64,000 nucleotides of DNA from Branchiostoma floridae (taxonomy: Eukaryota; Chordata; Leptocardii; Amphioxiformes; Branchiostomatidae). This document shows, in pieces, positions 1-64,000 of this stretch. Each line of letters opens with the position of its first letter. The first letter of the stretch is position 1. The stretch lies in NCBI RefSeq assembly GCF_000003815.2, contig NW_023365758.1:426679-490678 (forward strand). The letters are read 5' to 3'. The notes below the pieces were generated by a model. It was not told where the DNA came from. It saw nothing but the letters and a program-made list of their open reading frames with translations, and did no database searches. Both the position numbers and the translations under genes were made by a program.

Positions 1-907
1 TTCAGACACCATCCGATGTCTTTCGTCAGTGACACTGGGGAGATCTGTTGGAAAGCAGTTATTATAATCTAGCAATGAATTGATATGCAACTGAGATTTA
101 GTTGGAGAACAGGTTTATCCTAACTATGAATGAACCCTCATAGATGACTAACCAGCAAGGAAAGTAAAGTTGGGTTGGACCATCAGTTGGCTCTTTATTT
201 TTGTGATGCAAATTATCAGAAGGCTATAATGATAAAAGTACGCTATAAATGATAGATAAAGAATATAATCTATCAACGATTCGCTTAGAATGTAACAAAG
301 AAATAAAGTAAAAAGCCAATGACATGGTGTTAAGTCGGCATTTGGATACCTATAAGCAAAGATTTATTGCAGAAATAACATACAGTTTGATATGTCAATG
401 AAGGTTAGACAACAAGGTGATAAGATACGCAAAAAAGCAGTTACTTAAGCAACTGGACATGATTTTCCAAAATAAGTAAGTGTAAGCGCTTATTGGCATG
501 CATATAATACAGAATGTTTCTATCATGTTAAAGCATACAGTATGCACAAGGTCTAGCTTATTAGATATTCATACAACGGGCGTTTACTTCGCCATTGGCC
601 TGAACAAAAATGACGTGGTTTATCCCACAACGAGGAGTACATCGACAATGCTGATAGACGTTTTTATAGTAATGCGACTAGACAAAAGTTTCATCCCGAT
701 GAATCCGCAATCCCCGCACATGTAGGATTGGTGTATTTATAAACTACGGCTTTTCCGACCGGTGTACTTTTTAGCTACATTTCTATGAAACAGAAAAAAA
801 AACGCACTCATCACATTTGACTTAATAGTCTTCACCTGTATTTTGTGCGAAATCTGGATACGTTAGATTTTTCAATCGTCCTGTGTCTGCACTTGTCAAC
901 TGTATCG
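1..907. other. 3' flank of the first zinc-finger gene
   Basis: No gene is visible here. It is the likely 3' UTR and downstream flank of the minus-strand gene at 908-1882. A minus-strand AATAAA lies at 199-194, with further AT-rich sequence around it. Fragments of a foldback element family found elsewhere in the window occur at about 1-35 (cgtcagtgacact) and about 420-465 (aagcagttacttaagcaact); compare 4241-4355 and 42342-42501. The short open frame at 498-725 has no recognisable features and is probably chance. Confidence 0.5.
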
Positions 908-1882
908 CTACGAAGCGTGCTCGGTCAAGTGTTTGGTTAGATAGATTTTCTTTGTAGCAGAATAGTCGCACTGGTCACATTTATAGGGTTTCACGCCTGT
1001 ATGTGTTCTCATGTGTACGGTTAAGGATGACCTGCTCGCCGTCCTGCATCCGCACTCACCACACATGTACGGTTTTTCTCCTGTGTGTTTTATAACCTTG
1101 TGTCAGTCCACATTGCCTTTAAATGCAGCAGAATATTGGCACTGGTCACATTTATAAGGTTTCAAACCTGTATGTGTTCTCATATGTCTGGACAAGTGAG
1201 ACTTGGTAGTAGTCCTGTATCCGCACTCTCCACACATGAAAGGTTTGTCGCCACTATGTGTTGTAATATGTTGAGATAAGTTAGACCTGCAAGCAGTTCT
1301 GTATCCACATTCTCCACACATGAAGGGTTTGTCTCCAGTATGTGTAGCCATGTGACGGTCTAAATTTCCTTTCTGTGCAGCAGAAAAGTCGCACTGGTCA
1401 CATTTATAAGGTTTCTCACCTGTATGTCTACTCATGTGCCGGGATAGGTGAGACCTGTCAGCTGTCCTGTAGTCACAATTCCCACACATGTAGGGTTTTT
1501 CGCTGGTACTTTTAGCCATGTGTCCATCTAAATCGTCTTTAAATCCAGCAGAACAGTCGAACTGGTCACAGCTATTAGATTTCTTATCAGTATATTTTTT
1601 TGCGTGTCGTAACATGCCAGATTTTGAGGTTGTACTGAAGCCACATTCCGTACACGCGTAGAGTTTATCAACGGTACGTTTCACCGTAAGCTCGTCCGTC
1701 TTCTCTGTTTGACCCGGTGCGGGAGGATGGTCAGATGTTACTCCGCACGTTTCCTCGCATAGAATGTCCTCTTCCTTGTTCTGCTGCCCTCCCGTATCTA
1801 ATTTCTCGCTGTTGCTTGCGTCGTCGCCAGGGTGTACAGTTGGCTGGTCGTCCATAGCAACCTCACTGTCCCTCTCATTCAT
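908..1882 (-). pseudogene. C2H2 zinc-finger gene 1, interrupted by an in-frame stop
   Basis: The start was chosen at ATG 1882 because a splice acceptor (TTCTAG|CA) lies two bases before it, as in every other gene of the array. The protein has an acidic head of about 80 residues, then fingers alternating CxECGYRT and CDQCDYSA types. The first two fingers are degenerate: one has Tyr for the last His, the other lacks the second Cys spacing and the final His. A TGA at 1105-1103 replaces the usual Arg codon (GAC-TGA-CAC where relatives have GAC-CGA-CAC). Beyond it the same frame stays open through two and a half more fingers and stops at TAG 910-908 with the family ending (KHLTEHAS). Translation as read gives a truncated protein of 259 residues with four good fingers. 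It could be a young pseudogene, a segregating null allele or a sequencing error. It is presumably a nuclear DNA-binding protein by family. Confidence 0.75.
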
Positions 1883-2279
1883 TGCTAGAAGCAGCAATAA
1901 AGAGAAATACTATGAATCATCCGAAATTGAAGAATACGAAACATTCCTATTATATCCATATTCCCCTCATCTCCCCATTTGTGGATTACAGTATAGTAAA
2001 TATAAGTGTATCCCATATCACCTGACACCCCACCTGAGGTCTCAGCCCATTCATTTGCATGGGTTTCGCAAGTAAACTGTTAGAAATGAACTCAAAATTA
2101 ATATCACTCACTCACTCATCCTCTTGTACATGGTGCGTTTAACCGACTTGATGACGTCAAAAGAACTTAATCCATGAATATAACTATACTGGGAAATCCT
2201 ATTAGACGGTTGCTGTCCAAATTTGTGCCATACTGGTCGCAAATGTCTGGCGTGCAGCATCGCATAAATTTGCAGACAC

Positions 2280-2451
2280 GCAAACACACACACACACACA
2301 CACACACAGTGGCTGCCACACACACACACACACACACACATACATACATACACCAACACACACGACACACGCACACACACAACACATATAATACATAGCT
2401 GCATCCACCCACCCACGTACACACATAAACACAACACATAGAACTTTTAGA

Positions 2452-2490
<39 letters not shown>
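2280..2490. repeat. CA/TG microsatellites in intron 1 of gene 1
   Basis: Two interrupted (CA)n tracts (about 2280-2395 and 2455-2490) sit between the non-coding exon 1 and the coding exon of gene 1. Similar CA tracts occupy the same relative place in nearly all genes of the array, so the repeat seems to have been inherited with the duplicated intron. The long Cys/Val open frames across it are artefacts of TGTG reading. Confidence 0.9.
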
Positions 2491-2491
<1 letters not shown>

Positions 2492-2680
2492 GCATAAAGG
2501 ATACACATGCGACACAAATGAAATCGCCATAAACAATTGACGAAGACCCGTATCCACGACCCCAAAACGCAAATGCTTCAGAATTGATGAATACAAAAAT
2601 TATCAAACCGCGGCATTGTCACTCGTTGTCGATATTACCACAGCTAGTTTACACAAAAATGCATAACGATGGGTACTAAT

Positions 2681-2940
2681 GCCCCCCTCCCCCTCACAAA
2701 TCGGCCACTATTTTCCAAGTACACAAACCGCTGTTTCTGAAGTACTTATGACTGAATTAACAGACCCAGGGTACAAAAGGCAGTTCACACATGTCTTACC
2801 TACCCGGTGACGGTGTTGCTTGATCCCTGAGGTGTTGAATTGACGTAAAAATGGCGACAAAGAAAGGTGGTGCTCCGACAAATCAAAATGGCGGTCACGC
2901 TCATCTGTGCAGGTCGAAGGTCAAAGTTAAAATACCTGAT
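2681..2940 (-). promoter_or_regulatory. ZNF promoter module 1, with non-coding exon 1 of gene 1
   Basis: Read on the minus strand: CAGGTA (complement at 2933-2938), a direct-repeat nuclear-receptor-like site (plus AGGTCGAAGGTCAAAG, 2911-2926), the core CCGCCATTTT (plus AAAATGGCGG, 2885-2894) and a second TCGCCATTTT at about 2847-2856. Exon 1 ends at 2800 in TAG|GTAAGACAT, and a G-run element lies in the intron (plus GCCCCCCTCCCCCT, 2681-2694). Transcription start is inferred near the CCGCCAT core, which resembles a YY1 site. The same order and spacing recur 14 more times in the window. Confidence 0.75.
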
Positions 2941-3369
2941 TACACCACACTTCCAACAAAGTGTCTGTGAGTTGAGTTAACTTTATTGTAGGTATACCAT
3001 TCACGAAAAAAGCTGGTATTTTCTGAAAACAACAATTTGTCTACGATGTATTCTTTGGTAAGACAAATTATCGGGTCGTGACGTCACGCAGTAAGGACTC
3101 CCAAGTGTGCTAGCTAGGATGGTTAGGATTAAATAAAAGTCCGAAAGAATTATTTGATTTAATAACTGCCAATTTATGTTGTGGACCTTTATATCCATTT
3201 TGTGCACATAGATGGTAGGCATGAACATCACGGGAATTTAGAAGCGGCTTTGTAACTTATGGAATGCCTCCTTTCTTGTTTTGTTGCCTTCCGTCTCTAA
3301 TTTCTCGCAACTGCTTCTCTCGCCGCGAGGGTGTACAGTTGACAGTTCGTCCATAACAGCTACGAATCC
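2941..3369. other. Intergenic spacer between module 1 and the 3' side of gene 2
   Basis: No gene is supported. The stretch 3290-3360 resembles the coding-head region of the family on the minus strand (matches to the segment around 1760-1860), so it is probably a small decayed fragment of another ZNF head exon. The rest is AT-rich spacer. Confidence 0.4.
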
Positions 3370-3660
3370 TGGTCTGGTCGATCCAAATTCGGATTACTCA
3401 TAGGGAGGATTAATCCCGATCCGGATTACTCCTGGGGGATTTATGTTGATCCGGATAACACCAAGGGGGAATAAACCCGATCCGGATTACTCCTAGTGGG
3501 GAATAATCCCGATCCACTGAATTCACCTCCTAACTTGCAAATCCCGATTCACTAATCCTGGTACGATCGTTCAGAATCCGATTTCTCAGAGGGGGATTAA
3601 TCCCGATCCCTCGAATCCACCTCCAGACTGGGTGAATCCGGATTTGCGAATCCATGTATG
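3370..3660. repeat. Degenerate short-period repeat (GATCCGGATTACTC type)
   Basis: The words gatccggattactcc, aatcccgatcc and gggggatta recur several times at roughly 50-60 base intervals, diverging from copy to copy. No coding potential or terminal inverted repeats could be made out with confidence. It may be the inside of a non-autonomous transposable element. Confidence 0.5.
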
Positions 3661-3930
3661 AACAGGGCCCAAGACAAAAAGAAAACAAAGAGATTTACCC
3701 GAGTACTTGCTGACAACTAAACTTCCAGTAAATCTCTATCCAGTATCCGCTGTCTTCCCTTATTTATAAGTTGGAATATTTAGTTTATCATATGTCAATC
3801 CATACTGCAGTATGGATAGCAATATATTGTTTTTGTCGTACATTTTTTTTTATATTTCTATTTTGAACAAGATTACTTCTTTGCGCCGATCTGCTATGAA
3901 ATTCAAAAGGATGCAGAGATATGGATTATT

Positions 3931-4092
3931 AGTCTCCAAGCAGACCCTACGGTGCCTTAGAAATAGTATCAAAGCTGGCAAGGGACTAAGTATAGTGGCA
4001 CCAGGTGCCCGTTTGACTCCCTTTGGCCGGCTATACTCATTGGCCAGCTTTGATACTATCTCTTTAGGCACCGCAGGGTCTGCTTGGAGACT
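3931..4092. mobile_element. Foldback MITE, AGTCTCCAAGCAGA family
   Basis: Two arms of about 50 bases are inverted copies: the left begins AGTCTCCAAGCAGACCCTAC, and the right ends with its complement at 4092. Both contain ATAGTATCAAAGCTGGC close to the loop. There is no coding capacity. Related but rearranged copies lie at 59900-59960 and 61570-61816, with a fragment near 16760. Superfamily not assigned. Confidence 0.7.
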
Positions 4093-4240
4093 AATGAATT
4101 ATGTATTAATTGAAAACTCTAAGGAGAACTAATTAGCATCCCCCAAACTTATCTCAGAACCACAAAGACTAGGAATGGATACAATATGGTGAAGACTCGG
4201 TTAGTCCGTCGGAAAAGGCCCAGTGGGACTTATTTCAAGG

Positions 4241-4355
4241 TAATATACGCCAAAAAGCAGTTACTCAAGCAACTGGATATGATTTTGGAAACGGTCAGGC
4301 GTTTCAGACAGCCAGCCGGCACCTTTCGTTAGCGACACTGACAAAGAAGAATACA
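4241..4355. mobile_element. Fragment of a foldback element (complete copy at 42342-42501)
   Basis: It shares ACGCCAAAAAGCAGTTACTC, AAGCAACTGGATATG and ACGGTCAGGCGTTTC with the left arm of the complete foldback element at 42342-42501. Only one arm and part of the loop are present here. It lies in the 3' flank of gene 2, next to a minus-strand AATAAA (4429-4424). Confidence 0.6.
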
Positions 4356-4552
4356 TTTATCGATATAAGACTGTGATATTTTAATAAAACCACAATGACT
4401 ACATTCAACTTCTACTCACATCGTTTATTTCATTTTTCCACATGTAGATCATCCTGATATAAGCATAATCGCATTTGTGGTTTGAGTCTTCACCTATAGT
4501 ATGTTAACGTGTTTTAATACAGGTCAGACCTGTCAACCGTCCCGTATCGGCA

Positions 4553-4582
4553 ACTGTCAACAGTGTTTAACCAGGTGATGAT
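4553..4582 (-). pseudogene. Remnant of the final zinc finger of gene 2
   Basis: Past the stop at 4583 the usual terminal-finger ending (a Tyr-Leu then His...His-type tail) can still be recognised in another frame. A length change of two bases in the last linker (around 4640), plus a TAG where relatives have Tyr, put this finger out of use. Confidence 0.5.
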
Positions 4583-5779
4583 TTAAATAGCTTTTCCGTC
4601 CGGCAGACTAGTCGCACTTGTCACATTTGTAGCCGACTTCACACCTGTATGTGTTGTCATATGTCGGGATAGGTGATGCTTGTAAGCCGCCCTGTACCCG
4701 CACTCTCCACACATGTAGGGTTTTTCTCCGGTGTGTTTGGCCATGTGTCTGTTTAGATTACTCTTCCCTTCAGTAGAATAATCACACTGGTCACATCTGT
4801 AGGGTTTTACACCTGTATGTCTTCGCATGTGCTCAGATAGGTAAGACCTGTCAGCCGTCCTGAACCCGCACTCACCACACATGTAGGGTTTTTCACCCGT
4901 GTGGTTAACCATATGTCGGTCTAAAGCACTTTTCTTTGGAGTAGAATAGTCGCACTGGTCACACTTGAATGGTTTTTCGCCTGTGTGTTTTCGCATATGT
5001 TGGAATAGGTGAGACCTGTCAGCCGTCCTGTACCCGCATTCTTCACACATGAAGGGTTTTTCTCCGGTGTGTTTAGCCACATGTCGGTCTAGTTGGCTTT
5101 TCCTTGCAGCAGAATAGTCGCACTGGTCACATTTGTAAGGTTTCACACCTGTATGCGACCTCATGTGTACGGTCAAGTAAGACCTATTAGCCGTCCTGTA
5201 CCCGCACTCCCCACACATGTAGGGTTTTTCTCCGGTGTGTTTAGCCTTGTGTCTGTCTAAAGTGCCTTTCAATGCAGCAGAATATTCGCACTGATCACAT
5301 TTATAACGTTTCAAACCTGGCTGTTGAATCACATGTTTCAATGGGTGAGACTTGTCAGTCGCCTGGCATCCGGTCTCACCACACATGTAGGGCTTTTCGC
5401 CAGTGTGTTTGGCCATATGTCGGTTTAAGTTGCCCTTCTGTGCAGTAGAAAAGTTGCAACTGTCACATTTATATGGTTTCTCGCCAGTATGTTTTCTTAT
5501 ATGTTGTATTAGGTGATCCTTCTTGGCTGTCCTGTAGCCACATTCCCCGCATTCTAATCGTTTGTCCACAGCACGTTTCACCGCATGTCTGTCCGTCTGG
5601 TCTGTTAGACCCTGTGCGGGAGGATGGTCAGATTGTACTCCGCTTGTTTCCTCGCATGGAATGTCCTCATGCTTGTTTTGATGCCTTCCTGTGTCTAATT
5701 CCCCGCTGCTGTTTGTCTCGTCTCCTGCGCGTTCAGTTGGTTGGTTGTCCATTGCAACCTCACTGCTTCTCTCGGCCAT
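4583..5779 (-). CDS. C2H2 zinc-finger protein 2 (398 aa), last finger frameshifted
   Basis: Probable nuclear DNA-binding protein. The start is ATG 5779, two bases after the acceptor TTTTTAG (AG|AC-ATG). Residues 1-80 form the acidic family head (MAERSSEVAMDNQP, then the HPPAQ motif). Eleven fingers follow, alternating CGECGYRT and CDQCDYSA types joined by TGEKP-like linkers. Finger 3 is degenerate (CGETGC spacing, last His missing). The C-terminus departs from the family. In the final linker the frame shifts, so the last 17 or so residues (KSATNV... to DGKAI) are a frameshifted reading of a former twelfth finger. Exon 1 lies at about 6.33-6.45 kb. The 3' end is probably near the AATAAA at 4429-4424. 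The protein is likely still functional with eleven fingers, but this is not proven. Confidence 0.8.
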   Translation of the reverse strand: MAERSSEVAMDNQPTERAGDETNSSGELDTGRHQNKHEDIPCEETSGVQSDHPPAQGLTDQTDRHAVKRAVDKRLECGECGYRTAKKDHLIQHIRKHTGEKPYKCDSCNFSTAQKGNLNRHMAKHTGEKPYMCGETGCQATDKSHPLKHVIQQPGLKRYKCDQCEYSAALKGTLDRHKAKHTGEKPYMCGECGYRTANRSYLTVHMRSHTGVKPYKCDQCDYSAARKSQLDRHVAKHTGEKPFMCEECGYRTADRSHLFQHMRKHTGEKPFKCDQCDYSTPKKSALDRHMVNHTGEKPYMCGECGFRTADRSYLSEHMRRHTGVKPYRCDQCDYSTEGKSNLNRHMAKHTGEKPYMCGECGYRAAYKHHLSRHMTTHTGVKSATNVTSATSLPDGKAI

Positions 5780-5904
5780 GTCTAAAAACAACAATATAAA
5801 TGTATCATCCAAAACTGAATATGACGGACACTCCCAGGGGGCCAAATTATCACTATCTTGACCTTGTTGTCCTATAAGAGTACTGATTATTGAATAAATA
5901 TATA

Positions 5905-5985
5905 ATTGTTCATACACACACTCTCTCACACATACAGTGACACACACACACACACTCATACATACAGGCACATACACGCACACAA
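5905..5985. repeat. CA microsatellite in intron 1 of gene 2
   Basis: An interrupted (CA)n tract, some copies CATA, in the same intron position as in other genes of the array. Confidence 0.85.
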
Positions 5986-6209
5986 CACACATCCACATAA
6001 CCAACATAAATGTATACATTCGCACCTGAACTCTTCTCTACTCTACTCTACTCCGAAGCAAACCACTAATACTTTAGCAAGACCACTCCCCTATATATCG
6101 AGAACTGCTTCAGAATCATTCGATGCAAACAGATAGCTACCTGTGGCATTGTTATGTCGATCGCCACATCCTTGCCGATAGCTACAAGTCATCTACGTCA
6201 CGTCGTTAT

Positions 6210-6506
6210 GCCCCCCTCCCCTTAGATTTCGATCACCACCACTTCCAGTATTAAAAGAAACGTCTGTTTGATAAGTACCAAAGGAATCCTTAGAAGAAAA
6301 GTGGACAAAAAAGAACAAATATCTTACCTTCGGTCAATAGTGCTGATTAATTGCTTATGTGTTAACTGTCTCGAAAACGGCCAAACTGGAGACAAAGGAG
6401 TCGCCGCCGCGTGATGCGCCGTCAAATAAAAATGGCGGACACACGGAACCGGAAACTGACCCTTCAGTCATGGAGGTCTAAGGTCAAAGTTGATAAACCT
6501 GATTAC
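6210..6506 (-). promoter_or_regulatory. ZNF promoter module 2, exon 1 of gene 2
   Basis: The minus-strand order is CAGGTT-like (plus aaacctga), AAGGTCAAAG half site (6480-6489), AAAATGGCGG (6429-6438), and exon 1 ending at 6328 in CGAAG|GTAAGAT. The intronic C-run on the plus strand is 6210-6222, followed by a TTTCGATCA element. The donor differs slightly from the GGTAG|GTAAG of most copies. Confidence 0.7.
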
Positions 6507-6847
6507 CCATAATGTTTTAACCTATGATATCGATCAACTGTATTACTCTTCTAAAACAACACTATCGAAACTGTTCTTGGGTTGTGTAAGTTTTAATCTC
6601 TTCAAAAAGACTTCTGTCAAAAATTTGAGTAATTTCAATTTTTTTCTGTTGGAAATTACAGACGAACTTTCAAGTTGTGTTACCTTTCGTTTTTTTGCCG
6701 GTGCGTCAGCACCGGCTTTGAGACAGGAGAAGCGGGTCTTTCAATGAATGCATTTTCAATGGATGCATTTTCAATGGATGCATGGATGCATGGATCGGTC
6801 ACTTTAAGCAAATAGCCCTTCTATGAGGACTTTTGCGTAATCGTCGG

Positions 6848-7113
6848 AGCCAGCGTGGCCGAGCGGTGTACAGCACGATACCTGTATCTGTATGTATCTG
6901 TATGTATGTGTATGTATCTGTATCTATATAGCCGGTATAACCGCCGTTCGGCGTAACACACCAGATTCGCAGGCACGCGGCGCGGCACCAGCTGGTTATA
7001 TTACACCGAACGACTCGTTACCCCTAACTTTTGCACATCTATCTGCAAGCGTTCTTTAAAACTACCGAGAGATACCTATCTTCCGTAGATCGTAGGTTCG
7101 AACTCCACTTGCT
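6848..7113 (+). other. tRNA-Leu-like sequence split by an insertion
   Basis: A tRNA-Leu-like 5' part with box A TGGCCGAGCGG (6856-6866) and a 3' part with box B GGTTCGAACTCC (7095-7106), followed by a T-run, are in the right order but about 230 bases apart. The piece between holds a tgtatc/tgta microsatellite and a foldback sequence (6945-7012). GATACCT occurs at both ends of the intervening piece (about 6878 and 7070) and may be a target duplication. It is not an intact tRNA gene. It is either a tRNA pseudogene or a tRNA-headed SINE with a later insertion. Confidence 0.45.
6945..7012. repeat. Short inverted repeat (CGTTCGG...CCGAACG)
   Basis: Arms 6945-6964 and 6992-7012 are imperfect inverted copies beginning CGTTCGGCGTAA, with a GC-rich loop. 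It is probably the core of a small foldback element inserted in the tRNA-like sequence. Confidence 0.6.
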
Positions 7114-7439
7114 AATTTTTTTTTCTTTGTTAGACAAATCTCATGTAGTGTTTTTTAATAGAAGAAAGACCAATTCAGTAATTCGATGTTTAAAAACTCT
7201 TTTTTCGTGTGATTTTGTTTAACATCCAGGCTTTTTCCAAAATACGCACCGGCCAGCTTTTTTCAGAAGCTTTCTTGTTTTGGATTGGATAGGATTGGCC
7301 GACTACTAACTCTTTGCAGCCAGGGGCTGAATTGCGAGGTGCTTACAATGGGCGGGGCTTAATCGCAAGGGTCTGGAGCTAGCTGCCATTCGGCGCCACT
7401 CAGGTGACCTCAATACGACAGTAATTGCCCCAGGTGCGG

Positions 7440-7745
7440 CCAAGATACTGTAGGTTTTGAACCACTCACACCGCACCGTGTGGCGGGTTCTTTAAACGTG
7501 CCTGGGGTATGGCTCTCCACAGACACGGGACCTCCATTTAACGTCCTATCCAAGGGACGGCCCTAGCCGAAACTAGGCACTCATTTTCACCTGCAGCAGC
7601 AGGACACAGTGGACTACTACTAAAGTGAGGAAAGTCGTGTAAAGTGTCTTTCCCAAGGGCACAAGATCGGTGACACGCAGCTGGATTCGAACCCGCAACC
7701 TCACGGTCACGGGCCGAACACAATACCACTGTGCCACACGGTCCC
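7440..7745 (-). mobile_element. tRNA-headed SINE
   Basis: On the minus strand it begins with an RNA polymerase III promoter: box A TGGCACAGTGG (complement of 7726-7736) and box B GGTTCGAATCC (7693-7683). A body follows containing CCCTTGGGAAAGACACTT, and then a 3' part with GGCCGTCCCTTGGATAGG and CACGTTTAAAGAACCC. Shorter relatives on the same strand lie at 12660-12800, 25108-25322 and 39190-39395. It is non-coding, and the two open frames across it are chance. Confidence 0.75.
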
Positions 7746-7938
7746 ACGGTTTTTGTCTGTTTGCTTGTTCGTTTGCTTGCATTGCAACCTCTAAATGGAA
7801 TTAATATGAACTAATCTCTCTGCTTGAAGAGTTCTTTTGACTCTTCATATAGCGCTTTAAGTGCTAGTACATGTATATAGGCTAGTATATCTCAGTGGCC
7901 ATTGCTCAGCCATCTAGATCAAATTCCGTGGATCCGTC

Positions 7939-9172
7939 TTACCGGAAATGCATTATTGTGAGGACAAATTTGGAACATCTTACTTGTCTGGTGACTTTTA
8001 ACACTTGGTTGTGGCGCCATGTGTATCTCCCTCTGCTCAACGCCACCTGGCAGCTTGACAAGATGTGACTTAAATTTCCTTTCTTTCCGCAGAGCACACA
8101 TCTGTCTTCGTCTCTCTTCCCCAATCTCTTCAAGTTGACAGCTGTTGGTAGGAGGTCATAAACAGATTTTAATAGAAATGTGGTCTTTAGGGGCTCTCTG
8201 AACAATTCCTTCCATGCTATCCTTCGTTCTCGTACTCCTTCCCACTTTGTCCATGCCCCTTGGACACCCTGTCCTACGGCTCGAGCTCTCCGAAGTTCTT
8301 CCTCCCGCTGTCTAACTTCTTTCTGGATCATCTCTCTCCTTTCCTTTGGGCCTGCTTTGCCCCAGGTCTGACTACCTTCTCTCTCTGCTCCAAGCCCTCT
8401 CCTTCCCTGGGCTATGATTCCGACAATATCTTTGTGCCTCAGCCTACTTGCTGCATCGGAAACTGCTTCTGTTGCTGTCCACTTTCTCTCTGATCTTAAC
8501 TCTATGCCCGCTTGGCTGACTTTCTCATCTCTACTCTGCTGGAGCATCACCTGAGCTCTCGCCTTTGTCACCTTAAACTCCTCCTCCATCGATGATAATG
8601 GCAGCTGCAGTTTTGCTGACTTGCTGTAAAGGCCTACACTTGTCAGGCCTGGCGGTACCCCTAACCACTTCCTCAGGTGCCTGCTCACCGCTCTCTCTAC
8701 TTCCTCCACCACTGTAAGGGGGATATTGTACATAGACATTGGCCATACAGTTCTTGGGAGCAAACCATACTGGTAGCACCAGACTTTATATCTTCCTGGT
8801 AGATCACTATTTTCTATAGCTTTCAGCCCTTCTCGCACGAGCAGTTTAAAATCCTTGACGTTGTTCTTGTCGCCTAGCGTTGCATCAAACTTCTTGCCTA
8901 GGCTCTTAATTGGCTGGTCTGCAATATTTGGGACTCTCTCCCCTTGCACTTCAAGCTGCACCCTGTCGCACACCTTTCCTTTCCCCAACACCAACTTTCT
9001 ACACTTCTTGGCTTTGAATTTCATTCTAGCCCAGCTGGCTGCCTTGCTAAGACTCTTGAGCATGTGTCTCGCGCTAATCACGCTCTCTGTAGTCACTGTT
9101 AAGTCGTCCATGAAGGCTTTAAGTGGAGGTTGCCTTATTCCAGACTCAGTCTTCGGCCCCCTAGCTTGAGTC
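7939..9172 (-). pseudogene. 5'-truncated non-LTR retrotransposon reverse transcriptase fragment
   Basis: A continuous minus-strand frame begins inside a reverse transcriptase. The word AFMDDLTVTT looks like the catalytic (F/Y)xDD box, and about 150 residues of thumb-like sequence follow. A charged stretch comes next (ERREMIQKEVRQREEELRRA) and a C-terminal zinc knuckle (CVLCGKKGNLSHILSSC). After the knuckle comes GRYTWRHNQVL, seen in some LINE families whose endonuclease lies downstream of the reverse transcriptase. That assignment is tentative. Everything upstream of the xDD box is missing, and the frame ends at 7939 without a recognisable nuclease. A dead insertion between genes 2 and 3. Confidence 0.7.
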
Positions 9173-9396
9173 AGAGCTATGTAATTATGTAATCCAAGTC
9201 ATTTTTTTGTTTTCCAAGTCATTTTTTGTTTACAAAAATGAGGAAGTTGAAATAAATGAATAAATAGTCTTATCTAATGATGATGACTATTGATAATCAC
9301 TTCGTCTATAAGTTGTAACACATACAATAAATATATAAATGCAGTTCTTTGATGCAGTCGTATTTTGTTGCCTGTGTCCGAATCTTGTTAACTGTA
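9173..9396. other. 3' flank of gene 3
   Basis: AT-rich sequence between the LINE fragment and the stop of gene 3. The family 3' UTR word around GTTGACAGT-like sequence is partly kept (about 9360-9390). No other feature is seen. Confidence 0.5.
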
Positions 9397-10800
9397 TCAC
9401 TTAGAAGTGTGTTTGACCATGTGTCGGCGCAAATTACTTTGATGTGCAGCAGAATAATCGCACTGGTCACATTTATAAGGTTTCTCGCCTGTGTGTCTTC
9501 TCATATGTACGGTTAGACAATACCTACGAGGAGCTTTGTATCCACACTCCTCACATATGAGGGATTTTAGACCAGTGTGTCTAGCCATGTGTTTGGTCAA
9601 ATAGCTTTTCCCTGTAGCAGAATAGCTGCATTGGTCACATTTGTAGGGTTTCTCGACTGCATGTGTTTTCATATGTCGAGTTAGGCAGGACCTGTCAGCT
9701 GTCTTGTACCCACACTCACCACACATGAAGGGTTTCTCACCGGTGTGCTTAGCCTTGTGTTTGTCCAGTCTGCATTTCGCTACAGCCGAATAATCACATT
9801 GGTCGCATTTGTAGAGTTTCTCACCTGTATGCCTTCTCGTATGCTGAGATAGTTGGTACTTGGTAGCAGTTCTGTAACTGCACTCTCCACACATGAAGGG
9901 TTTTACATCGGTGTGTGTAGCCATGTGTCGGTTTAAATCGCTTTTCGCTACAGCGGCAAAATCACATTGGTCACATTTGTAGGGCCTTTCGCCTGTATGT
10001 GTTCTCATGTGTACGGTTAAGGAAGAGACGACATTCGTCCTGTATCCGCACTTTCCACAAATGAACGGTTTGGCGTCAGTTTGCTTAGTGTGCTTAGTAA
10101 GGTGAAGGTCCAAAGCAAATTTCTGTGCAGCAGAATAGTCGCACTGGTCACACTTGTAAGGTTTCTCGCCTGTATGTCTTCTCATATGTCTGGTTAAGGA
10201 AGACCTGTCAGCCGTCATGAACCCACACTCTTTGCAGATGTATGGTTTTTCTCCGGTGTGTTTGACCAAGTGTGTGTCCAAATTGCTTTTTTGTGCGGTA
10301 GAATAGTCACAATGGTCACATTTATAAGGTTTCACACCTGTATGTGTTCTCATATGTTCGGATAAGCGGGACCTGTTATTAGTCGAGTATCCACACTGTC
10401 CACACATATATGGCTTTTCTCCGGTGTGATTAGCGAGGTGGATGTCTAGAGAACGCTTATGTGCAGCAGAATATTCGCACTGGTCACATTTATAGGGTTT
10501 CTCTCCAGTATGCCTCCGAGTGTGTATGGATAGCCTAGCCCTTGTGGTTGCCCTATAGTCACATTCAGTACACGCAAAAGGTTTATCAACAGTAGGTTTC
10601 ACCGCAAGCCTGCCCGTCTGCTCTGTTCCACCTTGTGCTGGAGGATGGTCGGATTCTTCTCCGCACGTTTCCTCACATGGAATGTGCCCTTCCTCGCTCT
10701 GCTGTCTTCCCGTGTCTAATGCCTCGCTGCTGCTTGTCTCGTCTCCAGGGTGTACAACTGGATGGTCGTCCATAGCAGTCTCGCTGCTTGTCTGGTCCAT
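9397..10800 (-). CDS. C2H2 zinc-finger protein 3 (467 aa, 14 fingers), intact
   Basis: The most intact gene of the array. The start is ATG 10800, two bases after the acceptor CCTTAG (AG|AA-ATG). Residues 1-82 are the acidic head (MDQTSSETAMDDHPVV, HPPAQ). Then come 14 C2H2 fingers alternating between the CxECGYRT and CDQCDYSA types, the last ending HMVKHTSK and a stop. One linker is lengthened (HTKQTDAKP between fingers 6 and 7), which may divide the fingers into two DNA-binding blocks. All Cys and His ligands are present. The head and fingers 1-3 resemble those of the exons at 22331-23297 and 36695-37661, so gene 3 belongs to the parental type of those exons. Presumed sequence-specific DNA-binding protein in the nucleus; target unknown. 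Confidence 0.9.
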   Translation of the reverse strand: MDQTSSETAMDDHPVVHPGDETSSSEALDTGRQQSEEGHIPCEETCGEESDHPPAQGGTEQTGRLAVKPTVDKPFACTECDYRATTRARLSIHTRRHTGEKPYKCDQCEYSAAHKRSLDIHLANHTGEKPYMCGQCGYSTNNRSRLSEHMRTHTGVKPYKCDHCDYSTAQKSNLDTHLVKHTGEKPYICKECGFMTADRSSLTRHMRRHTGEKPYKCDQCDYSAAQKFALDLHLTKHTKQTDAKPFICGKCGYRTNVVSSLTVHMRTHTGERPYKCDQCDFAAVAKSDLNRHMATHTDVKPFMCGECSYRTATKYQLSQHTRRHTGEKLYKCDQCDYSAVAKCRLDKHKAKHTGEKPFMCGECGYKTADRSCLTRHMKTHAVEKPYKCDQCSYSATGKSYLTKHMARHTGLKSLICEECGYKAPRRYCLTVHMRRHTGEKPYKCDQCDYSAAHQSNLRRHMVKHTSK

Positions 10801-11035
10801 TTCTAAGGGGAAAAAATTCAAAATTGAACGATAAAAATCATTCTATTATCTATTACCTTGGGCTTGGTGTCCTGGAGCAATCGTACAGATATAATACAGC
10901 ACGCGAGATTTTGGCCCCAAAGTTGAAAATAGTCTCGAGAACAAAACATTGACGCGAATGACCTATACAACATTTTTTTTGTATATGTGCTTCATAAGTT
11001 CATATTCCTGGTGTTTGTGAACTTTGTAAAAATAA

Positions 11036-11070
11036 GCAGCACGCACGCATGCACGCACACCCACACACAG
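11036..11070. repeat. Short CA/GCA-rich tract in intron 1 of gene 3
   Basis: GCACGCATGCACGCACACCC followed by CACACA. It is the short counterpart of the CA repeats in the other introns. Confidence 0.7.
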
Positions 11071-11099
11071 ACTAATGGCTACTACAAACGACTAGTAAT

Positions 11100-11360
11100 G
11101 CCCCCCTCCCTCATAATAATCGGTTACTGTTTTCCCAAGAAAGAAGCCGCTGTTTATGTAGTACTTTAGAACAAATTAGCACACCCAGGGTAGAACAATA
11201 GTTAACAAGGTTCTTACCTACCGATTGTTGATCTTGCTTGAATGCTGAGGTGTTGAATTGTGAAAATTCCGTCAAACTGGAAAGGAATGCGATCCTCCAA
11301 CAAATCAAGATGGCGGACACGCAGATTGGAGTTTAAAGGTCAAAGTTGATCTACCTGATT
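11100..11360 (-). promoter_or_regulatory. ZNF promoter module 3, exon 1 of gene 3
   Basis: Minus-strand order: CAGGTA (complement of about 11352-11357), AAGGTCAAAG half site (11336-11345), AAGATGGCGG on plus (11307-11316), exon 1 end at 11218 (TAG|GTAAGAA) and the intronic C-run on plus (11100-11111) followed by TAATCGGTTACTG. It is most like modules 6 and 9, in keeping with the kinship of the genes they serve. Confidence 0.75.
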
Positions 11361-11960
11361 ATCCACTACTAAGTGCAACAAAGTGTCAGTTTTATCGAAC
11401 TGTGTCGTGTCTACTTACGTATTCTCGAAGCAGAAGTAGGGTCGTGGGATAGTAGTGGTTAGGATTTTTTACCGAGCCGGTATTTTTTTACCGATAGGAA
11501 CCGTATGACAGAATTATGCACTAGTATATAGTCGCATATCGCAAATATCTCCTGAGAAATAAACAGCATGACCTAAAGTATAGTCGCTGCGATATTGATT
11601 ACTTTTTGTGCCTCACCAATTCCATGTTGTATGCCTTGGTCGAAAAGTGGACTTTATTTCATTTTAGGGTTCCCCATGCCTTGCCAGTGGTGTACTAACA
11701 GTCAAGTACCCCTGGAGTATATTTTCGCATAGTGAATTCGATAGAAATTTGTGTCATTTCGATATGCCGAGTTTTGTTTAAGAATTATTTTTTTCTTTTT
11801 AAGAGCTATGAGCCAATCAAATGTATGTTACTCCAGTAGGCAGTGATTGCTCGGCAGTGAGGGAGTCCATCAGATGACGTCACGGCTCCCAGCTAATTTG
11901 CTCCACCAAAGACACATAATAAAGGGTTAATGCCCCGGCCCGAGGTGTATATGGTGAGAT
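11361..11960. other. Intergenic spacer of cassette unit 1
   Basis: No gene is seen. The stretch 11440-11660 matches 24840-25080 and 38880-39130 (pieces such as CGCAAATATCTCC and CGATATTGAT), so it is the unit 1 version of the spacer between the gene-3-type and gene-4-type genes. Confidence 0.6.
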
Positions 11961-12045
11961 AATCCCTGGTCAGGTGCGATAACCACCTCGTTCGCTACGC
12001 TCACTCGGTGGTTTATTCGGTGGTTATCGCACCTCACCAGGGATT
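11961..12045. repeat. Palindrome abutting the assembly gap
   Basis: The 27-base arms 11961-11987 and 12019-12045 are inverted copies with one mismatch (AATCCCTGGTCAGGTGCGAT inward), with a loop of about 31 bases. The N gap begins two bases later, so the gap is probably caused by this hairpin or by a larger inverted structure. This may be one terminus of a transposable element. Confidence 0.75.
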
Positions 12046-12046
12046 G

Positions 12047-12346
12047 NNNNNNNNNNNNNNNNNNNNNNNNNNNNNNNNNNNNNNNNNNNNNNNNNNNNNN
12101 NNNNNNNNNNNNNNNNNNNNNNNNNNNNNNNNNNNNNNNNNNNNNNNNNNNNNNNNNNNNNNNNNNNNNNNNNNNNNNNNNNNNNNNNNNNNNNNNNNNN
12201 NNNNNNNNNNNNNNNNNNNNNNNNNNNNNNNNNNNNNNNNNNNNNNNNNNNNNNNNNNNNNNNNNNNNNNNNNNNNNNNNNNNNNNNNNNNNNNNNNNNN
12301 NNNNNNNNNNNNNNNNNNNNNNNNNNNNNNNNNNNNNNNNNNNNNN
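12047..12346. other. Assembly gap (300 N)
   Basis: Unknown sequence. The round size suggests an estimated or default gap length. Open frames drawn across it are meaningless. Confidence 0.98.
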
Positions 12347-12659
12347 ACCAACGTGGAACGGGGCCTTCTGATTGGTCCGCGGCGCCTTGCAATATTATAA
12401 TAGAATTCAAGCTCGCCGTTTGAACAAGATTTTTTCGGACAAATGGTTTATAAGTATATATGCGTAGGTAATTTAGAAAAAAACAAGGTTTCCCGTAAAA
12501 GGTAAAGGAATTTTATTCTAAATGTAAGATTTAAGCCAAGTATACAATCAATTTCATTCTTACGACTATCATCTCAATACATTGATCAGAATAAGCCATG
12601 GAACAGACACAAGCCAACAAAGTAGCCATATGAAAAAAGTAAAGTCAATAAAACTCATT

Positions 12660-12800
12660 TTTACTTGACTCTTGAGTATTGTGAGGAAAGTTGTGTATTT
12701 CCCAAGGACACAAGATCGGCGACACAACAACGGATTCGAACCCCATACCTCTGGGATATGAATAGAACAAACTAAAGATTGCACGGCACGACCCAACTAA
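12660..12800 (-). mobile_element. SINE fragment (tRNA-headed family)
   Basis: It shares with the copy at 7440-7745 the box B region (plus GGATTCGAACCCCATACCTC), the word CCCAAGGACACAAGATCGGC and GTGAGGAAAG. It is truncated on the 3' side. It lies downstream of gene 4, at a position corresponding to the SINEs at 25108-25322 and 39190-39395, so it was probably inserted before the cassette was duplicated. Confidence 0.7.
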
Positions 12801-13224
12801 TTTAAATCCAGCCATTTAAGCAAGTATTTCAGTTACTAATATCAGCATTGAAACGTTATTACAACATAACAGTAATACATCGTATAATATTAAATACATC
12901 TGTTTCCAAAATATTGAAACTTACAACATCTATCTTCATAACAGCAACGTTCAAAAGTTTTGAGGCCTAAACTCAAAGGAAGCGGTCTAGCGCACAATTC
13001 AGACTATAACGACGATGGCAAAACAATCGATGCACGATAATAGATGGCTTTATAGTCTCCATCCCCGTGACGAAACATCTCTGCACCATTGTGACCACGT
13101 GTAAGTCTTTTCTTGAAGCAGAATATTGGCACTAATCACAATGGTGTTTTAAGTTTTCACATGTTCTTTTTCATGCCCATTCCGGATAGTTAAGATGTGC
13201 ATTTGAGTCTATCAACTGTATCCA
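12801..13224. other. 3' flank of gene 4
   Basis: The segment 12840-13010 matches 25370-25560 and 39440-39620 (for example GAGGCCTAAACTCAAAGGAA), which are the 3' flanks of the paralogous genes at 26025 and 40099. No gene is seen. Confidence 0.6.
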
Positions 13225-13367
13225 TATGAAGTGAGTTTGACCAAGTGTTTCTTAATAATATATTTTGTCCGTAGCAGAAAGAATAGTCCCATTTCTAAGG
13301 TTTCTCACCAGTCTGTTTTATCATATGTCTGGATAGGTAAAACCTGCGATCAGTTCTGTATTCGCAC
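13225..13367 (-). pseudogene. Decayed last two fingers of gene 4
   Basis: Minus-strand remains of an odd-type finger (GECEYRT followed by a His-containing helix) and of a terminal even-type finger are still readable in another frame. They were separated from the gene by an insertion in the linker near 13380 (ACTAGTAT where relatives read directly from PY to MCG). Relatives end with intact versions of these two fingers. Confidence 0.65.
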
Positions 13368-14297
13368 TCACCACACACATACTAGTAGGGTTGTCCCCCT
13401 GTGTTTAGCCATATGTCGGTCTACATGGCTCTTCTTTGCTGCAGAATAGTCGCACAGGTCACATTTATAAGGTTTCTCGCCCGTATGTCTTCTCATATGT
13501 ATGGTTAAGGAAGACCTGTCAGCAGTCCTGTATCCGCACTCTCCACACATGAAGGGTTTTTCGCCGGTGTGTTTAAGCATGTGTCGATCCAAATCCGATT
13601 TCCGAACAGAAGAATAGTCGCAGTGGTTACATTTATAGGGTTTCTCCCCTGTATGCCTTCTAATATGTATGGATAGTTTAGATTTGTGAGCAGTCCTGTA
13701 TCCACACTCACCGCATATGTAGGGTTTTTCTCCGGTGTGTTTAGCCTTGTGACGGTCTAAGTTTCCTTTATGTGCAGTAGAATAGTCACATTGGTCACAT
13801 TCATATGGTTTCACACCTGTATGTCTTCTCATATGTACGGTTAAGACAGACCTATCAGCCGTCCTATATCCGCACTCTCCACACATGTAGGGTTTATCTT
13901 TGGTGTGTTTTGCCATGATGTGGGTGTCTAAATTGCATTTCTGTGCAGCAGAATACTCGCACTGGTCACATTGGTAAGGTTTCTCACCAGTATGTGTTCT
14001 TGTGTGTTTTACTAGGTTAGCCTTTGAGGCTGACCTATAGTCACATTCCGTACACTCGAAGCGTCTTTCCAAAGTACGTTTCACTGTACGCTTATCCGTC
14101 TGCTCTGATCGACCTTGTGCGGGGAAATGGCCATAATCTAGATCTACACCGCACTTTTCCTCACATGGAATGTCCCATTCGTTGTTCTGCTGCCTTCCCG
14201 TGTCTAATATCTCGCTGCCGATTGTCTCGTCAACAGGGTGTATAGCTGGACGATCGTCCATAGCAGTCTCGCTACCTGTACTGCTTCTCTCGTCCAT
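13368..14297 (-). CDS. C2H2 zinc-finger protein 4 (309 aa), 3' end truncated by frameshift
   Basis: The start is ATG 14297, two bases after the acceptor GTTTTAG (AG|AC-ATG). The acidic head (about residues 1-88; MDERSSTGSETAMDD, then a slightly changed HFPAQ motif) is followed by eight alternating fingers. Finger 2 has one extra residue between its last two His (HIMAKH). The frame shifts just after finger 8 and ends RGTTLLVCVW, losing two fingers (13225-13367). It is paralogous to the genes at 26025-26915 and 40099-40986, which have the same finger count and an intact end. It is probably still a DNA-binding protein of eight fingers, but the damaged end makes that uncertain. Confidence 0.75.
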   Translation of the reverse strand: MDERSSTGSETAMDDRPAIHPVDETIGSEILDTGRQQNNEWDIPCEEKCGVDLDYGHFPAQGRSEQTDKRTVKRTLERRFECTECDYRSASKANLVKHTRTHTGEKPYQCDQCEYSAAQKCNLDTHIMAKHTKDKPYMCGECGYRTADRSVLTVHMRRHTGVKPYECDQCDYSTAHKGNLDRHKAKHTGEKPYICGECGYRTAHKSKLSIHIRRHTGEKPYKCNHCDYSSVRKSDLDRHMLKHTGEKPFMCGECGYRTADRSSLTIHMRRHTGEKPYKCDLCDYSAAKKSHVDRHMAKHRGTTLLVCVW

Positions 14298-14437
14298 GTC
14301 TAAAACGACAAAAAACATCCGAAATTAAAATAAAGTAACTACTACTATGCTATTTTGTGAACCTTGGAAGATTAGCCTTATACTAGAGCTGAATGGTTTT
14401 ATTAACAGTGATATATATCATTATCAATCGATCACAC

Positions 14438-14600
14438 AATCACACACACACACACACATACACATTCACACACACACATACATACACACACGTGCACACA
14501 CACACACGCACTTGCATACATACATGTCCACACTCAAACACATGCGAGTTAACCTATTCACGGTATAAGGTGAAGTAATTAACACACACACACACGCGCA
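14438..14600. repeat. CA microsatellite in intron 1 of gene 4
   Basis: Interrupted (CA)n with CATA and CGTG variants, at the usual intron position. Confidence 0.9.
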
Positions 14601-14711
14601 AGGATAAATCAGGGTTAAAAAAAGACAAAAATACCACCAGAAAACCGTACAAAGCAAGGACTTAGTGGGATCTAGTCCTTGTCAATGTCCACAACTAGTG
14701 TACATCGTATT

Positions 14712-14978
14712 GCCCCCCTCCCCCATGCAAATCGATCACTGTACATTTTCCAGTAAAAGAACCTCTGTTTTTGAAGTACAGAAGATTAAGCAGACAAAGA
14801 AGAGAATAGCAGACAGTTAACTCATGCCTTACCTACCGGCTGATAGTGTTGTTCCGTTTCTGAGGTGTTGAATTGACGTTAAAATGACGCCAAATGGCAA
14901 GGAACGTGATACCGGACTTTTCAAAATGGCGGACATTCTAAACTAGAAGGTGAAAGGTCAAAGTTCATATACCTGATA
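14712..14978 (-). promoter_or_regulatory. ZNF promoter module 4, exon 1 of gene 4
   Basis: Minus-strand order: CAGGTA (complement of 14970-14976), AGGTGAAAGGTCAAAG on plus (14948-14963), AAAATGGCGG (14923-14932), exon 1 end at 14833 (GGTAG|GTAAGG), and the C-run (14712-14724) followed by AAATCGATCAC. It is almost the same as modules 7 and 10, which serve the paralogous genes. Confidence 0.8.
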
Positions 14979-15605
14979 TAGCCATATTGCTGCTCAAAAA
15001 ACGCTAGAAAATAAAATTCCCTTTATTATTTACACATCTTTTGGGGCATTTTCTTAAAATATTTACGTATTTGCCTACTGTGTGTCTTTTGGTTGGACAA
15101 GTTAATTAAAGCTTGTGACGTCACAGAATAGATTGCATTGAGTATTAGCTGGTTTGGCTATATAGGGGTTTATGATTGCTTGATTGTTTTACCTCAAAAC
15201 TTTGATTGTATCCTGACATTTTTACTGTGCATACATACACATGGTATGCATGAAGAACATGGGAAGGTATTGCAAGAAACAAAGTTGACTTGAGGGAACA
15301 GTTGACTTCATTTTTTTTATTTTGATGTAAAGTATCACAATGCTATGAAGACCCATATACATGAAATACAGTAGATACAATGTTTTGATAGTTGGTGACA
15401 AAGAAATTAAGTATGAAGTCAATAACAGTGTTATATCAACGTTTAGCTAGCAATAGTCCTAGATTTTCAGCTAGCAATATCAGTGTAGCAATTCAATATT
15501 ACAAATGTAATACTAGTATACAGTTTTAGAGGAAATATTGTCCTCAGATTAAGGCATACAATGTCTATGTATACAGCATCAACTATCCAGGCCTATGGTA
15601 TTAGA
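14979..15605. other. 3' flank of gene 5
   Basis: Matches 30600-31250 in unit 2. A minus-strand AATAAA (15321-15316) and the shared word around GATGTAAAGTATCACAA mark the probable 3' end of gene 5. No gene is seen. Confidence 0.5.
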
Positions 15606-15955
15606 CAGGGCTCGAAATACTTTTTTCTGCATACCTGCACTGGTGCAGGTAACATTGAAAATCACCTGCACCAGACAAATTTTACCTGCACAACTCTGAA
15701 TTTGGGAAGTGTGGATCATACTAAAATTGTTCAGGAACCATTGCTAATTATTCTTTAATTATATTGTATAGGTGGTAATAGTCAATGCAGCTAATAACAA
15801 ATTGAATCTATATACACCTACATCATAGGACATTTATGTATAAAACACAGTACATGGACCAGTGCAGGTTAGGTGCAGGTAGACATCAGAAATACCTGCA
15901 CAGCTCCAATTTTACCTGCACTAACATGCATATGCAGGTGGTATTTCGAGCCCTG
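15606..15955. mobile_element. hAT-like non-autonomous element (MITE, 350 bp)
   Basis: The terminal inverted repeats are CAGGGCTCGAAATAC at 15606 and its exact complement ending at 15955. TATTAGA flanks both sides (15599-15605 and 15956-15962) as a 7-base direct repeat; hAT targets are normally 8. The inside has several ACCTGCAC/GTGCAGGT words in both orientations near the ends. The CAGGGCTCGAAAT start is typical of hAT elements. The matching spot in unit 2 (about 31245) has no such insertion, so it came after the duplication or was absent from that lineage. Confidence 0.85.
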
Positions 15956-15962
15956 TATTAGA

Positions 15963-16790
15963 TATTGTATGTAATATAAAAGGGGTGTTCAAAAAGCAGA
16001 GTGGGCTAAACCAGGAAGGAAAGAGCACGACACAAATTTCAGACTATGATTTGAAGGGGTACAACCCACATTTAAGACTATGATTTAGAATGAGATGGAA
16101 CGTTGAGATGGAATGCAGTTTTAGAGTTTGCAGTCATGAAGTAGTAGTAGTACTCAGTAGCAGAAGTAGTAGTGTCCAGTATTTAATCATACTGCTGCTG
16201 GGGTCCCAGACACAAGTGTTAGCAGCAATCGGCTAGTCTTCACACCGCAAGCCACTGAACGAATGTCCCAACTCGGTGACCTCACAGGGGTTTTCAGCTG
16301 TTTGACCATTTAAAGGAGGGCTTTCACCTGTATGTTTCTGGATAGGTAAGACATGTTAACCGTGGTATAACCGTGCACTGTCAAATATACAGCTAAGTTA
16401 ATCTTTAAGCAGATATTGTGGTAGCATAAGATAGTATCATAATCTGGGGAAGGAATTTTGCCGGCAGAGGAATTTTATTCCACCGCTTAAAAAAAAAAGA
16501 AGAAGTTAAAACTCCTCTGCCTGCTAAGTTCCCCAGCTTATGATACTGTTGATGCAAAAACTTTCACAGTGGTTTAATGTTTGCGGTTTTCACGGTGGCC
16601 GATTTAACGCAAACTTAATACTGCAAACATTTTCCTATGGCAGTATGAGACGATGGTGCATGGTGCAACCCCGAACTTAAATCCACTGCGAAAAGTCCTT
16701 TTTCCCGCTACCACGAAATCAAATCCCCAGGAACTTAAATGCACTTACAGTCTATCTTATGTCACCGCAAGATCTGCTTGGAGATTACAG
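15963..16790. other. 3' UTR of gene 5 with foldback remnants
   Basis: The segment 16250-16400 includes a decayed odd-type finger fragment on the minus strand (the words aggctttcacctgtatgttt and gacatgttaaccg). An inverted repeat lies at 16433-16470 and 16510-16548 (ATAGTATCATAA outermost), and a MITE end (TCTGCTTGGAGATTA) at about 16770-16785. All belong to the foldback family seen at 3931-4092. Confidence 0.5.
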
Positions 16791-17804
16791 CTAAGTGGTG
16801 TGTTTGACCAAGTGTTTGATTAAATAGCTCTTCCTTGTAGCAGAATAGCCACATTGGTCACAGTTGAAGGGTTTCTCGCCTGTATGGGTCCTCATATGTT
16901 CAGATAGGTGAGACCTGCGAGCACATCTGTATCCGCACTCTCCACACAGGTAGGGTTTTCTTCCAGTGTGTTTAGCCATGTGCTGTTTTAAACTGCCTTT
17001 CTGTGTAGCGGAATAATCGCACTGGGCACACTTGAAGGGCTTTTCACCTGTATGTGTTCTCAGATGTTGGGATAAACGAAGCTTCACAGCCGTCCTATAT
17101 TCGCACTCTCCACACATGAATGGTTTTACCCCGGTGTGTCTAGCCATGTGTTGGTCTAAGTTACACTTCGTTGCTGAAGCATAGTCGCACTGGTCACATT
17201 TATAGGGCTTCTCGCCCGTATGTTTTCTCATGTGTGCGGTTAGGTGAGACCTGACAGCCGTCCTGTATCCGCACTCTCCACAGATGTAGGGTTTCTTGCC
17301 GGTGTGTTTGGCCATGTGTCGGTCTAAATCGCTTTTCTCCGCAGTGGAATAGTCGCACTGGTCACATTTGTAAGGCTTCTCGCCTGTGTGTCTTCTCATA
17401 TGTTTGGATAGGTGAAATTTGTGAGCAGTCCTGTATCCGCACTCCCCACACATGTAGGGTTTTCGTCCAGTGTGTTTGGCCATATGCTGCTTTAAACTGC
17501 CTTTCTGTGTAGCGGAATAATCGCACAGGTCACACATGTAGGGTTTCTCGCCTGTATGTCTCCTGATGTGAACGATTAACGAAGATTTGTCAGATGTTCT
17601 ATATCCACACGTTTCGCACACAAAGCGTTTTTCGCCGGTGTGTTTAGTCATATGTCGGTCCAAATTGCCTTTCAATGTAGAAGCATAGTCACACTGGTCA
17701 CACTTAAAGGGTTTTTCACCAGTATGTGTTCTTGTGTGTTTTAATAGATCAGCATTTGAGGCTGTTCTATAGGCACATTCCGTGCAAGCAAAGCGTTTAG
17801 CCAT
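16791..17804 (-). CDS. C2H2 zinc-finger protein 5 (337 aa, 12 fingers), head frameshifted
   Basis: Twelve well-formed alternating fingers with complete ligands, ending KHLVKHTT. The normal head is out of frame: the family ATG (17969, after acceptor TTTTTAG) reads MGDLPTVHSGT and then stops, because one base is missing where relatives read GGAGACGAGACAAG. The first in-frame ATG is 17804, directly before finger 1 (MAKRFACTEC), so a headless protein could only be made by internal initiation. The copy at 31524-32537 has the same lesion, so the lesion predates the duplication, and both finger arrays have stayed open since. Either the headless form is used or both are recent pseudogenes. Confidence 0.6.
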   Translation of the reverse strand: MAKRFACTECAYRTASNADLLKHTRTHTGEKPFKCDQCDYASTLKGNLDRHMTKHTGEKRFVCETCGYRTSDKSSLIVHIRRHTGEKPYMCDLCDYSATQKGSLKQHMAKHTGRKPYMCGECGYRTAHKFHLSKHMRRHTGEKPYKCDQCDYSTAEKSDLDRHMAKHTGKKPYICGECGYRTAVRSHLTAHMRKHTGEKPYKCDQCDYASATKCNLDQHMARHTGVKPFMCGECEYRTAVKLRLSQHLRTHTGEKPFKCAQCDYSATQKGSLKQHMAKHTGRKPYLCGECGYRCARRSHLSEHMRTHTGEKPFNCDQCGYSATRKSYLIKHLVKHTT

Positions 17805-18082
17805 AGTATATTTATGGCAATCCTGTCTGGTATTCTGTTCCACCCTGTGTGGGGAAAATGGTCAGATTCGACTCCGTTCTTTTTCCTCACATGGAATGCT
17901 GCCTTCCCCTCTCTACTTTTTCGCTGCTGCTTGTCAGGTCCCAGAGTGTACCGTCGGAAGGTCGCCCATTTCTAAAAACAATAAGTCAGCCATAATGTAA
18001 AGACAGGAAACAGTCCCATACTTATTGTAATGTTAGTCACCAAACACACAAACACATGAAGCATATACACATAACGTTCCCG

Positions 18083-18173
18083 CCCCCCCCCCCCCCCCCA
18101 CACACACACACAATGCACAAATACCCACACACACTCATGAATACTAGTACACACACACATTACACACACGGGA
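18083..18173. repeat. C-run and CA microsatellite in intron 1 of gene 5
   Basis: A run of C (about 18083-18100) passes into (CA)n with CATTA variants. The counterpart in the paralogue is at 32797-32945. Confidence 0.85.
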
Positions 18174-18502
18174 AATTCATAACTAACAATTTTGCAAGCC
18201 CAAGGACCAACATGGCGTTGGTAATCCTAATCGATAGCAACATGTCATGCATATTCAATAATTTGTTGTTGTTTCACGTCCATTTCTCAGCTAGGCATGA
18301 GCTTACTTGTAAGTTGTTTCTTTAGATGGGGCTTTTCAACTATTGGACTACTATCTTCACTGGGATCTGTTACCGTACTTTACTCGTACACGTTTTGGCA
18401 GAGAATGCTTATAAGTCCTATATATAATACGTTGTTGTCCTTGATTTACGTCTATTTCTCCGCTAGACGTGGACTCCAGGTACCATACGTCGTCATGCCA
18501 AC

Positions 18503-18770
18503 GCCCCCCTCCCCATAGAAATCGAACACCGACATTCAGAGACATTGAAGTGCGAATGAATTAACAACGTAGAGAAGACAAGGTAGTTGCCTAAGGTTTT
18601 ACCTACCGGTTTATGGTGCTGCTTGATTGCTCTATTCTCTTGAAACTGGCAAAACTGGAATCAAAGGAATGTTGCCCACGCTACTAGTCGAATCAAAATG
18701 GCGGTCAGGCAAATTGACCCTAAAGCACTGTGAAAGGTCGAAGGTCAGAGTTGATGTACCTGATTACCCC
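18503..18770 (-). promoter_or_regulatory. ZNF promoter module 5, exon 1 of gene 5
   Basis: Minus-strand order: CAGGTA (complement of 18757-18763), AGGTCGAAGGTCAGAG on plus (18735-18750), AAAATGGCGG (18695-18704), exon 1 end at 18603 (GGTAG|GTAAAAC), and the C-run (18503-18514) followed by AAATCGAACAC. It is nearly identical to module 8 and recognisable in the broken module 11. Confidence 0.8.
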
Positions 18771-19929
18771 ATTTTGTTTTAACCTATAAAAACATTATCA
18801 CTGATCAAAACAGTTTCAAAACAGTTCTTGGCTTGTCTTCAAAACGTATGGACTACAAGATGTGTGTATGACTTCTCACATACACGGTGCTTTCTTGTTA
18901 TATATTTCTATCACCCTCTGTGCACATAGATGACATGAATAAACAACATATTGCAAGCATCAAAGAAAGTTTTATTTTTCCTTTTGATATGAATTATCAG
19001 ATTGCTCTGATAAAAGTAATTGAACTAGATATAACATATAAGCATTTTGCTAATATGTAACAGCGAAATAGAGTAATAATTCAATCACATTGTGTTATAT
19101 CAATGAGGTTAACCTCCTTGGTTATATTGAGTTTTTTTTCTATAAGTAAACCTACATTTTCAGCTAAAATATCAATATCAATTTTTTCTTACATAGTTTT
19201 ATATAGGAAATCGTGATCAGATTTTGACATGCAATACTTATATTTGCAATAGTAACATTCAATGGAATTAGTTCATAGATATGGTATATACAAGGGGCGT
19301 TCACAATGTTGGGGGCCTATACGGAAAGGGAACAAAACCGTTTTCTTTGTCCAACAAGTCCGATAAACCGGACCTGCAAAAAATCAGTGGACCGGATTTG
19401 GTGGACCACATCACATGCCAGGTGTTAACATTTTGGGGGGCTTTCCGTAAGAAAATAACAAGAGTGAAGTAAAGGAGTGTTGATAGTCATTTTTACCAAG
19501 TTTCTACAGTCAAACTTGGCCTAAGTTAACAGAGGCATTGGTGTTGTTTACACAAAGATCCTCTGCACCCGGACCGTACCTGTACCTGAATTTATTGTAC
19601 CGGTACCCACCCCTAGTGCGTAGTACATCGAAAATAATTATAAATATGGCGGATCCTAATAGGCAGCTTTATAGCCTCTAGTGACGTTACCAAACAAAAG
19701 TTGCATCCAGGTGAATTCGCCCTTCTCACACATGTAGGATATTTTTGCGGTCTGTTTCCTCATTTCTTCAATAGTTCGCTTGCATCATAAGTTGAGGTCT
19801 AACTAATGTTCCAATATTAAAGAAAATAGTCGCACAAATCGCATTCAAGTCTTCAACTGTATGTAGCAAATGCCTGAATAGGTTAGATCTGTCAACCGTC
19901 CTGTCAGACAGAAACTGTCGGCTGTATCC
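18771..19929. other. 3' UTR and flank of the two-exon gene, with part of a hAT-like MITE
   Basis: A minus-strand AATAAA at 18976-18971 is the probable cleavage signal of the gene ending near 20424. The segment 19330-19612 is most of the hAT-like element that is complete at 34100-34346: the right terminus (ACCGGTACCCACCCCTA) is kept and the left terminus is lost. No gene is seen. Confidence 0.55.
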
Positions 19930-20423
19930 CTAAGAAGTGTGTTTGACCAGGTGTTGATTCCAGCATGGAAAGCCACTGCATTTCCAAAAAAGGTGCTAGG
20001 ATGGTAGTTTTTCATTGTAGCAGAATAGTCGCTCCGCTGCCGACTGATGATGATAAGTCACATTTGAAGAGTTTCTTGCCAGTATCTCTCCACATACTAG
20101 TACTTAGTGTGTTGGGATGGGTACAACCTTTGAGCAGTCCTGCATCTGCACTCACAACACATCTAGGGCTTGTCTTCGGTGTGTGTAGTCATGTGTCGGT
20201 CTAAATTGCCTTTTCATAAAGCAGAATAGTCACATTTGTATGTGTCCTCATATGTTTTGATATGACCTGTACGAAGTTTTGTATCCGCACTCTCCACACA
20301 TGTAGGGCTTCTCTCTGGTATGTTTAGCCATGTGTCGGTCTAGAACGTCCTCTAATGCCGTTTAGTATCCGCACTTATTACAATTATAGGGTTCCACGCT
20401 TGTATGGATTCTAATGTGATCAA
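19930..20423 (-). pseudogene. Decayed extra fingers beyond the stop of the two-exon gene
   Basis: Finger remnants run in mixed frames to the family's terminal ending at TAG 19932-19930. Recognisable pieces are an HTTARMSQLIDH-type segment, a finger with SRHTSMW-like sequence, and a terminal finger. The same decayed tail follows the genes at 35077 (34648-35076) and 56813 (56657-56812), so it was damaged before those copies separated. Confidence 0.65.
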
Positions 20424-21301
20424 TTAGTTGAGACATGCGGGCGGTTGTGTACTCTCTACATGTTGGGTTTTGCCATGTGCTGTAGCCATGTGCTGGTCTA
20501 CATTGCCTTTCCATAAAGCAGAATAGTCACACTGGTCACACTTATACAGTTTCTCACCAGTATGCATTAACATATGTTGCGAGAGGCTGGACCATAAAGC
20601 CGCACGGTATCCGCACTCACCACACATGTAGGGTTTTGTGTGCGTTCTCATATGTACTTTTAACGAAGACTTGGCGGCCGTCCTAAATTCGCACTCTCCA
20701 CACACGTACCGTTTGTCTTCGGCGTGTTTAGCCATGTGCTGACCCAGGTTGCTTTTTGATGCTCCAGAATAATCGCACTGGTCACACTTGTAGGGTTTCT
20801 CGCCCGTGTGTCTTCTCATGTGTTCCGTTAGGTGAGACTTCATAGCAGTCCTGTATTCGCACTCTCCACACTTGTACGGTTTTTCGCCTGTGTGTTGAGC
20901 CATGTGATATTTAAAAGTACTTTTTTCTGCAGCAGAATAGTCGCACCTGTCACACTTAAAGGGTTTCTCGCCGGTATGTCTCCGCGTGTGTCTCACGAAT
21001 TTATCCTTTTTGGCTGTCGTGAAGTCACATTCCGTACACTCGAAGTGATGGTCCTCGGTACGTTTCACCTTCACCCTGTCGATCTGCTCTTTTCGATCCT
21101 GTGCGGAAGGATGAGAAGAAGATTCTTCTCGTCCACGTTTTTTTGTGTTTTTGTTGATCGGCCATGGGATATGACGAAAGTCCTCCCCTTCTTTGTCCTG
21201 CTGCCTTTCAGTGTCCAAATTCTGGTTGATGTGTGTCTCGTTCCCAGTTTGCACAGTTGGCTGTTCGTCCATAGCAATATCATCGCTTCTCTCGTCCATT
21301 T
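20424..21301 (-). CDS. Second coding exon of compound ZNF gene 6/7 (type II head, 7 fingers)
   Basis: The exon begins at 21301 after CTGTTGTTTCAG and reads AA-ATGGACGAG. There is no promoter module between it and the exon at 22331-23297, and the two exons match in phase (phase 1). I therefore read it as the continuation of that gene; the joined frame (967 + 878 bases) is open to the stop at 20424, about 614 residues. It carries its own type II head (MDERSDDIAMDEQP, an INKNTKKRGREE basic stretch that could be a nuclear localisation signal, then HPSAQ) and seven fingers. Fingers 5 and 6 are both odd-type, joined by a short HTKP linker, which marks loss of an even finger. The last finger shifts frame (HMATAHGKTQ) and ends PPACLN. 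Alternatively its own ATG (21299) starts a separate protein. Confidence 0.7.
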
Positions 21302-22330
21302 CTGAAACAACAGGGAATCATTCAAAATGAAATATAACAATTGGCCGTAGATAACATACTCTGTGACGTTATTATAGTTTCTATGTCGGTTGCGTTGTCT
21401 TATGTTGTGTGTGACAATGTGTTTATATCGCATACAGAACACATCACCTCGACTTATACCAAAAATGTCTCTCTTGGCTGGACTTCGCGAACGAAGATCA
21501 TCTACGGGTTTGGTCCACGTCGCACGGGCAGACCCCTGTGAGAATTTGCTGTTATGCAATTTACGCCAACATAGATTACGTTCTCCAAATAGTAACAAGT
21601 GTTGATTAATGTCAAAGTGTTGGTAAATTTCTCATTAAGATACTGGTGAAAACCGCTCGATGTTAGCATTTACGGATAAGCTGCGGCAAGTCCGAGAGTG
21701 CGGACATGATAGTGCGTTCCCGTCCGTTGACAATGGTGCACAATGGATGGCGCATAAGCAAATTCTCACAGGGCCTATTAAGTGAGTTTACCCGTGCGTC
21801 GGCCACATGCTCGTTGATGACTAGTCATTAACCAAATACGTACTTAAAAGCTAACGTACCTATGGCTGTCAAACAACGTACCTATGGCTGTAGAACAAAT
21901 CCCTGTGCGCATCAACAGCAAAATCAGGGTCTCAAAACAACGATACCAAATGAAACTATTCAAAATTGTCAGGGATACCTTAAACAGCTGGTCCACGACG
22001 CCAGCAGTTGTCGTTACATCACACATAATACCACGAACATCTGTTCAAGTACGTTTAGGGTTTCCTCTATCGCGACAGCTCTTATGTACATTAGACAACA
22101 CATAACTCACCCTATCTGTTTGGAGACAAGCTGATTACGAAACGCCGAAACCACATTGCCTGGTCCACAATACCTAAAATATAGGGGTGATTTCTGAAAT
22201 TATGACATCGATTATGACAACAGCTACCGCGAAAAAAAGAACATGCATCATCGCGCAACTGAGTACAGACGACATGCCAAACCACACACTAGTAGTAAAA
22301 CATTCGATGCAAAGAAAGACGGTTTCTCAC
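21302..22330 (-). other. Predicted phase-1 intron between the coding exons of gene 6/7
   Basis: The donor GTGAG starts at 22330 inside a TGEKP linker codon series (CATACAG|GTGAGAAACC), and the acceptor is TTTCAG at 21302. Zinc-finger similarity stops right at this donor. If unspliced, the frame reads SFFASNVLLLVCG and soon stops. No module, finger or transposon was recognised inside. It contains sequence shared with the equivalent introns at 35955-36694, 47131-47861 and 49197-49645. Confidence 0.65.
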
Positions 22331-23297
22331 CTGTATGTTTTCTCATATGTACGGTTAGGTAAGATCTGTTAGCCGTCTTGAATCCGCACTCTACACACAC
22401 GTAGGGTTTTTCTCCGGTGTGTCTAGCCTTGTGTCGGTCTAAAGCGGTTTTATGTGCAGCAGAATAGTCGCATCGGTCACACTTGTAGGGTTTTTCTCCG
22501 GTGTGTTTAGCTTTGTGTCGGTCTAAATTGCTTTTCTGTGCAGCAGAATAGTCGCACTGGTCACACTTATAAGGTTTCATACCTGTATGTCTTCTCATAT
22601 GTACCTTTAAGGAAGACTTGGCAGTCGTCCTGAATCCGCACTCACCACACATGTACCGTTTGTCTTCGGCGTGTTTAGCCATGTGTTGATCCAGGTTGCT
22701 TTTTGATGCACCAGAATAATCGCACTGGTCACACTTGTAGGGTTTCTCGCCAGTGTGTCTCCGCATATGCTCGGTTAGGTGAGACTTTTGTGCGGTAGAA
22801 TAGTCGCAATAATCACATTTATAAGGCTTCACACCTGTATGTGATCTTATATGCTCGGCTAGGCGGGACCTGTTATTAGTGGAGTATCCGCACTGTCCAC
22901 ACATAAATGGTTTGTTTCCGGCGTGATTGGCAAGATGAATGTCTAGAGAATGTTTATGTGCAGCAGAATAGTCGCACTGGTCACATTTATAGGGTTTCTC
23001 TCCAGTATGCCTCCGAGTGTGTATGGATAGCTTAGTACTTGTGGTTGCCCTATAGTCACATTCCGTACACGCAAAAGGTTTATCCGCAGTACCTTTCATC
23101 GCAAGCCCGTCCGTGTGCTCTGTTACACGCTGTGCTGGAGGATGGTCGGATTCTTCTTCGCACTTTACCTCGCAAGGAATGCCCCCTTCCTTGCTCTGCT
23201 GTCTTCTCGTGTCTAATTTCTCGCTGCTGCCTGTTTCGTTTCGAAAGGGTAAAGCTGGGTGATCATCCACAGCAACCTCGCTGCTTCTCTGGTCCAT
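22331..23297 (-). CDS. First coding exon of compound ZNF gene 6/7 (9 fingers)
   Basis: The start is ATG 23297, two bases after the acceptor CCTTAG. The head is the gene 3 type (MDQRSSEVAVDDHP, HPPAQ). Of nine fingers, numbers 1-3 copy those of gene 3 and numbers 5-6 copy the SGASKSNL...HAEDKR block of the type II genes. Finger 4 is a chimera: it starts as an even type (CDYCDYSTAQKS) and ends as an odd one (HLTEHMRRH), the mark of unequal crossing over or gene conversion within a finger. Fingers 7 and 8 are both even-type. The exon ends at 22331 in CATACAG|GTGAG. Measured from the acceptor (23299) the exon is 969 bases, a multiple of three. Confidence 0.8.
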
Positions 23298-23454
23298 TTC
23301 TAAGGAAAAACAATTCAAAATTGAACGATAAAAGAACATATCCGCACTACTATTATCTATGCTGACCGTGGTGTCCTGAAGCAATTGTACAAATAAAATA
23401 CAACACGCCTATTCGGATCCTAGATCACACATAGATATACAAAAAGATGCACAA

Positions 23455-23512
23455 ACACACAAATGCACACACACACTCAGACGCGCACACACACACACAT
23501 ACACGCGAAGAA
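23455..23512. repeat. CA microsatellite in intron 1 of gene 6/7
   Basis: Interrupted (CA)n containing CGCG variants; counterpart at 37800-37910. Confidence 0.85.
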
Positions 23513-24017
23513 ATGCGTGACTAATAATTCAGCAAGACCCCCTCCCCCAATATACAAATCTTTCAGAATTTTTTCAATCCAAAGAGTTATCAAAACGTGG
23601 CCTTGTTTCGTTTCATTTGATGTATTTAAATAAATCTCGCCACTGGGGTGCTTTTCAATGTGCTCTGCGTTACAAAACACAAAACAAAGGCCCAGATCAA
23701 AGTATCAACTAAGTACATCGATGATTAAATCATTATAATACAACAAAACAATAAAATATAAGCAACAAATGAAGTCAATAAAGTAGATATTGGACTTAGA
23801 ATATCAAAGACTATAAAAAAAAATAAAATAAACAGAAGTGGCCAAACATTCCTGGTTATACAGGCGCTTAAAGGTACACTATGCAATATTTTGGCCCCAA
23901 AATAGAAAATATCCTCGAGACCAAAAGATTGACGCGAATGATCTATACAACAACGTTTTAGAATATTTGCTTTATAATTTCATATTCCTGGTGTTTGTGA
24001 ACTTTATAAAAATAAGC

Positions 24018-24044
24018 GACACACACACACGCACACACACAAGT

Positions 24045-24082
<38 letters not shown>
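24018..24082. repeat. Second CA microsatellite in intron 1 of gene 6/7
   Basis: A purer (CA)n tract. No equivalent was seen in unit 3 (about 38460-38490), so it was lost there or arose here. Confidence 0.85.
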
Positions 24083-24083
<1 letters not shown>

Positions 24084-24523
24084 GACACCTTGACAATACC
24101 TTGACAAGGGACAGTGGTGCGTACCTAAAACCCGGAACTGGAATTGGACTTGTAAAAACGTATAGGTCCAAGTCCAAAAAAACCTAAATGTCGGGAACCA
24201 AGTTCGGACTTGCAAAAAGCTATCTCTCAATTATATCCCTTTTTTTGTTCGGAACCATCTAAAACCTTCCATAGATAGTAAATTTGCACTGGAAAAAGAC
24301 AAGAAACATTTCGTGTTTATTACTGACCTTTTGTGTATTTTAAATGTACAGACCTGAACCTAAACTGCTGGACCTGACTGAATCCGGACACGAACCTGCA
24401 CCACCAACAAGGGATATATCAGAAACAGTACTACTGTTATTCCATCGTGATGTCTACAGCTTAAGTTTGCTTTAGTTTAGTGGCTTAGAATAATGATGCC
24501 TTTACGTCGTAATTGCTACCAAT

Positions 24524-24780
24524 GCCCCCCTCCCCCTTAATAATCGATTACTGTTTTCCCATGAAAGAAGCCGCTGTTTAAGTAGTACTTCAGAATGAAT
24601 TAGCAGACCTGGGGTAGAGCGGTTGTTAACACAGTTCTTACCTTCCGATGATGTTGCTTGACTGCTGAGGCGTTGAATTCTCGTCAAAATTGCGTCAAAC
24701 TGGAAAGGAATGTGGTCGTCCTACAAATCAAGATGGCGGACACGCTGATCGCTGAAGGTGAAAGTTGACATACCTGATTA
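24524..24780 (-). promoter_or_regulatory. ZNF promoter module 6, exon 1 of gene 6/7
   Basis: Minus-strand order: CAGGTA (complement of 24771-24776), a weakened half site (plus AAGGTGAAAG, 24755-24764), AAGATGGCGG (24730-24739), exon 1 end at 24642 (GGAAG|GTAAGAA), and the C-run (24524-24536) with TAATCGATTAC. The intron from here to 23299 is about 1.3 kb. Confidence 0.75.
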
Positions 24781-24860
24781 CCCACTACAAAGTGCCAGTT
24801 TATCGAATGGGGTCATGTGACTCATGTCTATTCTCAAAGCAGATGTTGGGTCGCGGAGAT

Positions 24861-24930
24861 AGTAGTGGTCGGGATTTTTTCACCGAGCTGGTAATTTTTT
24901 GCCAAGTCAGTAAAAATCCCGACCACTACT
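24861..24930. mobile_element. Foldback MITE remnant (GTAGTGGTCGGGATTTT)
   Basis: Arms 24861-24880 and 24912-24930 are inverted copies around a loop that includes CACCGAGCTGG. The element is longer and more complete at 38867-38993. It is the unit 2 copy. Confidence 0.65.
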
Positions 24931-25107
24931 GTCAACGGAAAATAGACTAGACCGGGGCCGTATGACAGAAAAGTATGCACTAGTATCGCAAATATCTCCC
25001 GAGAAATACACGGTATGACCTAAAGTATAGTCGTAGCGATATCGATGACCCATTTCATGTTGAATGCCTTGTTCGAAAAGTGAACGTTCGTTTTAGTGTA
25101 CTAACAG
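24931..25107. other. Spacer shared by the three cassette units
   Basis: Matches 11500-11660 and 38990-39180. No gene is seen. Confidence 0.5.
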
Positions 25108-25322
25108 TCAAGTGCCTTCGGAACCTACATTTAACATCCTATCCAAGGGACGGCCCTAACCGAAGCTCACAGACGGCCCTAACAAAAACTCATTTTCACC
25201 TGAGTATGGTGAGGAAAGTGTCTTTCCCAAGGGCACAAGATCGGCGGCACATCAACGGATTTGAACCCCAAACCTCTGGGTTATGAATCGAACACCCTGC
25301 CTATTGCGCCACAAGACCCAAC
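25108..25322 (-). mobile_element. SINE (tRNA-headed family), unit 2 copy
   Basis: It has the box B region (plus GGATTTGAACCCCAAACCTC), CCCAAGGGCACAAGATCGGC and, at the 3' side, CTATCCAAGGGACGGCCC. Almost identical to 39190-39395. Confidence 0.75.
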
Positions 25323-26024
25323 TAATCTAAATCTAGCAAGTTAAGCTAGCATTTGCAGTTACTACCTGTAATATAAGCATCAATTCGTTATTACAGCAGT
25401 TATACATCTTTTAATACTGAATACATGTGCTTCCGTAAGGTAGATAGTATATACTAGATACGACATCTATGTTAATAACAACAACTGTCAATAAATACGG
25501 TCAGAAGGTTTGAGGCCTAAACTCAAAGGAAGCGGTCTAACGCACATTTCAGAGTATAACCGCGATGGCCAAAACAATTGATGCATATTAATAATATAAT
25601 GTTTTATTTGCAAAATCATGCCCGAGGGCTAATTGCATATACAGTCTCAAGGAATAAGAGAAGTAGTAGTAGTAGAGTGATACATAAAACTAGTGACTAA
25701 TCAACTACATTTTGTATATAATACTATGAATACTATTGTCGGGTTTGACTTCTTCTTTGAAGACAGTGGTTAATAAACTGTCCCACGTTCTGTATGATGA
25801 TGAGATTTTGTGCTTTTAATTAATAGACGCTCTATATATAACTTCCATCCCACACTCCTCACACACGTAGCTTTTTCAACGGTTATTTTGACCATGTGTA
25901 GGTCTAAATTTCGATGAAGCAGAGATAACATTCATCACATTTGTGTTATCAGTCTTCACCTGTCCCTTTTTTATGTGTACTGACGGATAGTTTAGAAATG
26001 AATCCGCGACTCTCAATTGTATCC
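25323..26024. other. 3' UTR and flank of gene 8
   Basis: Nearly identical to 39396-40098. A minus-strand AATAAA is at 25608-25603. The segment 25850-25970 holds decayed finger fragments on the minus strand (for example the complement of CACACTCCTCACACACGTAG), meaning the ancestral gene was longer. A (GTA)n tract occurs at about 25660-25675. Confidence 0.55.
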
Positions 26025-26915
26025 CTATGAAGTGTGTTTGACTAAGCAGTGTTTCTTTAGATACCTTTTGTCCGTAGCAGAATAGTCACACTGGTCACAT
26101 TTATAGGGTTTCTCACCTGTATGTTTCATCATATGTTGGGATAGGTGAAACCTGCGAGCAGTCCTGTATCCACACTCTCCACACATGAAGGGTTTTTCTC
26201 CGGTGTGTGTAGCCATGTGTCGGTCCAAATAGCTTTTCTTTGCAGCAGAATAGTCGCACTGGTCACATTCATAAGGTTTTACGCCTGTATGTGTTCTCAT
26301 ATGTACGGCTAAGGAAGACCTATCAGCCGTCCTGTATCCGCACTCTCCACACATGAAGGGTTTTTCGCCGGTGTGTTTAGCCATGTGTCGATCCAAATCA
26401 GATTTCCGTGCTGAAGAATAGTCACAATGGTCACACTTGTAGGGTTTCTCGCCTGTATGTCTTCTCATATGTTCGGTTAGGTGAGACCTGACAGCAGTCC
26501 TGTATCCGCACTCTCCACACATGTAGGGTTTCTCTCCGGAGTGTCTAGCCATGTGACTGTCTAAATTGCATTTCTGTGTCGCAGAATAGTCACACTGGTC
26601 ACATTTAAAGGGTTTCTCTCCAGTATGTGTTCTTGTATGCTTTAATAGATCAGCCTTTGAGGCTGTTCTATAGTCACATTCAGTACAACCAAAGCGTTTA
26701 TCCACAGTACGTTTCACCGCAAGCCTGTCCGTCTGGTCTGTTCGACTCTGTGAGGGAGGATTGTCAGATTCTACTCCGCCATTTGCTCCGCGTGGAATGT
26801 CCCCTTCCTCGTCCTGCTGCCTTCCCGTGTCTGATGTCTCGATGCTGTTTGTCTCGTCCCCAGGGTGTACAGCTAGCAGATCGTCCACAGCAGTCCGACT
26901 GCTTCCTCCATCCAT
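26025..26915 (-). CDS. C2H2 zinc-finger protein 8 (296 aa, 8 fingers), intact
   Basis: The start is ATG 26915, two bases after acceptor GTTTTCAG (AG|AA-ATG). The acidic head (about residues 1-72) has an altered HPPAQ motif (NPPSQ). Eight alternating fingers follow, all with full ligands; the last has four residues between its His (HCLVKH) and then the family ending KHTS. The recognition-helix residues differ from finger to finger, while the framework is almost constant, as expected for a family that diverges in DNA target. Its exon 1 is at module 7 (30.46 kb), so the first intron is about 3.5 kb and contains two LINE fragments. Close copy: 40099-40986. Confidence 0.88.
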   Translation of the reverse strand: MDGGSSRTAVDDLLAVHPGDETNSIETSDTGRQQDEEGDIPRGANGGVESDNPPSQSRTDQTDRLAVKRTVDKRFGCTECDYRTASKADLLKHTRTHTGEKPFKCDQCDYSATQKCNLDSHMARHSGEKPYMCGECGYRTAVRSHLTEHMRRHTGEKPYKCDHCDYSSARKSDLDRHMAKHTGEKPFMCGECGYRTADRSSLAVHMRTHTGVKPYECDQCDYSAAKKSYLDRHMATHTGEKPFMCGECGYRTARRFHLSQHMMKHTGEKPYKCDQCDYSATDKRYLKKHCLVKHTS

Positions 26916-27032
26916 TTCTGAAAACAACAATTAATAATCCATAATTAAAATAAACATCGCTATGCTATGCTATCTAAACCCACCTTCTTGCCCTGGAACA
27001 GTGATACATATAATATATCCCTTATCAATCGA

Positions 27033-27088
27033 TCACACACACACACATACACACAAACACACACGTGCACACACACACGCACACACTC
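27033..27088. repeat. CA microsatellite in intron 1 of gene 8
   Basis: Interrupted (CA)n; counterpart at 41105-41162. Confidence 0.85.
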
Positions 27089-27203
27089 AAACAAATGCGA
27101 GTAAACCTATTGCATTGTTTTTATTGTATAAGTTGATTGTAAATCTTGGCGCCATTCAGTTTTTATCTTCAAGGCCGACTTGCTACACGTTTTATCAATC
27201 GTA

Positions 27204-28856
27204 CTTCTCAAAGCTGCAGCCCCTATTATAACTATACCGTTGACCTATGTCTACAACCTCTCTCTCAGTACTGGAACTATACCAACTGAATGGAAGACAG
27301 CCAGGGTGACCCCCATTCACAAAGGTGGTGATCAGGCTGACCCTAACAACTTTAGACCAATCTCTGTACTACCGATTCTGATGAAAATATTTGAGAGGGA
27401 AGTTCATAAAAAATTCCTAGCATATCTCCATATCCATAATATTGACAACGGTAATCTTGTAGGTACAGTATTTCTTGACCTGAAAAAGGCATTCGATTCT
27501 GTTGACCACAATCTCCTTTTGACGAAACTAACATGGATAGGTCTACGTGGTATTGAACTGGCTTGGTTTCAAAGTTACCTTTCAAATAGACATCAAAGAG
27601 TCTCATTAAGTGGTCACACATCCGATAGTGTAGCTATTGATATTGGTGTGCCCCAAGGGTCCATCTTGGGACCCCTTCTCTTCAATATTTTTATTAACGA
27701 CTTACCAGAATCAATCACCAACTGTAAAGTTTCCCTCTATGCGGACGACACAGCAATCTTCTGTGCTAGTAACAACCCAAACCATGTTGAATCCATGTTA
27801 AACGCTGAGCTTTCTCAACTATCTACTTGGTTTCACAATAATCGGTTAACACTCAATATTAGTAAGACCAAGTGGATGTTGATGGGATCTTCCAAAAGAA
27901 TAAACAATTGTCATGACTTAGAAATCAAAATTGATGATATTTGTCTGGAGAGAGTAACATCATACAAATATTTGGGTGTAATCCTTGATTCATGTCTTAC
28001 CTATAGTAACCATGTAGATATTATGCATAGTAAAGCATCTCAGCGCATCGGTTTGCTTAGACGCCTACGACCTTATCTTGGTACAAATGTTGCTAACATG
28101 CTGTATAAGGCCATCGTTTTACCAATATTAGAATACTGCGATGTGATCTGGGAAAACAGCAGCTCTACACTCAAACAACGCCTACAGATTCTTCAGAACA
28201 GGGCCGCCAGGATCATACTGAGGCGGGATCCCAGAGCTAACATCGAAGAGCTGCATCACACACTGCAGTGGAGATATCTACAGGACCGGAGAACTCAACA
28301 CTTGTGCATCATGGTGTGCAAATGTCTGCATGGACTAGCACCTAGCTATCTAATCAATACTTTTAACTATAACAATCAAATACACAGTTATAACACCAGA
28401 CAGGCTCAACAGTTACACAGACCAAAGTACACATCTCGTACAGGCCAACGAACGTTTGCATCCAGAGTGGTTTCTATCTACAATTCCCTTAATCCAACAA
28501 CAACTTCACAAACCACTCTGAATTCATTCAAGCGAGCTTTACAATCTGACCTCTGACCCCTCCGATCAACGACCTCGAATCTGGTTTGAAAATTAGCTTG
28601 ATTTCGTTTATTTATGTACTGTTATGTTCTATTCATATGATTATTGTTGTGAGGAGTTTTGTAATTAATGACTTTGAGTTGTTATTATTTGGGCTAATCG
28701 CATTTAAGTTATTATCCATATTTTGATTTAGTCACGTTTTATGTTATACGATTATTGTTATCTTTATGTTTATGTCCATTATGTTCATTTGGGCTCCCTT
28801 GGAAATCAGTTTTATCAAAACTGTAGGGACTACCCTGAAAGATTAATAAAAAAAAA
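27204..28856 (+). pseudogene. CR1-like LINE fragment with reverse transcriptase (5' truncated, internal deletion)
   Basis: An open frame to 28556 covers reverse transcriptase motifs in order: FRPISVLP; FLDLKKAFDSVDH (first catalytic Asp region); GVPQGSILGPLLFNIFINDLP; and YADD (catalytic). A C-terminal part follows with the pattern common to CR1/L2-like LINEs. The endonuclease and the start of the reverse transcriptase are missing. About 30 residues are also missing in frame between the NFRPISVLP block and FLDLKKAFD. The 3' end runs to an A-rich tail near 28850. It lies antisense in the first intron of gene 8. The matching place in unit 3 (about 41657) is empty. Confidence 0.85.
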
Positions 28857-28972
28857 TTGTTATTCTGTATGTACATCCAATCACTTAAGTATGTTAGAAT
28901 TTAGATTATTTACCTGTTTTCAATCACTTTATTAATTTGATTTTTTTCACTTGCATTTAGCCCCATATGGGC

Positions 28973-28983
28973 ATGAATTTACA
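28973..28983. other. Left target-site duplication of the second LINE fragment
   Basis: ATGAATTTACA occurs here and again at 30117-30127, and once only at the empty site 41782-41792 in unit 3. Confidence 0.85.
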
Positions 28984-30116
28984 GTCTGACGCAAACCTGT
29001 TCGCCGATGACACATCACTCTCAACCAGCAACCGATCCGTCCAACGTGTAGTCAACTCACTCAACACGGACCTACGATCCGTATCCAACTGGCTAACAAA
29101 CTGGAAGCTAGAAGCCAATGAGGACAAATGCAAAATGATGTTCATCACAACCCGCACTCTCCCTAGACCCCCTGCTCCAGTCATACTAGGCGGTAGTACA
29201 CTACAAGTTGTTACCAGCTACAAGCATCTTGGTGTCACCCTGACAAACACACTTTCCTGGTCAAAACACATTGAAACAACCTCCATTAAGTCAAGAAGAT
29301 ATGCTGGCCTACTGTGTGCACTGAGAAAGAAGGTACCAAAGGACATCCTGCTCAGACTGTACAAAACCATCACCAGACCTGGTCTGGAGTATGCTGACGT
29401 CGTCTGGGCGGGACTCACCAAGCGCGACGAAACAAAACTGGAATCAGTTCAATACCAAACTGCCAGACTGATCAGCGGACAACATGGACTCCCGTACCCG
29501 TCATACCAATCTCTGTACACCCAGCTATCCCTTCCATCACTGCAGTTCCGACGACAATTCCACACCGCTGTCACCCTGTACAAGCTCCTCAACGGTCACT
29601 GCCCTCCACACCTTCAAACCCTGATACCCAGAACCCGTGCGTCTGCTACTCAACTGAGTCACGTTACTCCCTCAGGAACAGCGACCACCTGACATCTGAA
29701 CTCACTAAGTCCACCAGAGGCCAGAGAACATTCATCTACAGAGCAACAGCACTCTGGAACACTCTCCCTACTGCTACTAGTACTCGCACAGCCACCTCCA
29801 CTGCTTCCTTCAAAAGAAAACTGTGGGAATGTCTAGGCAACCCTTACGCATGGTAAATTAGTCATACACGTGTATATACAGACCCTGACCTCTCACTGCA
29901 AATATTGTTGTCGATGATATGATGTTAATGTATACTCCATTTTAGATGATATGTAAGTTGCCCTACACCATGTACATATAAATGTTCTTTTTTAATATAA
30001 TAATATTTATGTATTGTTTATGTGTTTGTCAGCAGGGCTAGCCCTTTGTAATAGCCATAGGCTAGTTGGGCAGCCCTGGCTGTGTGTTCGTTGCAGCCAA
30101 ACCAATAAATAAATAA
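28984..30116 (+). pseudogene. Second CR1/L2-like LINE fragment, 5' truncated, with TSD
   Basis: It begins inside the reverse transcriptase at the catalytic box (NLFADDTSLS) and runs through the thumb and C-terminal region (for example YKHLGVTLTNTLSWSKHI and RPGLEYADVVWAG). The frame shifts by one near 29660 and continues to FKRKLWECLGNP and a stop near 29856. A 3' UTR with AATA repeats ends at 30116. The 11-base target duplication and the intact empty site in unit 3 (41782-41792) define the ends exactly. Confidence 0.9.
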
Positions 30117-30333
30117 ATGAATTTACAATAAAACCTTATTAGTATCAATGAATAAACCGATTAGTAACTACTGCTACTACATCCACAAACCGTGACGAAC
30201 ACCCATAAATCGTAACTAATTAACACACATACACAAGGATAAATACTCCAGAAACGTACAAAGCAAAGCATTGTGAAACTGTGACATCTAGTCCTTGTCA
30301 GTGTCCACAATTACTAGTAGTTTACATAGCAAT

Positions 30334-30605
30334 GCCCCCCTCCCCCATACAAATTACAAATCGATCACTATAAATTGTCCAGTAAACTAACCTCTGTTTC
30401 TGAAGTACTAATGATTTAGCAGACGAAGAGAATAAAAGAGAGTTAATACATGTCTTACCTACCGGCTGATAGTGTTGTTCAGTTGCTGAGGTGTTGAATC
30501 GACGTTGAAATGACCCCCAAATGGCAAGGAATGTGTTACCCGACTATTCAAAATGGCGGACACTCTGAGCTCGGAGGTGGAAGGTCAAAGTTCATATACC
30601 TGATG
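30334..30605 (-). promoter_or_regulatory. ZNF promoter module 7, exon 1 of gene 8
   Basis: Minus-strand order: CAGGTA (complement of 30597-30603), AGGTGGAAGGTCAAAG (plus 30575-30590), AAAATGGCGG (30550-30559), exon 1 end at 30459 (GGTAG|GTAAGACA), and the C-run (30334-30346) followed by AAATCGATCAC. The copy in unit 3 is module 10. Confidence 0.8.
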
Positions 30606-31523
30606 TAACCATATTGCCGGCCAAAAACACTAGAAACTTAAAATTCCCTTTATTGTTTACAGACTTTTGACGCTTTCTTAAAGATATTTATATAATTGCC
30701 TACTGTGTGTCTTTAGATTGGACAATTTACTTGAATCACGTGACGTCACAGAACAGACTTCATTGTGAGTATTAGCTAGAATGGCTTGGGGTTTATGAAT
30801 GCTCGATTGATTTTTATTAGCAAACTTACATTGTATCTAGACATTTTTACTGTGTATACAGATGGTATGCATAAAGAACATGGAAAAGTATCGCAAGCAA
30901 CAAAGTTGAGATGAGGGAACAGTTGACTTTATCTTTTTCCATATGATGTAAAGTATCACAATTCTATAATGACAAGAGGACATGAAATAGATACACTCTA
31001 ACAACGTTTTGATAGTATGTAAAAACATATAAAGTATAAAGTCAATGACAGCGTTATATCGACGATTCACCTCACCTCACCGGTCCCTTAGCCTCACCGG
31101 CCGTAGGGGCAGCACTAATACAAGATTTTCAGTTAGTAATACCAGTATCAATTATTACAATTGTAATATACAGTTTTAGAGGGAATATTGTCATCTGATT
31201 AAACCATACAATGTCTGTATGCAACAAACAATCAATGTCCATGGTTCTAGACATTAATATAACATAATATACAGGGCATGTTCAGATAGCGGGGGTGGGG
31301 ATAAACCGTTAAGTAAGTGGCATAGCCCATATGATTTAGATTAGAGGGATGTTGTCTTCACAGTTTGTAGTTATGCCACTCAATGAGTGTTCCATCCCGG
31401 TGATCCCACACATGTAGGGATGTACAGCGATCTGTTTTCAGCCATTTGTAGGTGGGCTTTCACCTGTATGTTTCTGGATAGACCCGTCAACCGCCCTATG
31501 TCTGTGGACTGTAAACTATACAG
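30606..31523. other. 3' UTR and flank of gene 5'
   Basis: Matches 14979-15605 and 15963-16790 of unit 1, without the hAT-like insertion. The segment 31400-31470 holds a decayed finger fragment on the minus strand. No gene is seen. Confidence 0.55.
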
Positions 31524-32537
31524 CTAAGAGGCGTGTTTGACCAAATGTTGGATTAAATAGCTCTTCCTTGTAGCAGAATAGCCACATTGGTCACAGTTGA
31601 AGGATTTCTCGCCTGTATGGGTCCTCATATGTTCAGATAGGTGAGACCTGCGAGCACATCTGTATCCGCACTCTCCACACAGGTAGGGTTTTCTTCCAGT
31701 GTGTTTAGCCATGTGCTGCTTTAAACTGCCTTTCTGTGTAGCGGAATAATCACACTGGGCACACTTGAAGGGCTTTTCACCTGTATGTGTTCTCAGATGT
31801 TGGGATAAACGAAGCTTCACAGCCGTCCTATAGTCACACTCTCCACACATGTAGGGTTTTTCTCCGGTGTGTCTAGCCATGTGTTGGTCTAAGTTACACT
31901 TCGTTGCTGAAGCATAGTCGCACTGGTCACACTTGTAGGGCTTCTCGCCCGTATGTTTCCTCATATGTCCGGTTAGGTGAGACCTGACAGCTGTCCTGTA
32001 TCCACACTTTCCACAGATGTAGGGTTTGTTACCGGTGTGTTTGGCCATGTGTCGGACTAAATCGCTTTTCTCTGCGGTGGAGTAGTCGCACTGGTCACAT
32101 TTGTAAGGCTTCTCGCCTGTGTGTCTTCTCATATGTTTCGATAGGTGAAATCTGTGAGCAGTCCTGTATCCGCACTCTCCACACATGTAGGGTTTTCTTC
32201 CAGTGTGTTTGGCCATATGCTGCTTTAAACTGCCTTTCTGTGTAGCGGAATAATCGCACAGGTCACACTTATAAGGTTTCTCACCTGTATGTCTTCTGAT
32301 GTGAACGATTAACGAAGATTTGTCAGATGTTCTGTACCCACACGTTTCGCACACAAAGCGTTTTTCGCCGGTGTGTTTAGTCATATGTCGGTCCAAATTG
32401 CCTTTCAATGCAGAAGCATAGTCACACTGGTCACATTTGAAGGGTTTTTCACCAGTATGTTTTCTTGTGTGTTTTAATAGGTCAGCATTTGAGTCTGTTC
32501 TATAGGCACATTCCGTACAAGCAAAGCGTTTAGCCAT
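31524..32537 (-). CDS. C2H2 zinc-finger protein 5' (337 aa, 12 fingers), head frameshifted
   Basis: The unit 2 copy of gene 5. It has twelve alternating fingers, all intact, with ending KHLVKHAS. The head has the same one-base loss as gene 5 (after MGDLPTVHSGT), so the family ATG leads to an early stop (TAG after 18 codons). A second change just before the SDHFPAQGG segment restores the frame for the last part of the head, but that part then has no ATG before it. The first in-frame ATG is 32537 (MAKRFACTEC). The fingers show more changes from gene 5 in the helices than in the framework, as far as can be judged by eye. Confidence 0.6.
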   Translation of the reverse strand: MAKRFACTECAYRTDSNADLLKHTRKHTGEKPFKCDQCDYASALKGNLDRHMTKHTGEKRFVCETCGYRTSDKSSLIVHIRRHTGEKPYKCDLCDYSATQKGSLKQHMAKHTGRKPYMCGECGYRTAHRFHLSKHMRRHTGEKPYKCDQCDYSTAEKSDLVRHMAKHTGNKPYICGKCGYRTAVRSHLTGHMRKHTGEKPYKCDQCDYASATKCNLDQHMARHTGEKPYMCGECDYRTAVKLRLSQHLRTHTGEKPFKCAQCDYSATQKGSLKQHMAKHTGRKPYLCGECGYRCARRSHLSEHMRTHTGEKSFNCDQCGYSATRKSYLIQHLVKHAS

Positions 32538-32795
32538 AGCAAGCCTGTCTGTGTATTCTGTTCCACCCTGTGCGGGAAAATGGTCAGATTCCACTCCGTT
32601 GTTTTTCCTCGCGTGGAATGCCCCCTTCCTTGTCCTGCTGCCTTCCCGTCTCTACTTTTTCGCTGCTGCTTGTCTGGTCCCAGAGTGTACCGTTGGAAGG
32701 TCCCCCATTTCTGAAACCAAAAAGTCAGCCATAATTTAAAGACAGGAAATAGTCCCATACTAATTGTAATGTTACTCATCAAACAAACACATGCA

Positions 32796-32796
<1 letters not shown>

Positions 32797-32837
<41 letters not shown>

Positions 32838-32950
32838 CATGCAAGCAAGCACACAAACACAAACACACACATGCACACATACATACTAGTAACACTAGTA
32901 GTAGTGAGTAGTACACACGCGCGCAAACACACACACATTACACACACGGG
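32797..32950. repeat. CA microsatellite in intron 1 of gene 5'
   Basis: Long interrupted (CA)n ending CACACATTACACACACGGG. Its right-hand edge is also found at 42295-42312, at the junction where gene 5'' was lost. Confidence 0.9.
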
Positions 32951-33246
32951 AAATTCATAACTAACAATGTTGCAAAACCCCTCCACCAAGGACAAACATG
33001 GCATTGGTACATGTAACGTTAATCCTTATCTATGACAACATGTCATGCATATTCAATAATTTGTTGTTGCTTTACGTCCATTTCACAGCTAGGCATGAGC
33101 TTACTAGTAGTAAGTTGTTCTTCTTTTAGATTGTACTTCTCTAGTATTGTACTACTATCTTCACTGGTATTTGTATCCTGGTACTTTACTCGTACATGTT
33201 TTGGCAGAGAATGCTTACAAGTCCTATATTTACGTCGTCATGCCAA

Positions 33247-33520
33247 CGCCCCCCTCCCCATAGAGATCGAACACTGACATTCAGAGACATTAATGTACGA
33301 ATGAATTAACAACGAAGAGAAGACAAGGCAGTTGCCCAAGGTTTTACCTACCGGTTTATGGTGCTGATAATTTGCTTATGTGTTCCATTCTCTTGAAACT
33401 GGCAAAACTGGAATCAAAGGAATGTTGCCCCCACGCTTCTCCGTCGAATCAAAATGGCGGACAAGCAACCTGACCCTAGCACTGTAAAAGGTCGAAGGTC
33501 AGAGTTGATGTACCTGATTA
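33247..33520 (-). promoter_or_regulatory. ZNF promoter module 8, exon 1 of gene 5'
   Basis: Minus-strand order: CAGGTA (complement of 33511-33517), AGGTCGAAGGTCAGAG (plus 33489-33504), AAAATGGCGG (33451-33460), exon 1 end at 33348 (GGTAG|GTAAAAC), and the C-run (33247-33259) with GAGATCGAACAC. Confidence 0.8.
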
Positions 33521-34099
33521 TCCCATTCTGTTTTAACCTATAAAAACATTATCACTGATCAAAACAGTTTCAAAACAGTTCTTGGCTTGTCTTCAAAACG
33601 TATGGACTACAAGATGTGTGTATGACTTCTCACATACACGGTGCTTTCTTGTTATATATTTCTATCACCCTCTGTGCACATAGATGACATGCATAAACAA
33701 CATTTGCAAGCATCAAAGAAAGTTTTATTTTTCCTTCTGATATGAATTATCAGATTGCTCTGATAAAAGTGTTTGAACTAAATATAACGTATAAGCGTTT
33801 TGCTAATATGTAACAGCGAAATATAGTAAAAAAGTCAATCACATTGTGTTTAATATATTGACGTTTGGCTAGCTTTAAGTAAACCTATATTTTCAGATAA
33901 AGATATCAGTATCAATTCTTTCTTACAGAAGTAATACATAGTTTTATATAGGTAATTGTCATCAGATTTTGACATGCAATATCTATATTTGCAATAGTAA
34001 CATTCAAGGGAATTAGTTAATAGATATGGTATATACAATGGGCGTTCGCAATGCTGGGGGCCTAAATGGAAAGGCAGTGGTAAATCTCACAGTGCATAG
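33521..34099. other. 3' flank of compound gene 6'/7'
   Basis: Nearly identical to 18771-19300. A minus-strand AATAAA at 33729-33724 is the probable cleavage signal. No gene is seen. Confidence 0.5.
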
Positions 34100-34346
34100 T
34101 AGGGGTGGGTACCGGTACAAAAACCGTTTTTTCTTGTTCAACCGGTCCGAAAAACCGGACCTGAAAAATCAGCTTTCCCTAAGAAAATAACAAGAGTAAA
34201 GTAAAGGAGTGTTGATAGTCATTTTACCAAGTTTCTACAGTCAAACTTGGCCTAAGTTAACAGAGGCATTGGTGTTGTTTACACAAAGATCCTCTTCACC
34301 TGGACCGTACCTGTATCTGAATTTTCTGTACCGGTCCCCACCCCTA
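34100..34346. mobile_element. hAT-like MITE (TAGGGGTGGGTACCGG ends, 247 bp)
   Basis: The termini are TAGGGGTGGGTACCGGTACA and an almost exact complement ending CCCACCCCTA at 34346. The 8-base target copies GTGCATAG (34092-34099) and GTGCGTAG (34347-34354) differ by one base. An 8-base target and TA-GGGG ends fit hAT. Other copies: 19330-19612 (left end lost) and 44267 onward, where the assembly gap lies inside the element. Confidence 0.85.
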
Positions 34347-34647
34347 GTGCGTAGTATATCGACAATGATTTAGAATATAGCGGATCCTAATAGACAGCAT
34401 TATAGCCTCTAGTTATGCCACTAAATGAAAGTTCTATCCAGGGAATCCGCCCTCGTCACACATGTAGGGTATTTTGGCGGTCTATTTGCCCATTTTTCAA
34501 TCGTTTGCTTGCATCATAAGTTGAGGTCCAACTAATTTTTCGAGAATAGTCGCACAAATCACGTTCAACTTTTCAACTGTATTTTGCAAATGTCAGGATA
34601 TGTTAGACTTGTCAACTGCCCTGTATCAGCAACTGTCAACTGTATCC

Positions 34648-35076
34648 CTAAGAAGTGCGTTTGACCAGGTGTTGGTTCCAAAGTTTTTTGTTGTAGCAGA
34701 CAAGTTGCGTTGGTCACATTTGTAGAATTTCTCGCCAGTATCTCTCCACATACTAGTGTGTCGGGATGGGTACAACCTTTGAGCTGTCCTGTATCCGCAC
34801 TCTCAACACATGTCGGGCTTGTCTCCGGTGTGTTTAGCCATGTGTCTGTCTAAAAAAAAAGCCTTTAACTGCAGCAGAATAGTCACATTTGTATGTGTCC
34901 TCATATGCCTTGATATGACCTGTACGAAGTTTTGTATCCGCACTCCCCACACATGTGGGGCTTCTCTCCGGTGTGTTTAGCCATGTGTCGGTCTAGAACG
35001 TCCTCTAATGCCGTTGAGTATCCGCACTGATTACAATTATAAGGTTTCGCGCCTGTATGGATTCTACTGTGATCAA
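34648..35076 (-). pseudogene. Decayed extra fingers beyond the stop of gene 6'/7'
   Basis: Counterpart of 19930-20423. Pieces of three to four fingers (for example CGYSTALEDVLDRHMAKHTGEKP) in changing frames end with the family terminus at TAG 34650-34648. A run of A/T near 34852-34860 interrupts one linker. Confidence 0.65.
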
Positions 35077-35954
35077 TTAGTTGAGACATGCGGGCGGTTG
35101 TGTACTCTCTACATGTTGGGTTCTGCCATGTGCTGTAGCCATGTGCTGGTCTACATTGCCTTTCCATAAAGCAGAATAGTCGCACTGGTCACACTTATAC
35201 AGTTTCTCACCAGTATGCATTAACATATGTTGCGAGAGGCTGGACCATAAAGCCGCACGGTATCCGCACTCACCACACATGTAGGGTTTTGTGTGCGTTC
35301 TCATATGTACTTTTAAGGAAGACTTGGCAGCCGTCCTGAATCCGCACTCTTCACACACGTACCGTTTGTCTTCGGCGTGTTTAGCCATGTGCTGACCCAG
35401 GTTGCTTTTTGATGCTCCAGAATAATCGCACTGGTCACACTTGTAGGGTTTCTCGCCCTTGTGTCTTCTCATATGTTCCGTTAGGTGAGACTTCATAGCA
35501 GTCCTGTATTCGCACTCTCCACACTTGTACGGTTTTTCGCCTGTGTGTTGAGCCATGTGATATTTAAAAGTACTTTTTTCTGCAGCAGAATAGTCGCACC
35601 TGTCACACTTAAAGGGTTTCTCGCCGGTATGTCTCCGAGTGTGTCTCACGAATTTATCCTTTTTGGCTGTCGTGAAGTCACATTCCGTACACTCGAAGTG
35701 ATGGTCCTCGGTACGTTTCACCTTCACCCTGTCGATCTGCTCTTTTCGATCCTGTGCGGAAGGATGAGAAGAAGATTCTTCTCGTCCACGTTTTTTGGTG
35801 TTTTTGTTGATCGGCCATGGGATATGACGAAAGTCCTCCCCTTCTTTGTCCTGCTGCCTTTCAGTGTCCAAATTTTGGTTGATGCTTGTCTCCTTCCTAG
35901 TTTGTACGGCTTGCTGTTCGTCCATAGCAATGTCACAGCTTCTCTCGTCCATTT
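35077..35954 (-). CDS. Second coding exon of compound ZNF gene 6'/7' (type II head, 7 fingers)
   Basis: The unit 3 copy of 20424-21301, with the same exon start (TTTCAG|AA-ATGGACGAG at 35954), same length (878 bases to the stop), same seven fingers, same missing even finger and same frameshifted end (PPACLN). The head differs at scattered residues (QAVQTRKETSINQN). The basic KNTKKRGREE stretch is kept. Joined to the exon at 36695-37661 it gives an open frame of 614 residues. Confidence 0.7.
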
Positions 35955-36694
35955 CTGAAACAACAGGGAGTCATTCAAAATGAAATATAACAATTGACCG
36001 TAGGTAACATACTCTGTAACGTTATCATAGTTTCTATGTCGGTTGTGTTGTCTTCTGTTGTGTGTGACAATGTAGGTGTTGTGTTTATATCGCATACAGA
36101 ACACATCACCTCGACTTATACCAAAAACATATCTCTTGGCTGGACTTCGCGAACGAAGATCATCTAGGGGTTTGGCCCACGTCGGCCACATGCTCGTTGA
36201 CGGCCAGTCAGTCACCAAATACGTACTTTAAAGCTAACGTACCTATTGCTGTCCAATGCAAAACAAAATCCTGTGCGCATTAACATCAAAATCAGGGTCT
36301 GAAAAGAACGACACCAAATGAAACTATTCGAAATTGTCAGGAATACCTCAAGCAGCTGGTCTACGACGCCAGCTGTTGTCGTTATATCAAACATAATACC
36401 ACGAACATCTGTTCAATTACGTTTAGGGTTTCCTCTATCGCAACAGCTGTTATGTATATCAGGCAGCACATAACCCACCCTATCTGGTAGGAGACAAGCT
36501 GATTACGAAACACCGAAACCACATTGCCTGGTCCACAATACCTAAAAGGGGTGATTTCTGAAATTATGACATCGAGTATAACAACAGATACCGCGAAAAA
36601 AAGAACGTGCATCATCGCGCAACTGAGTGCAGACGACATGCCAAACCACACACTAGTAGTAAAACAATCGATGCAAAGAAAGACGGTTTCTCAC
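35955..36694 (-). other. Predicted phase-1 intron of gene 6'/7'
   Basis: Donor CATACAG|GTGAG with the intron starting at 36694; acceptor TTTCAG at 35955. It is shorter than the unit 2 intron (740 against 1029 bases), the missing part corresponding to about 21530-21790. No promoter module inside. Confidence 0.65.
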
Positions 36695-37661
36695 CTGTAT
36701 GTTTTCTCATATGTACGCTCAGGTAAGATCTGTTAGCCGTCCTGAATCCGCACTCTACACACAAGTAGGGTTTTTCTCCGGTGTGTCTAGCCTTGTGTCG
36801 GTCTAAAGCGATTTTATGTGCAGCAGAATAGTCGCATCGGTCACACTTGTAGGGTTTTTCTCCGGTGTGTTTAGCCTTGTGTCGGTCTAAATTGCTTTTC
36901 TGTGCAGCAGAATAGTCGCACTGGTCACACTTATAAGGTTTCACACCTGTATGTCTTCTCATATGTACCTTTAAGGAAGACTTGGCAGTCGTCCTGAATC
37001 CGCACTCTCCACACACGTACCGTTTGTCTTCGGCGTGTTTAGCCATGTGTTGACCCAGGTTGCTTTTTGATGCACCAGAATAATCACACTGGTCACACTT
37101 GTAGGGTTTCTCGCCAGTGTGTCTCCGCATATGCTCGGTTAAGTGAGACTTTTGTGCGGTAGAATAGTCGCAATAATCACATTTATAAGGCTTCACACCT
37201 GTATGTGATCTTATATGCTCGGCTAGGCGGGACCTGTTATTAGTGGAGTATCCGCACTGTCCACACATAAATGGTTTGTTTCCGGCGTGATTGGCAAGAT
37301 GAATGTTTAGAGAATGTTTATGTGCAGCAGAATAGTCGCACTGGTCACATTTGTAGGGTTTCTCTCCAGTATGCCTCCGAGTGTGTATGGATAGCTTAGT
37401 ACTTGTGGTTGCCCTATAGTCACATTCCGTACACGCAAAAGGTTTATCCGCAGTACCTTTCATCGCAAGCCCGTCCGTGTGCTCTGTTACACCCTGTGCT
37501 GGAGGATGGTCGGATTCTTCTTCGCACTTTACCTCGCAAGGAATGCCCCCTTCCTTGCTCTGCTGTCTTCTCGTGTCTAATTTCTCGCTGCTGCCTGTTT
37601 CGTTTCGAAAGGGTACAGCTGGGTGATCATCCACAGCAACCTCGCTGCTTCTCTGGTCCAT
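36695..37661 (-). CDS. First coding exon of compound ZNF gene 6'/7' (9 fingers)
   Basis: Copy of 22331-23297: ATG 37661 after acceptor CCTTAG, gene-3-type head, and nine fingers with the same chimeric finger 4 (CDYCDYSTAQKS...HLTEHMRRH). The exon from acceptor to donor is 969 bases, as in unit 2. It differs by a few residues (for example LNIHLANH against LDIHLANH, GQHMAKH against DQHMAKH). Confidence 0.8.
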
Positions 37662-37799
37662 TTCTAAGGAAAAAAAAATCAAAATTGAACGATAAAAGAA
37701 CATATCCGCACTACTATTATCTATGCTGACCGTGGTGTCCTGAAGCAATTGTACAAATAAAATATTCGGATCCTAGATCACACATAGATATACAAAAAG

Positions 37800-37910
37800 A
37801 TGCACAAACACACAAATGCACACACACACTCAGACGCGCGCGCGCACACACACACACACACACTTAGGCACACACTCAGACACACACGCGCACACACACA
37901 CATACACGCG
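37800..37910. repeat. CA/CG microsatellite in intron 1 of gene 6'/7'
   Basis: (CA)n with CGCGCG interruptions, expanded relative to the unit 2 tract at 23455-23512. Confidence 0.85.
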
Positions 37911-38524
37911 AAGAAATGCGTGACTAATAATTCAGCAAGACCCCCTCCCCCAATATACAAATCTTTCAGAATTTTTTCAATCCAAAGAGTTATCAAAACG
38001 TGGCCTTGTTTAGTTTCATTTGATGTATTTAAATAAATCTCGCCACTGGGGTGCTTTTCAATGTGCTTTGCGTTAAAAAACAGAAAACAAAGGCCCAGAT
38101 CAACTAAGTACATCGATGATTAAATCATTGTAACACAACAAAACAATAGAATATAAACAACAAATTAAGTCAATAAAGTGGATATTGGAATTAGAATATC
38201 AAAGACTATAAAACAAAATAAACAGTAGTGACCAAACATTCCTGGTTATACATAGCAAATTTTGTTAACATAATAAATGAAGTAAATAAAATTGGATAAT
38301 GGAATTTGAATATGAAGGTCTATAAAACAAAATAAACAGAAGCGGCGAGTAATTCCTGCTTATATATAGAGGAGCTTAAAATAAATGCAATATTTTGGCC
38401 CCAATATTGACAATATTCTTGAGAACAAAAAATTGACGCAACTGATATACACAGCAACTTTTAAGCATATTTGCTTCATAATTTCATTAAATAATAATGC
38501 CTTTACGTCGTAATGGCTTCTAAT

Positions 38525-38829
38525 GCCCCCCTCCCCCTTAAACTCTACTCTACTCTACTCTACTCTACTCTACTCTTAATAATCGATTACTATTTTCCCA
38601 GGAAGGAAGCAGCTGTTTCTGAAGTATTTCAGAATGAATTAGCACACCCAGGGTAGAACGGTAGTTAACACAGTTCTTACCTACCGATTGATGACGTTAC
38701 TTGATTGCTGAGGTGTTGAATTCTTCTGAAAATGCGTCAAACTGGAAAGGAATGTTGTCGTCCGACAAATCAAGATGGCGGACACGCTGATCGCTGAAGG
38801 TCAAAGGTGAAAGTTGGCATACCTGATTA
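38525..38829 (-). promoter_or_regulatory. ZNF promoter module 9, exon 1 of gene 6'/7'
   Basis: Minus-strand order: CAGGTA (complement of 38819-38824), AAGGTCAAAGGTGA on plus (38797-38810), a direct repeat spaced by one base, AAGATGGCGG (38772-38781), exon 1 end at 38681 (GGTAG|GTAAGAA), and the C-run (38525-38537). A CTACT pentamer tract (38541-38575) separates the C-run from its usual TAATCGATTAC partner. Confidence 0.75.
38541..38576. repeat. CTACT pentanucleotide repeat
   Basis: About seven tandem CTACT units inserted between the intronic C-run and the ATCGAT element of module 9. Absent from module 6. Confidence 0.9.
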
Positions 38830-38866
38830 CCCACTACAAAGTGCCAGTTTATCGAATTGGGCCATG

Positions 38867-38993
38867 TCTATTCTCCAAGCAGATGTTGGGTCGCGGAGAT
38901 AGTAGTGGTCGGGATTTTTTCACCGAGCTGGTAATTTTTTGTCCTGACCACTTCTGTCCCCGTGACCCAACCTCTGCTTGGAAAATAGACTAG
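38867..38993. mobile_element. Foldback MITE (CCAAGCAGATGTTGGGTC ends)
   Basis: The left arm (38867-38915) and right arm (38941-38992) are inverted copies with a few mismatches: CCAAGCAGATGTTGGGTC against the complement of GACCCAACCTCTGCTTGG. The loop holds CACCGAGCTGG. It has no coding content. The copy at 24861-24930 keeps only the inner arms. Confidence 0.75.
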
Positions 38994-39189
38994 GTCGAGG
39001 CCGTATGACAGAAAAGTATGCACTAGTATATCGCAAATATCTCCCGAGAAATACACGGTGTGACCTATAGTATAGTCGTAGCGATATCGATGACCCATTC
39101 CATGTTGAATGCCTTGTTCGAAAAGTGAACTTTATTTCGTTTTAGGGTTCCCCGCCTTGCCAGTAGTGTACTAACAGGCAAGTGCCTTC

Positions 39190-39395
39190 GGAACCTACAT
39201 TTAACATCCTATCCAAGGGACGGCCCTAACCGAAGCTCACAGACGGCCCTAACAAAAACTCATTTTCACTTGAGTATGGTGAAGAAAGTGTCTTTCCCAA
39301 GGGCACAAGATCGGCGGCACATCAACGGATTTGAACCCCAAACCTCTGGGTTATGAATCGAACACCCTGCCTATTGCGCCACAAGACCCAACTAA
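39190..39395 (-). mobile_element. SINE (tRNA-headed family), unit 3 copy
   Basis: Almost identical to 25108-25322, with the same end points, so it was duplicated with the cassette. Confidence 0.75.
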
Positions 39396-40098
39396 TCTAA
39401 ATCTAGCTAGTTAAGCTAGCATTTGCAGTTACTACCTGTAATATAAGCATCAATTCGTTATTACAGCAGTTATACATCTTTTAATACTGAATACATGTGC
39501 TTCCGTAAGGTAGATAGTATATACTAGATACGACATCTATGTTAATAACAACAACTGTCAATAAATACGGTCAGAAGGTTTGAGGCCTAAACTCAAAGGA
39601 AGCGGTCTAACGCACATTTCAGAGTATAACCGCGATGGCCAAAACAATTGATGCATATTAATAATACAATGTTTTATTTGCAAAATCATGCCCGAGGGCT
39701 AATTGCATATACAGTCTCAAGGAATAAGAGAAGTAGTAGTAGTAGAGTGATACATAAAACTAGTGACTAATCAACTACATTTTGTATATAATACTATGAA
39801 TACTTTTGTCGGGTTTGACTTCTTCTTTGAAGGCAGTGGTTAATAAACTGTCCCACGTTCTGTATGATGGTGATATTTTGTGCTTTTAATTAATAGACGC
39901 TCTATATATAACTTCCATCCCACACTCCTCACACACGTAGCTTTTTTCAACAGTTATTTTGACCATGTGTAGGTCTAAATTTCGATGAAGCAGAATTAGA
40001 TAACATTCATCACATTTGTGTTTCAGTCTTCACCTGTCCCTTTTTTATGTGTACTGACGGATAGTTTAGAAATGAATCCGCGACTCTCAATTGTATCC
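39396..40098. other. 3' UTR and flank of gene 8'
   Basis: Nearly identical to 25323-26024, including the AATAAA on the minus strand (39678-39673), the GTA tract and the decayed finger fragments around 39920-40050. Confidence 0.55.
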
Positions 40099-40986
40099 CT
40101 ATGAAGTGTGTTTGACCAAGTGTTTCGTTAGATACCTTTTGTCCGTAGCAGAATAGTCACATTGGTCACATTTGTATGGTTTCTCACCTGTATGTTTCAT
40201 CATATGTAGGGATAGGTGAGACCTGCGAGCAGTCCTGTATCCACACTCTCCACACATGAAGGGTTTTTCTCCGGTGTGTGTAGCCATGTGTCGGTACAAA
40301 TAGCTTTTCTTTGCAGCAGAATAGTCGCACTGGTCACATTCATAAGGTTTTACGCCTGTATGTGTTCTCATATGTACGGCTAAGGAAGACCTATCAGCCG
40401 TCCTGTATCCACACTCTCCACACATGAAGGGTTTTTCGCCGGTGTGTTTAGCCACGTGTCGATCCAAATCAGATTTCCGTGCAGAAGAATAGTCGCACTG
40501 GTCACACTTGTAGGGTTTCTCGCCTGTATGTCTTCTCATATGTTCGGTTAGGTGAGACCTGACAGCCGTCCTGTATCCGCACTCTCCACACATGTAGGGT
40601 TTCTCTCCGGAGTGTCTAGCCATGTGACTGTCTAAATTGCATTTCTGTGTCGCAGAATAGTCACACTGGTCACATTTAAAGGGTTTCTCTCCAGTATGTT
40701 TTCTTGTATGCTTTAATAGATCAGCCTTTGAGGCTGTTCTATAGTCACATTCAGTACAAGCAAAGCGTTTATCCACAGTACGTTTCACCGCAAACCTGTC
40801 CGTCTGGTCTGTTCGACTCTGTGAGGGAGGATTGTCAGATTCTACTCCGCCATTTGCTCCGCATGGGTTGTCCCCTTCCTCGTCCTGCTGCCTTCCCGTG
40901 TCTGATGTCTCGATGCTGTTTGTCTCGTCCCCAGGGTGTACAGTTGGCTGATCGTTCATAGCAGTCCGACTGCTTCCTCCATCCAT
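40099..40986 (-). CDS. C2H2 zinc-finger protein 8' (295 aa, 8 fingers), intact
   Basis: Copy of gene 8 with ATG 40986 after acceptor GTTTTCAG. The acidic head (MDGGSSRTAMNDQP, NPPSQ) is followed by eight intact alternating fingers ending KHLVKHTS. It is one residue shorter than gene 8 because the last finger has the normal His spacing. Changes from gene 8 include YLYRHMATH in finger 6 and helix positions in fingers 4 and 7. Exon 1 is at module 10 (42.10 kb). Confidence 0.88.
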   Translation of the reverse strand: MDGGSSRTAMNDQPTVHPGDETNSIETSDTGRQQDEEGDNPCGANGGVESDNPPSQSRTDQTDRFAVKRTVDKRFACTECDYRTASKADLLKHTRKHTGEKPFKCDQCDYSATQKCNLDSHMARHSGEKPYMCGECGYRTAVRSHLTEHMRRHTGEKPYKCDQCDYSSARKSDLDRHVAKHTGEKPFMCGECGYRTADRSSLAVHMRTHTGVKPYECDQCDYSAAKKSYLYRHMATHTGEKPFMCGECGYRTARRSHLSLHMMKHTGEKPYKCDQCDYSATDKRYLTKHLVKHTS

Positions 40987-41104
40987 TTCTGAAAACAACA
41001 GTTAATAATCCAAAATTAAAATAAACATTGCTATGCTATGCTATCTAAACCCACCTTCTTGCCCTGGAACAGTGATACATATAATATATCCCTTATCAAT
41101 CGAT

Positions 41105-41162
41105 CACACACACACACATACACACAAACACACACACGTGCACACACACACGCACACACTCA
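41105..41162. repeat. CA microsatellite in intron 1 of gene 8'
   Basis: Interrupted (CA)n, counterpart of 27033-27088. Confidence 0.85.
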
Positions 41163-41248
41163 AACAAGTGTGAGGAAACCTATTGCATTGCTTTTATTGT
41201 ATAAGTTCATTGTAAATCTCGGCGCCATTCAGTTTTTATCTTCAAGGC

Positions 41249-41621
41249 TAGCCTGGATACCATACCCCAACCTCAAAAATATCTTTCGTGTTGGGGTCTG
41301 GCAGGATGGCTGTAGAAAAGTTCTCGAAGGCCCTTGATCAGAGGGAGGAGAACCTAGGATTGATGACCACTCTCCACAGGTAGCCAGCTACAACACACCA
41401 CAGTTGGTCAGTGTTACTGTTATGGATTCAAAAAATACAGTTGGGGGTCTTTAACCAATCATGGTAGGGTGTAATTACTTCCTGCTGATCCTGCTGCTGT
41501 TCTATTGGTGGAGTTTTTTGCCCACTATTTGAGGCAAAATTGAGAAGCCAGCCTATGCCATCCAGCCAGACCCCTACATGATAGATACATGAGATCGGGC
41601 TGGGGTTTGGTAACCAGGCTA
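41249..41621. mobile_element. TIR element (MITE, 373 bp) with 9-base target duplication
   Basis: The ends TAGCCTGGATACC (41249) and GGTAACCAGGCTA (to 41621) are inverted copies; similarity continues inward through the words CATACCCCAAC and AAACCCCAGC. CTTCAAGGC flanks both sides (41240-41248 and 41622-41630), and occurs once in unit 2 (about 27165-27173), which is the empty site. A 9-base target is compatible with Mutator-like elements, but the assignment is tentative. No open frame of note. Confidence 0.85.
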
Positions 41622-41991
41622 CTTCAAGGCAGACTTGCTACACGTTTTATCAATCGTATTTGTTAATCTGTATGTACATTCAATCACTTAATCTTTGTAT
41701 GTTAGAATTTCGATTATTTACCTGTTTTCAATCACTTTATGTATTTGATTTTTTTTCACTTGCATTTAGCCCCATATGGGCATGAATTTACAATAAAACC
41801 TTATTAGTATCAATGAATAAACCGATTAGTAACTACTGCTACTACATCCACAAACCGTGACGAACACCCATAAATCGTAACTAATTAACACACATACACA
41901 AGGATAAAATCCAGAAACGTACAAAGCAAGGCATTGTGAAACTGTGACATCTAGTCCTTGTCAATGTCCACAATTAGTTTACATCGCAATT

Positions 41992-42248
41992 CCCCCCACC
42001 CCCATACAAATCGATCACTATAAATTGTCCAGTAAACTAACCTCTGTTTTCTAATGATTTAGCAGACGAAGAGAATAAAAGACAGTTAATACATGTCTTA
42101 CCTACCGGCTGATAGTGTTGTTTAGTTGCTGAGGTGTTGAATCGACGTTGAAACGACCCCCAAATGGCAAGGAATGTGTTACCCGACTATTCAAAATGGC
42201 GGACACTCTGAGCTAGGAGGTGGAAGGTCAGAGTTCATATACCTGATG
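41992..42248 (-). promoter_or_regulatory. ZNF promoter module 10, exon 1 of gene 8'
   Basis: Minus-strand order: CAGGTA (complement of 42240-42246), AGGTGGAAGGTCAGAG (plus 42218-42233), AAAATGGCGG (42193-42202), exon 1 end at 42102 (GGTAG|GTAAGACA), and the C-run (41992-42003, here CCCCCCACCCCC) with AAATCGATCAC. Confidence 0.8.
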
Positions 42249-42249
42249 T

Positions 42250-42312
42250 TACACACACACAAACACATAGACGCACACACACGCACACCTACCACACATT
42301 ACACACACACAT
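42250..42312. repeat. CA microsatellite at the deletion junction
   Basis: (CA)n joins the upstream edge of module 10 directly to sequence that in unit 2 lies inside intron 1 of gene 5' (CACACATTACACACAC). Confidence 0.75.
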
Positions 42313-42341
42313 CACAGGTTAGACATCCAGGTAATAAGATA

Positions 42342-42501
42342 CGCCAAAAAGTAGTTACTCAAGCAACTGGATATGGTTTTGAAAACGGTCAGACGTTTCG
42401 GATAGAATCCACGGTGCATCCACTATCCTTCATCAGTGATATCTGAAACGTCTGACCGTTTCAAAACCGTATCCAGTTGCTTGAGTAACTACTTTTTGGC
42501 G
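42342..42501. mobile_element. Complete foldback element (CGCCAAAAAGTAGTTACTC arms)
   Basis: Two arms of about 60 bases (42342-42405 and 42442-42501) are near-perfect inverted copies, with a short loop of about 35 bases (ATCCACGGTGCATCC...TTCATCAGTG). It has no coding capacity. It lies at the junction where the third gene of unit 3 is missing and may have taken part in that rearrangement. Fragments: 1-35, 420-465, 4241-4355. Confidence 0.8.
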
Positions 42502-42745
42502 AACATGTCATGTATATTCAATAACTATCTTTACATCTATCTTTATATTTACATCTATTTTTTAACATGTAGGCATGGGCTTACTAGTGAGTTGCTGTTC
42601 ATATGCGGCGAGGATGAGATGAGAGAGAGATGCTGTTCTCTGGATGGTGCTTCTTAGTTGTTGTATCTTCACTGGCATTTGTATCCAGGACTTTACTCAT
42701 ACGTGTTTTGACAGAAAATGCTTCCTCCATTTACGTCGTCATGCC

Positions 42746-43668
42746 ACCCCCCTCCCCTTAGAAATCGAACAGACTTTCTTGAAGAAACATTAATGTACGA
42801 AAGAATTAATTATTAGAAAGCGAAGTTTAGACAGGTAGTGCCATTTACCTACCGGTTTATGGTGCTGATTAATTGCTTATGCGTTGAATTCTCTTTAAAC
42901 TGGCAAAACTGGAACCATGCATGTTACTCCGACAAATCAAAGACAAAGTGGCGAGTGAACTAGATTGTACAGGAGTGAACCAGAATGTATAGGAGTTAAT
43001 CAGAGGGTACAGGAGTGAACCAGAGTGTATAAGAGTGAACCAGAGTGTACAGGAGTGAACTAGATTGTATAAGAGTGAACCAGAGTGTACAGGAGTGAAC
43101 TAGATTGTACAGGAGTGAATCAAGAGTATATAGGAGTGAACCCGAGTGTATATGAGTGAATCAGAGTGTACAGGAGTGAACCAGATGGTATAGGAGTTAA
43201 CCAGAGTGTACAGGAGTGAACCAGAGTGTATAGGAGTGCACCAGAGTGTACAGGAGTGAACCAGAGGGTACAGGAGTGAACCAGAGGGTACAGGAGTGAA
43301 CCAGAGGGTACAGGAGTGAACCAGAGGGTACAAGAGTGAACCAGAGTGTACAAGGGTGAACCAGGGGGTACAAGAGTGAGCCAGACTGTGTATTGGAGTG
43401 AACCAGGGTGTACAGGAGTGAACTAGAGTGTACAAGAATGAACTGAAGTGTACAGAGAGTACACGGGTTTGCAGGACTGTTACAGTTATGCAGTGGATGA
43501 ATGAAAGTAGAGTAAGTATGGGGTGTATAACAGCCTATGTTAATTTGCCACGTACTCATTAGCATGTGTTTATTTGCATACTGTTGATTTGCATATATGG
43601 GACAGAACCATGCTCCCGGTACCCCTACAGCGCTATGAAAGGTCGATGGTAGAGTTGATGTACCTGAT
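42746..43668 (-). promoter_or_regulatory. ZNF promoter module 11: orphan and interrupted
   Basis: It keeps the C-run (42746-42757), the donor (exon 1 end 42849, GGTAG|GTAAATG) and exon 1 sequence to about 42945. The expected AAAATGGCGG is broken (AAAGACAAAGTGGCG, 42946-42955), and a minisatellite of about 500 bases follows. The upstream half with AGGTCGATGGT (43639-43649) and CAGGTA (complement of 43661-43667) resumes at about 43600. The gene it served (a copy of 31524-32537) is gone. Confidence 0.75.
42955..43460. repeat. 20-bp minisatellite (GTACAGGAGTGAACCAGAGG)
   Basis: About 25 tandem copies of a 20-base unit with point variants (AGGAGTGAACCAGAG(G/T)GTA). Because 20 is not a multiple of three, all three minus frames stay open for long stretches; the resulting Val-His-Ser-Thr-Leu-Trp-Phe peptides are artefacts. 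The repeat may have grown from the GGCG(A)GTGAAC sequence of the promoter itself. Confidence 0.95.
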
Positions 43669-43675
43669 TATCCCA

Positions 43676-44278
43676 TTCTGTTTTAACCTATAAAAACTTT
43701 AACACTGCGCTCAAACAACGCTTTCAAAACAATTCTTGGCTTGTCTTCAAAACGTATGGACTACAACATCTGTGTATGACTTTCCACATACACGGTGCTT
43801 TCTTGTTATATCATTCTATCACCCTCTGTGCACATAGATGGCATGCATAAACAACACATTGCAAGCAACAAAGTTGGTTTTATTTTTCCTTCTGATTTGA
43901 ATTATGAGATTGCTATGATAAAAGTAATCGAAATAGATAAAACACATAAGCGTTTGCTAATATGTAACAACGAAATAGAGTAAAAAGTCAATCACATTGT
44001 GTTATATTAAGCTCCTTGGTTATATTGACGTTTGCCTAGCTATAAATAAACCTATATTTTCAGCTAAAATATCAGTATCAATTCTTTCCTACAGAAGTCA
44101 TACATACTTTTATATAGGAAATTGTCATCAGATTTTGACATGCAATATCTATATTTGCAATAGTAACATTCAATGGAATTAGTTAATAGATATGGTATAT
44201 ACAAGGGGCGTTCACAATGTTGGGGGCCTCAACGGAAAGTGGTAAATCTCACAGTGCATAGTAGGGGTGGGTACCGGT
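43676..44278. other. 3' flank of the unit 4 chain gene
   Basis: Matches 18780-19340 and 33530-34110. A minus-strand AATAAA at 43883-43878. The left end of a hAT-like MITE (TAGGGGTGGGTACCGG, from about 44263) runs into the gap. Confidence 0.55.
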
Positions 44279-44378
44279 NNNNNNNNNNNNNNNNNNNNNN
44301 NNNNNNNNNNNNNNNNNNNNNNNNNNNNNNNNNNNNNNNNNNNNNNNNNNNNNNNNNNNNNNNNNNNNNNNNNNNNNN
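44279..44378. other. Assembly gap (100 N)
   Basis: Unknown sequence. The gap falls inside the hAT-like MITE whose complete copy is at 34100-34346. Confidence 0.98.
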
Positions 44379-44820
44379 AGCAAAAAAGTGGGTTTTATTT
44401 TCCCTTCGGATTGAAATTAGGAAATGCCTTGGTTAAAGGTTTTCGAAATGGTAAAACCCCTTAGGGTTTTGTTAATTTGTACCCCCGAAATGGGGTAAAA
44501 AGTCACCCCCCTTGGGTTATTTAAACCCCCTGGGTAAAATGGCCTTTTCCCCACCTAAAAAAAACCCTTTTTTTTCGGCAAAAAATCCGGTTCAATTTTT
44601 TTCCCACGAAAGTCAAACATCTTTTTATAAAGAAAATTGCCACCAAATTTTGCCACCCAAATTTTTTTTTTCCAATGGTACCTTCCAAGGGAATTGGTTA
44701 AAAGATTGGGAAAAACCAGGGGGGTTTCCAAATTTGGGGGGCCCCAAGGAAAAGGGGAAAATCCCCCAGCCCATAAAAGGGGGGGGTCCCGGGGTAAAAG
44801 GATTTTTGCCCCCCCCCCCC
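44379..44820. other. Probable corrupted duplicate of 43864-44280 (assembly artefact)
   Basis: Read side by side, this stretch follows 43864-44280 word for word, but with bases replaced by runs (for example AGCAAAAAAGTGGGTTTTATTT against AGCAACAAAGTTGGTTTTATTT). It is full of G, C, A and T homopolymers, as in the poor tail of a Sanger read. It should not be annotated. The open frames here are meaningless. Confidence 0.8.
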
Positions 44821-44826
44821 CCCCCC

Positions 44827-45880
44827 CGCGGAATCACTAGCGATCTCGCCCCCCCCGGGGCGAAATCACTAGCGATCTCGCCCTCCCCGGCTAGTGATCT
44901 CGCCCCCCTACCTCGCCCCCCTTTAACGATTTCGCCCCCCCCAAAAAAAACGGGTTTACATGACATTTTAGAAGTTGATTGGTATAAATCACAAAATGCA
45001 GTTTCAGAATGATATAAGTACACGAGTTTGATACATAACTCCATTCATAGTATCAATATTAATGTAATTACATGGTAATAAGATAGTTGAACTTGTTTCA
45101 GGCAAGGAGGGTTGGGTCCCTTGTATTCCCATTATTGCATATACCTGAGTCTTGACATAAGATGTATTTCATTGTATTCACCTGTCCTCAAGCAACCTAT
45201 ATATCTCCAATATGAAGTCTCTACCATGAAGTGACCACAAAAGAACTATGTAATGTGTTTATTAATTATGCAAATATTAGGTATTAATTAGAATAACGCA
45301 CATCTTGGTATATGCACCTGGCCAAGGGATATCTTCACCTCCAACATGACTGTTTTTTCTAGTATTTAGGAAATGATGCATTTACCCGTGTTTCTTAAGA
45401 CTGGTACTTTACCAGTGTTTGTGTAGCATTTAGGCTATATCAACTATATCAACTTGCGCGTAGATAGTGTTTATAATGAGAAACTATTATTCACGTGTGT
45501 TTTTGTTAGTGCTTTGGAAATGTTTCCAGCACAAGAAAGAAAACACTGTGACAAATTGAAAACATATAGCTGACGTATTCCGTACCATAGACGGTGTTGA
45601 TTTATACGTTGGCAGTAGCACTGTTTTTATGCCACCTCAGCTGCAAAAATGGTCTTTTCATTTCAATGTCAGGTTTTCACCGAACAATATAGTATCGACT
45701 TTCGAGGTATGACATCTTACCATGATAATAAGGTGCCATATAGGTACAAGATAACACGCCATATACGTTACTCCCCAGGTACCCAGGTACCAGGTATCGC
45801 ACCTGTAATATGTAGTAACCAGCTGCTCTTTGGGGGGGGGGGGGGCGAAAACGCTAAAGGGGGGCGAAAACGCTAGTGGG
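44827..45880. mobile_element. Possible DNA transposon with CTAGCGATTTCGCCCCC-type ends
   Basis: The left side carries several direct copies of CACTAGCGATCTCGCCCCCC (about 44835-44940). The right side carries the complement type (GGGGGGCGAAAACGCTAGTG, about 45830-45878). Between them lie about 880 bases of ordinary, AT-rich sequence without a long open frame. Both ends are partly in poor-quality sequence, so the limits are uncertain and no target duplication could be read. Confidence 0.5.
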
Positions 45881-46387
45881 GGGGGGGGGGGGGGGGTGGA
45901 AAAACCCCCCGGACCAAAATGTTTTTTCTTGTTCAAACGGGCCCAAAAACCGGACCTGAAAAAAATCAATGGGGCGGATTTGGGGGACCCAAATACATTG
46001 CCAGGGTTCCCCTTTTGGGGGGCTTTCCCCAAGGGAAAAAAAACAAGTAAATGCCGTAAAGGAAAAAGGGTCCCAAATCCCCCCCAAATTTTTTTTTAAA
46101 AAAAACCCCCCCCAAAAACCCCCCTTCTGCTAAAAACGGCGAAACCATCTATCAAAAAAAAAGTTCTTGTTCAACCGGGCCCAAAACCCCGACAAAAAAA
46201 TCCCCTTTGCAGAAATGGCCCCTTTGGAAGGGGGCCCCAAAGTTTTCCAAAGACCCGGACCAAATTTTTGATCCCCCCCCCCCCCCCCTGGAGGGCTTCC
46301 CCCCCGGGGGTTTAGCCCTGTATCGGTCTAAAGCCCCCCCTAACCCCGTTGGGTATCCCCCCCGGTCCCATTTATATGGGTTCCAGC
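45881..46387. other. Probable corrupted sequence (poor base calls) over a ZNF 3' region
   Basis: The segment 45900-46080 shadows the MITE region 19330-19480, and 46300-46387 shadows the decayed finger tail near 20330-20400, both with added homopolymer runs. It probably covers the true 3' flank of the chain gene, but the base calls are not usable. Confidence 0.75.
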
Positions 46388-46487
46388 NNNNNNNNNNNNN
46401 NNNNNNNNNNNNNNNNNNNNNNNNNNNNNNNNNNNNNNNNNNNNNNNNNNNNNNNNNNNNNNNNNNNNNNNNNNNNNNNNNNNNNNN
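46388..46487. other. Assembly gap (100 N)
   Basis: Unknown sequence. It interrupts the last visible coding exon of the chain gene, in the fifth finger of that exon. Confidence 0.98.
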
Positions 46488-47130
46488 CTCATATGTACCT
46501 TTAGGGAAGACTTGGTGCCGGGCCTGAATTCGCACTCTCCGCACACGTACCGTTTGTCTTCGGCGTGTTTAGCCATGTGCTGACCCAGGTTGCTTTTTGA
46601 TGCGCCAGAATAATCGCACTGGTCACACTTGTAGGGTTTTTCGCCCTTGTGTCTTCTCATATGTTCCGTTAGGTGAGACTTCATAGCAGTCCTGTATTCG
46701 CACTCTCCACACTTGTACGGTTTTTCGCCTGTGTGTTGAGCCATGTGATATTTAAAAGTACTTTTTTCTGCAGCAGAATAGTCGCACCTGTCACATTTAT
46801 AGGGTTTCTCGCCGGTATGTCTCCGCGTGTGTCTCACGAATTTATCCTTTTTGGTTGTCGTGTAGCTACATTCCGTACACTCGAAGCGATGGTCCTCAGT
46901 ACGTTTCACCTTACTCCTGTCAGTCTGCTCTTTTCCACCCTGTGCGGGAGATTCTTCTCGTCCCCGTTTTTTTGTGTTTTTGTTGATCGGCCATGGGGTA
47001 TGACGAAAGTCCTCCCCTTCTTTGTCCTGCTGCCTTTCAGTGTCCAAATTTTGGTTGATGCTTGTCTCCTTCCTAGTTTGTACGGCTTGCTGTTCGTTCA
47101 TAGCAATGTCACAGCTTCTCTCGTCCATTT
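46488..47130 (-). CDS. Fourth coding exon of the unit 4 chain gene (type II head, 4+ fingers, partial)
   Basis: The exon begins at 47130 after CTGTTGTTTCAG, reading AA-ATGGACGAG. Type II head with KNTKKRGREE and a shortened HPSAQ region (ESPAQGG), then four complete fingers and part of a fifth before the gap. Fingers 2-5 carry the shared block AEKSTFKYHM / AMKSHLTEHM / SGASKSNLGQHM / HAEDKR. The last bases before the gap (EFRPGTKSS) look affected by poor calls. Probably the terminal coding exon, by analogy with 20424 and 35077. Confidence 0.65.
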
Positions 47131-47861
47131 CTGAAACAACAGGGAGTCATTCAAAATGAAATATAACAATTGACCGTAGGTAACATACTCTGTAACGTTA
47201 TTATGGTTTCTATGTCGGTTGTGTTGTCTTCTGTTGTGCGTGACAATGTGTTTATATCGCATACAGAACACATCACCTCGACTTATACCAAAAACATATC
47301 TCTTGGCTGGACTTCACGAACGAAGATCATCTAGGGGTTTGGTCCACGTCGGCCACATGCTCGTTGATGGCCAGTCAGTCACCAAATACGTACTTTAAAG
47401 CTAACGTACCTATTGCTGTCAAATGCAAAACAAAATCCTGTGCGCATCAACATCAAAATCAGGGTCTGAAAAGATCGACGCCAAATGAAATAACTCAAAA
47501 TTGTCAGGGATACCTCAAACAGCTGGTCCAAGACGCCAGCTGTTGTCGTTACATCACACATAATACCACGAACATCTAGTCAATTACGTTCAGGGATTCC
47601 TCTATCACGACAGCTATGGTGTACATTAGGCAACATATAACCCACCCTATCTGCTTGGAAACAAGCTGATTACGAAATGCCAAAACCGCAGTGGTCCACA
47701 ATACCTAAAATATAGGGGTGATTTCTGAAATTATGACATCGATTATAACAACAGCTACTGCGACAAAAAGGAAATGCATCATCGCGCAACTGAGTACAGA
47801 CGACATGCCAAACCACACACTAGTAGTAAAACATTCGATGCAAAGAAAGACGGTTTCTCAC
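47131..47861 (-). other. Predicted phase-1 intron 4 of the chain gene
   Basis: Donor CATACAG|GTGAG (intron from 47861), acceptor TTTCAG (47131), 731 bases, homologous to 35955-36694. No promoter module. Confidence 0.65.
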
Positions 47862-49196
47862 CTGTATGTTTCCTCATATGTACGGTTAGGCCCGACGTGT
47901 CAGCCGACCTGTATCCGCACTCACCGCACATGTAGGGTTTCTCTTCGGTGTGTTGAGCCATGTGTTGGTTTAAATTGCTTTTCACTGCAGCAGAATAGTC
48001 GCACTGGTCACACTTGTAAGGTTTCTCACCTGTGTGTGATCTCATATGTACGGTTAAATAAGACCTGTCAGCCGTCCTGTATCCACACTCTCCACACATG
48101 TAGGGTTTTTCTCCGCTGTGTGTAGTCATGTGTCGGTCTACTTGGCTTTTCCTCGCAGCAGAATAACCGCACTGGTCACACTTATAAGGTTTCACACCTG
48201 TATGTGTTCTCATATGTACTTTTAAGGAAGACTTGGCGGCCGTCCTGAATTCGCACTCTCCGCACACGTACCGTTTGTCTTCGGCGTGTTTAGCCATGTG
48301 CTGATCCAGGTTGCTTTTTGATGCGCCAGAATAATCGCACTGGTCACACTTGTAGGGCTTCTCGCCCTTGTGTCTTCTCATATGTTCCGTTAGGTGAGAC
48401 TTGATAGCCGTCCTGTATTCACACTCTCCACACTTGTACGGTTTTTCGCCGGTGTGTTGAGCCATGTGATAGTTAAAATTTCTTTTTCGTGTTGCAGCAT
48501 AGTCGCACTGGTCACACTGTAAAAGTTTCACACCTGTGTGTCTTCTCATATGTACTTTTAAGGAAGACTTGGCGGCCGTCCTGAATCCGCACTCTCCGCA
48601 CACGTACCGTTTGTCTGCGTGTTTAACCATGTGCTGATCTAGGTTGCTTTTTGATGCGCCAGAATAATCGCACTGCTCACACTTGTAGGGTTTTTCGCCC
48701 GTGTGTCTCCTCATATGTTCCGATAGGTGAGACTTCATAGCCGTTCTGTATCCGCACTCACCACACATGTAGGGTTTCTCACCCGTGTGTTGAGCCATGT
48801 GATATCTAAAAGTACTTTTTCCTGCAGTGGAATAGTCGCACCTGTCACATTTATAGGGTTTCTCGACGGTATGTCTCCGAGTGTGTATCACGAATGTATC
48901 CTTTTTGGTTGTCGTGAAGTCACATTCCGTACACTCGAAGCGATGGTCCTCGGTACGTTTCACCTTAATCCTATCGGTCTGCTCTTTTCCACCCTGTGCG
49001 GAAGGATGACAAGATTCTTCTTCTCGTCCACGTTTTTTTGTGTTTTTGTTGATCGGCCATGGGATATGACGAAAGTCCTCCCCTTCTTTGTCCTGCTGCC
49101 TTTCAGTGTCCAAATTCTGGTTGGTGCTTGCCTCCTTCCTAGTTTGTACGGCTTGCTGTTCGTCCATAGCAATGTCACAGCTTCTCTCGTCCAATT
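47862..49196 (-). CDS. Third coding exon of the chain gene (type II head without ATG, 13 fingers)
   Basis: The exon runs from 49196 (TTTCAG|AA-TTGGACGAG) to the donor at 47862, 1335 bases, exactly 445 codons. The family ATG is TTG here, which fits use only as an internal exon (joined reading E-L-D-E-R). The next Met is ten residues on (MDEQQAVQ). Type II head with KNTKKRGREEE and HPSAQ, then 13 alternating fingers. Fingers 3-5 and 7-9 are two copies of the same three-finger block (SHLxEHM / SGASKSNLDQHM / YVCGEC), so the exon grew by internal duplication. A one-residue-short linker (HADKR) occurs in finger 4. It ends at the linker donor CATACAG|GTGAG; read on, it stops after SFFASNVLLLVCG and some 15 residues. 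Confidence 0.75.
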
Positions 49197-49645
49197 CTGA
49201 AACAACAGGGAATCATTCGAAATGATATATAGCAATTGACCGTAGGTAACATACTCTGTGACGTTATTATGGTTTCTATGTCGGTTGTGTTGTTTTCTTT
49301 GGTGTCCACGACGCCAGCTGTTGTCGTTACATCACACATAATACCACAAATATCTATTCAATTACGTTTAGGGTTTCCTCTATCGCGACAGCTGTTGTGT
49401 ACATTAGACAACACATAACTCACCCTATCTGTTTGGAGACAAGCTGATTGCGAAACTGCGAAACCACATTGCCTGGTCCACAATGACAAATTTATAGGGG
49501 TGATTTCTGAAATTATGACCACGCCTTATAACCACAGATACCGCGAAAAAAAGAACGTGCATCATCGCACAACTAAGTACAGACGACATGGCAAACCACA
49601 TACTTGTAGTGAAAACATTCCATGCAAAGAAAGACGGTTTCTCAC
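49197..49645 (-). other. Predicted phase-1 intron 3 of the chain gene
   Basis: Donor at 49645, acceptor TTTCAG ending 49197, 449 bases. Homologous to the other linker-donor introns; no promoter module. Confidence 0.65.
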
Positions 49646-50479
49646 CTGTATGTTTTCTCATATGTACGGTTAGGTGAGACCTGACAGCCGTCCTGTATCC
49701 GCACTCACCGCACACGTAGGGTTTATCTCCGGTGTGTTGAACCACGTGTCGGTCTAAATTACCTTTCCATGCAGTAGAATAGTCGCACTGGTCACAACTA
49801 TAAGGTTTCACACGTGTATGTGTTCTCATATGTCTGGTTAAAGAAGACCTGGCAGCCGTCCTGAATCCGCACTCTCCGCACACGTACCGTTTGTCTTCCG
49901 CGTGTTTAGCCATGTGTTGATCTAGGTTACTTTTTGATGCGCCAGAATAATCGCACTGGTCACACTTGTAGGGTTTCTCGCCCGTGTGTCTTCTCATATG
50001 TTCCGATAGGTGAGACTTCATAGCCGTCCTGTATTCGCACTCTCCACACTTGTACGGTTTTTCGCCGGTGTGTTGAGCCATGTGATATTTAAAAGTACTT
50101 TTTTCTGCTGCAGAATAGTCGCACCTGTCACATTTATAGGGTTTCTCGACGGTATGTCTCCGAGTGTGTATCACGAATGTATCCTTTTTGGTTGTCGTGA
50201 AGTCACATTCCGTACACTCGAAGTGATGGTCCTCGGTACGTTTCACCTTAATCCTGTCGGTCTGCTCTTTTCCACCCTGTGCGGAAGGATGACAAGATTC
50301 TTCTTCTTCTCCACGTTCTTTGGTGTTTTTGTTGATCGGCCATGGGACATGAAGAAAATCGCCCCTTTCCTTATCTTGCTGACTTTCCATGTCCAAATTC
50401 TCGTTGGTGTGTGTCTCGTTCCCAGTTTGCAGGGTTGGCTGATCTTCCATAGCAATATCATCGCTTCTCTCGTCCATTT
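49646..50479 (-). CDS. Second coding exon of the chain gene (type II head, 7 fingers)
   Basis: From 50479 (TTTCAG|AA-ATGGACGAG) to the donor at 49646, 834 bases = 278 codons. Head MDERSDDIAMEDQP, with the basic stretch weakened (KNTKERGEEEE), then HPSAQ and seven alternating fingers. The first linker is HTVEKP. It could also start translation itself at ATG 50477. Confidence 0.75.
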
Positions 50480-50920
50480 CTGAAACAACAGGGAATCATT
50501 CGAAATGAAATATAGCAATTGGCCGTAGGTAACATACTCTGTGACGTTATTATGGTTTCTATGTCGGTTGTGTTGTTTTCTTTGGTGTCCACGACGCCAG
50601 CTGTTGTCGTTACATCACACATAATACCACAAATATCTATTCAATCACGTTTAGGGTTTCCTCTATCGCGACAGCTGTTGTGTACAACACATAACTCACC
50701 CTGTCTGTTTGGAAACAAGCTGATTGCGAAACTGCGAAACCACATTGCCTGGTCCACAATACCAAAAATATAGGGGTGATTTCTGAAATTATGACATCGC
50801 TTATAACAACAGATACCGCGAAAAAAAGAACGTGCATCATCGCACAACTAAGTACAGACGACATGGCAAACCACATACTAGTAGTAAAAACATTCCATGC
50901 AAAGAAAGACGGTTTCTCAC
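50480..50920 (-). other. Predicted phase-1 intron 2 of the chain gene
   Basis: Donor at 50920, acceptor TTTCAG ending 50480, 441 bases, and close to intron 3 in sequence. The coding frame is open for about 95 codons into it, so a retained-intron form would add a long non-finger tail. Confidence 0.65.
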
Positions 50921-51749
50921 CTGTATGTTTTCTCATATGTACGGTTAGGTGAGACCTGACAGCCGTCCTGTATCCGCACTCACCGCACACGTAGGGTTTC
51001 TCTCCGGTGTGTTGAACCACGTGTCCGTCTAAATTACCTTTCCATGCAGTAGAATAGTCGCACTGGTCACACCTATAAGGTTTCACAACTGTATGTGTTC
51101 TCATATGTCTGGTTAAAGAAGACTTGGCGGCCGTCCTGAATCCGCATTCTCCGCACACGTACCGTTTTTCTTCCGCGTGTTTAGCCATGTGCTGATCCAG
51201 GTTGCTTTTTGATGCGCCAGAATAATCGCACTGGTCACACTTGTAGGGTTTCTCGCCCGTGTGTCTTCTCATATGTTCCGATAGGTGAGACTTCATAGCC
51301 GTCCTGTATTCGCACTCTCCACACTTGTACGGTTTTTCGCCTGTGTGTTGAGCCATGTGATATTTAAAAGTACTTTTTTCTGCAGCAGAATAGTCGCACC
51401 TGTCACACTTAAAGGGTTTCTCCCCGGTATGTGTCCGCGTGTGCCTCACGAATTTATCCTTTTTGGTTGTCGTGTAGCTACATTCCGTACACTCAAAGCG
51501 ATGGTCCTCAGCGCGTTTCACCTTATTCCTGTCGGTCTGCTCTTTTCCATCCTGCGCGGAAGGATGGCAAGATTCTTCTTCTTCGCGGTTTTTGGTGTTT
51601 TTGTTGATCGGCCATGGGACATGACGAAAATCGGCCCTTTCCTTATCTTGCTGACTTTCCATGTCCAGATTCTCGTTGGGGTGTGTCTCGTTCCCAGTTT
51701 GTACGGTTGGCTGTTCGTCCATAGCAAGCTCACTGCTTCTCTTGTCCAT
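50921..51749 (-). CDS. First coding exon of the chain gene (type II head, 7 fingers)
   Basis: ATG 51749, two bases after acceptor CCTGTTTCAG (exon from 51751, 831 bases = 277 codons). Head MDKRSSELAMDEQP...INKNTKNREEEE, so the basic stretch is altered, then HPSAQ. Seven alternating fingers follow, the same set as the second exon with changes mainly in the helix and linker residues. It ends at the linker donor CATACAG|GTGAG. Joined in phase to the next three exons, the chain protein would exceed 1200 residues with at least 31 fingers and four heads. Confidence 0.78.
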
Positions 51750-51819
51750 TTCTGAAACAGGAAGAAAGGAAATCATCCAAAATGAAATATAAAAAACTTT
51801 CTCTATCTGAATATCTATG

Positions 51820-51823
<4 letters not shown>

Positions 51824-51862
<39 letters not shown>
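51824..51862. repeat. TA microsatellite
   Basis: (TA)n tract of about 20 units in the first intron of the chain gene, just upstream of its first coding exon. Confidence 0.95.
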
Positions 51863-51872
<10 letters not shown>

Positions 51873-52326
51873 CAGAACACATCACATCGATTTATACATA
51901 CGTACTTAAAAGCTAACGTACCTATTACTGTCAAATATGATAATGTAAAACAGAATTCTGTACACATCAACAGCAAAATCAGCGTCTCAAAAGAACGACA
52001 TCAAATGAAAAATATTCAAAATTTTCAGGGATCCGGAACAGTTGGTCCAGCTGTTGTCGTTACATCACACATAATACGACGAACATCTGTTCAATTACGC
52101 CTGAGTCAAACATCTGTTTATGAATTCCTTTTCCGCGCCAGCTGTTCTGCGCCATCTGTTGTTTCGCGTCCGCTTATCCGCGTCAGCATAGCCCACTCTA
52201 TCGGTTTTGACACAAGCTGATTACCATACGTCGAGACCACGTTGGCTGTTCCACAATACCGAAAATATAGGGGTGATTTCCGCAATTATTACATCGATTA
52301 TAACAACAGCTAAGATAGGTGCGAGC

Positions 52327-52384
52327 ACTCAAGACAGACCGAATGCAATACTCTGTCGACGGAGGTAATCGGTCTGTCTTGAGT
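52327..52384. repeat. Hairpin (ACTCAAGACAGACCGA arms)
   Basis: Perfect 16-base inverted arms 52327-52342 and 52369-52384, loop 26 bases. It lies in the first intron of the chain gene and may be a small foldback element. Confidence 0.8.
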
Positions 52385-52766
52385 ACTGTAACTAAGACAT
52401 TTGATGCAAAGAAATACGTCATTTTATCTCGCAAGCAGGCAATGAATCATATCATATCATATCAATATCATCGATTTTCAAAATTCAATGAATAAAACAA
52501 AACTACAAATCCTCTCCATGCATCCAGTTTGGCATAACTGGACAAAGACTCTTTCCTTCAATATATATTACAACAGTGGCAAATCCTCTTGCAGAAAATT
52601 GCTAAGGTATCCCCAACCCACAGCACACAGACACACACGTGTACACAAACAAGCCCCCTCCTCACGACAAGGTACGAATTAATCGTGATGAACAATTTAC
52701 CCCCACCCCTTCGGATAGATAATCCACTGTTTTAAAGACTGTACTGTGGCACAGATTTCTCTTATT

Positions 52767-53094
52767 GGGCCGTTCCAAAAAAAAAAAAAAAATAGAGGGG
52801 GGGTTGATTACACCCCAATCTGTATACCCCCTAAGTCCTATGGTCCTAGCTTCCAACCCCCTAAGTCCAAGAGTCCTAACGCTAAAACCCCCTAGGTCCA
52901 GCGGTTCTAATGCCTCCAACCCCCTAAGTCCAAGAGTCCTGACGCTTCAAACCCCCTAAGTCCAAGAGTCCTAACGCTTCAAACCCCCGAAGTCCAAGAG
53001 TCCTAGGGATTTCCATCCCCCTAAGTCCAGAGTCCAGTCCTGTGTAATCAACCCCCCCCCCCCCCCTCTGTTTTTTTTTTTTTTGGAACGGCCC
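52767..53094. mobile_element. MITE with GGGCCGTTCC ends and internal tandem repeats
   Basis: GGGCCGTTCC plus an A-run at 52767, and the exact complement with a T-run ending at 53094. A second inverted pair lies inside (GGGTTGATTACA / TGTAATCAACCC). ATT flanks both ends, a possible 3-base target, which with GGGCC ends would suggest PIF/Harbinger; this is tentative. The inside is a tandem array of about 32-base units containing CCCCTAAGTCCAAGAGTCCT. It is inserted in the first intron of the chain gene, close to exon 1. Confidence 0.8.
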
Positions 53095-53258
53095 ATTGTC
53101 CCAACAGCTAGTTTACATCGTGATCCCTGTACATCTAACGTTACATAGATCTATATATAGACAAAGCAAAGCCCCGTTTGTACACATCGATTTCTAAAGA
53201 CGTAAAGTACCGAAGAATTAACAAATTTAGAGTAAACAAGAAGTTAACTTTGTCTTAC

Positions 53259-53430
53259 CTTTCGCTTGAGGGTGCTGCCGAATTTTTGATGCGGTGTGTA
53301 ATGGTCTTGAAATGGCGTCAAGTTGGAGACAAAGAAATGTGCGACGCTCCGACAAATCAAAATGGCCGACTATCCTTTGCAAAATGACCTTTTCTGTGGA
53401 GGTCGAAGGTCAAAAGTTAAATACCTGATA
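53259..53430 (-). promoter_or_regulatory. ZNF promoter module 12, exon 1 of the chain gene
   Basis: Minus-strand order: CAGGTA (complement of 53422-53428), AGGTCGAAGGTCA (plus 53400-53412), AAAATGGCCG (53359-53368; one base off the usual GGCGG), and exon 1 end at 53259 (GAAAG|GTAAGACA). The intronic C-run is poorly kept (around 53120-53190), though CATCGATTTC is present. It is the only module between 43.7 and 58.9 kb, so it should drive all four chain exons. Confidence 0.7.
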
Positions 53431-53456
53431 CTACAATACTGCGGATAACATATAAC

Positions 53457-54140
53457 TTTATTGCACAACAATTGTACGAGGTACAAAGTATGGCATCTAC
53501 ATAACTACAGTGCTATAACTTAACTTAGGGCTTATCTAACTAATACAGGAGTTGTAGTATGGGATAAGTTTCTTACAATCATTGGAGGCTTTTACAATCA
53601 TTGGGGGAATTTCTAATGTCAAAACCTTCTTTGATATATTTTCCTATATCTGCCATGCAGGGATTGTCACATGTCATTATGTATCTGAATTTGCACTTCA
53701 GGTCCATTTGGATAAATCCTTGTGTACAAAATGACAGCCTTCTGTATAGAGAATTGCGTATATCGGAATATTTGGGACATACAACCATAAAGTGATATTC
53801 GTCTTCGATTAGCTCTGGACAGAATGGACAAACCCTCTGGTCAATAGGGATTTTTTGGAATCTTCCGGTTTCTATATTTAATTTGTGACAGCCAATTCTG
53901 AGTTGTGTGATTGCCCTACGAACGTCAAGGCTCTTTATGGTTGAAATGTAATTTTCTTGCTTGTAATGCTTGTTCAATGTAGAAAGAGATGAGAGTTTGG
54001 AATTGTTTCGAATAGAGGAATGCCAATTTTGCACGTATATATCTTGTAAACGTTGTCGTAACTGAGTGGTGATTGTGTCTATGTGGTATGACCTCGGGTT
54101 CAGCCATATGTGTCCAAAGCATAACAACGTAAGGCATCTT
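53457..54140 (-). pseudogene. 3' part of a non-LTR retrotransposon
   Basis: The open frame 53579-54127 encodes a LINE C-terminal region: LRIGCHKLNIETGRF, then a zinc knuckle CPFCPELIEDEYHFMVVC, then IRNSLYRRL-type sequence. The 3' end on the minus strand is TTATGTTATCC-side sequence with an AATAAAGTTATATG tail (near 53457-53470). The reverse transcriptase is absent. The 3' end resembles 63057-63235. Dead fragment. Confidence 0.65.
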
Positions 54141-55165
54141 CATCATCATCATAGATACCCCCAGATGACCCCGCGGGGGGCAAAGAAGGAGGGGGCAAAG
54201 TAGTTGTCTGAGGTCCCCGGTTAGGGCGGGCAGCCCTCCTGCCTGGCGCGGAAGCACTCAACGGTGAGAGCACTTACTACCGGGAATTCCACTCTGGAAT
54301 TGTTCTGGGAAAGTATGAGTATTTGTATGTGTCTGTGCGGGCGAAAATTGGCTGGTACTTGAGTTGGTGGAAGTTCTATGTGTCTATGTTAATCCTGTTA
54401 TTAATAAGGCATCTGGAGACCCCCAAAACTAATGAAAATGCGAGCGAATATCAATATATTGCTTTATTAATAAACTCCACGACTAGAGGAATACATGCAT
54501 GATCACAAACGCAATTAAACGTAAGAAACTGGTATCAAACTAGCAATAAGTTATTTTTCAAAACGGGGTATTTGAGGAAATCAAGTCAATGGGTGGAGGT
54601 TTCAAACGGATGGTGGTTTCAATGTTTTTAAAATCTTTAAGTGTAAAACCACCATCCATCCACTCGAAATCCCTAAAACCACGTTTTTTTTTTGTTATAA
54701 ACAATAGGTTACTCTGCGGATGAAAGTGAATAAGTGTTAGATGCCATGCACTACGAACAAGAGAAGGTCTCACAAGAAGCTTTCGAACTTAAGTCGAGAA
54801 AATGATTTTATTCTTCCACGTGATGCAAATCATTTAGCCTGATTAAATCTCGCTTATAGCAGCCCGCCCAACATCCGCCGGCCCCCTAGAAGCTTGATGG
54901 CGAATAGCCCTAAGTCAGGGGAACTGGGTCTGCAACTGTCATCAGCCCACCACAGCCTGGCTTTTGGTTGCTATGGGGCTGTGTTGTGTTGCCATGTGGT
55001 GATTGACAGCATCGCACCTCTTATCTGTGCTCATCTCAGTTTGTGCCACTTGTGCTGGTGGTGCGAACAGCCAACTATATATGCACTATTAAAATGATTT
55101 TGTCTTTCTGATTGTCAACTAAAGGTTACACCAAGGAAGGAATGTAACTGAAGAAATTGCTCTTA
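54141..55165. other. Intergenic sequence, no gene recognised
   Basis: The segment 54140-54290 is GC-rich and repeat-like (GACCCCGCGGGGGGCAAAG, GGGCGGGCAGCCC). The segment 54560-54720 contains an inverted word pair (ccaccatccatccactcgaa / gtttcaaacggatggtggtt). The segment 54850-55100 is moderately GC-rich with an unremarkable open frame (54894-55097). Nothing coding is supported. Confidence 0.45.
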
Positions 55166-55633
55166 GGCCACGTTGATTTGATTATATGGATGACATCCGC
55201 GCTCGCACCAATTTTCGGCCATTTCCAAAAAAAAAAGAAAGTTTTCGACCACACAATAAATTGTGCAAAGCAGCTGTAAAATGAGCACAAATAGTCCGTA
55301 GATTGAAAAAAAAAGTATCAGAAAACATATAACTAATGCCATATATAGAATGCCAAAATTAATCTAAAGTCAAAGAATAAGATGTGAAAGGACGGAAAGA
55401 AAAAAATCTATTGTTGGTTGGGGGAGGTACCAGTACAGAAAATTCAGGTCCAGAGGATCATGGTATACCATACTATGTGTGTTTAGTCCTATGTTCAACC
55501 TTCCTGGCCACTTTGATTTCATACTGAAGGCAACTTTTTTTTTTTTTGGCCAAACTTTTTTTTTTATTCGCTCGCTCGCATCAGTTTTGGAGTTCCCAGA
55601 GGATGTCATCCATATAATCAAATCAACATGGCC
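55166..55633. mobile_element. PIF/Harbinger-like MITE (468 bp)
   Basis: The terminal inverted repeats of about 34 bases begin GGCCACGTTGATTTGATT (55166) and end with its complement (55633), with one mismatch in the first 10. The TTA target is duplicated on both sides (55163-55165 and 55634-55636). GGCC-type ends with a TTA target fit PIF/Harbinger. No transposase. Confidence 0.85.
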
Positions 55634-56656
55634 TTACATAGAATACCTGTAGCATAGATGTGCCTGTAGCTGATCTTTTGATGCGACAATTGGTCAATAC
55701 AGGAGGGACATATCACGGTTCTGAGAAGTGTGATTTTAAGAAACGGGCATTCTAAAGTTTGACAGGCTTGGCAATCTCCAGTGTCACAACAACATTTTTG
55801 TGAAACAACTTTATTTTGGCAGTTGTCTGCCCATGTAGACCATAGAAATGTACCCTATGTCAAGCTTTCGTTGCTGGCCACATGAAATGTCATCACTAGG
55901 TAAAGTAGAAAGCAGGTTCCAGGAAGCAGTGTCTGAGCTTCAAGTTTTTCTTGAAATCCCCACATGTTGTTCTCAACACAAACACTTCAAAATTCCTCTG
56001 CTCCCATGGGATCTTAACACAAAGAACAACAGACCCAGACCATGGGAGATGCATCATAGCCCCGCCCACCGTCTGAGCTGTGGAGACATGCTAATAAGCT
56101 GATTTCCACGGTAATGTGGGCTCGACCTAAATCCTGGCCTACCATTGGTGTTGCAACATTCCACAACAGTTCCCTCAGCTTATAGCAAGTGGAGCACAAA
56201 CTCCGCGGAGAGGAGCCAGTTACAGCCATGGACAGCGGAGTTTGCGTTACACAGACTACAAATCATTATAATGTTACCTAAATGCATAAAACAAATATAA
56301 CGTTTCCATGCAATACATAGAATAACAAAAAATTCAATAACGATATGTACGTTTGGCAAGTAGCATTTCCAGCTAGGACTACTGATTTCCTATTACAGCA
56401 ATTCTACTACTAGTACTACTAATACATTACTACTACTACTGCATATGGTTTCCAGATTGAGACATACAATATCTATGTTTGAAATAGATGCCTACATCAT
56501 ACACATAGCGTTGAACCATGTGTCAGGTAAAAACTGCCTTTTCATCAAGAATATTCTCAATAATGACATGCGTTTTCAAATTTTCAGGTACAACTTTTGC
56601 GCGCGTCTAGAATAGATTTGTCATCCGTCCTGTATCGGTAACTGTCAACTGTATCC
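55634..56656. other. Intergenic sequence and 3' flank of gene 9
   Basis: No gene is supported. A 10-base inverted pair CAAACTCCGC/GCGGAGTTTG lies at about 56198-56243. Near 56400-56450 there is a CTA/ACT trinucleotide tract. The segment 56520-56656 holds decayed finger-family sequence and the shared 3' UTR word AACTGTCAACTGTATCCC. Confidence 0.45.
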
Positions 56657-56812
56657 CTAAGAAGTGTGTTTGATCAGGTGTTTGTTCAGATAGCTTTTCT
56701 CTGTAGCAGACTAGTCGCGTTGGACACATTTGTAGAACTTCTCGCCAGTATCTCTCCACATACTAGTATGTCGGGATGGGTACAACCTTTGAGCAGTCCT
56801 GTATCTGCACTC
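56657..56812 (-). pseudogene. Decayed terminal fingers of gene 9
   Basis: In the same frame as gene 9 but beyond its TGA: 51 codons with an odd-type remnant (ECRYRTAQRL, His pattern broken), a second stop (TAG for Tyr) and a well-kept terminal half finger ending KHLIKHTS and TAG at 56659-56657. The same tail occurs at 19930 and 34648 onward. Confidence 0.7.
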
Positions 56813-58375
56813 TCAACACATGTCGGGTTTATCTACGGTGTGTGTAGCCATGTGCTGGTCTAAATTGCCCTTCCATAAAGCAGAATAGTCACATTGGTCA
56901 CATTTATACATTTGCTCACCAGTATGCGTTTTCATATGTTGCGAGAGGCTAGACCATAAGGACGCACGATATCCACACTCTCCAGACATGTAGGGTTTTG
57001 TGTGTGTATTAATGTGTACGTCTAAATGGCCTTTCGTTGCAGCATAATAGTCGCACTGGTCACATTTATAAGGTTTCACACCTGTATGTCTTCTCATATG
57101 TTCCGATAGGTGAGATTTGACAGCAGTCCTGTATTCGCACTCATCACACACGTAGGGTTTTTCTCCGGTGTGTGTTCTAATGTGCACGTCTAAATTGCAT
57201 TTCTTTGCAGAAGAATGATCGCATCGGTCACATTTGTAGGGTTTCTCGCCCGTGTGTGTTCTCATATGTGTGGTTAAGGAAGAGCTGGCAACCGTCATGA
57301 ATCCGCACTCTCCACAGATGTAGGGTTTTTCTCCGGTGTGTTTAGCCATGTGTCGGTCTAAACTTCTTTTCCTTGCAGCAGAATAGTCACACTGGTCACA
57401 CCTGTAAGGTTTCACACATGTATGCGTTTTCATATGTACCTTTAACGAAGACTTTGCAGCCGTCCTGAATCCGCACTCTCCACACACGTACCGTTTGTCT
57501 TCGGCGTGTATAGCCATGTGCTGATCTAGGTTGCTTTTTGAGGCGCCAGAATAATCGCACTGGTCACATTTGTAGGGTTTCTCGCCCTTGTGTCTTCTCA
57601 TATGTTCCGATAGGTGAGACTTCATAGCAGTCCTGTATTCGCACTCTCCACACTTGAAGGGTTTTTCGCCAGTGTGTTGAGCCATGTGATACTTTAAATG
57701 ACTTCTTTGTGCAGCAGAATAGTCACACTGGTCACACTTATAAGGTTTTTCGCCCGTATGCATTCTCATGTGTTTGGTTAACACAGACCTGTCGGCCGAC
57801 CTGTATCCGCACTCTCCACACATGAAGGGTTTTGTGTGTGTCGTCATGTGTCGGTCTAACTCGCCCTTTGATGCAGCAGAATAATCGCATTGGTCACACT
57901 TATACTTTTTATAGGGTTTGTCACCTGTATGTCTTCTCATATGTCTGGATAGGTGAGACCTGTCAGCCGTCCTGTACCCGCACTCTCCACACATGTAGCG
58001 TTTTTCTCCGGTGTGCGTAGACATGTGTAGATCCAAATTGTCTTTCCATGCAGCCGAATAGTCGCACCGGTCACATTTATAGGGTTTCTCACCTGTATGC
58101 TTTCTCATGTGACTTTTTAGTAGATACTTTCTGTCCGTCCTATAGCCACAATCTGTACACGCAAAACGTTTCTCAACAGCATGCCTGTCCGTCTGCTCTG
58201 TTCCACCCTGTGCGGGAGGATGGTCGGATTCTACTCCACCCCTTTCCTCGCATGGAATGTCCCCTTCCTTGTTCTGCTGCCTTTCCATGTCTAATTTCTC
58301 GCTGCTGCTTGTCTCGTCTCCAGGGTGTGCAGTTGGCAGTTCGTCCATAGCAACCTCACTGCCCCTTTCATTCAT
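56813..58375 (-). CDS. C2H2 zinc-finger protein 9 (520 aa, 16 fingers)
   Basis: The start is ATG 58375, two bases after acceptor TTCTAG (AG|CT-ATG), as in gene 1. The acidic head (about residues 1-77: MNERGSEVAMDELP, HPPAQ) is followed by sixteen fingers. Finger 3 is followed by a lengthened linker (GDKPYKKYK), and fingers 4 and 14 by short HTKP linkers. Finger 15 has lost its first Cys (YMSGEC). Fingers 6-9 (SHLKYHM, AMKSHLSEHM, SGASKSNLDQHM, HAEDKRYVCGEC) are nearly the same as the block in the type II genes although the head is type I, so this block seems to have moved between genes. Translation stops at TGA 56815, where relatives have GGT, leaving out two more fingers. Probably functional as a 16-finger protein. 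Confidence 0.85.
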   Translation of the reverse strand: MNERGSEVAMDELPTAHPGDETSSSEKLDMERQQNKEGDIPCEERGGVESDHPPAQGGTEQTDRHAVEKRFACTDCGYRTDRKYLLKSHMRKHTGEKPYKCDRCDYSAAWKDNLDLHMSTHTGEKRYMCGECGYRTADRSHLSRHMRRHTGDKPYKKYKCDQCDYSAASKGELDRHMTTHTKPFMCGECGYRSADRSVLTKHMRMHTGEKPYKCDQCDYSAAQRSHLKYHMAQHTGEKPFKCGECEYRTAMKSHLSEHMRRHKGEKPYKCDQCDYSGASKSNLDQHMAIHAEDKRYVCGECGFRTAAKSSLKVHMKTHTCVKPYRCDQCDYSAARKRSLDRHMAKHTGEKPYICGECGFMTVASSSLTTHMRTHTGEKPYKCDRCDHSSAKKCNLDVHIRTHTGEKPYVCDECEYRTAVKSHLSEHMRRHTGVKPYKCDQCDYYAATKGHLDVHINTHTKPYMSGECGYRASLWSSLSQHMKTHTGEQMYKCDQCDYSALWKGNLDQHMATHTVDKPDMC

Positions 58376-58737
58376 AGCTAGAAGCAACAATAAAAAATAT
58401 TGTGAAACATCCGAAATTTCTGTATGTGTATCTATAATTTAATAACAGGAAACATTCCCATTGTATCTATATTCCCCATGTCTCCTCGTTGGAAGATTAC
58501 AGTAGTGCATATAGGTGTATTCTGTATCACACAGAGTCTCAGGCCGACCATTTCAATGGGTTTTGCATGTCCTTGTTGTCCATCGTAGTTATGAATGTAA
58601 ACTGTTGAAAATAGCAAAATTAATGCAAAATTGATATCAAAAGATCATATGCAAGGTATCAATTACTAGTATTTGCATGATTGCGTGGGCTAGACCGTAA
58701 AAAAAGGTCTGGTGTCCGGTATAGCATAGATTTGCAC

Positions 58738-58757
58738 ACTTGCGAACACACACAGTG

Positions 58758-58796
<39 letters not shown>

Positions 58797-58815
58797 CACT
58801 CACACAAACACACGC
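58738..58815. repeat. CA microsatellite in intron 1 of gene 9
   Basis: Interrupted (CA)n at the usual intron position. Confidence 0.85.
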
Positions 58816-58992
58816 ACATATAGTATATACAGATTCGCATGTTCACTCTGACAAATAAAAACGTCATACACAAGACCCTCCCCATGAACCCAAAGGGCTT
58901 CAGAATTATTATTGATAAATGCAAAGCATGAGTCAAACCGTGTCGAAGAGCCACATCAAGTTTACGCCATAAAGAATCATTGCTACGAAAGT

Positions 58993-59262
58993 CGCCCCCC
59001 TTCCACTTACAAATTGATTGCTGTTTTCCTAGTAAATTAAACCGCTAATTCTGAAGTACCAAAGAAAGGATTAGAAGATCTAGGGTTCAGAGGTATTCAA
59101 CTTATGTCTAACCTACCGGTTAAAGGCGTTCCGGTGATTGCTGATGTGTGGAAAGTGGTGAAAATGGCGACAAACTGGAAAGGAATGTGATGCTCGACAA
59201 ATCAAAATGGCGGACACTCTTCGCCTTGAAGGTTGAAGGTCAAAGTTGATATACCTGATTAT
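58993..59262 (-). promoter_or_regulatory. ZNF promoter module 13, exon 1 of gene 9
   Basis: Minus-strand order: CAGGTA (complement of 59252-59258), AAGGTTGAAGGTCAAAG (plus 59229-59245), AAAATGGCGG (59204-59213) and a second AAAATGGCG (59161-59169). Exon 1 ends at 59113 (GGTAG|GTTAGAC), and the C-run is 58993-59004. It is closest to module 1, as gene 9 is to gene 1. Confidence 0.8.
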
Positions 59263-60313
59263 CCAGCTTCGTTCGATGCAGATGTTTCACTGTATAATGT
59301 GTGTATGCCAGATGGCACCATAGCAAACACAAGCATTGCTGCCTGGGATGCTTTCTGCATCGCTTTTTTTGCAATTTTAGTAAAGTAATGAAAAAATAAA
59401 ATGCCAAACTGTTAACAAAGAGTCGATCAAGCATTCGCTAGTATCATTAACTGAATCATGGCGGTTACAAAAAGTTCTCGTTATGTGCGCAAAGTATCTA
59501 TGAGGTAAAAGTTCCTCTAGCATTCACGAAAAAGATGGTATTTTCTGACGAAATCTACGTTATTTCAAAATTAATCGTCTACTGTGTTCTCTTCAGTAGG
59601 ACGGATCAGCAAGTGGTCGTGACGTCACAGGAAAGATCACCATGTTTATATGTATAACTAGCATTCAAACTAAGCATATAAATTTAGATGACATGCATAG
59701 ATCGCAAGAGGTATTGTAAGCGACAAAGTTGAATCAAGCTTAAGCCAACAGCTAATTTTATTTCAGTTTCTACATAATGTGAATCAAATTGTTATGATAA
59801 CGAAGGAAATACATATGATCTAACAACGTCTCTATGTCAAACATTATCAATCAATGGTCGGGACCAGGAGTGAACATTGGTCACCAATGGTAAATGGGCA
59901 CTCCATGGCTTGCTGTACTCCTGGCCAGCTTTAAAGATATCTTATGCCACGGTAGGATCTTCAAATAACAATTCAATCTCTACGACTGGATGAAAAACAG
60001 ATATTTACTTCCGGACGTTTCGAGTGACATCCACCATTATTCTTTAGCGTCACTAGAATGAATTGGCAGAACCATTTAATAAAAGTACAGCTATCTAGAA
60101 AAACTGGTTGAACCACTAAGTCCCAAGGACATGCAAAAGTCACGATAGGATCTGTTTAAGTAGGGTATTTTACCGAAACATCTAACCATGTTAACGTCGA
60201 AACATACAGCAAAATATATTTCCAATGATTACATTTCTGTTTTGATCTTTTGCATGTATCCACATATTATAAATCTGCCGGCGGTTCCGTATCCGCAAGT
60301 ACCAACTGTATCC
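59263..60313. other. 3' UTR and flank of gene 10, with MITE fragments
   Basis: A minus-strand AATAAA at 59762-59757 may be the 3' end signal of gene 10. The segment 59900-59965 is a fragment of the AGTCTCCAAGCAGA foldback family (GGCCAGCTTTAAAGATATC), and 60000-60060 a fragment of the CGCCAAAAAG family (GACGTTTCGAGTGACATCC). No gene is seen. Confidence 0.5.
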
Positions 60314-61360
60314 CTAAGACGCATGTTTTAACGAGTGTTTCTTTAAATAATCTTTCCTTTTAGTAGAAAAGTCGCATTGGTCACATTTATAAGGTTTTAC
60401 CACAGTATGTGTTCTGATATGTCGGGATAGGTGAAACCTACGCGCTGCCATGTATCCACATTCTCCACACCTGTATGTTTTTTCTCCGGTGTGTGTAGCC
60501 ATGTGTTGGTCTAAATTTCCTTTCTGTGTAGCAGAAAATACACACTGGTCACACTTATAAGGTTTCACTCCAGTATGTGTTCTCATATGTACGGTTAAGG
60601 TAAACCTGTTAGCCGTCCTGAATCCGCACTCACCACACATTAAGGGTTTTTCTCCGGTGTGTGTAAACATGTGTTGGTTTAGATTACTTTTAACTGCGGC
60701 AGAAAAGTCACACTGGTTACACTTATAAGGTTTCACACCTGTATGTGTTCTCATATGTACTTTTAAGGCAGACCTGTCAGCCGTCCTGTATCCGCACTCT
60801 CCACACATGTAGGGTTTTTCTCCGGTGTGTTTAGCCCGGTGACGGTCTACATCGCCCTTTGATGCAGCGGAATATTCGCACTGACCACATTTATATGGCT
60901 TCTCACCTGTATGTCTTCTCATATGTACATATAAGTAAGACCTGTCAGCCGTCCTGTATCCGCACTCTCCACACATTAAGGGTTTTTCGCCGGTATGTTT
61001 AGCCCGGTGACGGTCTAATTTGCCTTTCTGTGCAGCCGAATAGTCGCACTGGTCACATTTATAGGGCTTCTCACCAGTATGTTTTCTTTTGTGTTTTATT
61101 AGGTTAGACTCCGAGGCTGCCCTATGGCCACATTCCGTACGCGCAAAGTATTTGTGCACAGAAAGTTTCAGCGCATGTCTGCCCCTCTGTTCCGTTCCAC
61201 ATTGTGTAAGAGAATTGTCAGATTCTACTCCGCACTTTTCCTCGCGTGGAATGTCCCCTTTCTTGTTTTGCTCCATTCCCACATCCAATTTCTCGCTGCT
61301 GCTTGTTCCATCACTATGGCGTGTAGTTGGCTGATCGTCCATGGCAATTTCGCTGTCCAT
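60314..61360 (-). CDS. C2H2 zinc-finger protein 10 (348 aa, 9 good fingers)
   Basis: The start is ATG 61360. The usual acceptor and ATG (TTTCAG|AA-ATGGACAAG) are altered to TTTTGAAATAGACAAG; the nearest usable acceptor is AAATAG|ACAAG-ATG, which would make this in-frame downstream ATG the new start (MDSEIAMDDQP). The head lacks the usual HPPAQ motif (NSLTQCG). Finger 1 has lost its first Cys (FARTEC). Fingers 2-10 are intact and alternate, ending KKHSLKHAS. The changed start region and head suggest either reduced constraint or a recent shift of the start site. Confidence 0.78.
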   Translation of the reverse strand: MDSEIAMDDQPTTRHSDGTSSSEKLDVGMEQNKKGDIPREEKCGVESDNSLTQCGTEQRGRHALKLSVHKYFARTECGHRAASESNLIKHKRKHTGEKPYKCDQCDYSAAQKGKLDRHRAKHTGEKPLMCGECGYRTADRSYLYVHMRRHTGEKPYKCGQCEYSAASKGDVDRHRAKHTGEKPYMCGECGYRTADRSALKVHMRTHTGVKPYKCNQCDFSAAVKSNLNQHMFTHTGEKPLMCGECGFRTANRFTLTVHMRTHTGVKPYKCDQCVFSATQKGNLDQHMATHTGEKTYRCGECGYMAARRFHLSRHIRTHTVVKPYKCDQCDFSTKRKDYLKKHSLKHAS

Positions 61361-61569
61361 CTTGTCTATTTCAAAATCAACAACAAATCATGCAAATTTA
61401 AATGATAGGGAAATAATAAGTATGTCACTGATACACGGTGTATTCCGTATCGCCCGAGGCTTCATCAATCAACTAATAAAACAAATAATATCCGTTTTGA
61501 GTTTTATACCATCCATCGTGGTATAAATTTGAATACAAACACGAACACAAATACACGTACAAACATGTG

Positions 61570-61674
61570 TGCGATTGCACGTACATCCATAGTCTCCAAG
61601 CAGATGCTACGGTACCATAAGTCTTATGGTACCGTAGCATCTGATTGGAGACTATGGATGTACGCGCAATCGCA
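61570..61674. repeat. 105-bp near-perfect palindrome
   Basis: The two halves meet at TAAGTCTTA with almost no loop. It contains a MITE end (AGTCTCCAAGCAGATGCTAC) and the next 20 or so bases of flank (GCGATTGCACGTACATCC) on both sides, in opposite directions. It lies in the first intron of gene 10. Confidence 0.85.
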
Positions 61675-61816
61675 TAAGATAGTATCAAAGCTGGCCTAGG
61701 AGTATAGCCGACCAAAAGGAGTCAAACGGTAGCGTACTTTAGTAACACTTCTAGGCCGGCTTCACTCCTCTGCCAGCTTTTGATACTATCTTACCGTAGG
61801 GTCTGCTTGGAGATTA
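61675..61816. mobile_element. Foldback MITE, AGTCTCCAAGCAGA family (inner part and right end)
   Basis: Arms ATAGTATCAAAGCTGGC and its complement enclose a loop with ggagtcaaacggtag; the right end reads GTCTGCTTGGAGATTA. Together with 61591-61620 it makes a complete element interrupted by the palindrome. Confidence 0.7.
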
Positions 61817-62479
61817 GCACATCCACATGAATGCACGTACACACATACACGCAGGCAAACATTCAAACAAACCAAGACCCAAATACCCCCCACCAAGTAT
61901 TGTGCCTCACAATCAGCTCATAATTAACAAATTCATTAATAAATGCAAAGAAGTATTTAACTTAATTATCAAGATTATACTTGGCTGCACAGAACGGGAT
62001 TGCAGATGGCTTGCAAAGGCAAATGAAGGGGGCTTTGCCGAGTAAAGTATAGATGTAGATGTAGATGTAAGAAGCCTTTTCTTGGGAAATGTTGGCATTT
62101 TGGAGCTGAAAATTATATGTTAGGGTTCTGGTTATTTTATTTTGTAAGAAAAAAGGACTTTCTGCCATGTTTGGAGTGCCCTAGACAGTATAGAGTAAGC
62201 ATAGTTTCTGTGTGATTGATTCTCCTTCAAGGAGGTCAAAGGTCACCAGAGTTTGTTATTCTTATGTGTGTGAGGAGGTGGGGGCGCTTTGCGTCGAACC
62301 AAATGTATTCAAATTCGCTATATGGACATTGTAGAGGTCAGACTACCCTGCTAATGTGAGTTGTGCATCAACTTAACCTCAGGTAGGTGAATTTTGACAC
62401 CCCTTTTCTTAATGTTTTCTAGGTATTTGAAATTGGGAGACTCTAGTAATTTGTGGGCTGTGTGTAGCCCTATTCTTTC

Positions 62480-62545
62480 TTACACACACACACATACACA
62501 CACACGTACATAAACACACAAGCATACAAAAACACACACTATTCA
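62480..62545. repeat. CA microsatellite in intron 1 of gene 10
   Basis: Interrupted (CA)n at the usual intron position, about 70 bases from the conserved C-run. Confidence 0.85.
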
Positions 62546-62608
62546 ACTTATCAATCGGGATTATACTTGACTAGTCGTTGTGAATGTCCACGACGTTTAT
62601 ATCGTAAT

Positions 62609-62866
62609 GCCCCCCTCCCCCTACATATCGATCAATGATTTTCCCGTGAGCTGTTTCTAAAGTACCGCATAATTTAAATAGAAGACCTAGAGTATATAAT
62701 CAGTTAAGAAATGTTTTACTTGCCGGTTTATGGTGCTTCTGATGTGTTGAATTGTCTTGAAAATGACGTCAATGAAGGAAATATCGTGATACTCCGACAA
62801 ACACGCCCTTTGCAAACTGACCTGTTCTTCTGTGGAGGTCGAAGGTCAAAGGTTTCATACCTGATA
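62609..62866 (-). promoter_or_regulatory. ZNF promoter module 14, exon 1 of gene 10, core motif missing
   Basis: Minus-strand order: CAGGTA-like (complement of 62858-62864), AGGTCGAAGGTCAAAGG (plus 62836-62852), then CCGACAAACACGCCC at about 62797-62811, where all relatives have CCGACAAATCAAAATGGCGG. About 13 bases covering the YY1-like core are deleted. The exon 1 end is probably 62720 (GGCAA|GTAAAAC, a weak donor), and the C-run is 62609-62622 with ATCGATCA. Confidence 0.7.
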
Positions 62867-63056
62867 ATCCCATATTGCTGATAACAATATAAGGCCCCTC
62901 AAGGCCCCACAATATAAACTAATGCAATGAAAACAATTTCTTTTGAAAAGCTGCCAAAAGCTCCTAAGTAAAGGAGTCTTTTGCACTCAACCTTGCAAAT
63001 GTACACCGTGGAACATAGTGTATCATTCCTACATGATATGACATGATTTTTTTTAT

Positions 63057-63235
63057 ATGAATGAATGAATGAACTTTATTGAGCGACATTTGTACATGGT
63101 ACAATTGTACGGCAACAGTAACAAGTCAATTAACATAATGATACTCGTCTAAGGTCTATAACTACATACGTGTATAGTATAGGAATGTGAACATAAATGA
63201 CGTATTGACATAGTCGGTCTGTTACTGTTAGCAAT
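63057..63235 (-). mobile_element. 3' end of a LINE-like element
   Basis: On the minus strand it ends AATAAAGTTCATTCATTCAT, a 3' tail with a short repeat, preceded by sequence resembling the end of the fragment at 53457 (ttgtacnnnngtacaa). No coding sequence. It lies between the two divergent modules. Confidence 0.5.
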
Positions 63236-63371
63236 ATGAACGTTACATCAGTTAGGCATGAAAGGAATGTAGAAGGACTGCTACTTCAATATTCTACAGT
63301 GTAAGTTGATTTTATCCCAATTTTACAAACAACCTTGTCCTTCCAGACCACAAGAAGATTGCTTGCATTAG

Positions 63372-63645
63372 TCAGGTATGTCAACTTTGACCTTCAACCT
63401 TTATAGCGCTCCAAGGGTCAGCTCTGTCCGCCATTTTGATTTGTCGGAGTGTCACGCACACGGTTTCTTTGTCTCCAGTTTGAGGCCGTTTTCAAGACAA
63501 TTCAAGATTTCAGCACATCATCAGCCCCACAAACCCATAGGTAAGAAATTCAATTACAGCCTGTCCGCTATTCGTCTGCTTTTTATGTATACTTTAGGTT
63601 TATTTCGGGTAGACTAATCGATTTCTAAGTGGAGGGGGGGGGGGA
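63372..63645 (+). promoter_or_regulatory. ZNF promoter module 15 on the plus strand, exon 1 of a gene beyond the window
   Basis: Plus-strand order: TCAGGTA (63372-63378), CTTTGACCTTCAACC (about 63384-63398), CCGCCATTTTGATTTGTCGG (63428-63447), exon 1 ending at 63540 (CATAG|GTAAGAA), then AATCGATTTC (63616-63625) and a G-run (63633-63645). It is the same module as the other 14 but reversed, about 500 bases from module 14, forming a head-to-head pair. A ZNF coding exon is expected to the right of 64000. Confidence 0.8.
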
Positions 63646-64000
63646 TAATTTTCACAACGTATGTGGGGGAACTAAAGAGCATATGTGCTTTAAAAAGCAC
63701 ATATGAGCAAAGAACCAGGATACAAGTACTAGTAGAAATACATGACAAAGAACCACCTTCCAGAGAACCGCACCTTGCCTATATCAAGCGGTGAAATAGA
63801 CGCAAAACAACAACAACAACATTATCGATCATAAATGAAACATGTATTAGCATTAACACTGCCAAGTTTTCATAACTCTTTTAATCAAACAATCCCGAAT
63901 CATTTATGGGGGGGGGGGGGGTCCTTCAATTTTTTGTGGGTACAAATTGCTGCATGTGTTATATGCATGCCAGTGTCTGTGTGTGTTTCTGCGTACTAGT
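63646..64000 (+). other. Start of intron 1 of the gene beginning at module 15
   Basis: No coding sequence is seen. A G-run at about 63908-63921 and a CAA trinucleotide tract at about 63808-63822. The TGTGTGTGTTT at the right edge may be the start of the usual CA/TG tract. Confidence 0.5.

Follow-up and report, generated by a model that had tools for sequence, protein, structure and literature searches.

A probable compound zinc-finger gene of Branchiostoma floridae, with serial head-plus-fingers exons behind a single promoter module

Introduction

Animal polydactyl C2H2 zinc-finger genes, the mammalian KRAB-ZNF genes among them, lie in tandem clusters, encode an N-terminal head followed by long arrays of TGEKP-linked fingers, and undergo rapid duplication and finger turnover. 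A tandem cluster with the same features (head, long TGEKP-linked arrays, rapid duplication and turnover of fingers) occupies the 64-kb stretch of Branchiostoma floridae DNA analysed here, which we call the window. It departs from those clusters in that the head has no Pfam match and in that one locus, gene C, appears to repeat the whole head-plus-fingers unit as exons (E1 to E4) behind one promoter module. Genes with tandemly duplicated exons of symmetric phase 1-1 carry serial copies whose lengths are multiples of three and whose skipping keeps the frame. Gene C shares such lengths, the single phase, the serial copies and a frame that survives skipping, but here the repeated unit amounts to nearly the whole coding region of a gene, the 3' border would be a coding linker reused as a splice donor, and the intron would be a piece of a 5' untranslated-region intron. 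In the clustered protocadherins, large homologous exons stand in a row, each variable exon has its own promoter, and the variable exons are joined to constant exons. The row of large homologous exons is found in gene C as well; the promoter of its own for each exon is not, as the module profile finds no module before E2 to E4. E4 could take the place of the shared constant exons, yet it is itself a head-plus-fingers exon.

Two further systems share single features with gene C. In WT1, an alternative 5' splice site (+/-KTS) inserts KTS after a glycine between fingers 3 and 4, according to an excerpt of PMC11807054. As far as that excerpt goes, the putative 5' splice sites of gene C are similar in lying in a linker between two C2H2 fingers; the WT1 linker is altered by three residues, whereas the linker here would lead to a whole new head-plus-fingers exon. 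A gained intron of PRHOXNB contains the miniature repeat LanceletTn-2, according to a citation in an excerpt of PMC5802833. Gene C resembles this intron gain with a MITE, as excerpted, in having a repeat inside its introns; unlike that case, the repeat is also present in the intron behind the 5' noncoding exon (intron 0), so it is older than the fusion proposed below, and it supplies neither splice site. Among the literature matches listed, no title or abstract opening describes a zinc-finger gene that is compound or multi-headed in this way.

Results

The ordinary plan of a gene in this cluster is a 5' noncoding exon with the putative promoter, intron 0, and one coding exon that encodes the head and the fingers. 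In gene C, four homologous coding exons lie in a row on the minus strand, and on re-reading the DNA their coordinates and their TTTCAG and CATACAG borders are exactly those given by the first-pass annotation. The parts of the gene are as follows (a caret marks an exon border).

53244..53440, minus strand: 5' noncoding exon and promoter module of gene C (profile E 4e-40, a seed copy); exon end AAG^GTAAG at 53259
51752..53258, minus strand: intron 0, with a unique flank at 52418-52393 and a dispersed repeat at about 52366-51862
50921..51751, minus strand: E1, 831 nt, head and 7 fingers, linker donor CAG^GTGAGA at its end
50480..50920, minus strand: i1, hybrid intron of linker remnant, distal intron 0 and dispersed repeat
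49646..50479, minus strand: E2, 834 nt, head and 7 fingers, no upstream module
49197..49645, minus strand: i2, hybrid intron sharing 95% identity with i1
47862..49196, minus strand: E3, 1335 nt, head and 13 fingers, no upstream module
47131..47861, minus strand: i3, hybrid intron, repeat at 47820-47164
46488..47130, minus strand: E4, head and 4 complete fingers, then cut by a gap
43879..43884, minus strand: AATAAA; its context recurs at the 3' ends of genes A (18976) and B (33729)

The acceptor TTTCAG^AA(A/T)TG opens all four exons, and E1 to E3 each end in CATACAG^GTGAGAAACC. The lengths of these three are multiples of three with phase 1 on both sides, as had been claimed, and the joined frame of E1 to E4 runs open through phase-1 junctions for 1,213 codons. 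By pattern count it encodes 31 C2H2 fingers (7+7+13+4, E4 being counted up to the gap), in agreement with the earlier figure of at least 31. Homologous exons, symmetric phases and an open joined frame are what a compound gene formed by tandem exon duplication has. The fingers follow C-X2-C-X12-H-X3-5-H with TGEKP-type linkers, as in C2H2 zinc-finger genes, and Pfam zf-C2H2 and zf-H2C2_2 match E1 and E3. Five heads (E1, E2 and three from other genes) gave no Pfam match at E<=1, and thus no KRAB or other known N-terminal effector domain. E3 also holds an identical, in-phase donor string at 48030, in an internal linker.

A gap of 100 N (46388-46487) truncates E4, which is probably the terminal exon of gene C: its segment 46688-46488 shares 94% identity with 35500-35300 of a second locus, gene B, and exon comparison shows that it resembles the terminal exons of genes A and B. 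These are two more compound genes in the 64-kb window, A at 23299-20424 and B at 37663-35077, each with two coding exons that join in frame to a stop and encode 16 fingers. The first-pass annotation mentions neither these genes nor the likeness of E4 to their terminal exons.

38661..38837, minus strand: module of gene B (profile E 3e-53, a seed copy)
36695..37663, minus strand: first coding exon of gene B, head and 9 fingers, linker donor
35955..36694, minus strand: hybrid intron of gene B, repeat at 36653-35988
35077..35954, minus strand: terminal exon of gene B, head, 7 fingers and stop, no upstream module
24623..24789, minus strand: module of gene A (profile E 1e-47, a seed copy)
22331..23299, minus strand: first coding exon of gene A, head and 9 fingers, linker donor
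21302..22330, minus strand: hybrid intron of gene A, repeat at 22289-21335
20424..21301, minus strand: terminal exon of gene A, head, 7 fingers and stop, no upstream module

The matching borders and the single phase, which the first-pass annotation had taken as its argument, are present; they come largely from common descent and from the spelling of the linker. The donor string is how some TGEK linkers are written (8 of the 92 internal linkers in the window), and it is therefore not specific. Each of the 8 occurrences of [CA]AG^GTRAG inside the finger arrays of the window falls within a linker, always in phase 1. In the read part of the contig, the head start follows an AG at a distance of exactly 2 nt in 54 of 56 other head exons, a count that omits the five downstream exons, the match at 150073 and the partial heads at 524500 and 459414 (start not located) and includes 167384. 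Because linker spelling and the AG before most heads supply both, the donor string and its phase do not go beyond chance, and the string by itself is no evidence of splicing.

Better evidence comes from the distribution of the module. We searched with a profile built from eight seeds, which include the modules of A, B and C themselves; the best match in the reversed window had an E of 0.31. In the window, 13 of 18 finger open reading frames have a module. Those without one number five: the second exon of A, the second exon of B, and E2 to E4, before which the profile finds no match up to E 10. The claim of a single promoter module for gene C is borne out, with one match (53440-53244) and none between the exons; with the module profile as a proxy, one promoter would serve all copies. 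Of the 64 head matches in 313 kb of the contig, 57 have a module. The remaining seven are a spurious repeat match (150073), a head behind an N gap (167384), both dropped before the comparison of 57 with five, and the same five downstream exons. Each of these five heads, none of which has a gap upstream, lies directly behind one of the five linker-donor exons, an exact correspondence that goes beyond chance. E2, E3 and E4 might instead be independent genes with unrecognised intronic promoters, each ending in a translated tail that begins GEKPSFFA. Their heads are intact, but the profile result, set against the 57 other heads with modules, helps to make this quite improbable.

The tail itself bears on the same question. 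Past the donor the frame stays open for 27 codons in E3, A and B and for longer in E1 and E2, as independent genes would allow, but in E1 and E2 it is shifted by a 1-nt difference, and the tail consists of intron 0 and repeat sequence. From its tenth intron base, the tail of i3 matches intron 0 at 52418, with 23 identities in 26 nt; 1,000 shuffles were scored for every one of the five tails, and no shuffle reached the score of the real tail. A scan of the window on both strands in 600-nt segments, with the i3 tail as query and scores of 28 or more accepted, gave the five tails and the intron 0 place only. The matched flank is followed by the same dispersed repeat in the hybrid introns and in intron 0. 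Identity to intron 0 is 84-86% in four of the five hybrid introns compared. By these comparisons, the hybrid introns are, from their tenth base onward, distal intron 0, non-coding by origin, and this intronic origin exceeds chance. At the 3' flank, intron 0 is the best match for all five hybrids (scores 31-44), with gene 41001 close behind (scores 23-35), so this flank is not specific. Two other descriptions were dropped: intron 0 with an unrelated tail of 104 nt, once that tail had been traced to distal intron 0 with the repeat, and a small exon within the introns (inner TTTCAG to GTGAGT), which in an alignment by eye has a stop in E3 and A and a frameshift in B.

The hybrid introns also speak to the assembly. 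Gaps and poor sequence at 44.3-46.5 kb, together with paralogues that are 93-97% identical, could suggest haplotypes or tandem copies misjoined in a row. This is scarcely credible, in that the stretch from 53.4 to 46.5 kb is free of gaps, the same hybrid intron occurs at two further loci of the window, and an allelic misjoin should have put intron 0, not a hybrid intron, before E2.

Splice-site matrices trained on the cluster give the linker donor 7.6, less than any of the 40 module donors used (9.7-16.8), and place the five downstream acceptors 48th-53rd among 54. At face value this counts against the linker sites, and the low donor score would suit independent genes; we think that such matrices mostly measure relatedness and give them little weight.

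Expression might come from E1 only (or the first exon of each gene), with the downstream exons as recent dead copies. Broken genes are common in the cluster: of the 57 module-bearing heads, 9 have an open frame with fewer than five fingers (one of these lies where the read stretch ends). E2 is young, because i1 and i2 are 95% identical. Nevertheless, the downstream exons have open frames, E4 up to the gap, and show signs of coding constraint, which makes dead copies very improbable. In all 15 pairs among six exons of this type, dN/dS is 0.25-0.41, as pairwise averages without a significance test; the heads (first 75 codons) are less constrained, at 0.35-0.90. Exon length differences are multiples of three in 14 of 14 pairwise comparisons, whereas none of 22 intron differences is, so similarly diverged introns do carry frame-breaking indels, in a comparison that rests on few distinct events.

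A further possibility is alternative choice, in which the single 5' exon would be spliced to one coding exon that ends alone or jumps to E4, in the manner of protocadherins or of cassette exons, giving one or two heads per protein. The single module fits this, as do the symmetry of E1 to E3, the open frame of all eight tested exon combinations with E4 last, and the start codon kept in the heads, for which E3, whose head start codon is TTG, has a nearby in-frame Met instead. The loss of ATG in E3 was rejected as a sign of internal use, since four module-bearing heads in the 313 kb lack the head ATG too. AATAAA and ATTAAA are absent from i1 to i3 and from the introns of A and B (P 0.12 by shuffles of the five together), leaving no obvious 3' end for each exon and, equally weakly, none for independent genes. 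Other open reading frames have a poly(A) signal within 441, 731 and 1029 nt of the stop in 5, 6 and 10 of 12 cases; the absence is not significant, and we rejected it as evidence. E4 is the sole candidate for a shared constant exon, and on balance alternative choice is unlikely.

Discussion

The reading we favor, as probable from the DNA, is that gene C is a compound gene formed by partial duplication, in which one promoter serves serial head-plus-fingers exons. The first-pass annotation had proposed such a gene with one promoter; this remains the best reading and has gained independent support, although the reasons first offered for it carry less weight than they seem to. We infer the following order of events. 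In one gene lineage, a finger linker of one coding exon would have been fused to a point midway in intron 0 of the next copy, by partial tandem duplication or by a deletion between two neighbors, with loss of that copy's promoter, 5' exon and 5' splice site. The linker ACA GGT GAG AAA reads CAG^GTGAGA and would have become the 5' splice site; the native head acceptor, TTTCAG^AA-ATG, sits 2 nt before the start, and a phase-1 linker donor would join it in frame. The break falls no more than 10 nt behind a donor-like linker, as do 0.6% of finger-array positions (8x10/13,485), and microhomology could be what placed it there. Later duplication would have produced the three compound genes of the window: A and B with two coding exons each, and C with four. 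Since all five cases go back to one origin, they do not count as five independent proofs.

A transcript from the module at 53.3 kb, if spliced through the exons at the putative linker donors, would encode as many as four heads and 31 or more fingers in one protein; since E1 to E3 are multiples of three in phase 1, skipped forms would also be in frame. Near-identical predicted contact quartets recur in the fingers (ESTY-MSHE-SSNQ-ASS[R/V] or close variants), so multivalent binding to repeated copies of similar DNA sites is a likely function of the product.

More tentatively, and as a possibility that we hold doubtful, the cluster as a whole may be ready for fusion: with latent phase-1 donors in some of its linkers and nearly universal phase-1 acceptors before its heads, any rearrangement from behind such a linker into the intron 0 of a neighbor would immediately yield an in-frame multi-head protein. 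Combinatorial isoforms with one to four heads and 4 to 31 fingers (E4 as read) would follow, and multi-head proteins could cooperatively bind arrays of repeated sites.

The favored reading of gene C would show how a codon-level accident, the spelling of a splice donor by a linker, lets zinc-finger genes fuse by promoter loss, so that no new coding sequence is needed for a protein to gain several heads and a very long array of fingers. The fusion offers a concrete route by which tandem gene arrays may give rise to compound transcription factors.

Exons and presumed promoter modules of the proposed compound genes

The first-pass annotation had proposed four homologous exons behind one promoter, each with a head (its N-terminal part) and C2H2 fingers. 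Their coordinates and borders are confirmed, and E1 to E4 of gene C, when joined, give 1,213 codons without a stop and 31 fingers. Two further compound genes, A and B, have two coding exons each.

Coding exons of the compound genes (window positions)
E1, 51751-50921, minus strand, homologous head-plus-fingers exon
E2, 50479-49646, minus strand, homologous head-plus-fingers exon
E3, 49196-47862, minus strand, homologous head-plus-fingers exon
E4, 47130-46488 (where a gap cuts it), minus strand, homologous head-plus-fingers exon
Gene A, 23299-22331 + 21301-20424, compound gene, two coding exons, in-frame join to a stop, 16 fingers
Gene B, 37663-36695 + 35954-35077, compound gene, two coding exons, in-frame join to a stop, 16 fingers

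E4 is probably a terminal exon: across 201 nt, it shares 94% identity with a sister gene's terminal exon. The adjoining stretch (44279-46487) contains two N gaps and poor sequence, parts of which match gene B's 3' region. AATAAA and ATTAAA are absent from the minus strand at 53462-45263, a stretch that includes a 100-N gap; missing poly(A) signals did not hold up as evidence for a compound gene.

A profile made from eight window copies of the module, the 5' noncoding exon with the presumed promoter, placed modules before 13 of the 18 finger open reading frames (eight seeds and five newly found), with a best E value of 0.31 in reversed sequence. No match up to an E value of 10 precedes E2, E3, E4 or the downstream exon of either A or B, which would suit the single promoter proposed for E1 to E4. 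The contig, C200, comprises 653,616 bases of a 513-Mb genome; in the 313 kb read (1-200000 and 426679-540000), a conserved module stands ahead of almost all finger genes, with 62 copies at E<1e-10. The module carries what we take to be a YY1-like motif, GCCATTTTG.

These 313 kb hold 64 head matches and 64 modules; for 57 of the heads, a module lies no more than 6 kb away. The seven others are a spurious repeat match (150073), a head behind an N gap (167384) and the five downstream exons just named. The five exons with a TGEKPSFFA tail are exactly the immediate predecessors of these five module-less heads. With 150073 and 167384 dropped and independence assumed, such a pairing would arise by chance once in C(62,5), or ~6.5 million, but because the five cases share descent this is one strong association rather than five.

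The head start codon is lost at its expected place in four module-bearing heads (C200 27665, 142182, 182199 and 488047), and its loss therefore failed as evidence for a compound gene. Fewer than five fingers remain in the open frame of 9 of the 57 module-bearing heads, one of them lying at the limit of the sequence read. Three reverse-transcriptase reading frames sit between the finger genes of the window.

Reverse-transcriptase reading frames (window positions)
27132-28553, plus strand, Pfam RVT_1 9e-32
28961-29689, plus strand, Pfam RVT_1 1e-6, just under the cut-off
7942-9198, minus strand, weak Pfam RVT_1 match

Predicted splice borders within the finger linker

Equal borders and phase, also claimed at first pass, are present but argue weakly for splicing. 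The linker T-G-E-K, written ACA GGT GAG AAA, is itself the donor string. Among 97 H[TSKA]GEK linkers in 18 open reading frames (5 terminal, 92 internal), AG|GTGAG also occurs in 8 of the 92 internal ones, where base and codon use predict 2.7, and all eight such strings within finger arrays are in phase 1. AG lies precisely 2 nt 5' of the head start in 54 of 56 other head exons of the read part, despite a noncoding preceding exon, so that linker spelling and this AG make equal phase and borders nearly free. The 56 include 167384 but neither the five downstream exons, nor 150073, nor two partial heads (524500 and 459414). All five linker-donor cases, moreover, go back to one origin.

Splice-site matrices were trained on the cluster; of the 62 module copies, 40 supplied donors, and the other 22 lack AG|GTRAG close to their end. 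The linker donor scores 7.6, under every one of the 40 module donors (9.7-16.8), and the downstream acceptors rank 48th to 53rd of 54. We think that these matrices reflect kinship, yet they give the compound-gene case no help. An internal E3 linker at window 48030, 168 nt upstream of the exon end, has the identical donor string in phase and is a possible alternative donor, whose use would remove two fingers.

In WT1, the linker between fingers 3 and 4 also holds a 5' splice site, which inserts KTS after the glycine (PMC11807054); the linker donor here is predicted from DNA.

Origin of the hybrid introns

The introns of the compound genes (i1 to i3 of gene C and those of A and B) are hybrids: a linker remnant GTGAGAAAC is followed by ~30 nt homologous to E1's intron 0 (52418), the intron between module and first coding exon, then by a dispersed repeat and a 3' flank with the acceptor. 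The i3 tail matches intron 0 at 23 of 26 positions, each of the five tails outscored all 1000 shuffles, and when the i3 tail was run against the window, scores of at least 28 came only from the five tails and the 52418 place. The repeat also sits in intron 0, which is 84-86% identical to four of the five hybrids (i2 left out) over 382-572 aligned nt. The similar 3' flank is the weakest link: for every one of the five hybrids, intron 0 has the highest score (31-44) among nine compared, with gene 41001 close (23-35).

Since the tail sequence matches intron 0 and the repeat, the open-frame 'tail' is translated intron, with the exon-derived part ending at most 10 nt past the linker donor. Just 0.6% of all positions in the finger arrays fall this near behind a donor-like linker, and the break suits a rearrangement retained because the linker could act as a 5' splice site; alternatively, microhomology may have set the break there. 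The repeat occurs at no fewer than 35 places outside C200 (40 scored of 1,362 candidates) and seems MITE-like, because its ends resemble imperfect inverted repeats in aligned fragments. PMC5802833 mentions a MITE inside an intron gained in PRHOXNB.

With the E2 head and first finger as query, the other five E-type exons (E1, E3, E4 and the second exon of each of A and B) are 74-82% identical, against at most 57% for other head-covering and 62% for short finger-only matches (best 150 of 4,372 candidates scored), which would suit duplication within a single gene lineage. As i1 and i2 are 95% identical and miss the same stretch, we infer that E2 arose late, by copying of the E1 unit. The first exons of A (22331-23299) and B (36695-37663) are chimeras, with a different head type and first fingers before E-type fingers, as if recombined inside the finger array. 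In window 16791-41001, the gene order 26930, 23408+21317, 17861 recurs ~14-15 kb away as 41001, 37772+35970, 32651, a segmental duplication; traces of a third copy lie near 43.7 kb.

Signs of coding constraint and possible function

All 15 pairs of E-type exons have dN/dS values of 0.25-0.41, as pairwise averages that take in unlike last fingers where A or B is involved; for the head alone (first 75 codons) it is 0.35-0.90. In the first 640 nt of these 15 exon pairs, 14 of 14 length differences are divisible by three, whereas in the first 330 nt of 10 intron pairs 22 of 22 are not, at similar identity (0.89-0.97 and 0.87-0.96). The contrast is real, though small in number because by eye it reduces to about three exon and five intron events.

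None of the matches listed in our literature search describes multi-head zinc-finger genes like these, and the main text of a paper on amphioxus duplications (PMC9673378) does not use the term 'zinc finger'. Five heads had no match in Pfam.

In the classical model, a C2H2 finger contacts DNA through positions -1, 2, 3 and 6. By finger, these residues in E1 are KDKR ESTY MSHE SSNQ ASSR WGNG VSHV, and the series is nearly identical in E2, in fingers 2-5 of E3 (partly again in 7-9) and in the part of E4 that was read. A compound protein would hold four or five similar reading blocks, which may allow multivalent binding to repeated sites.
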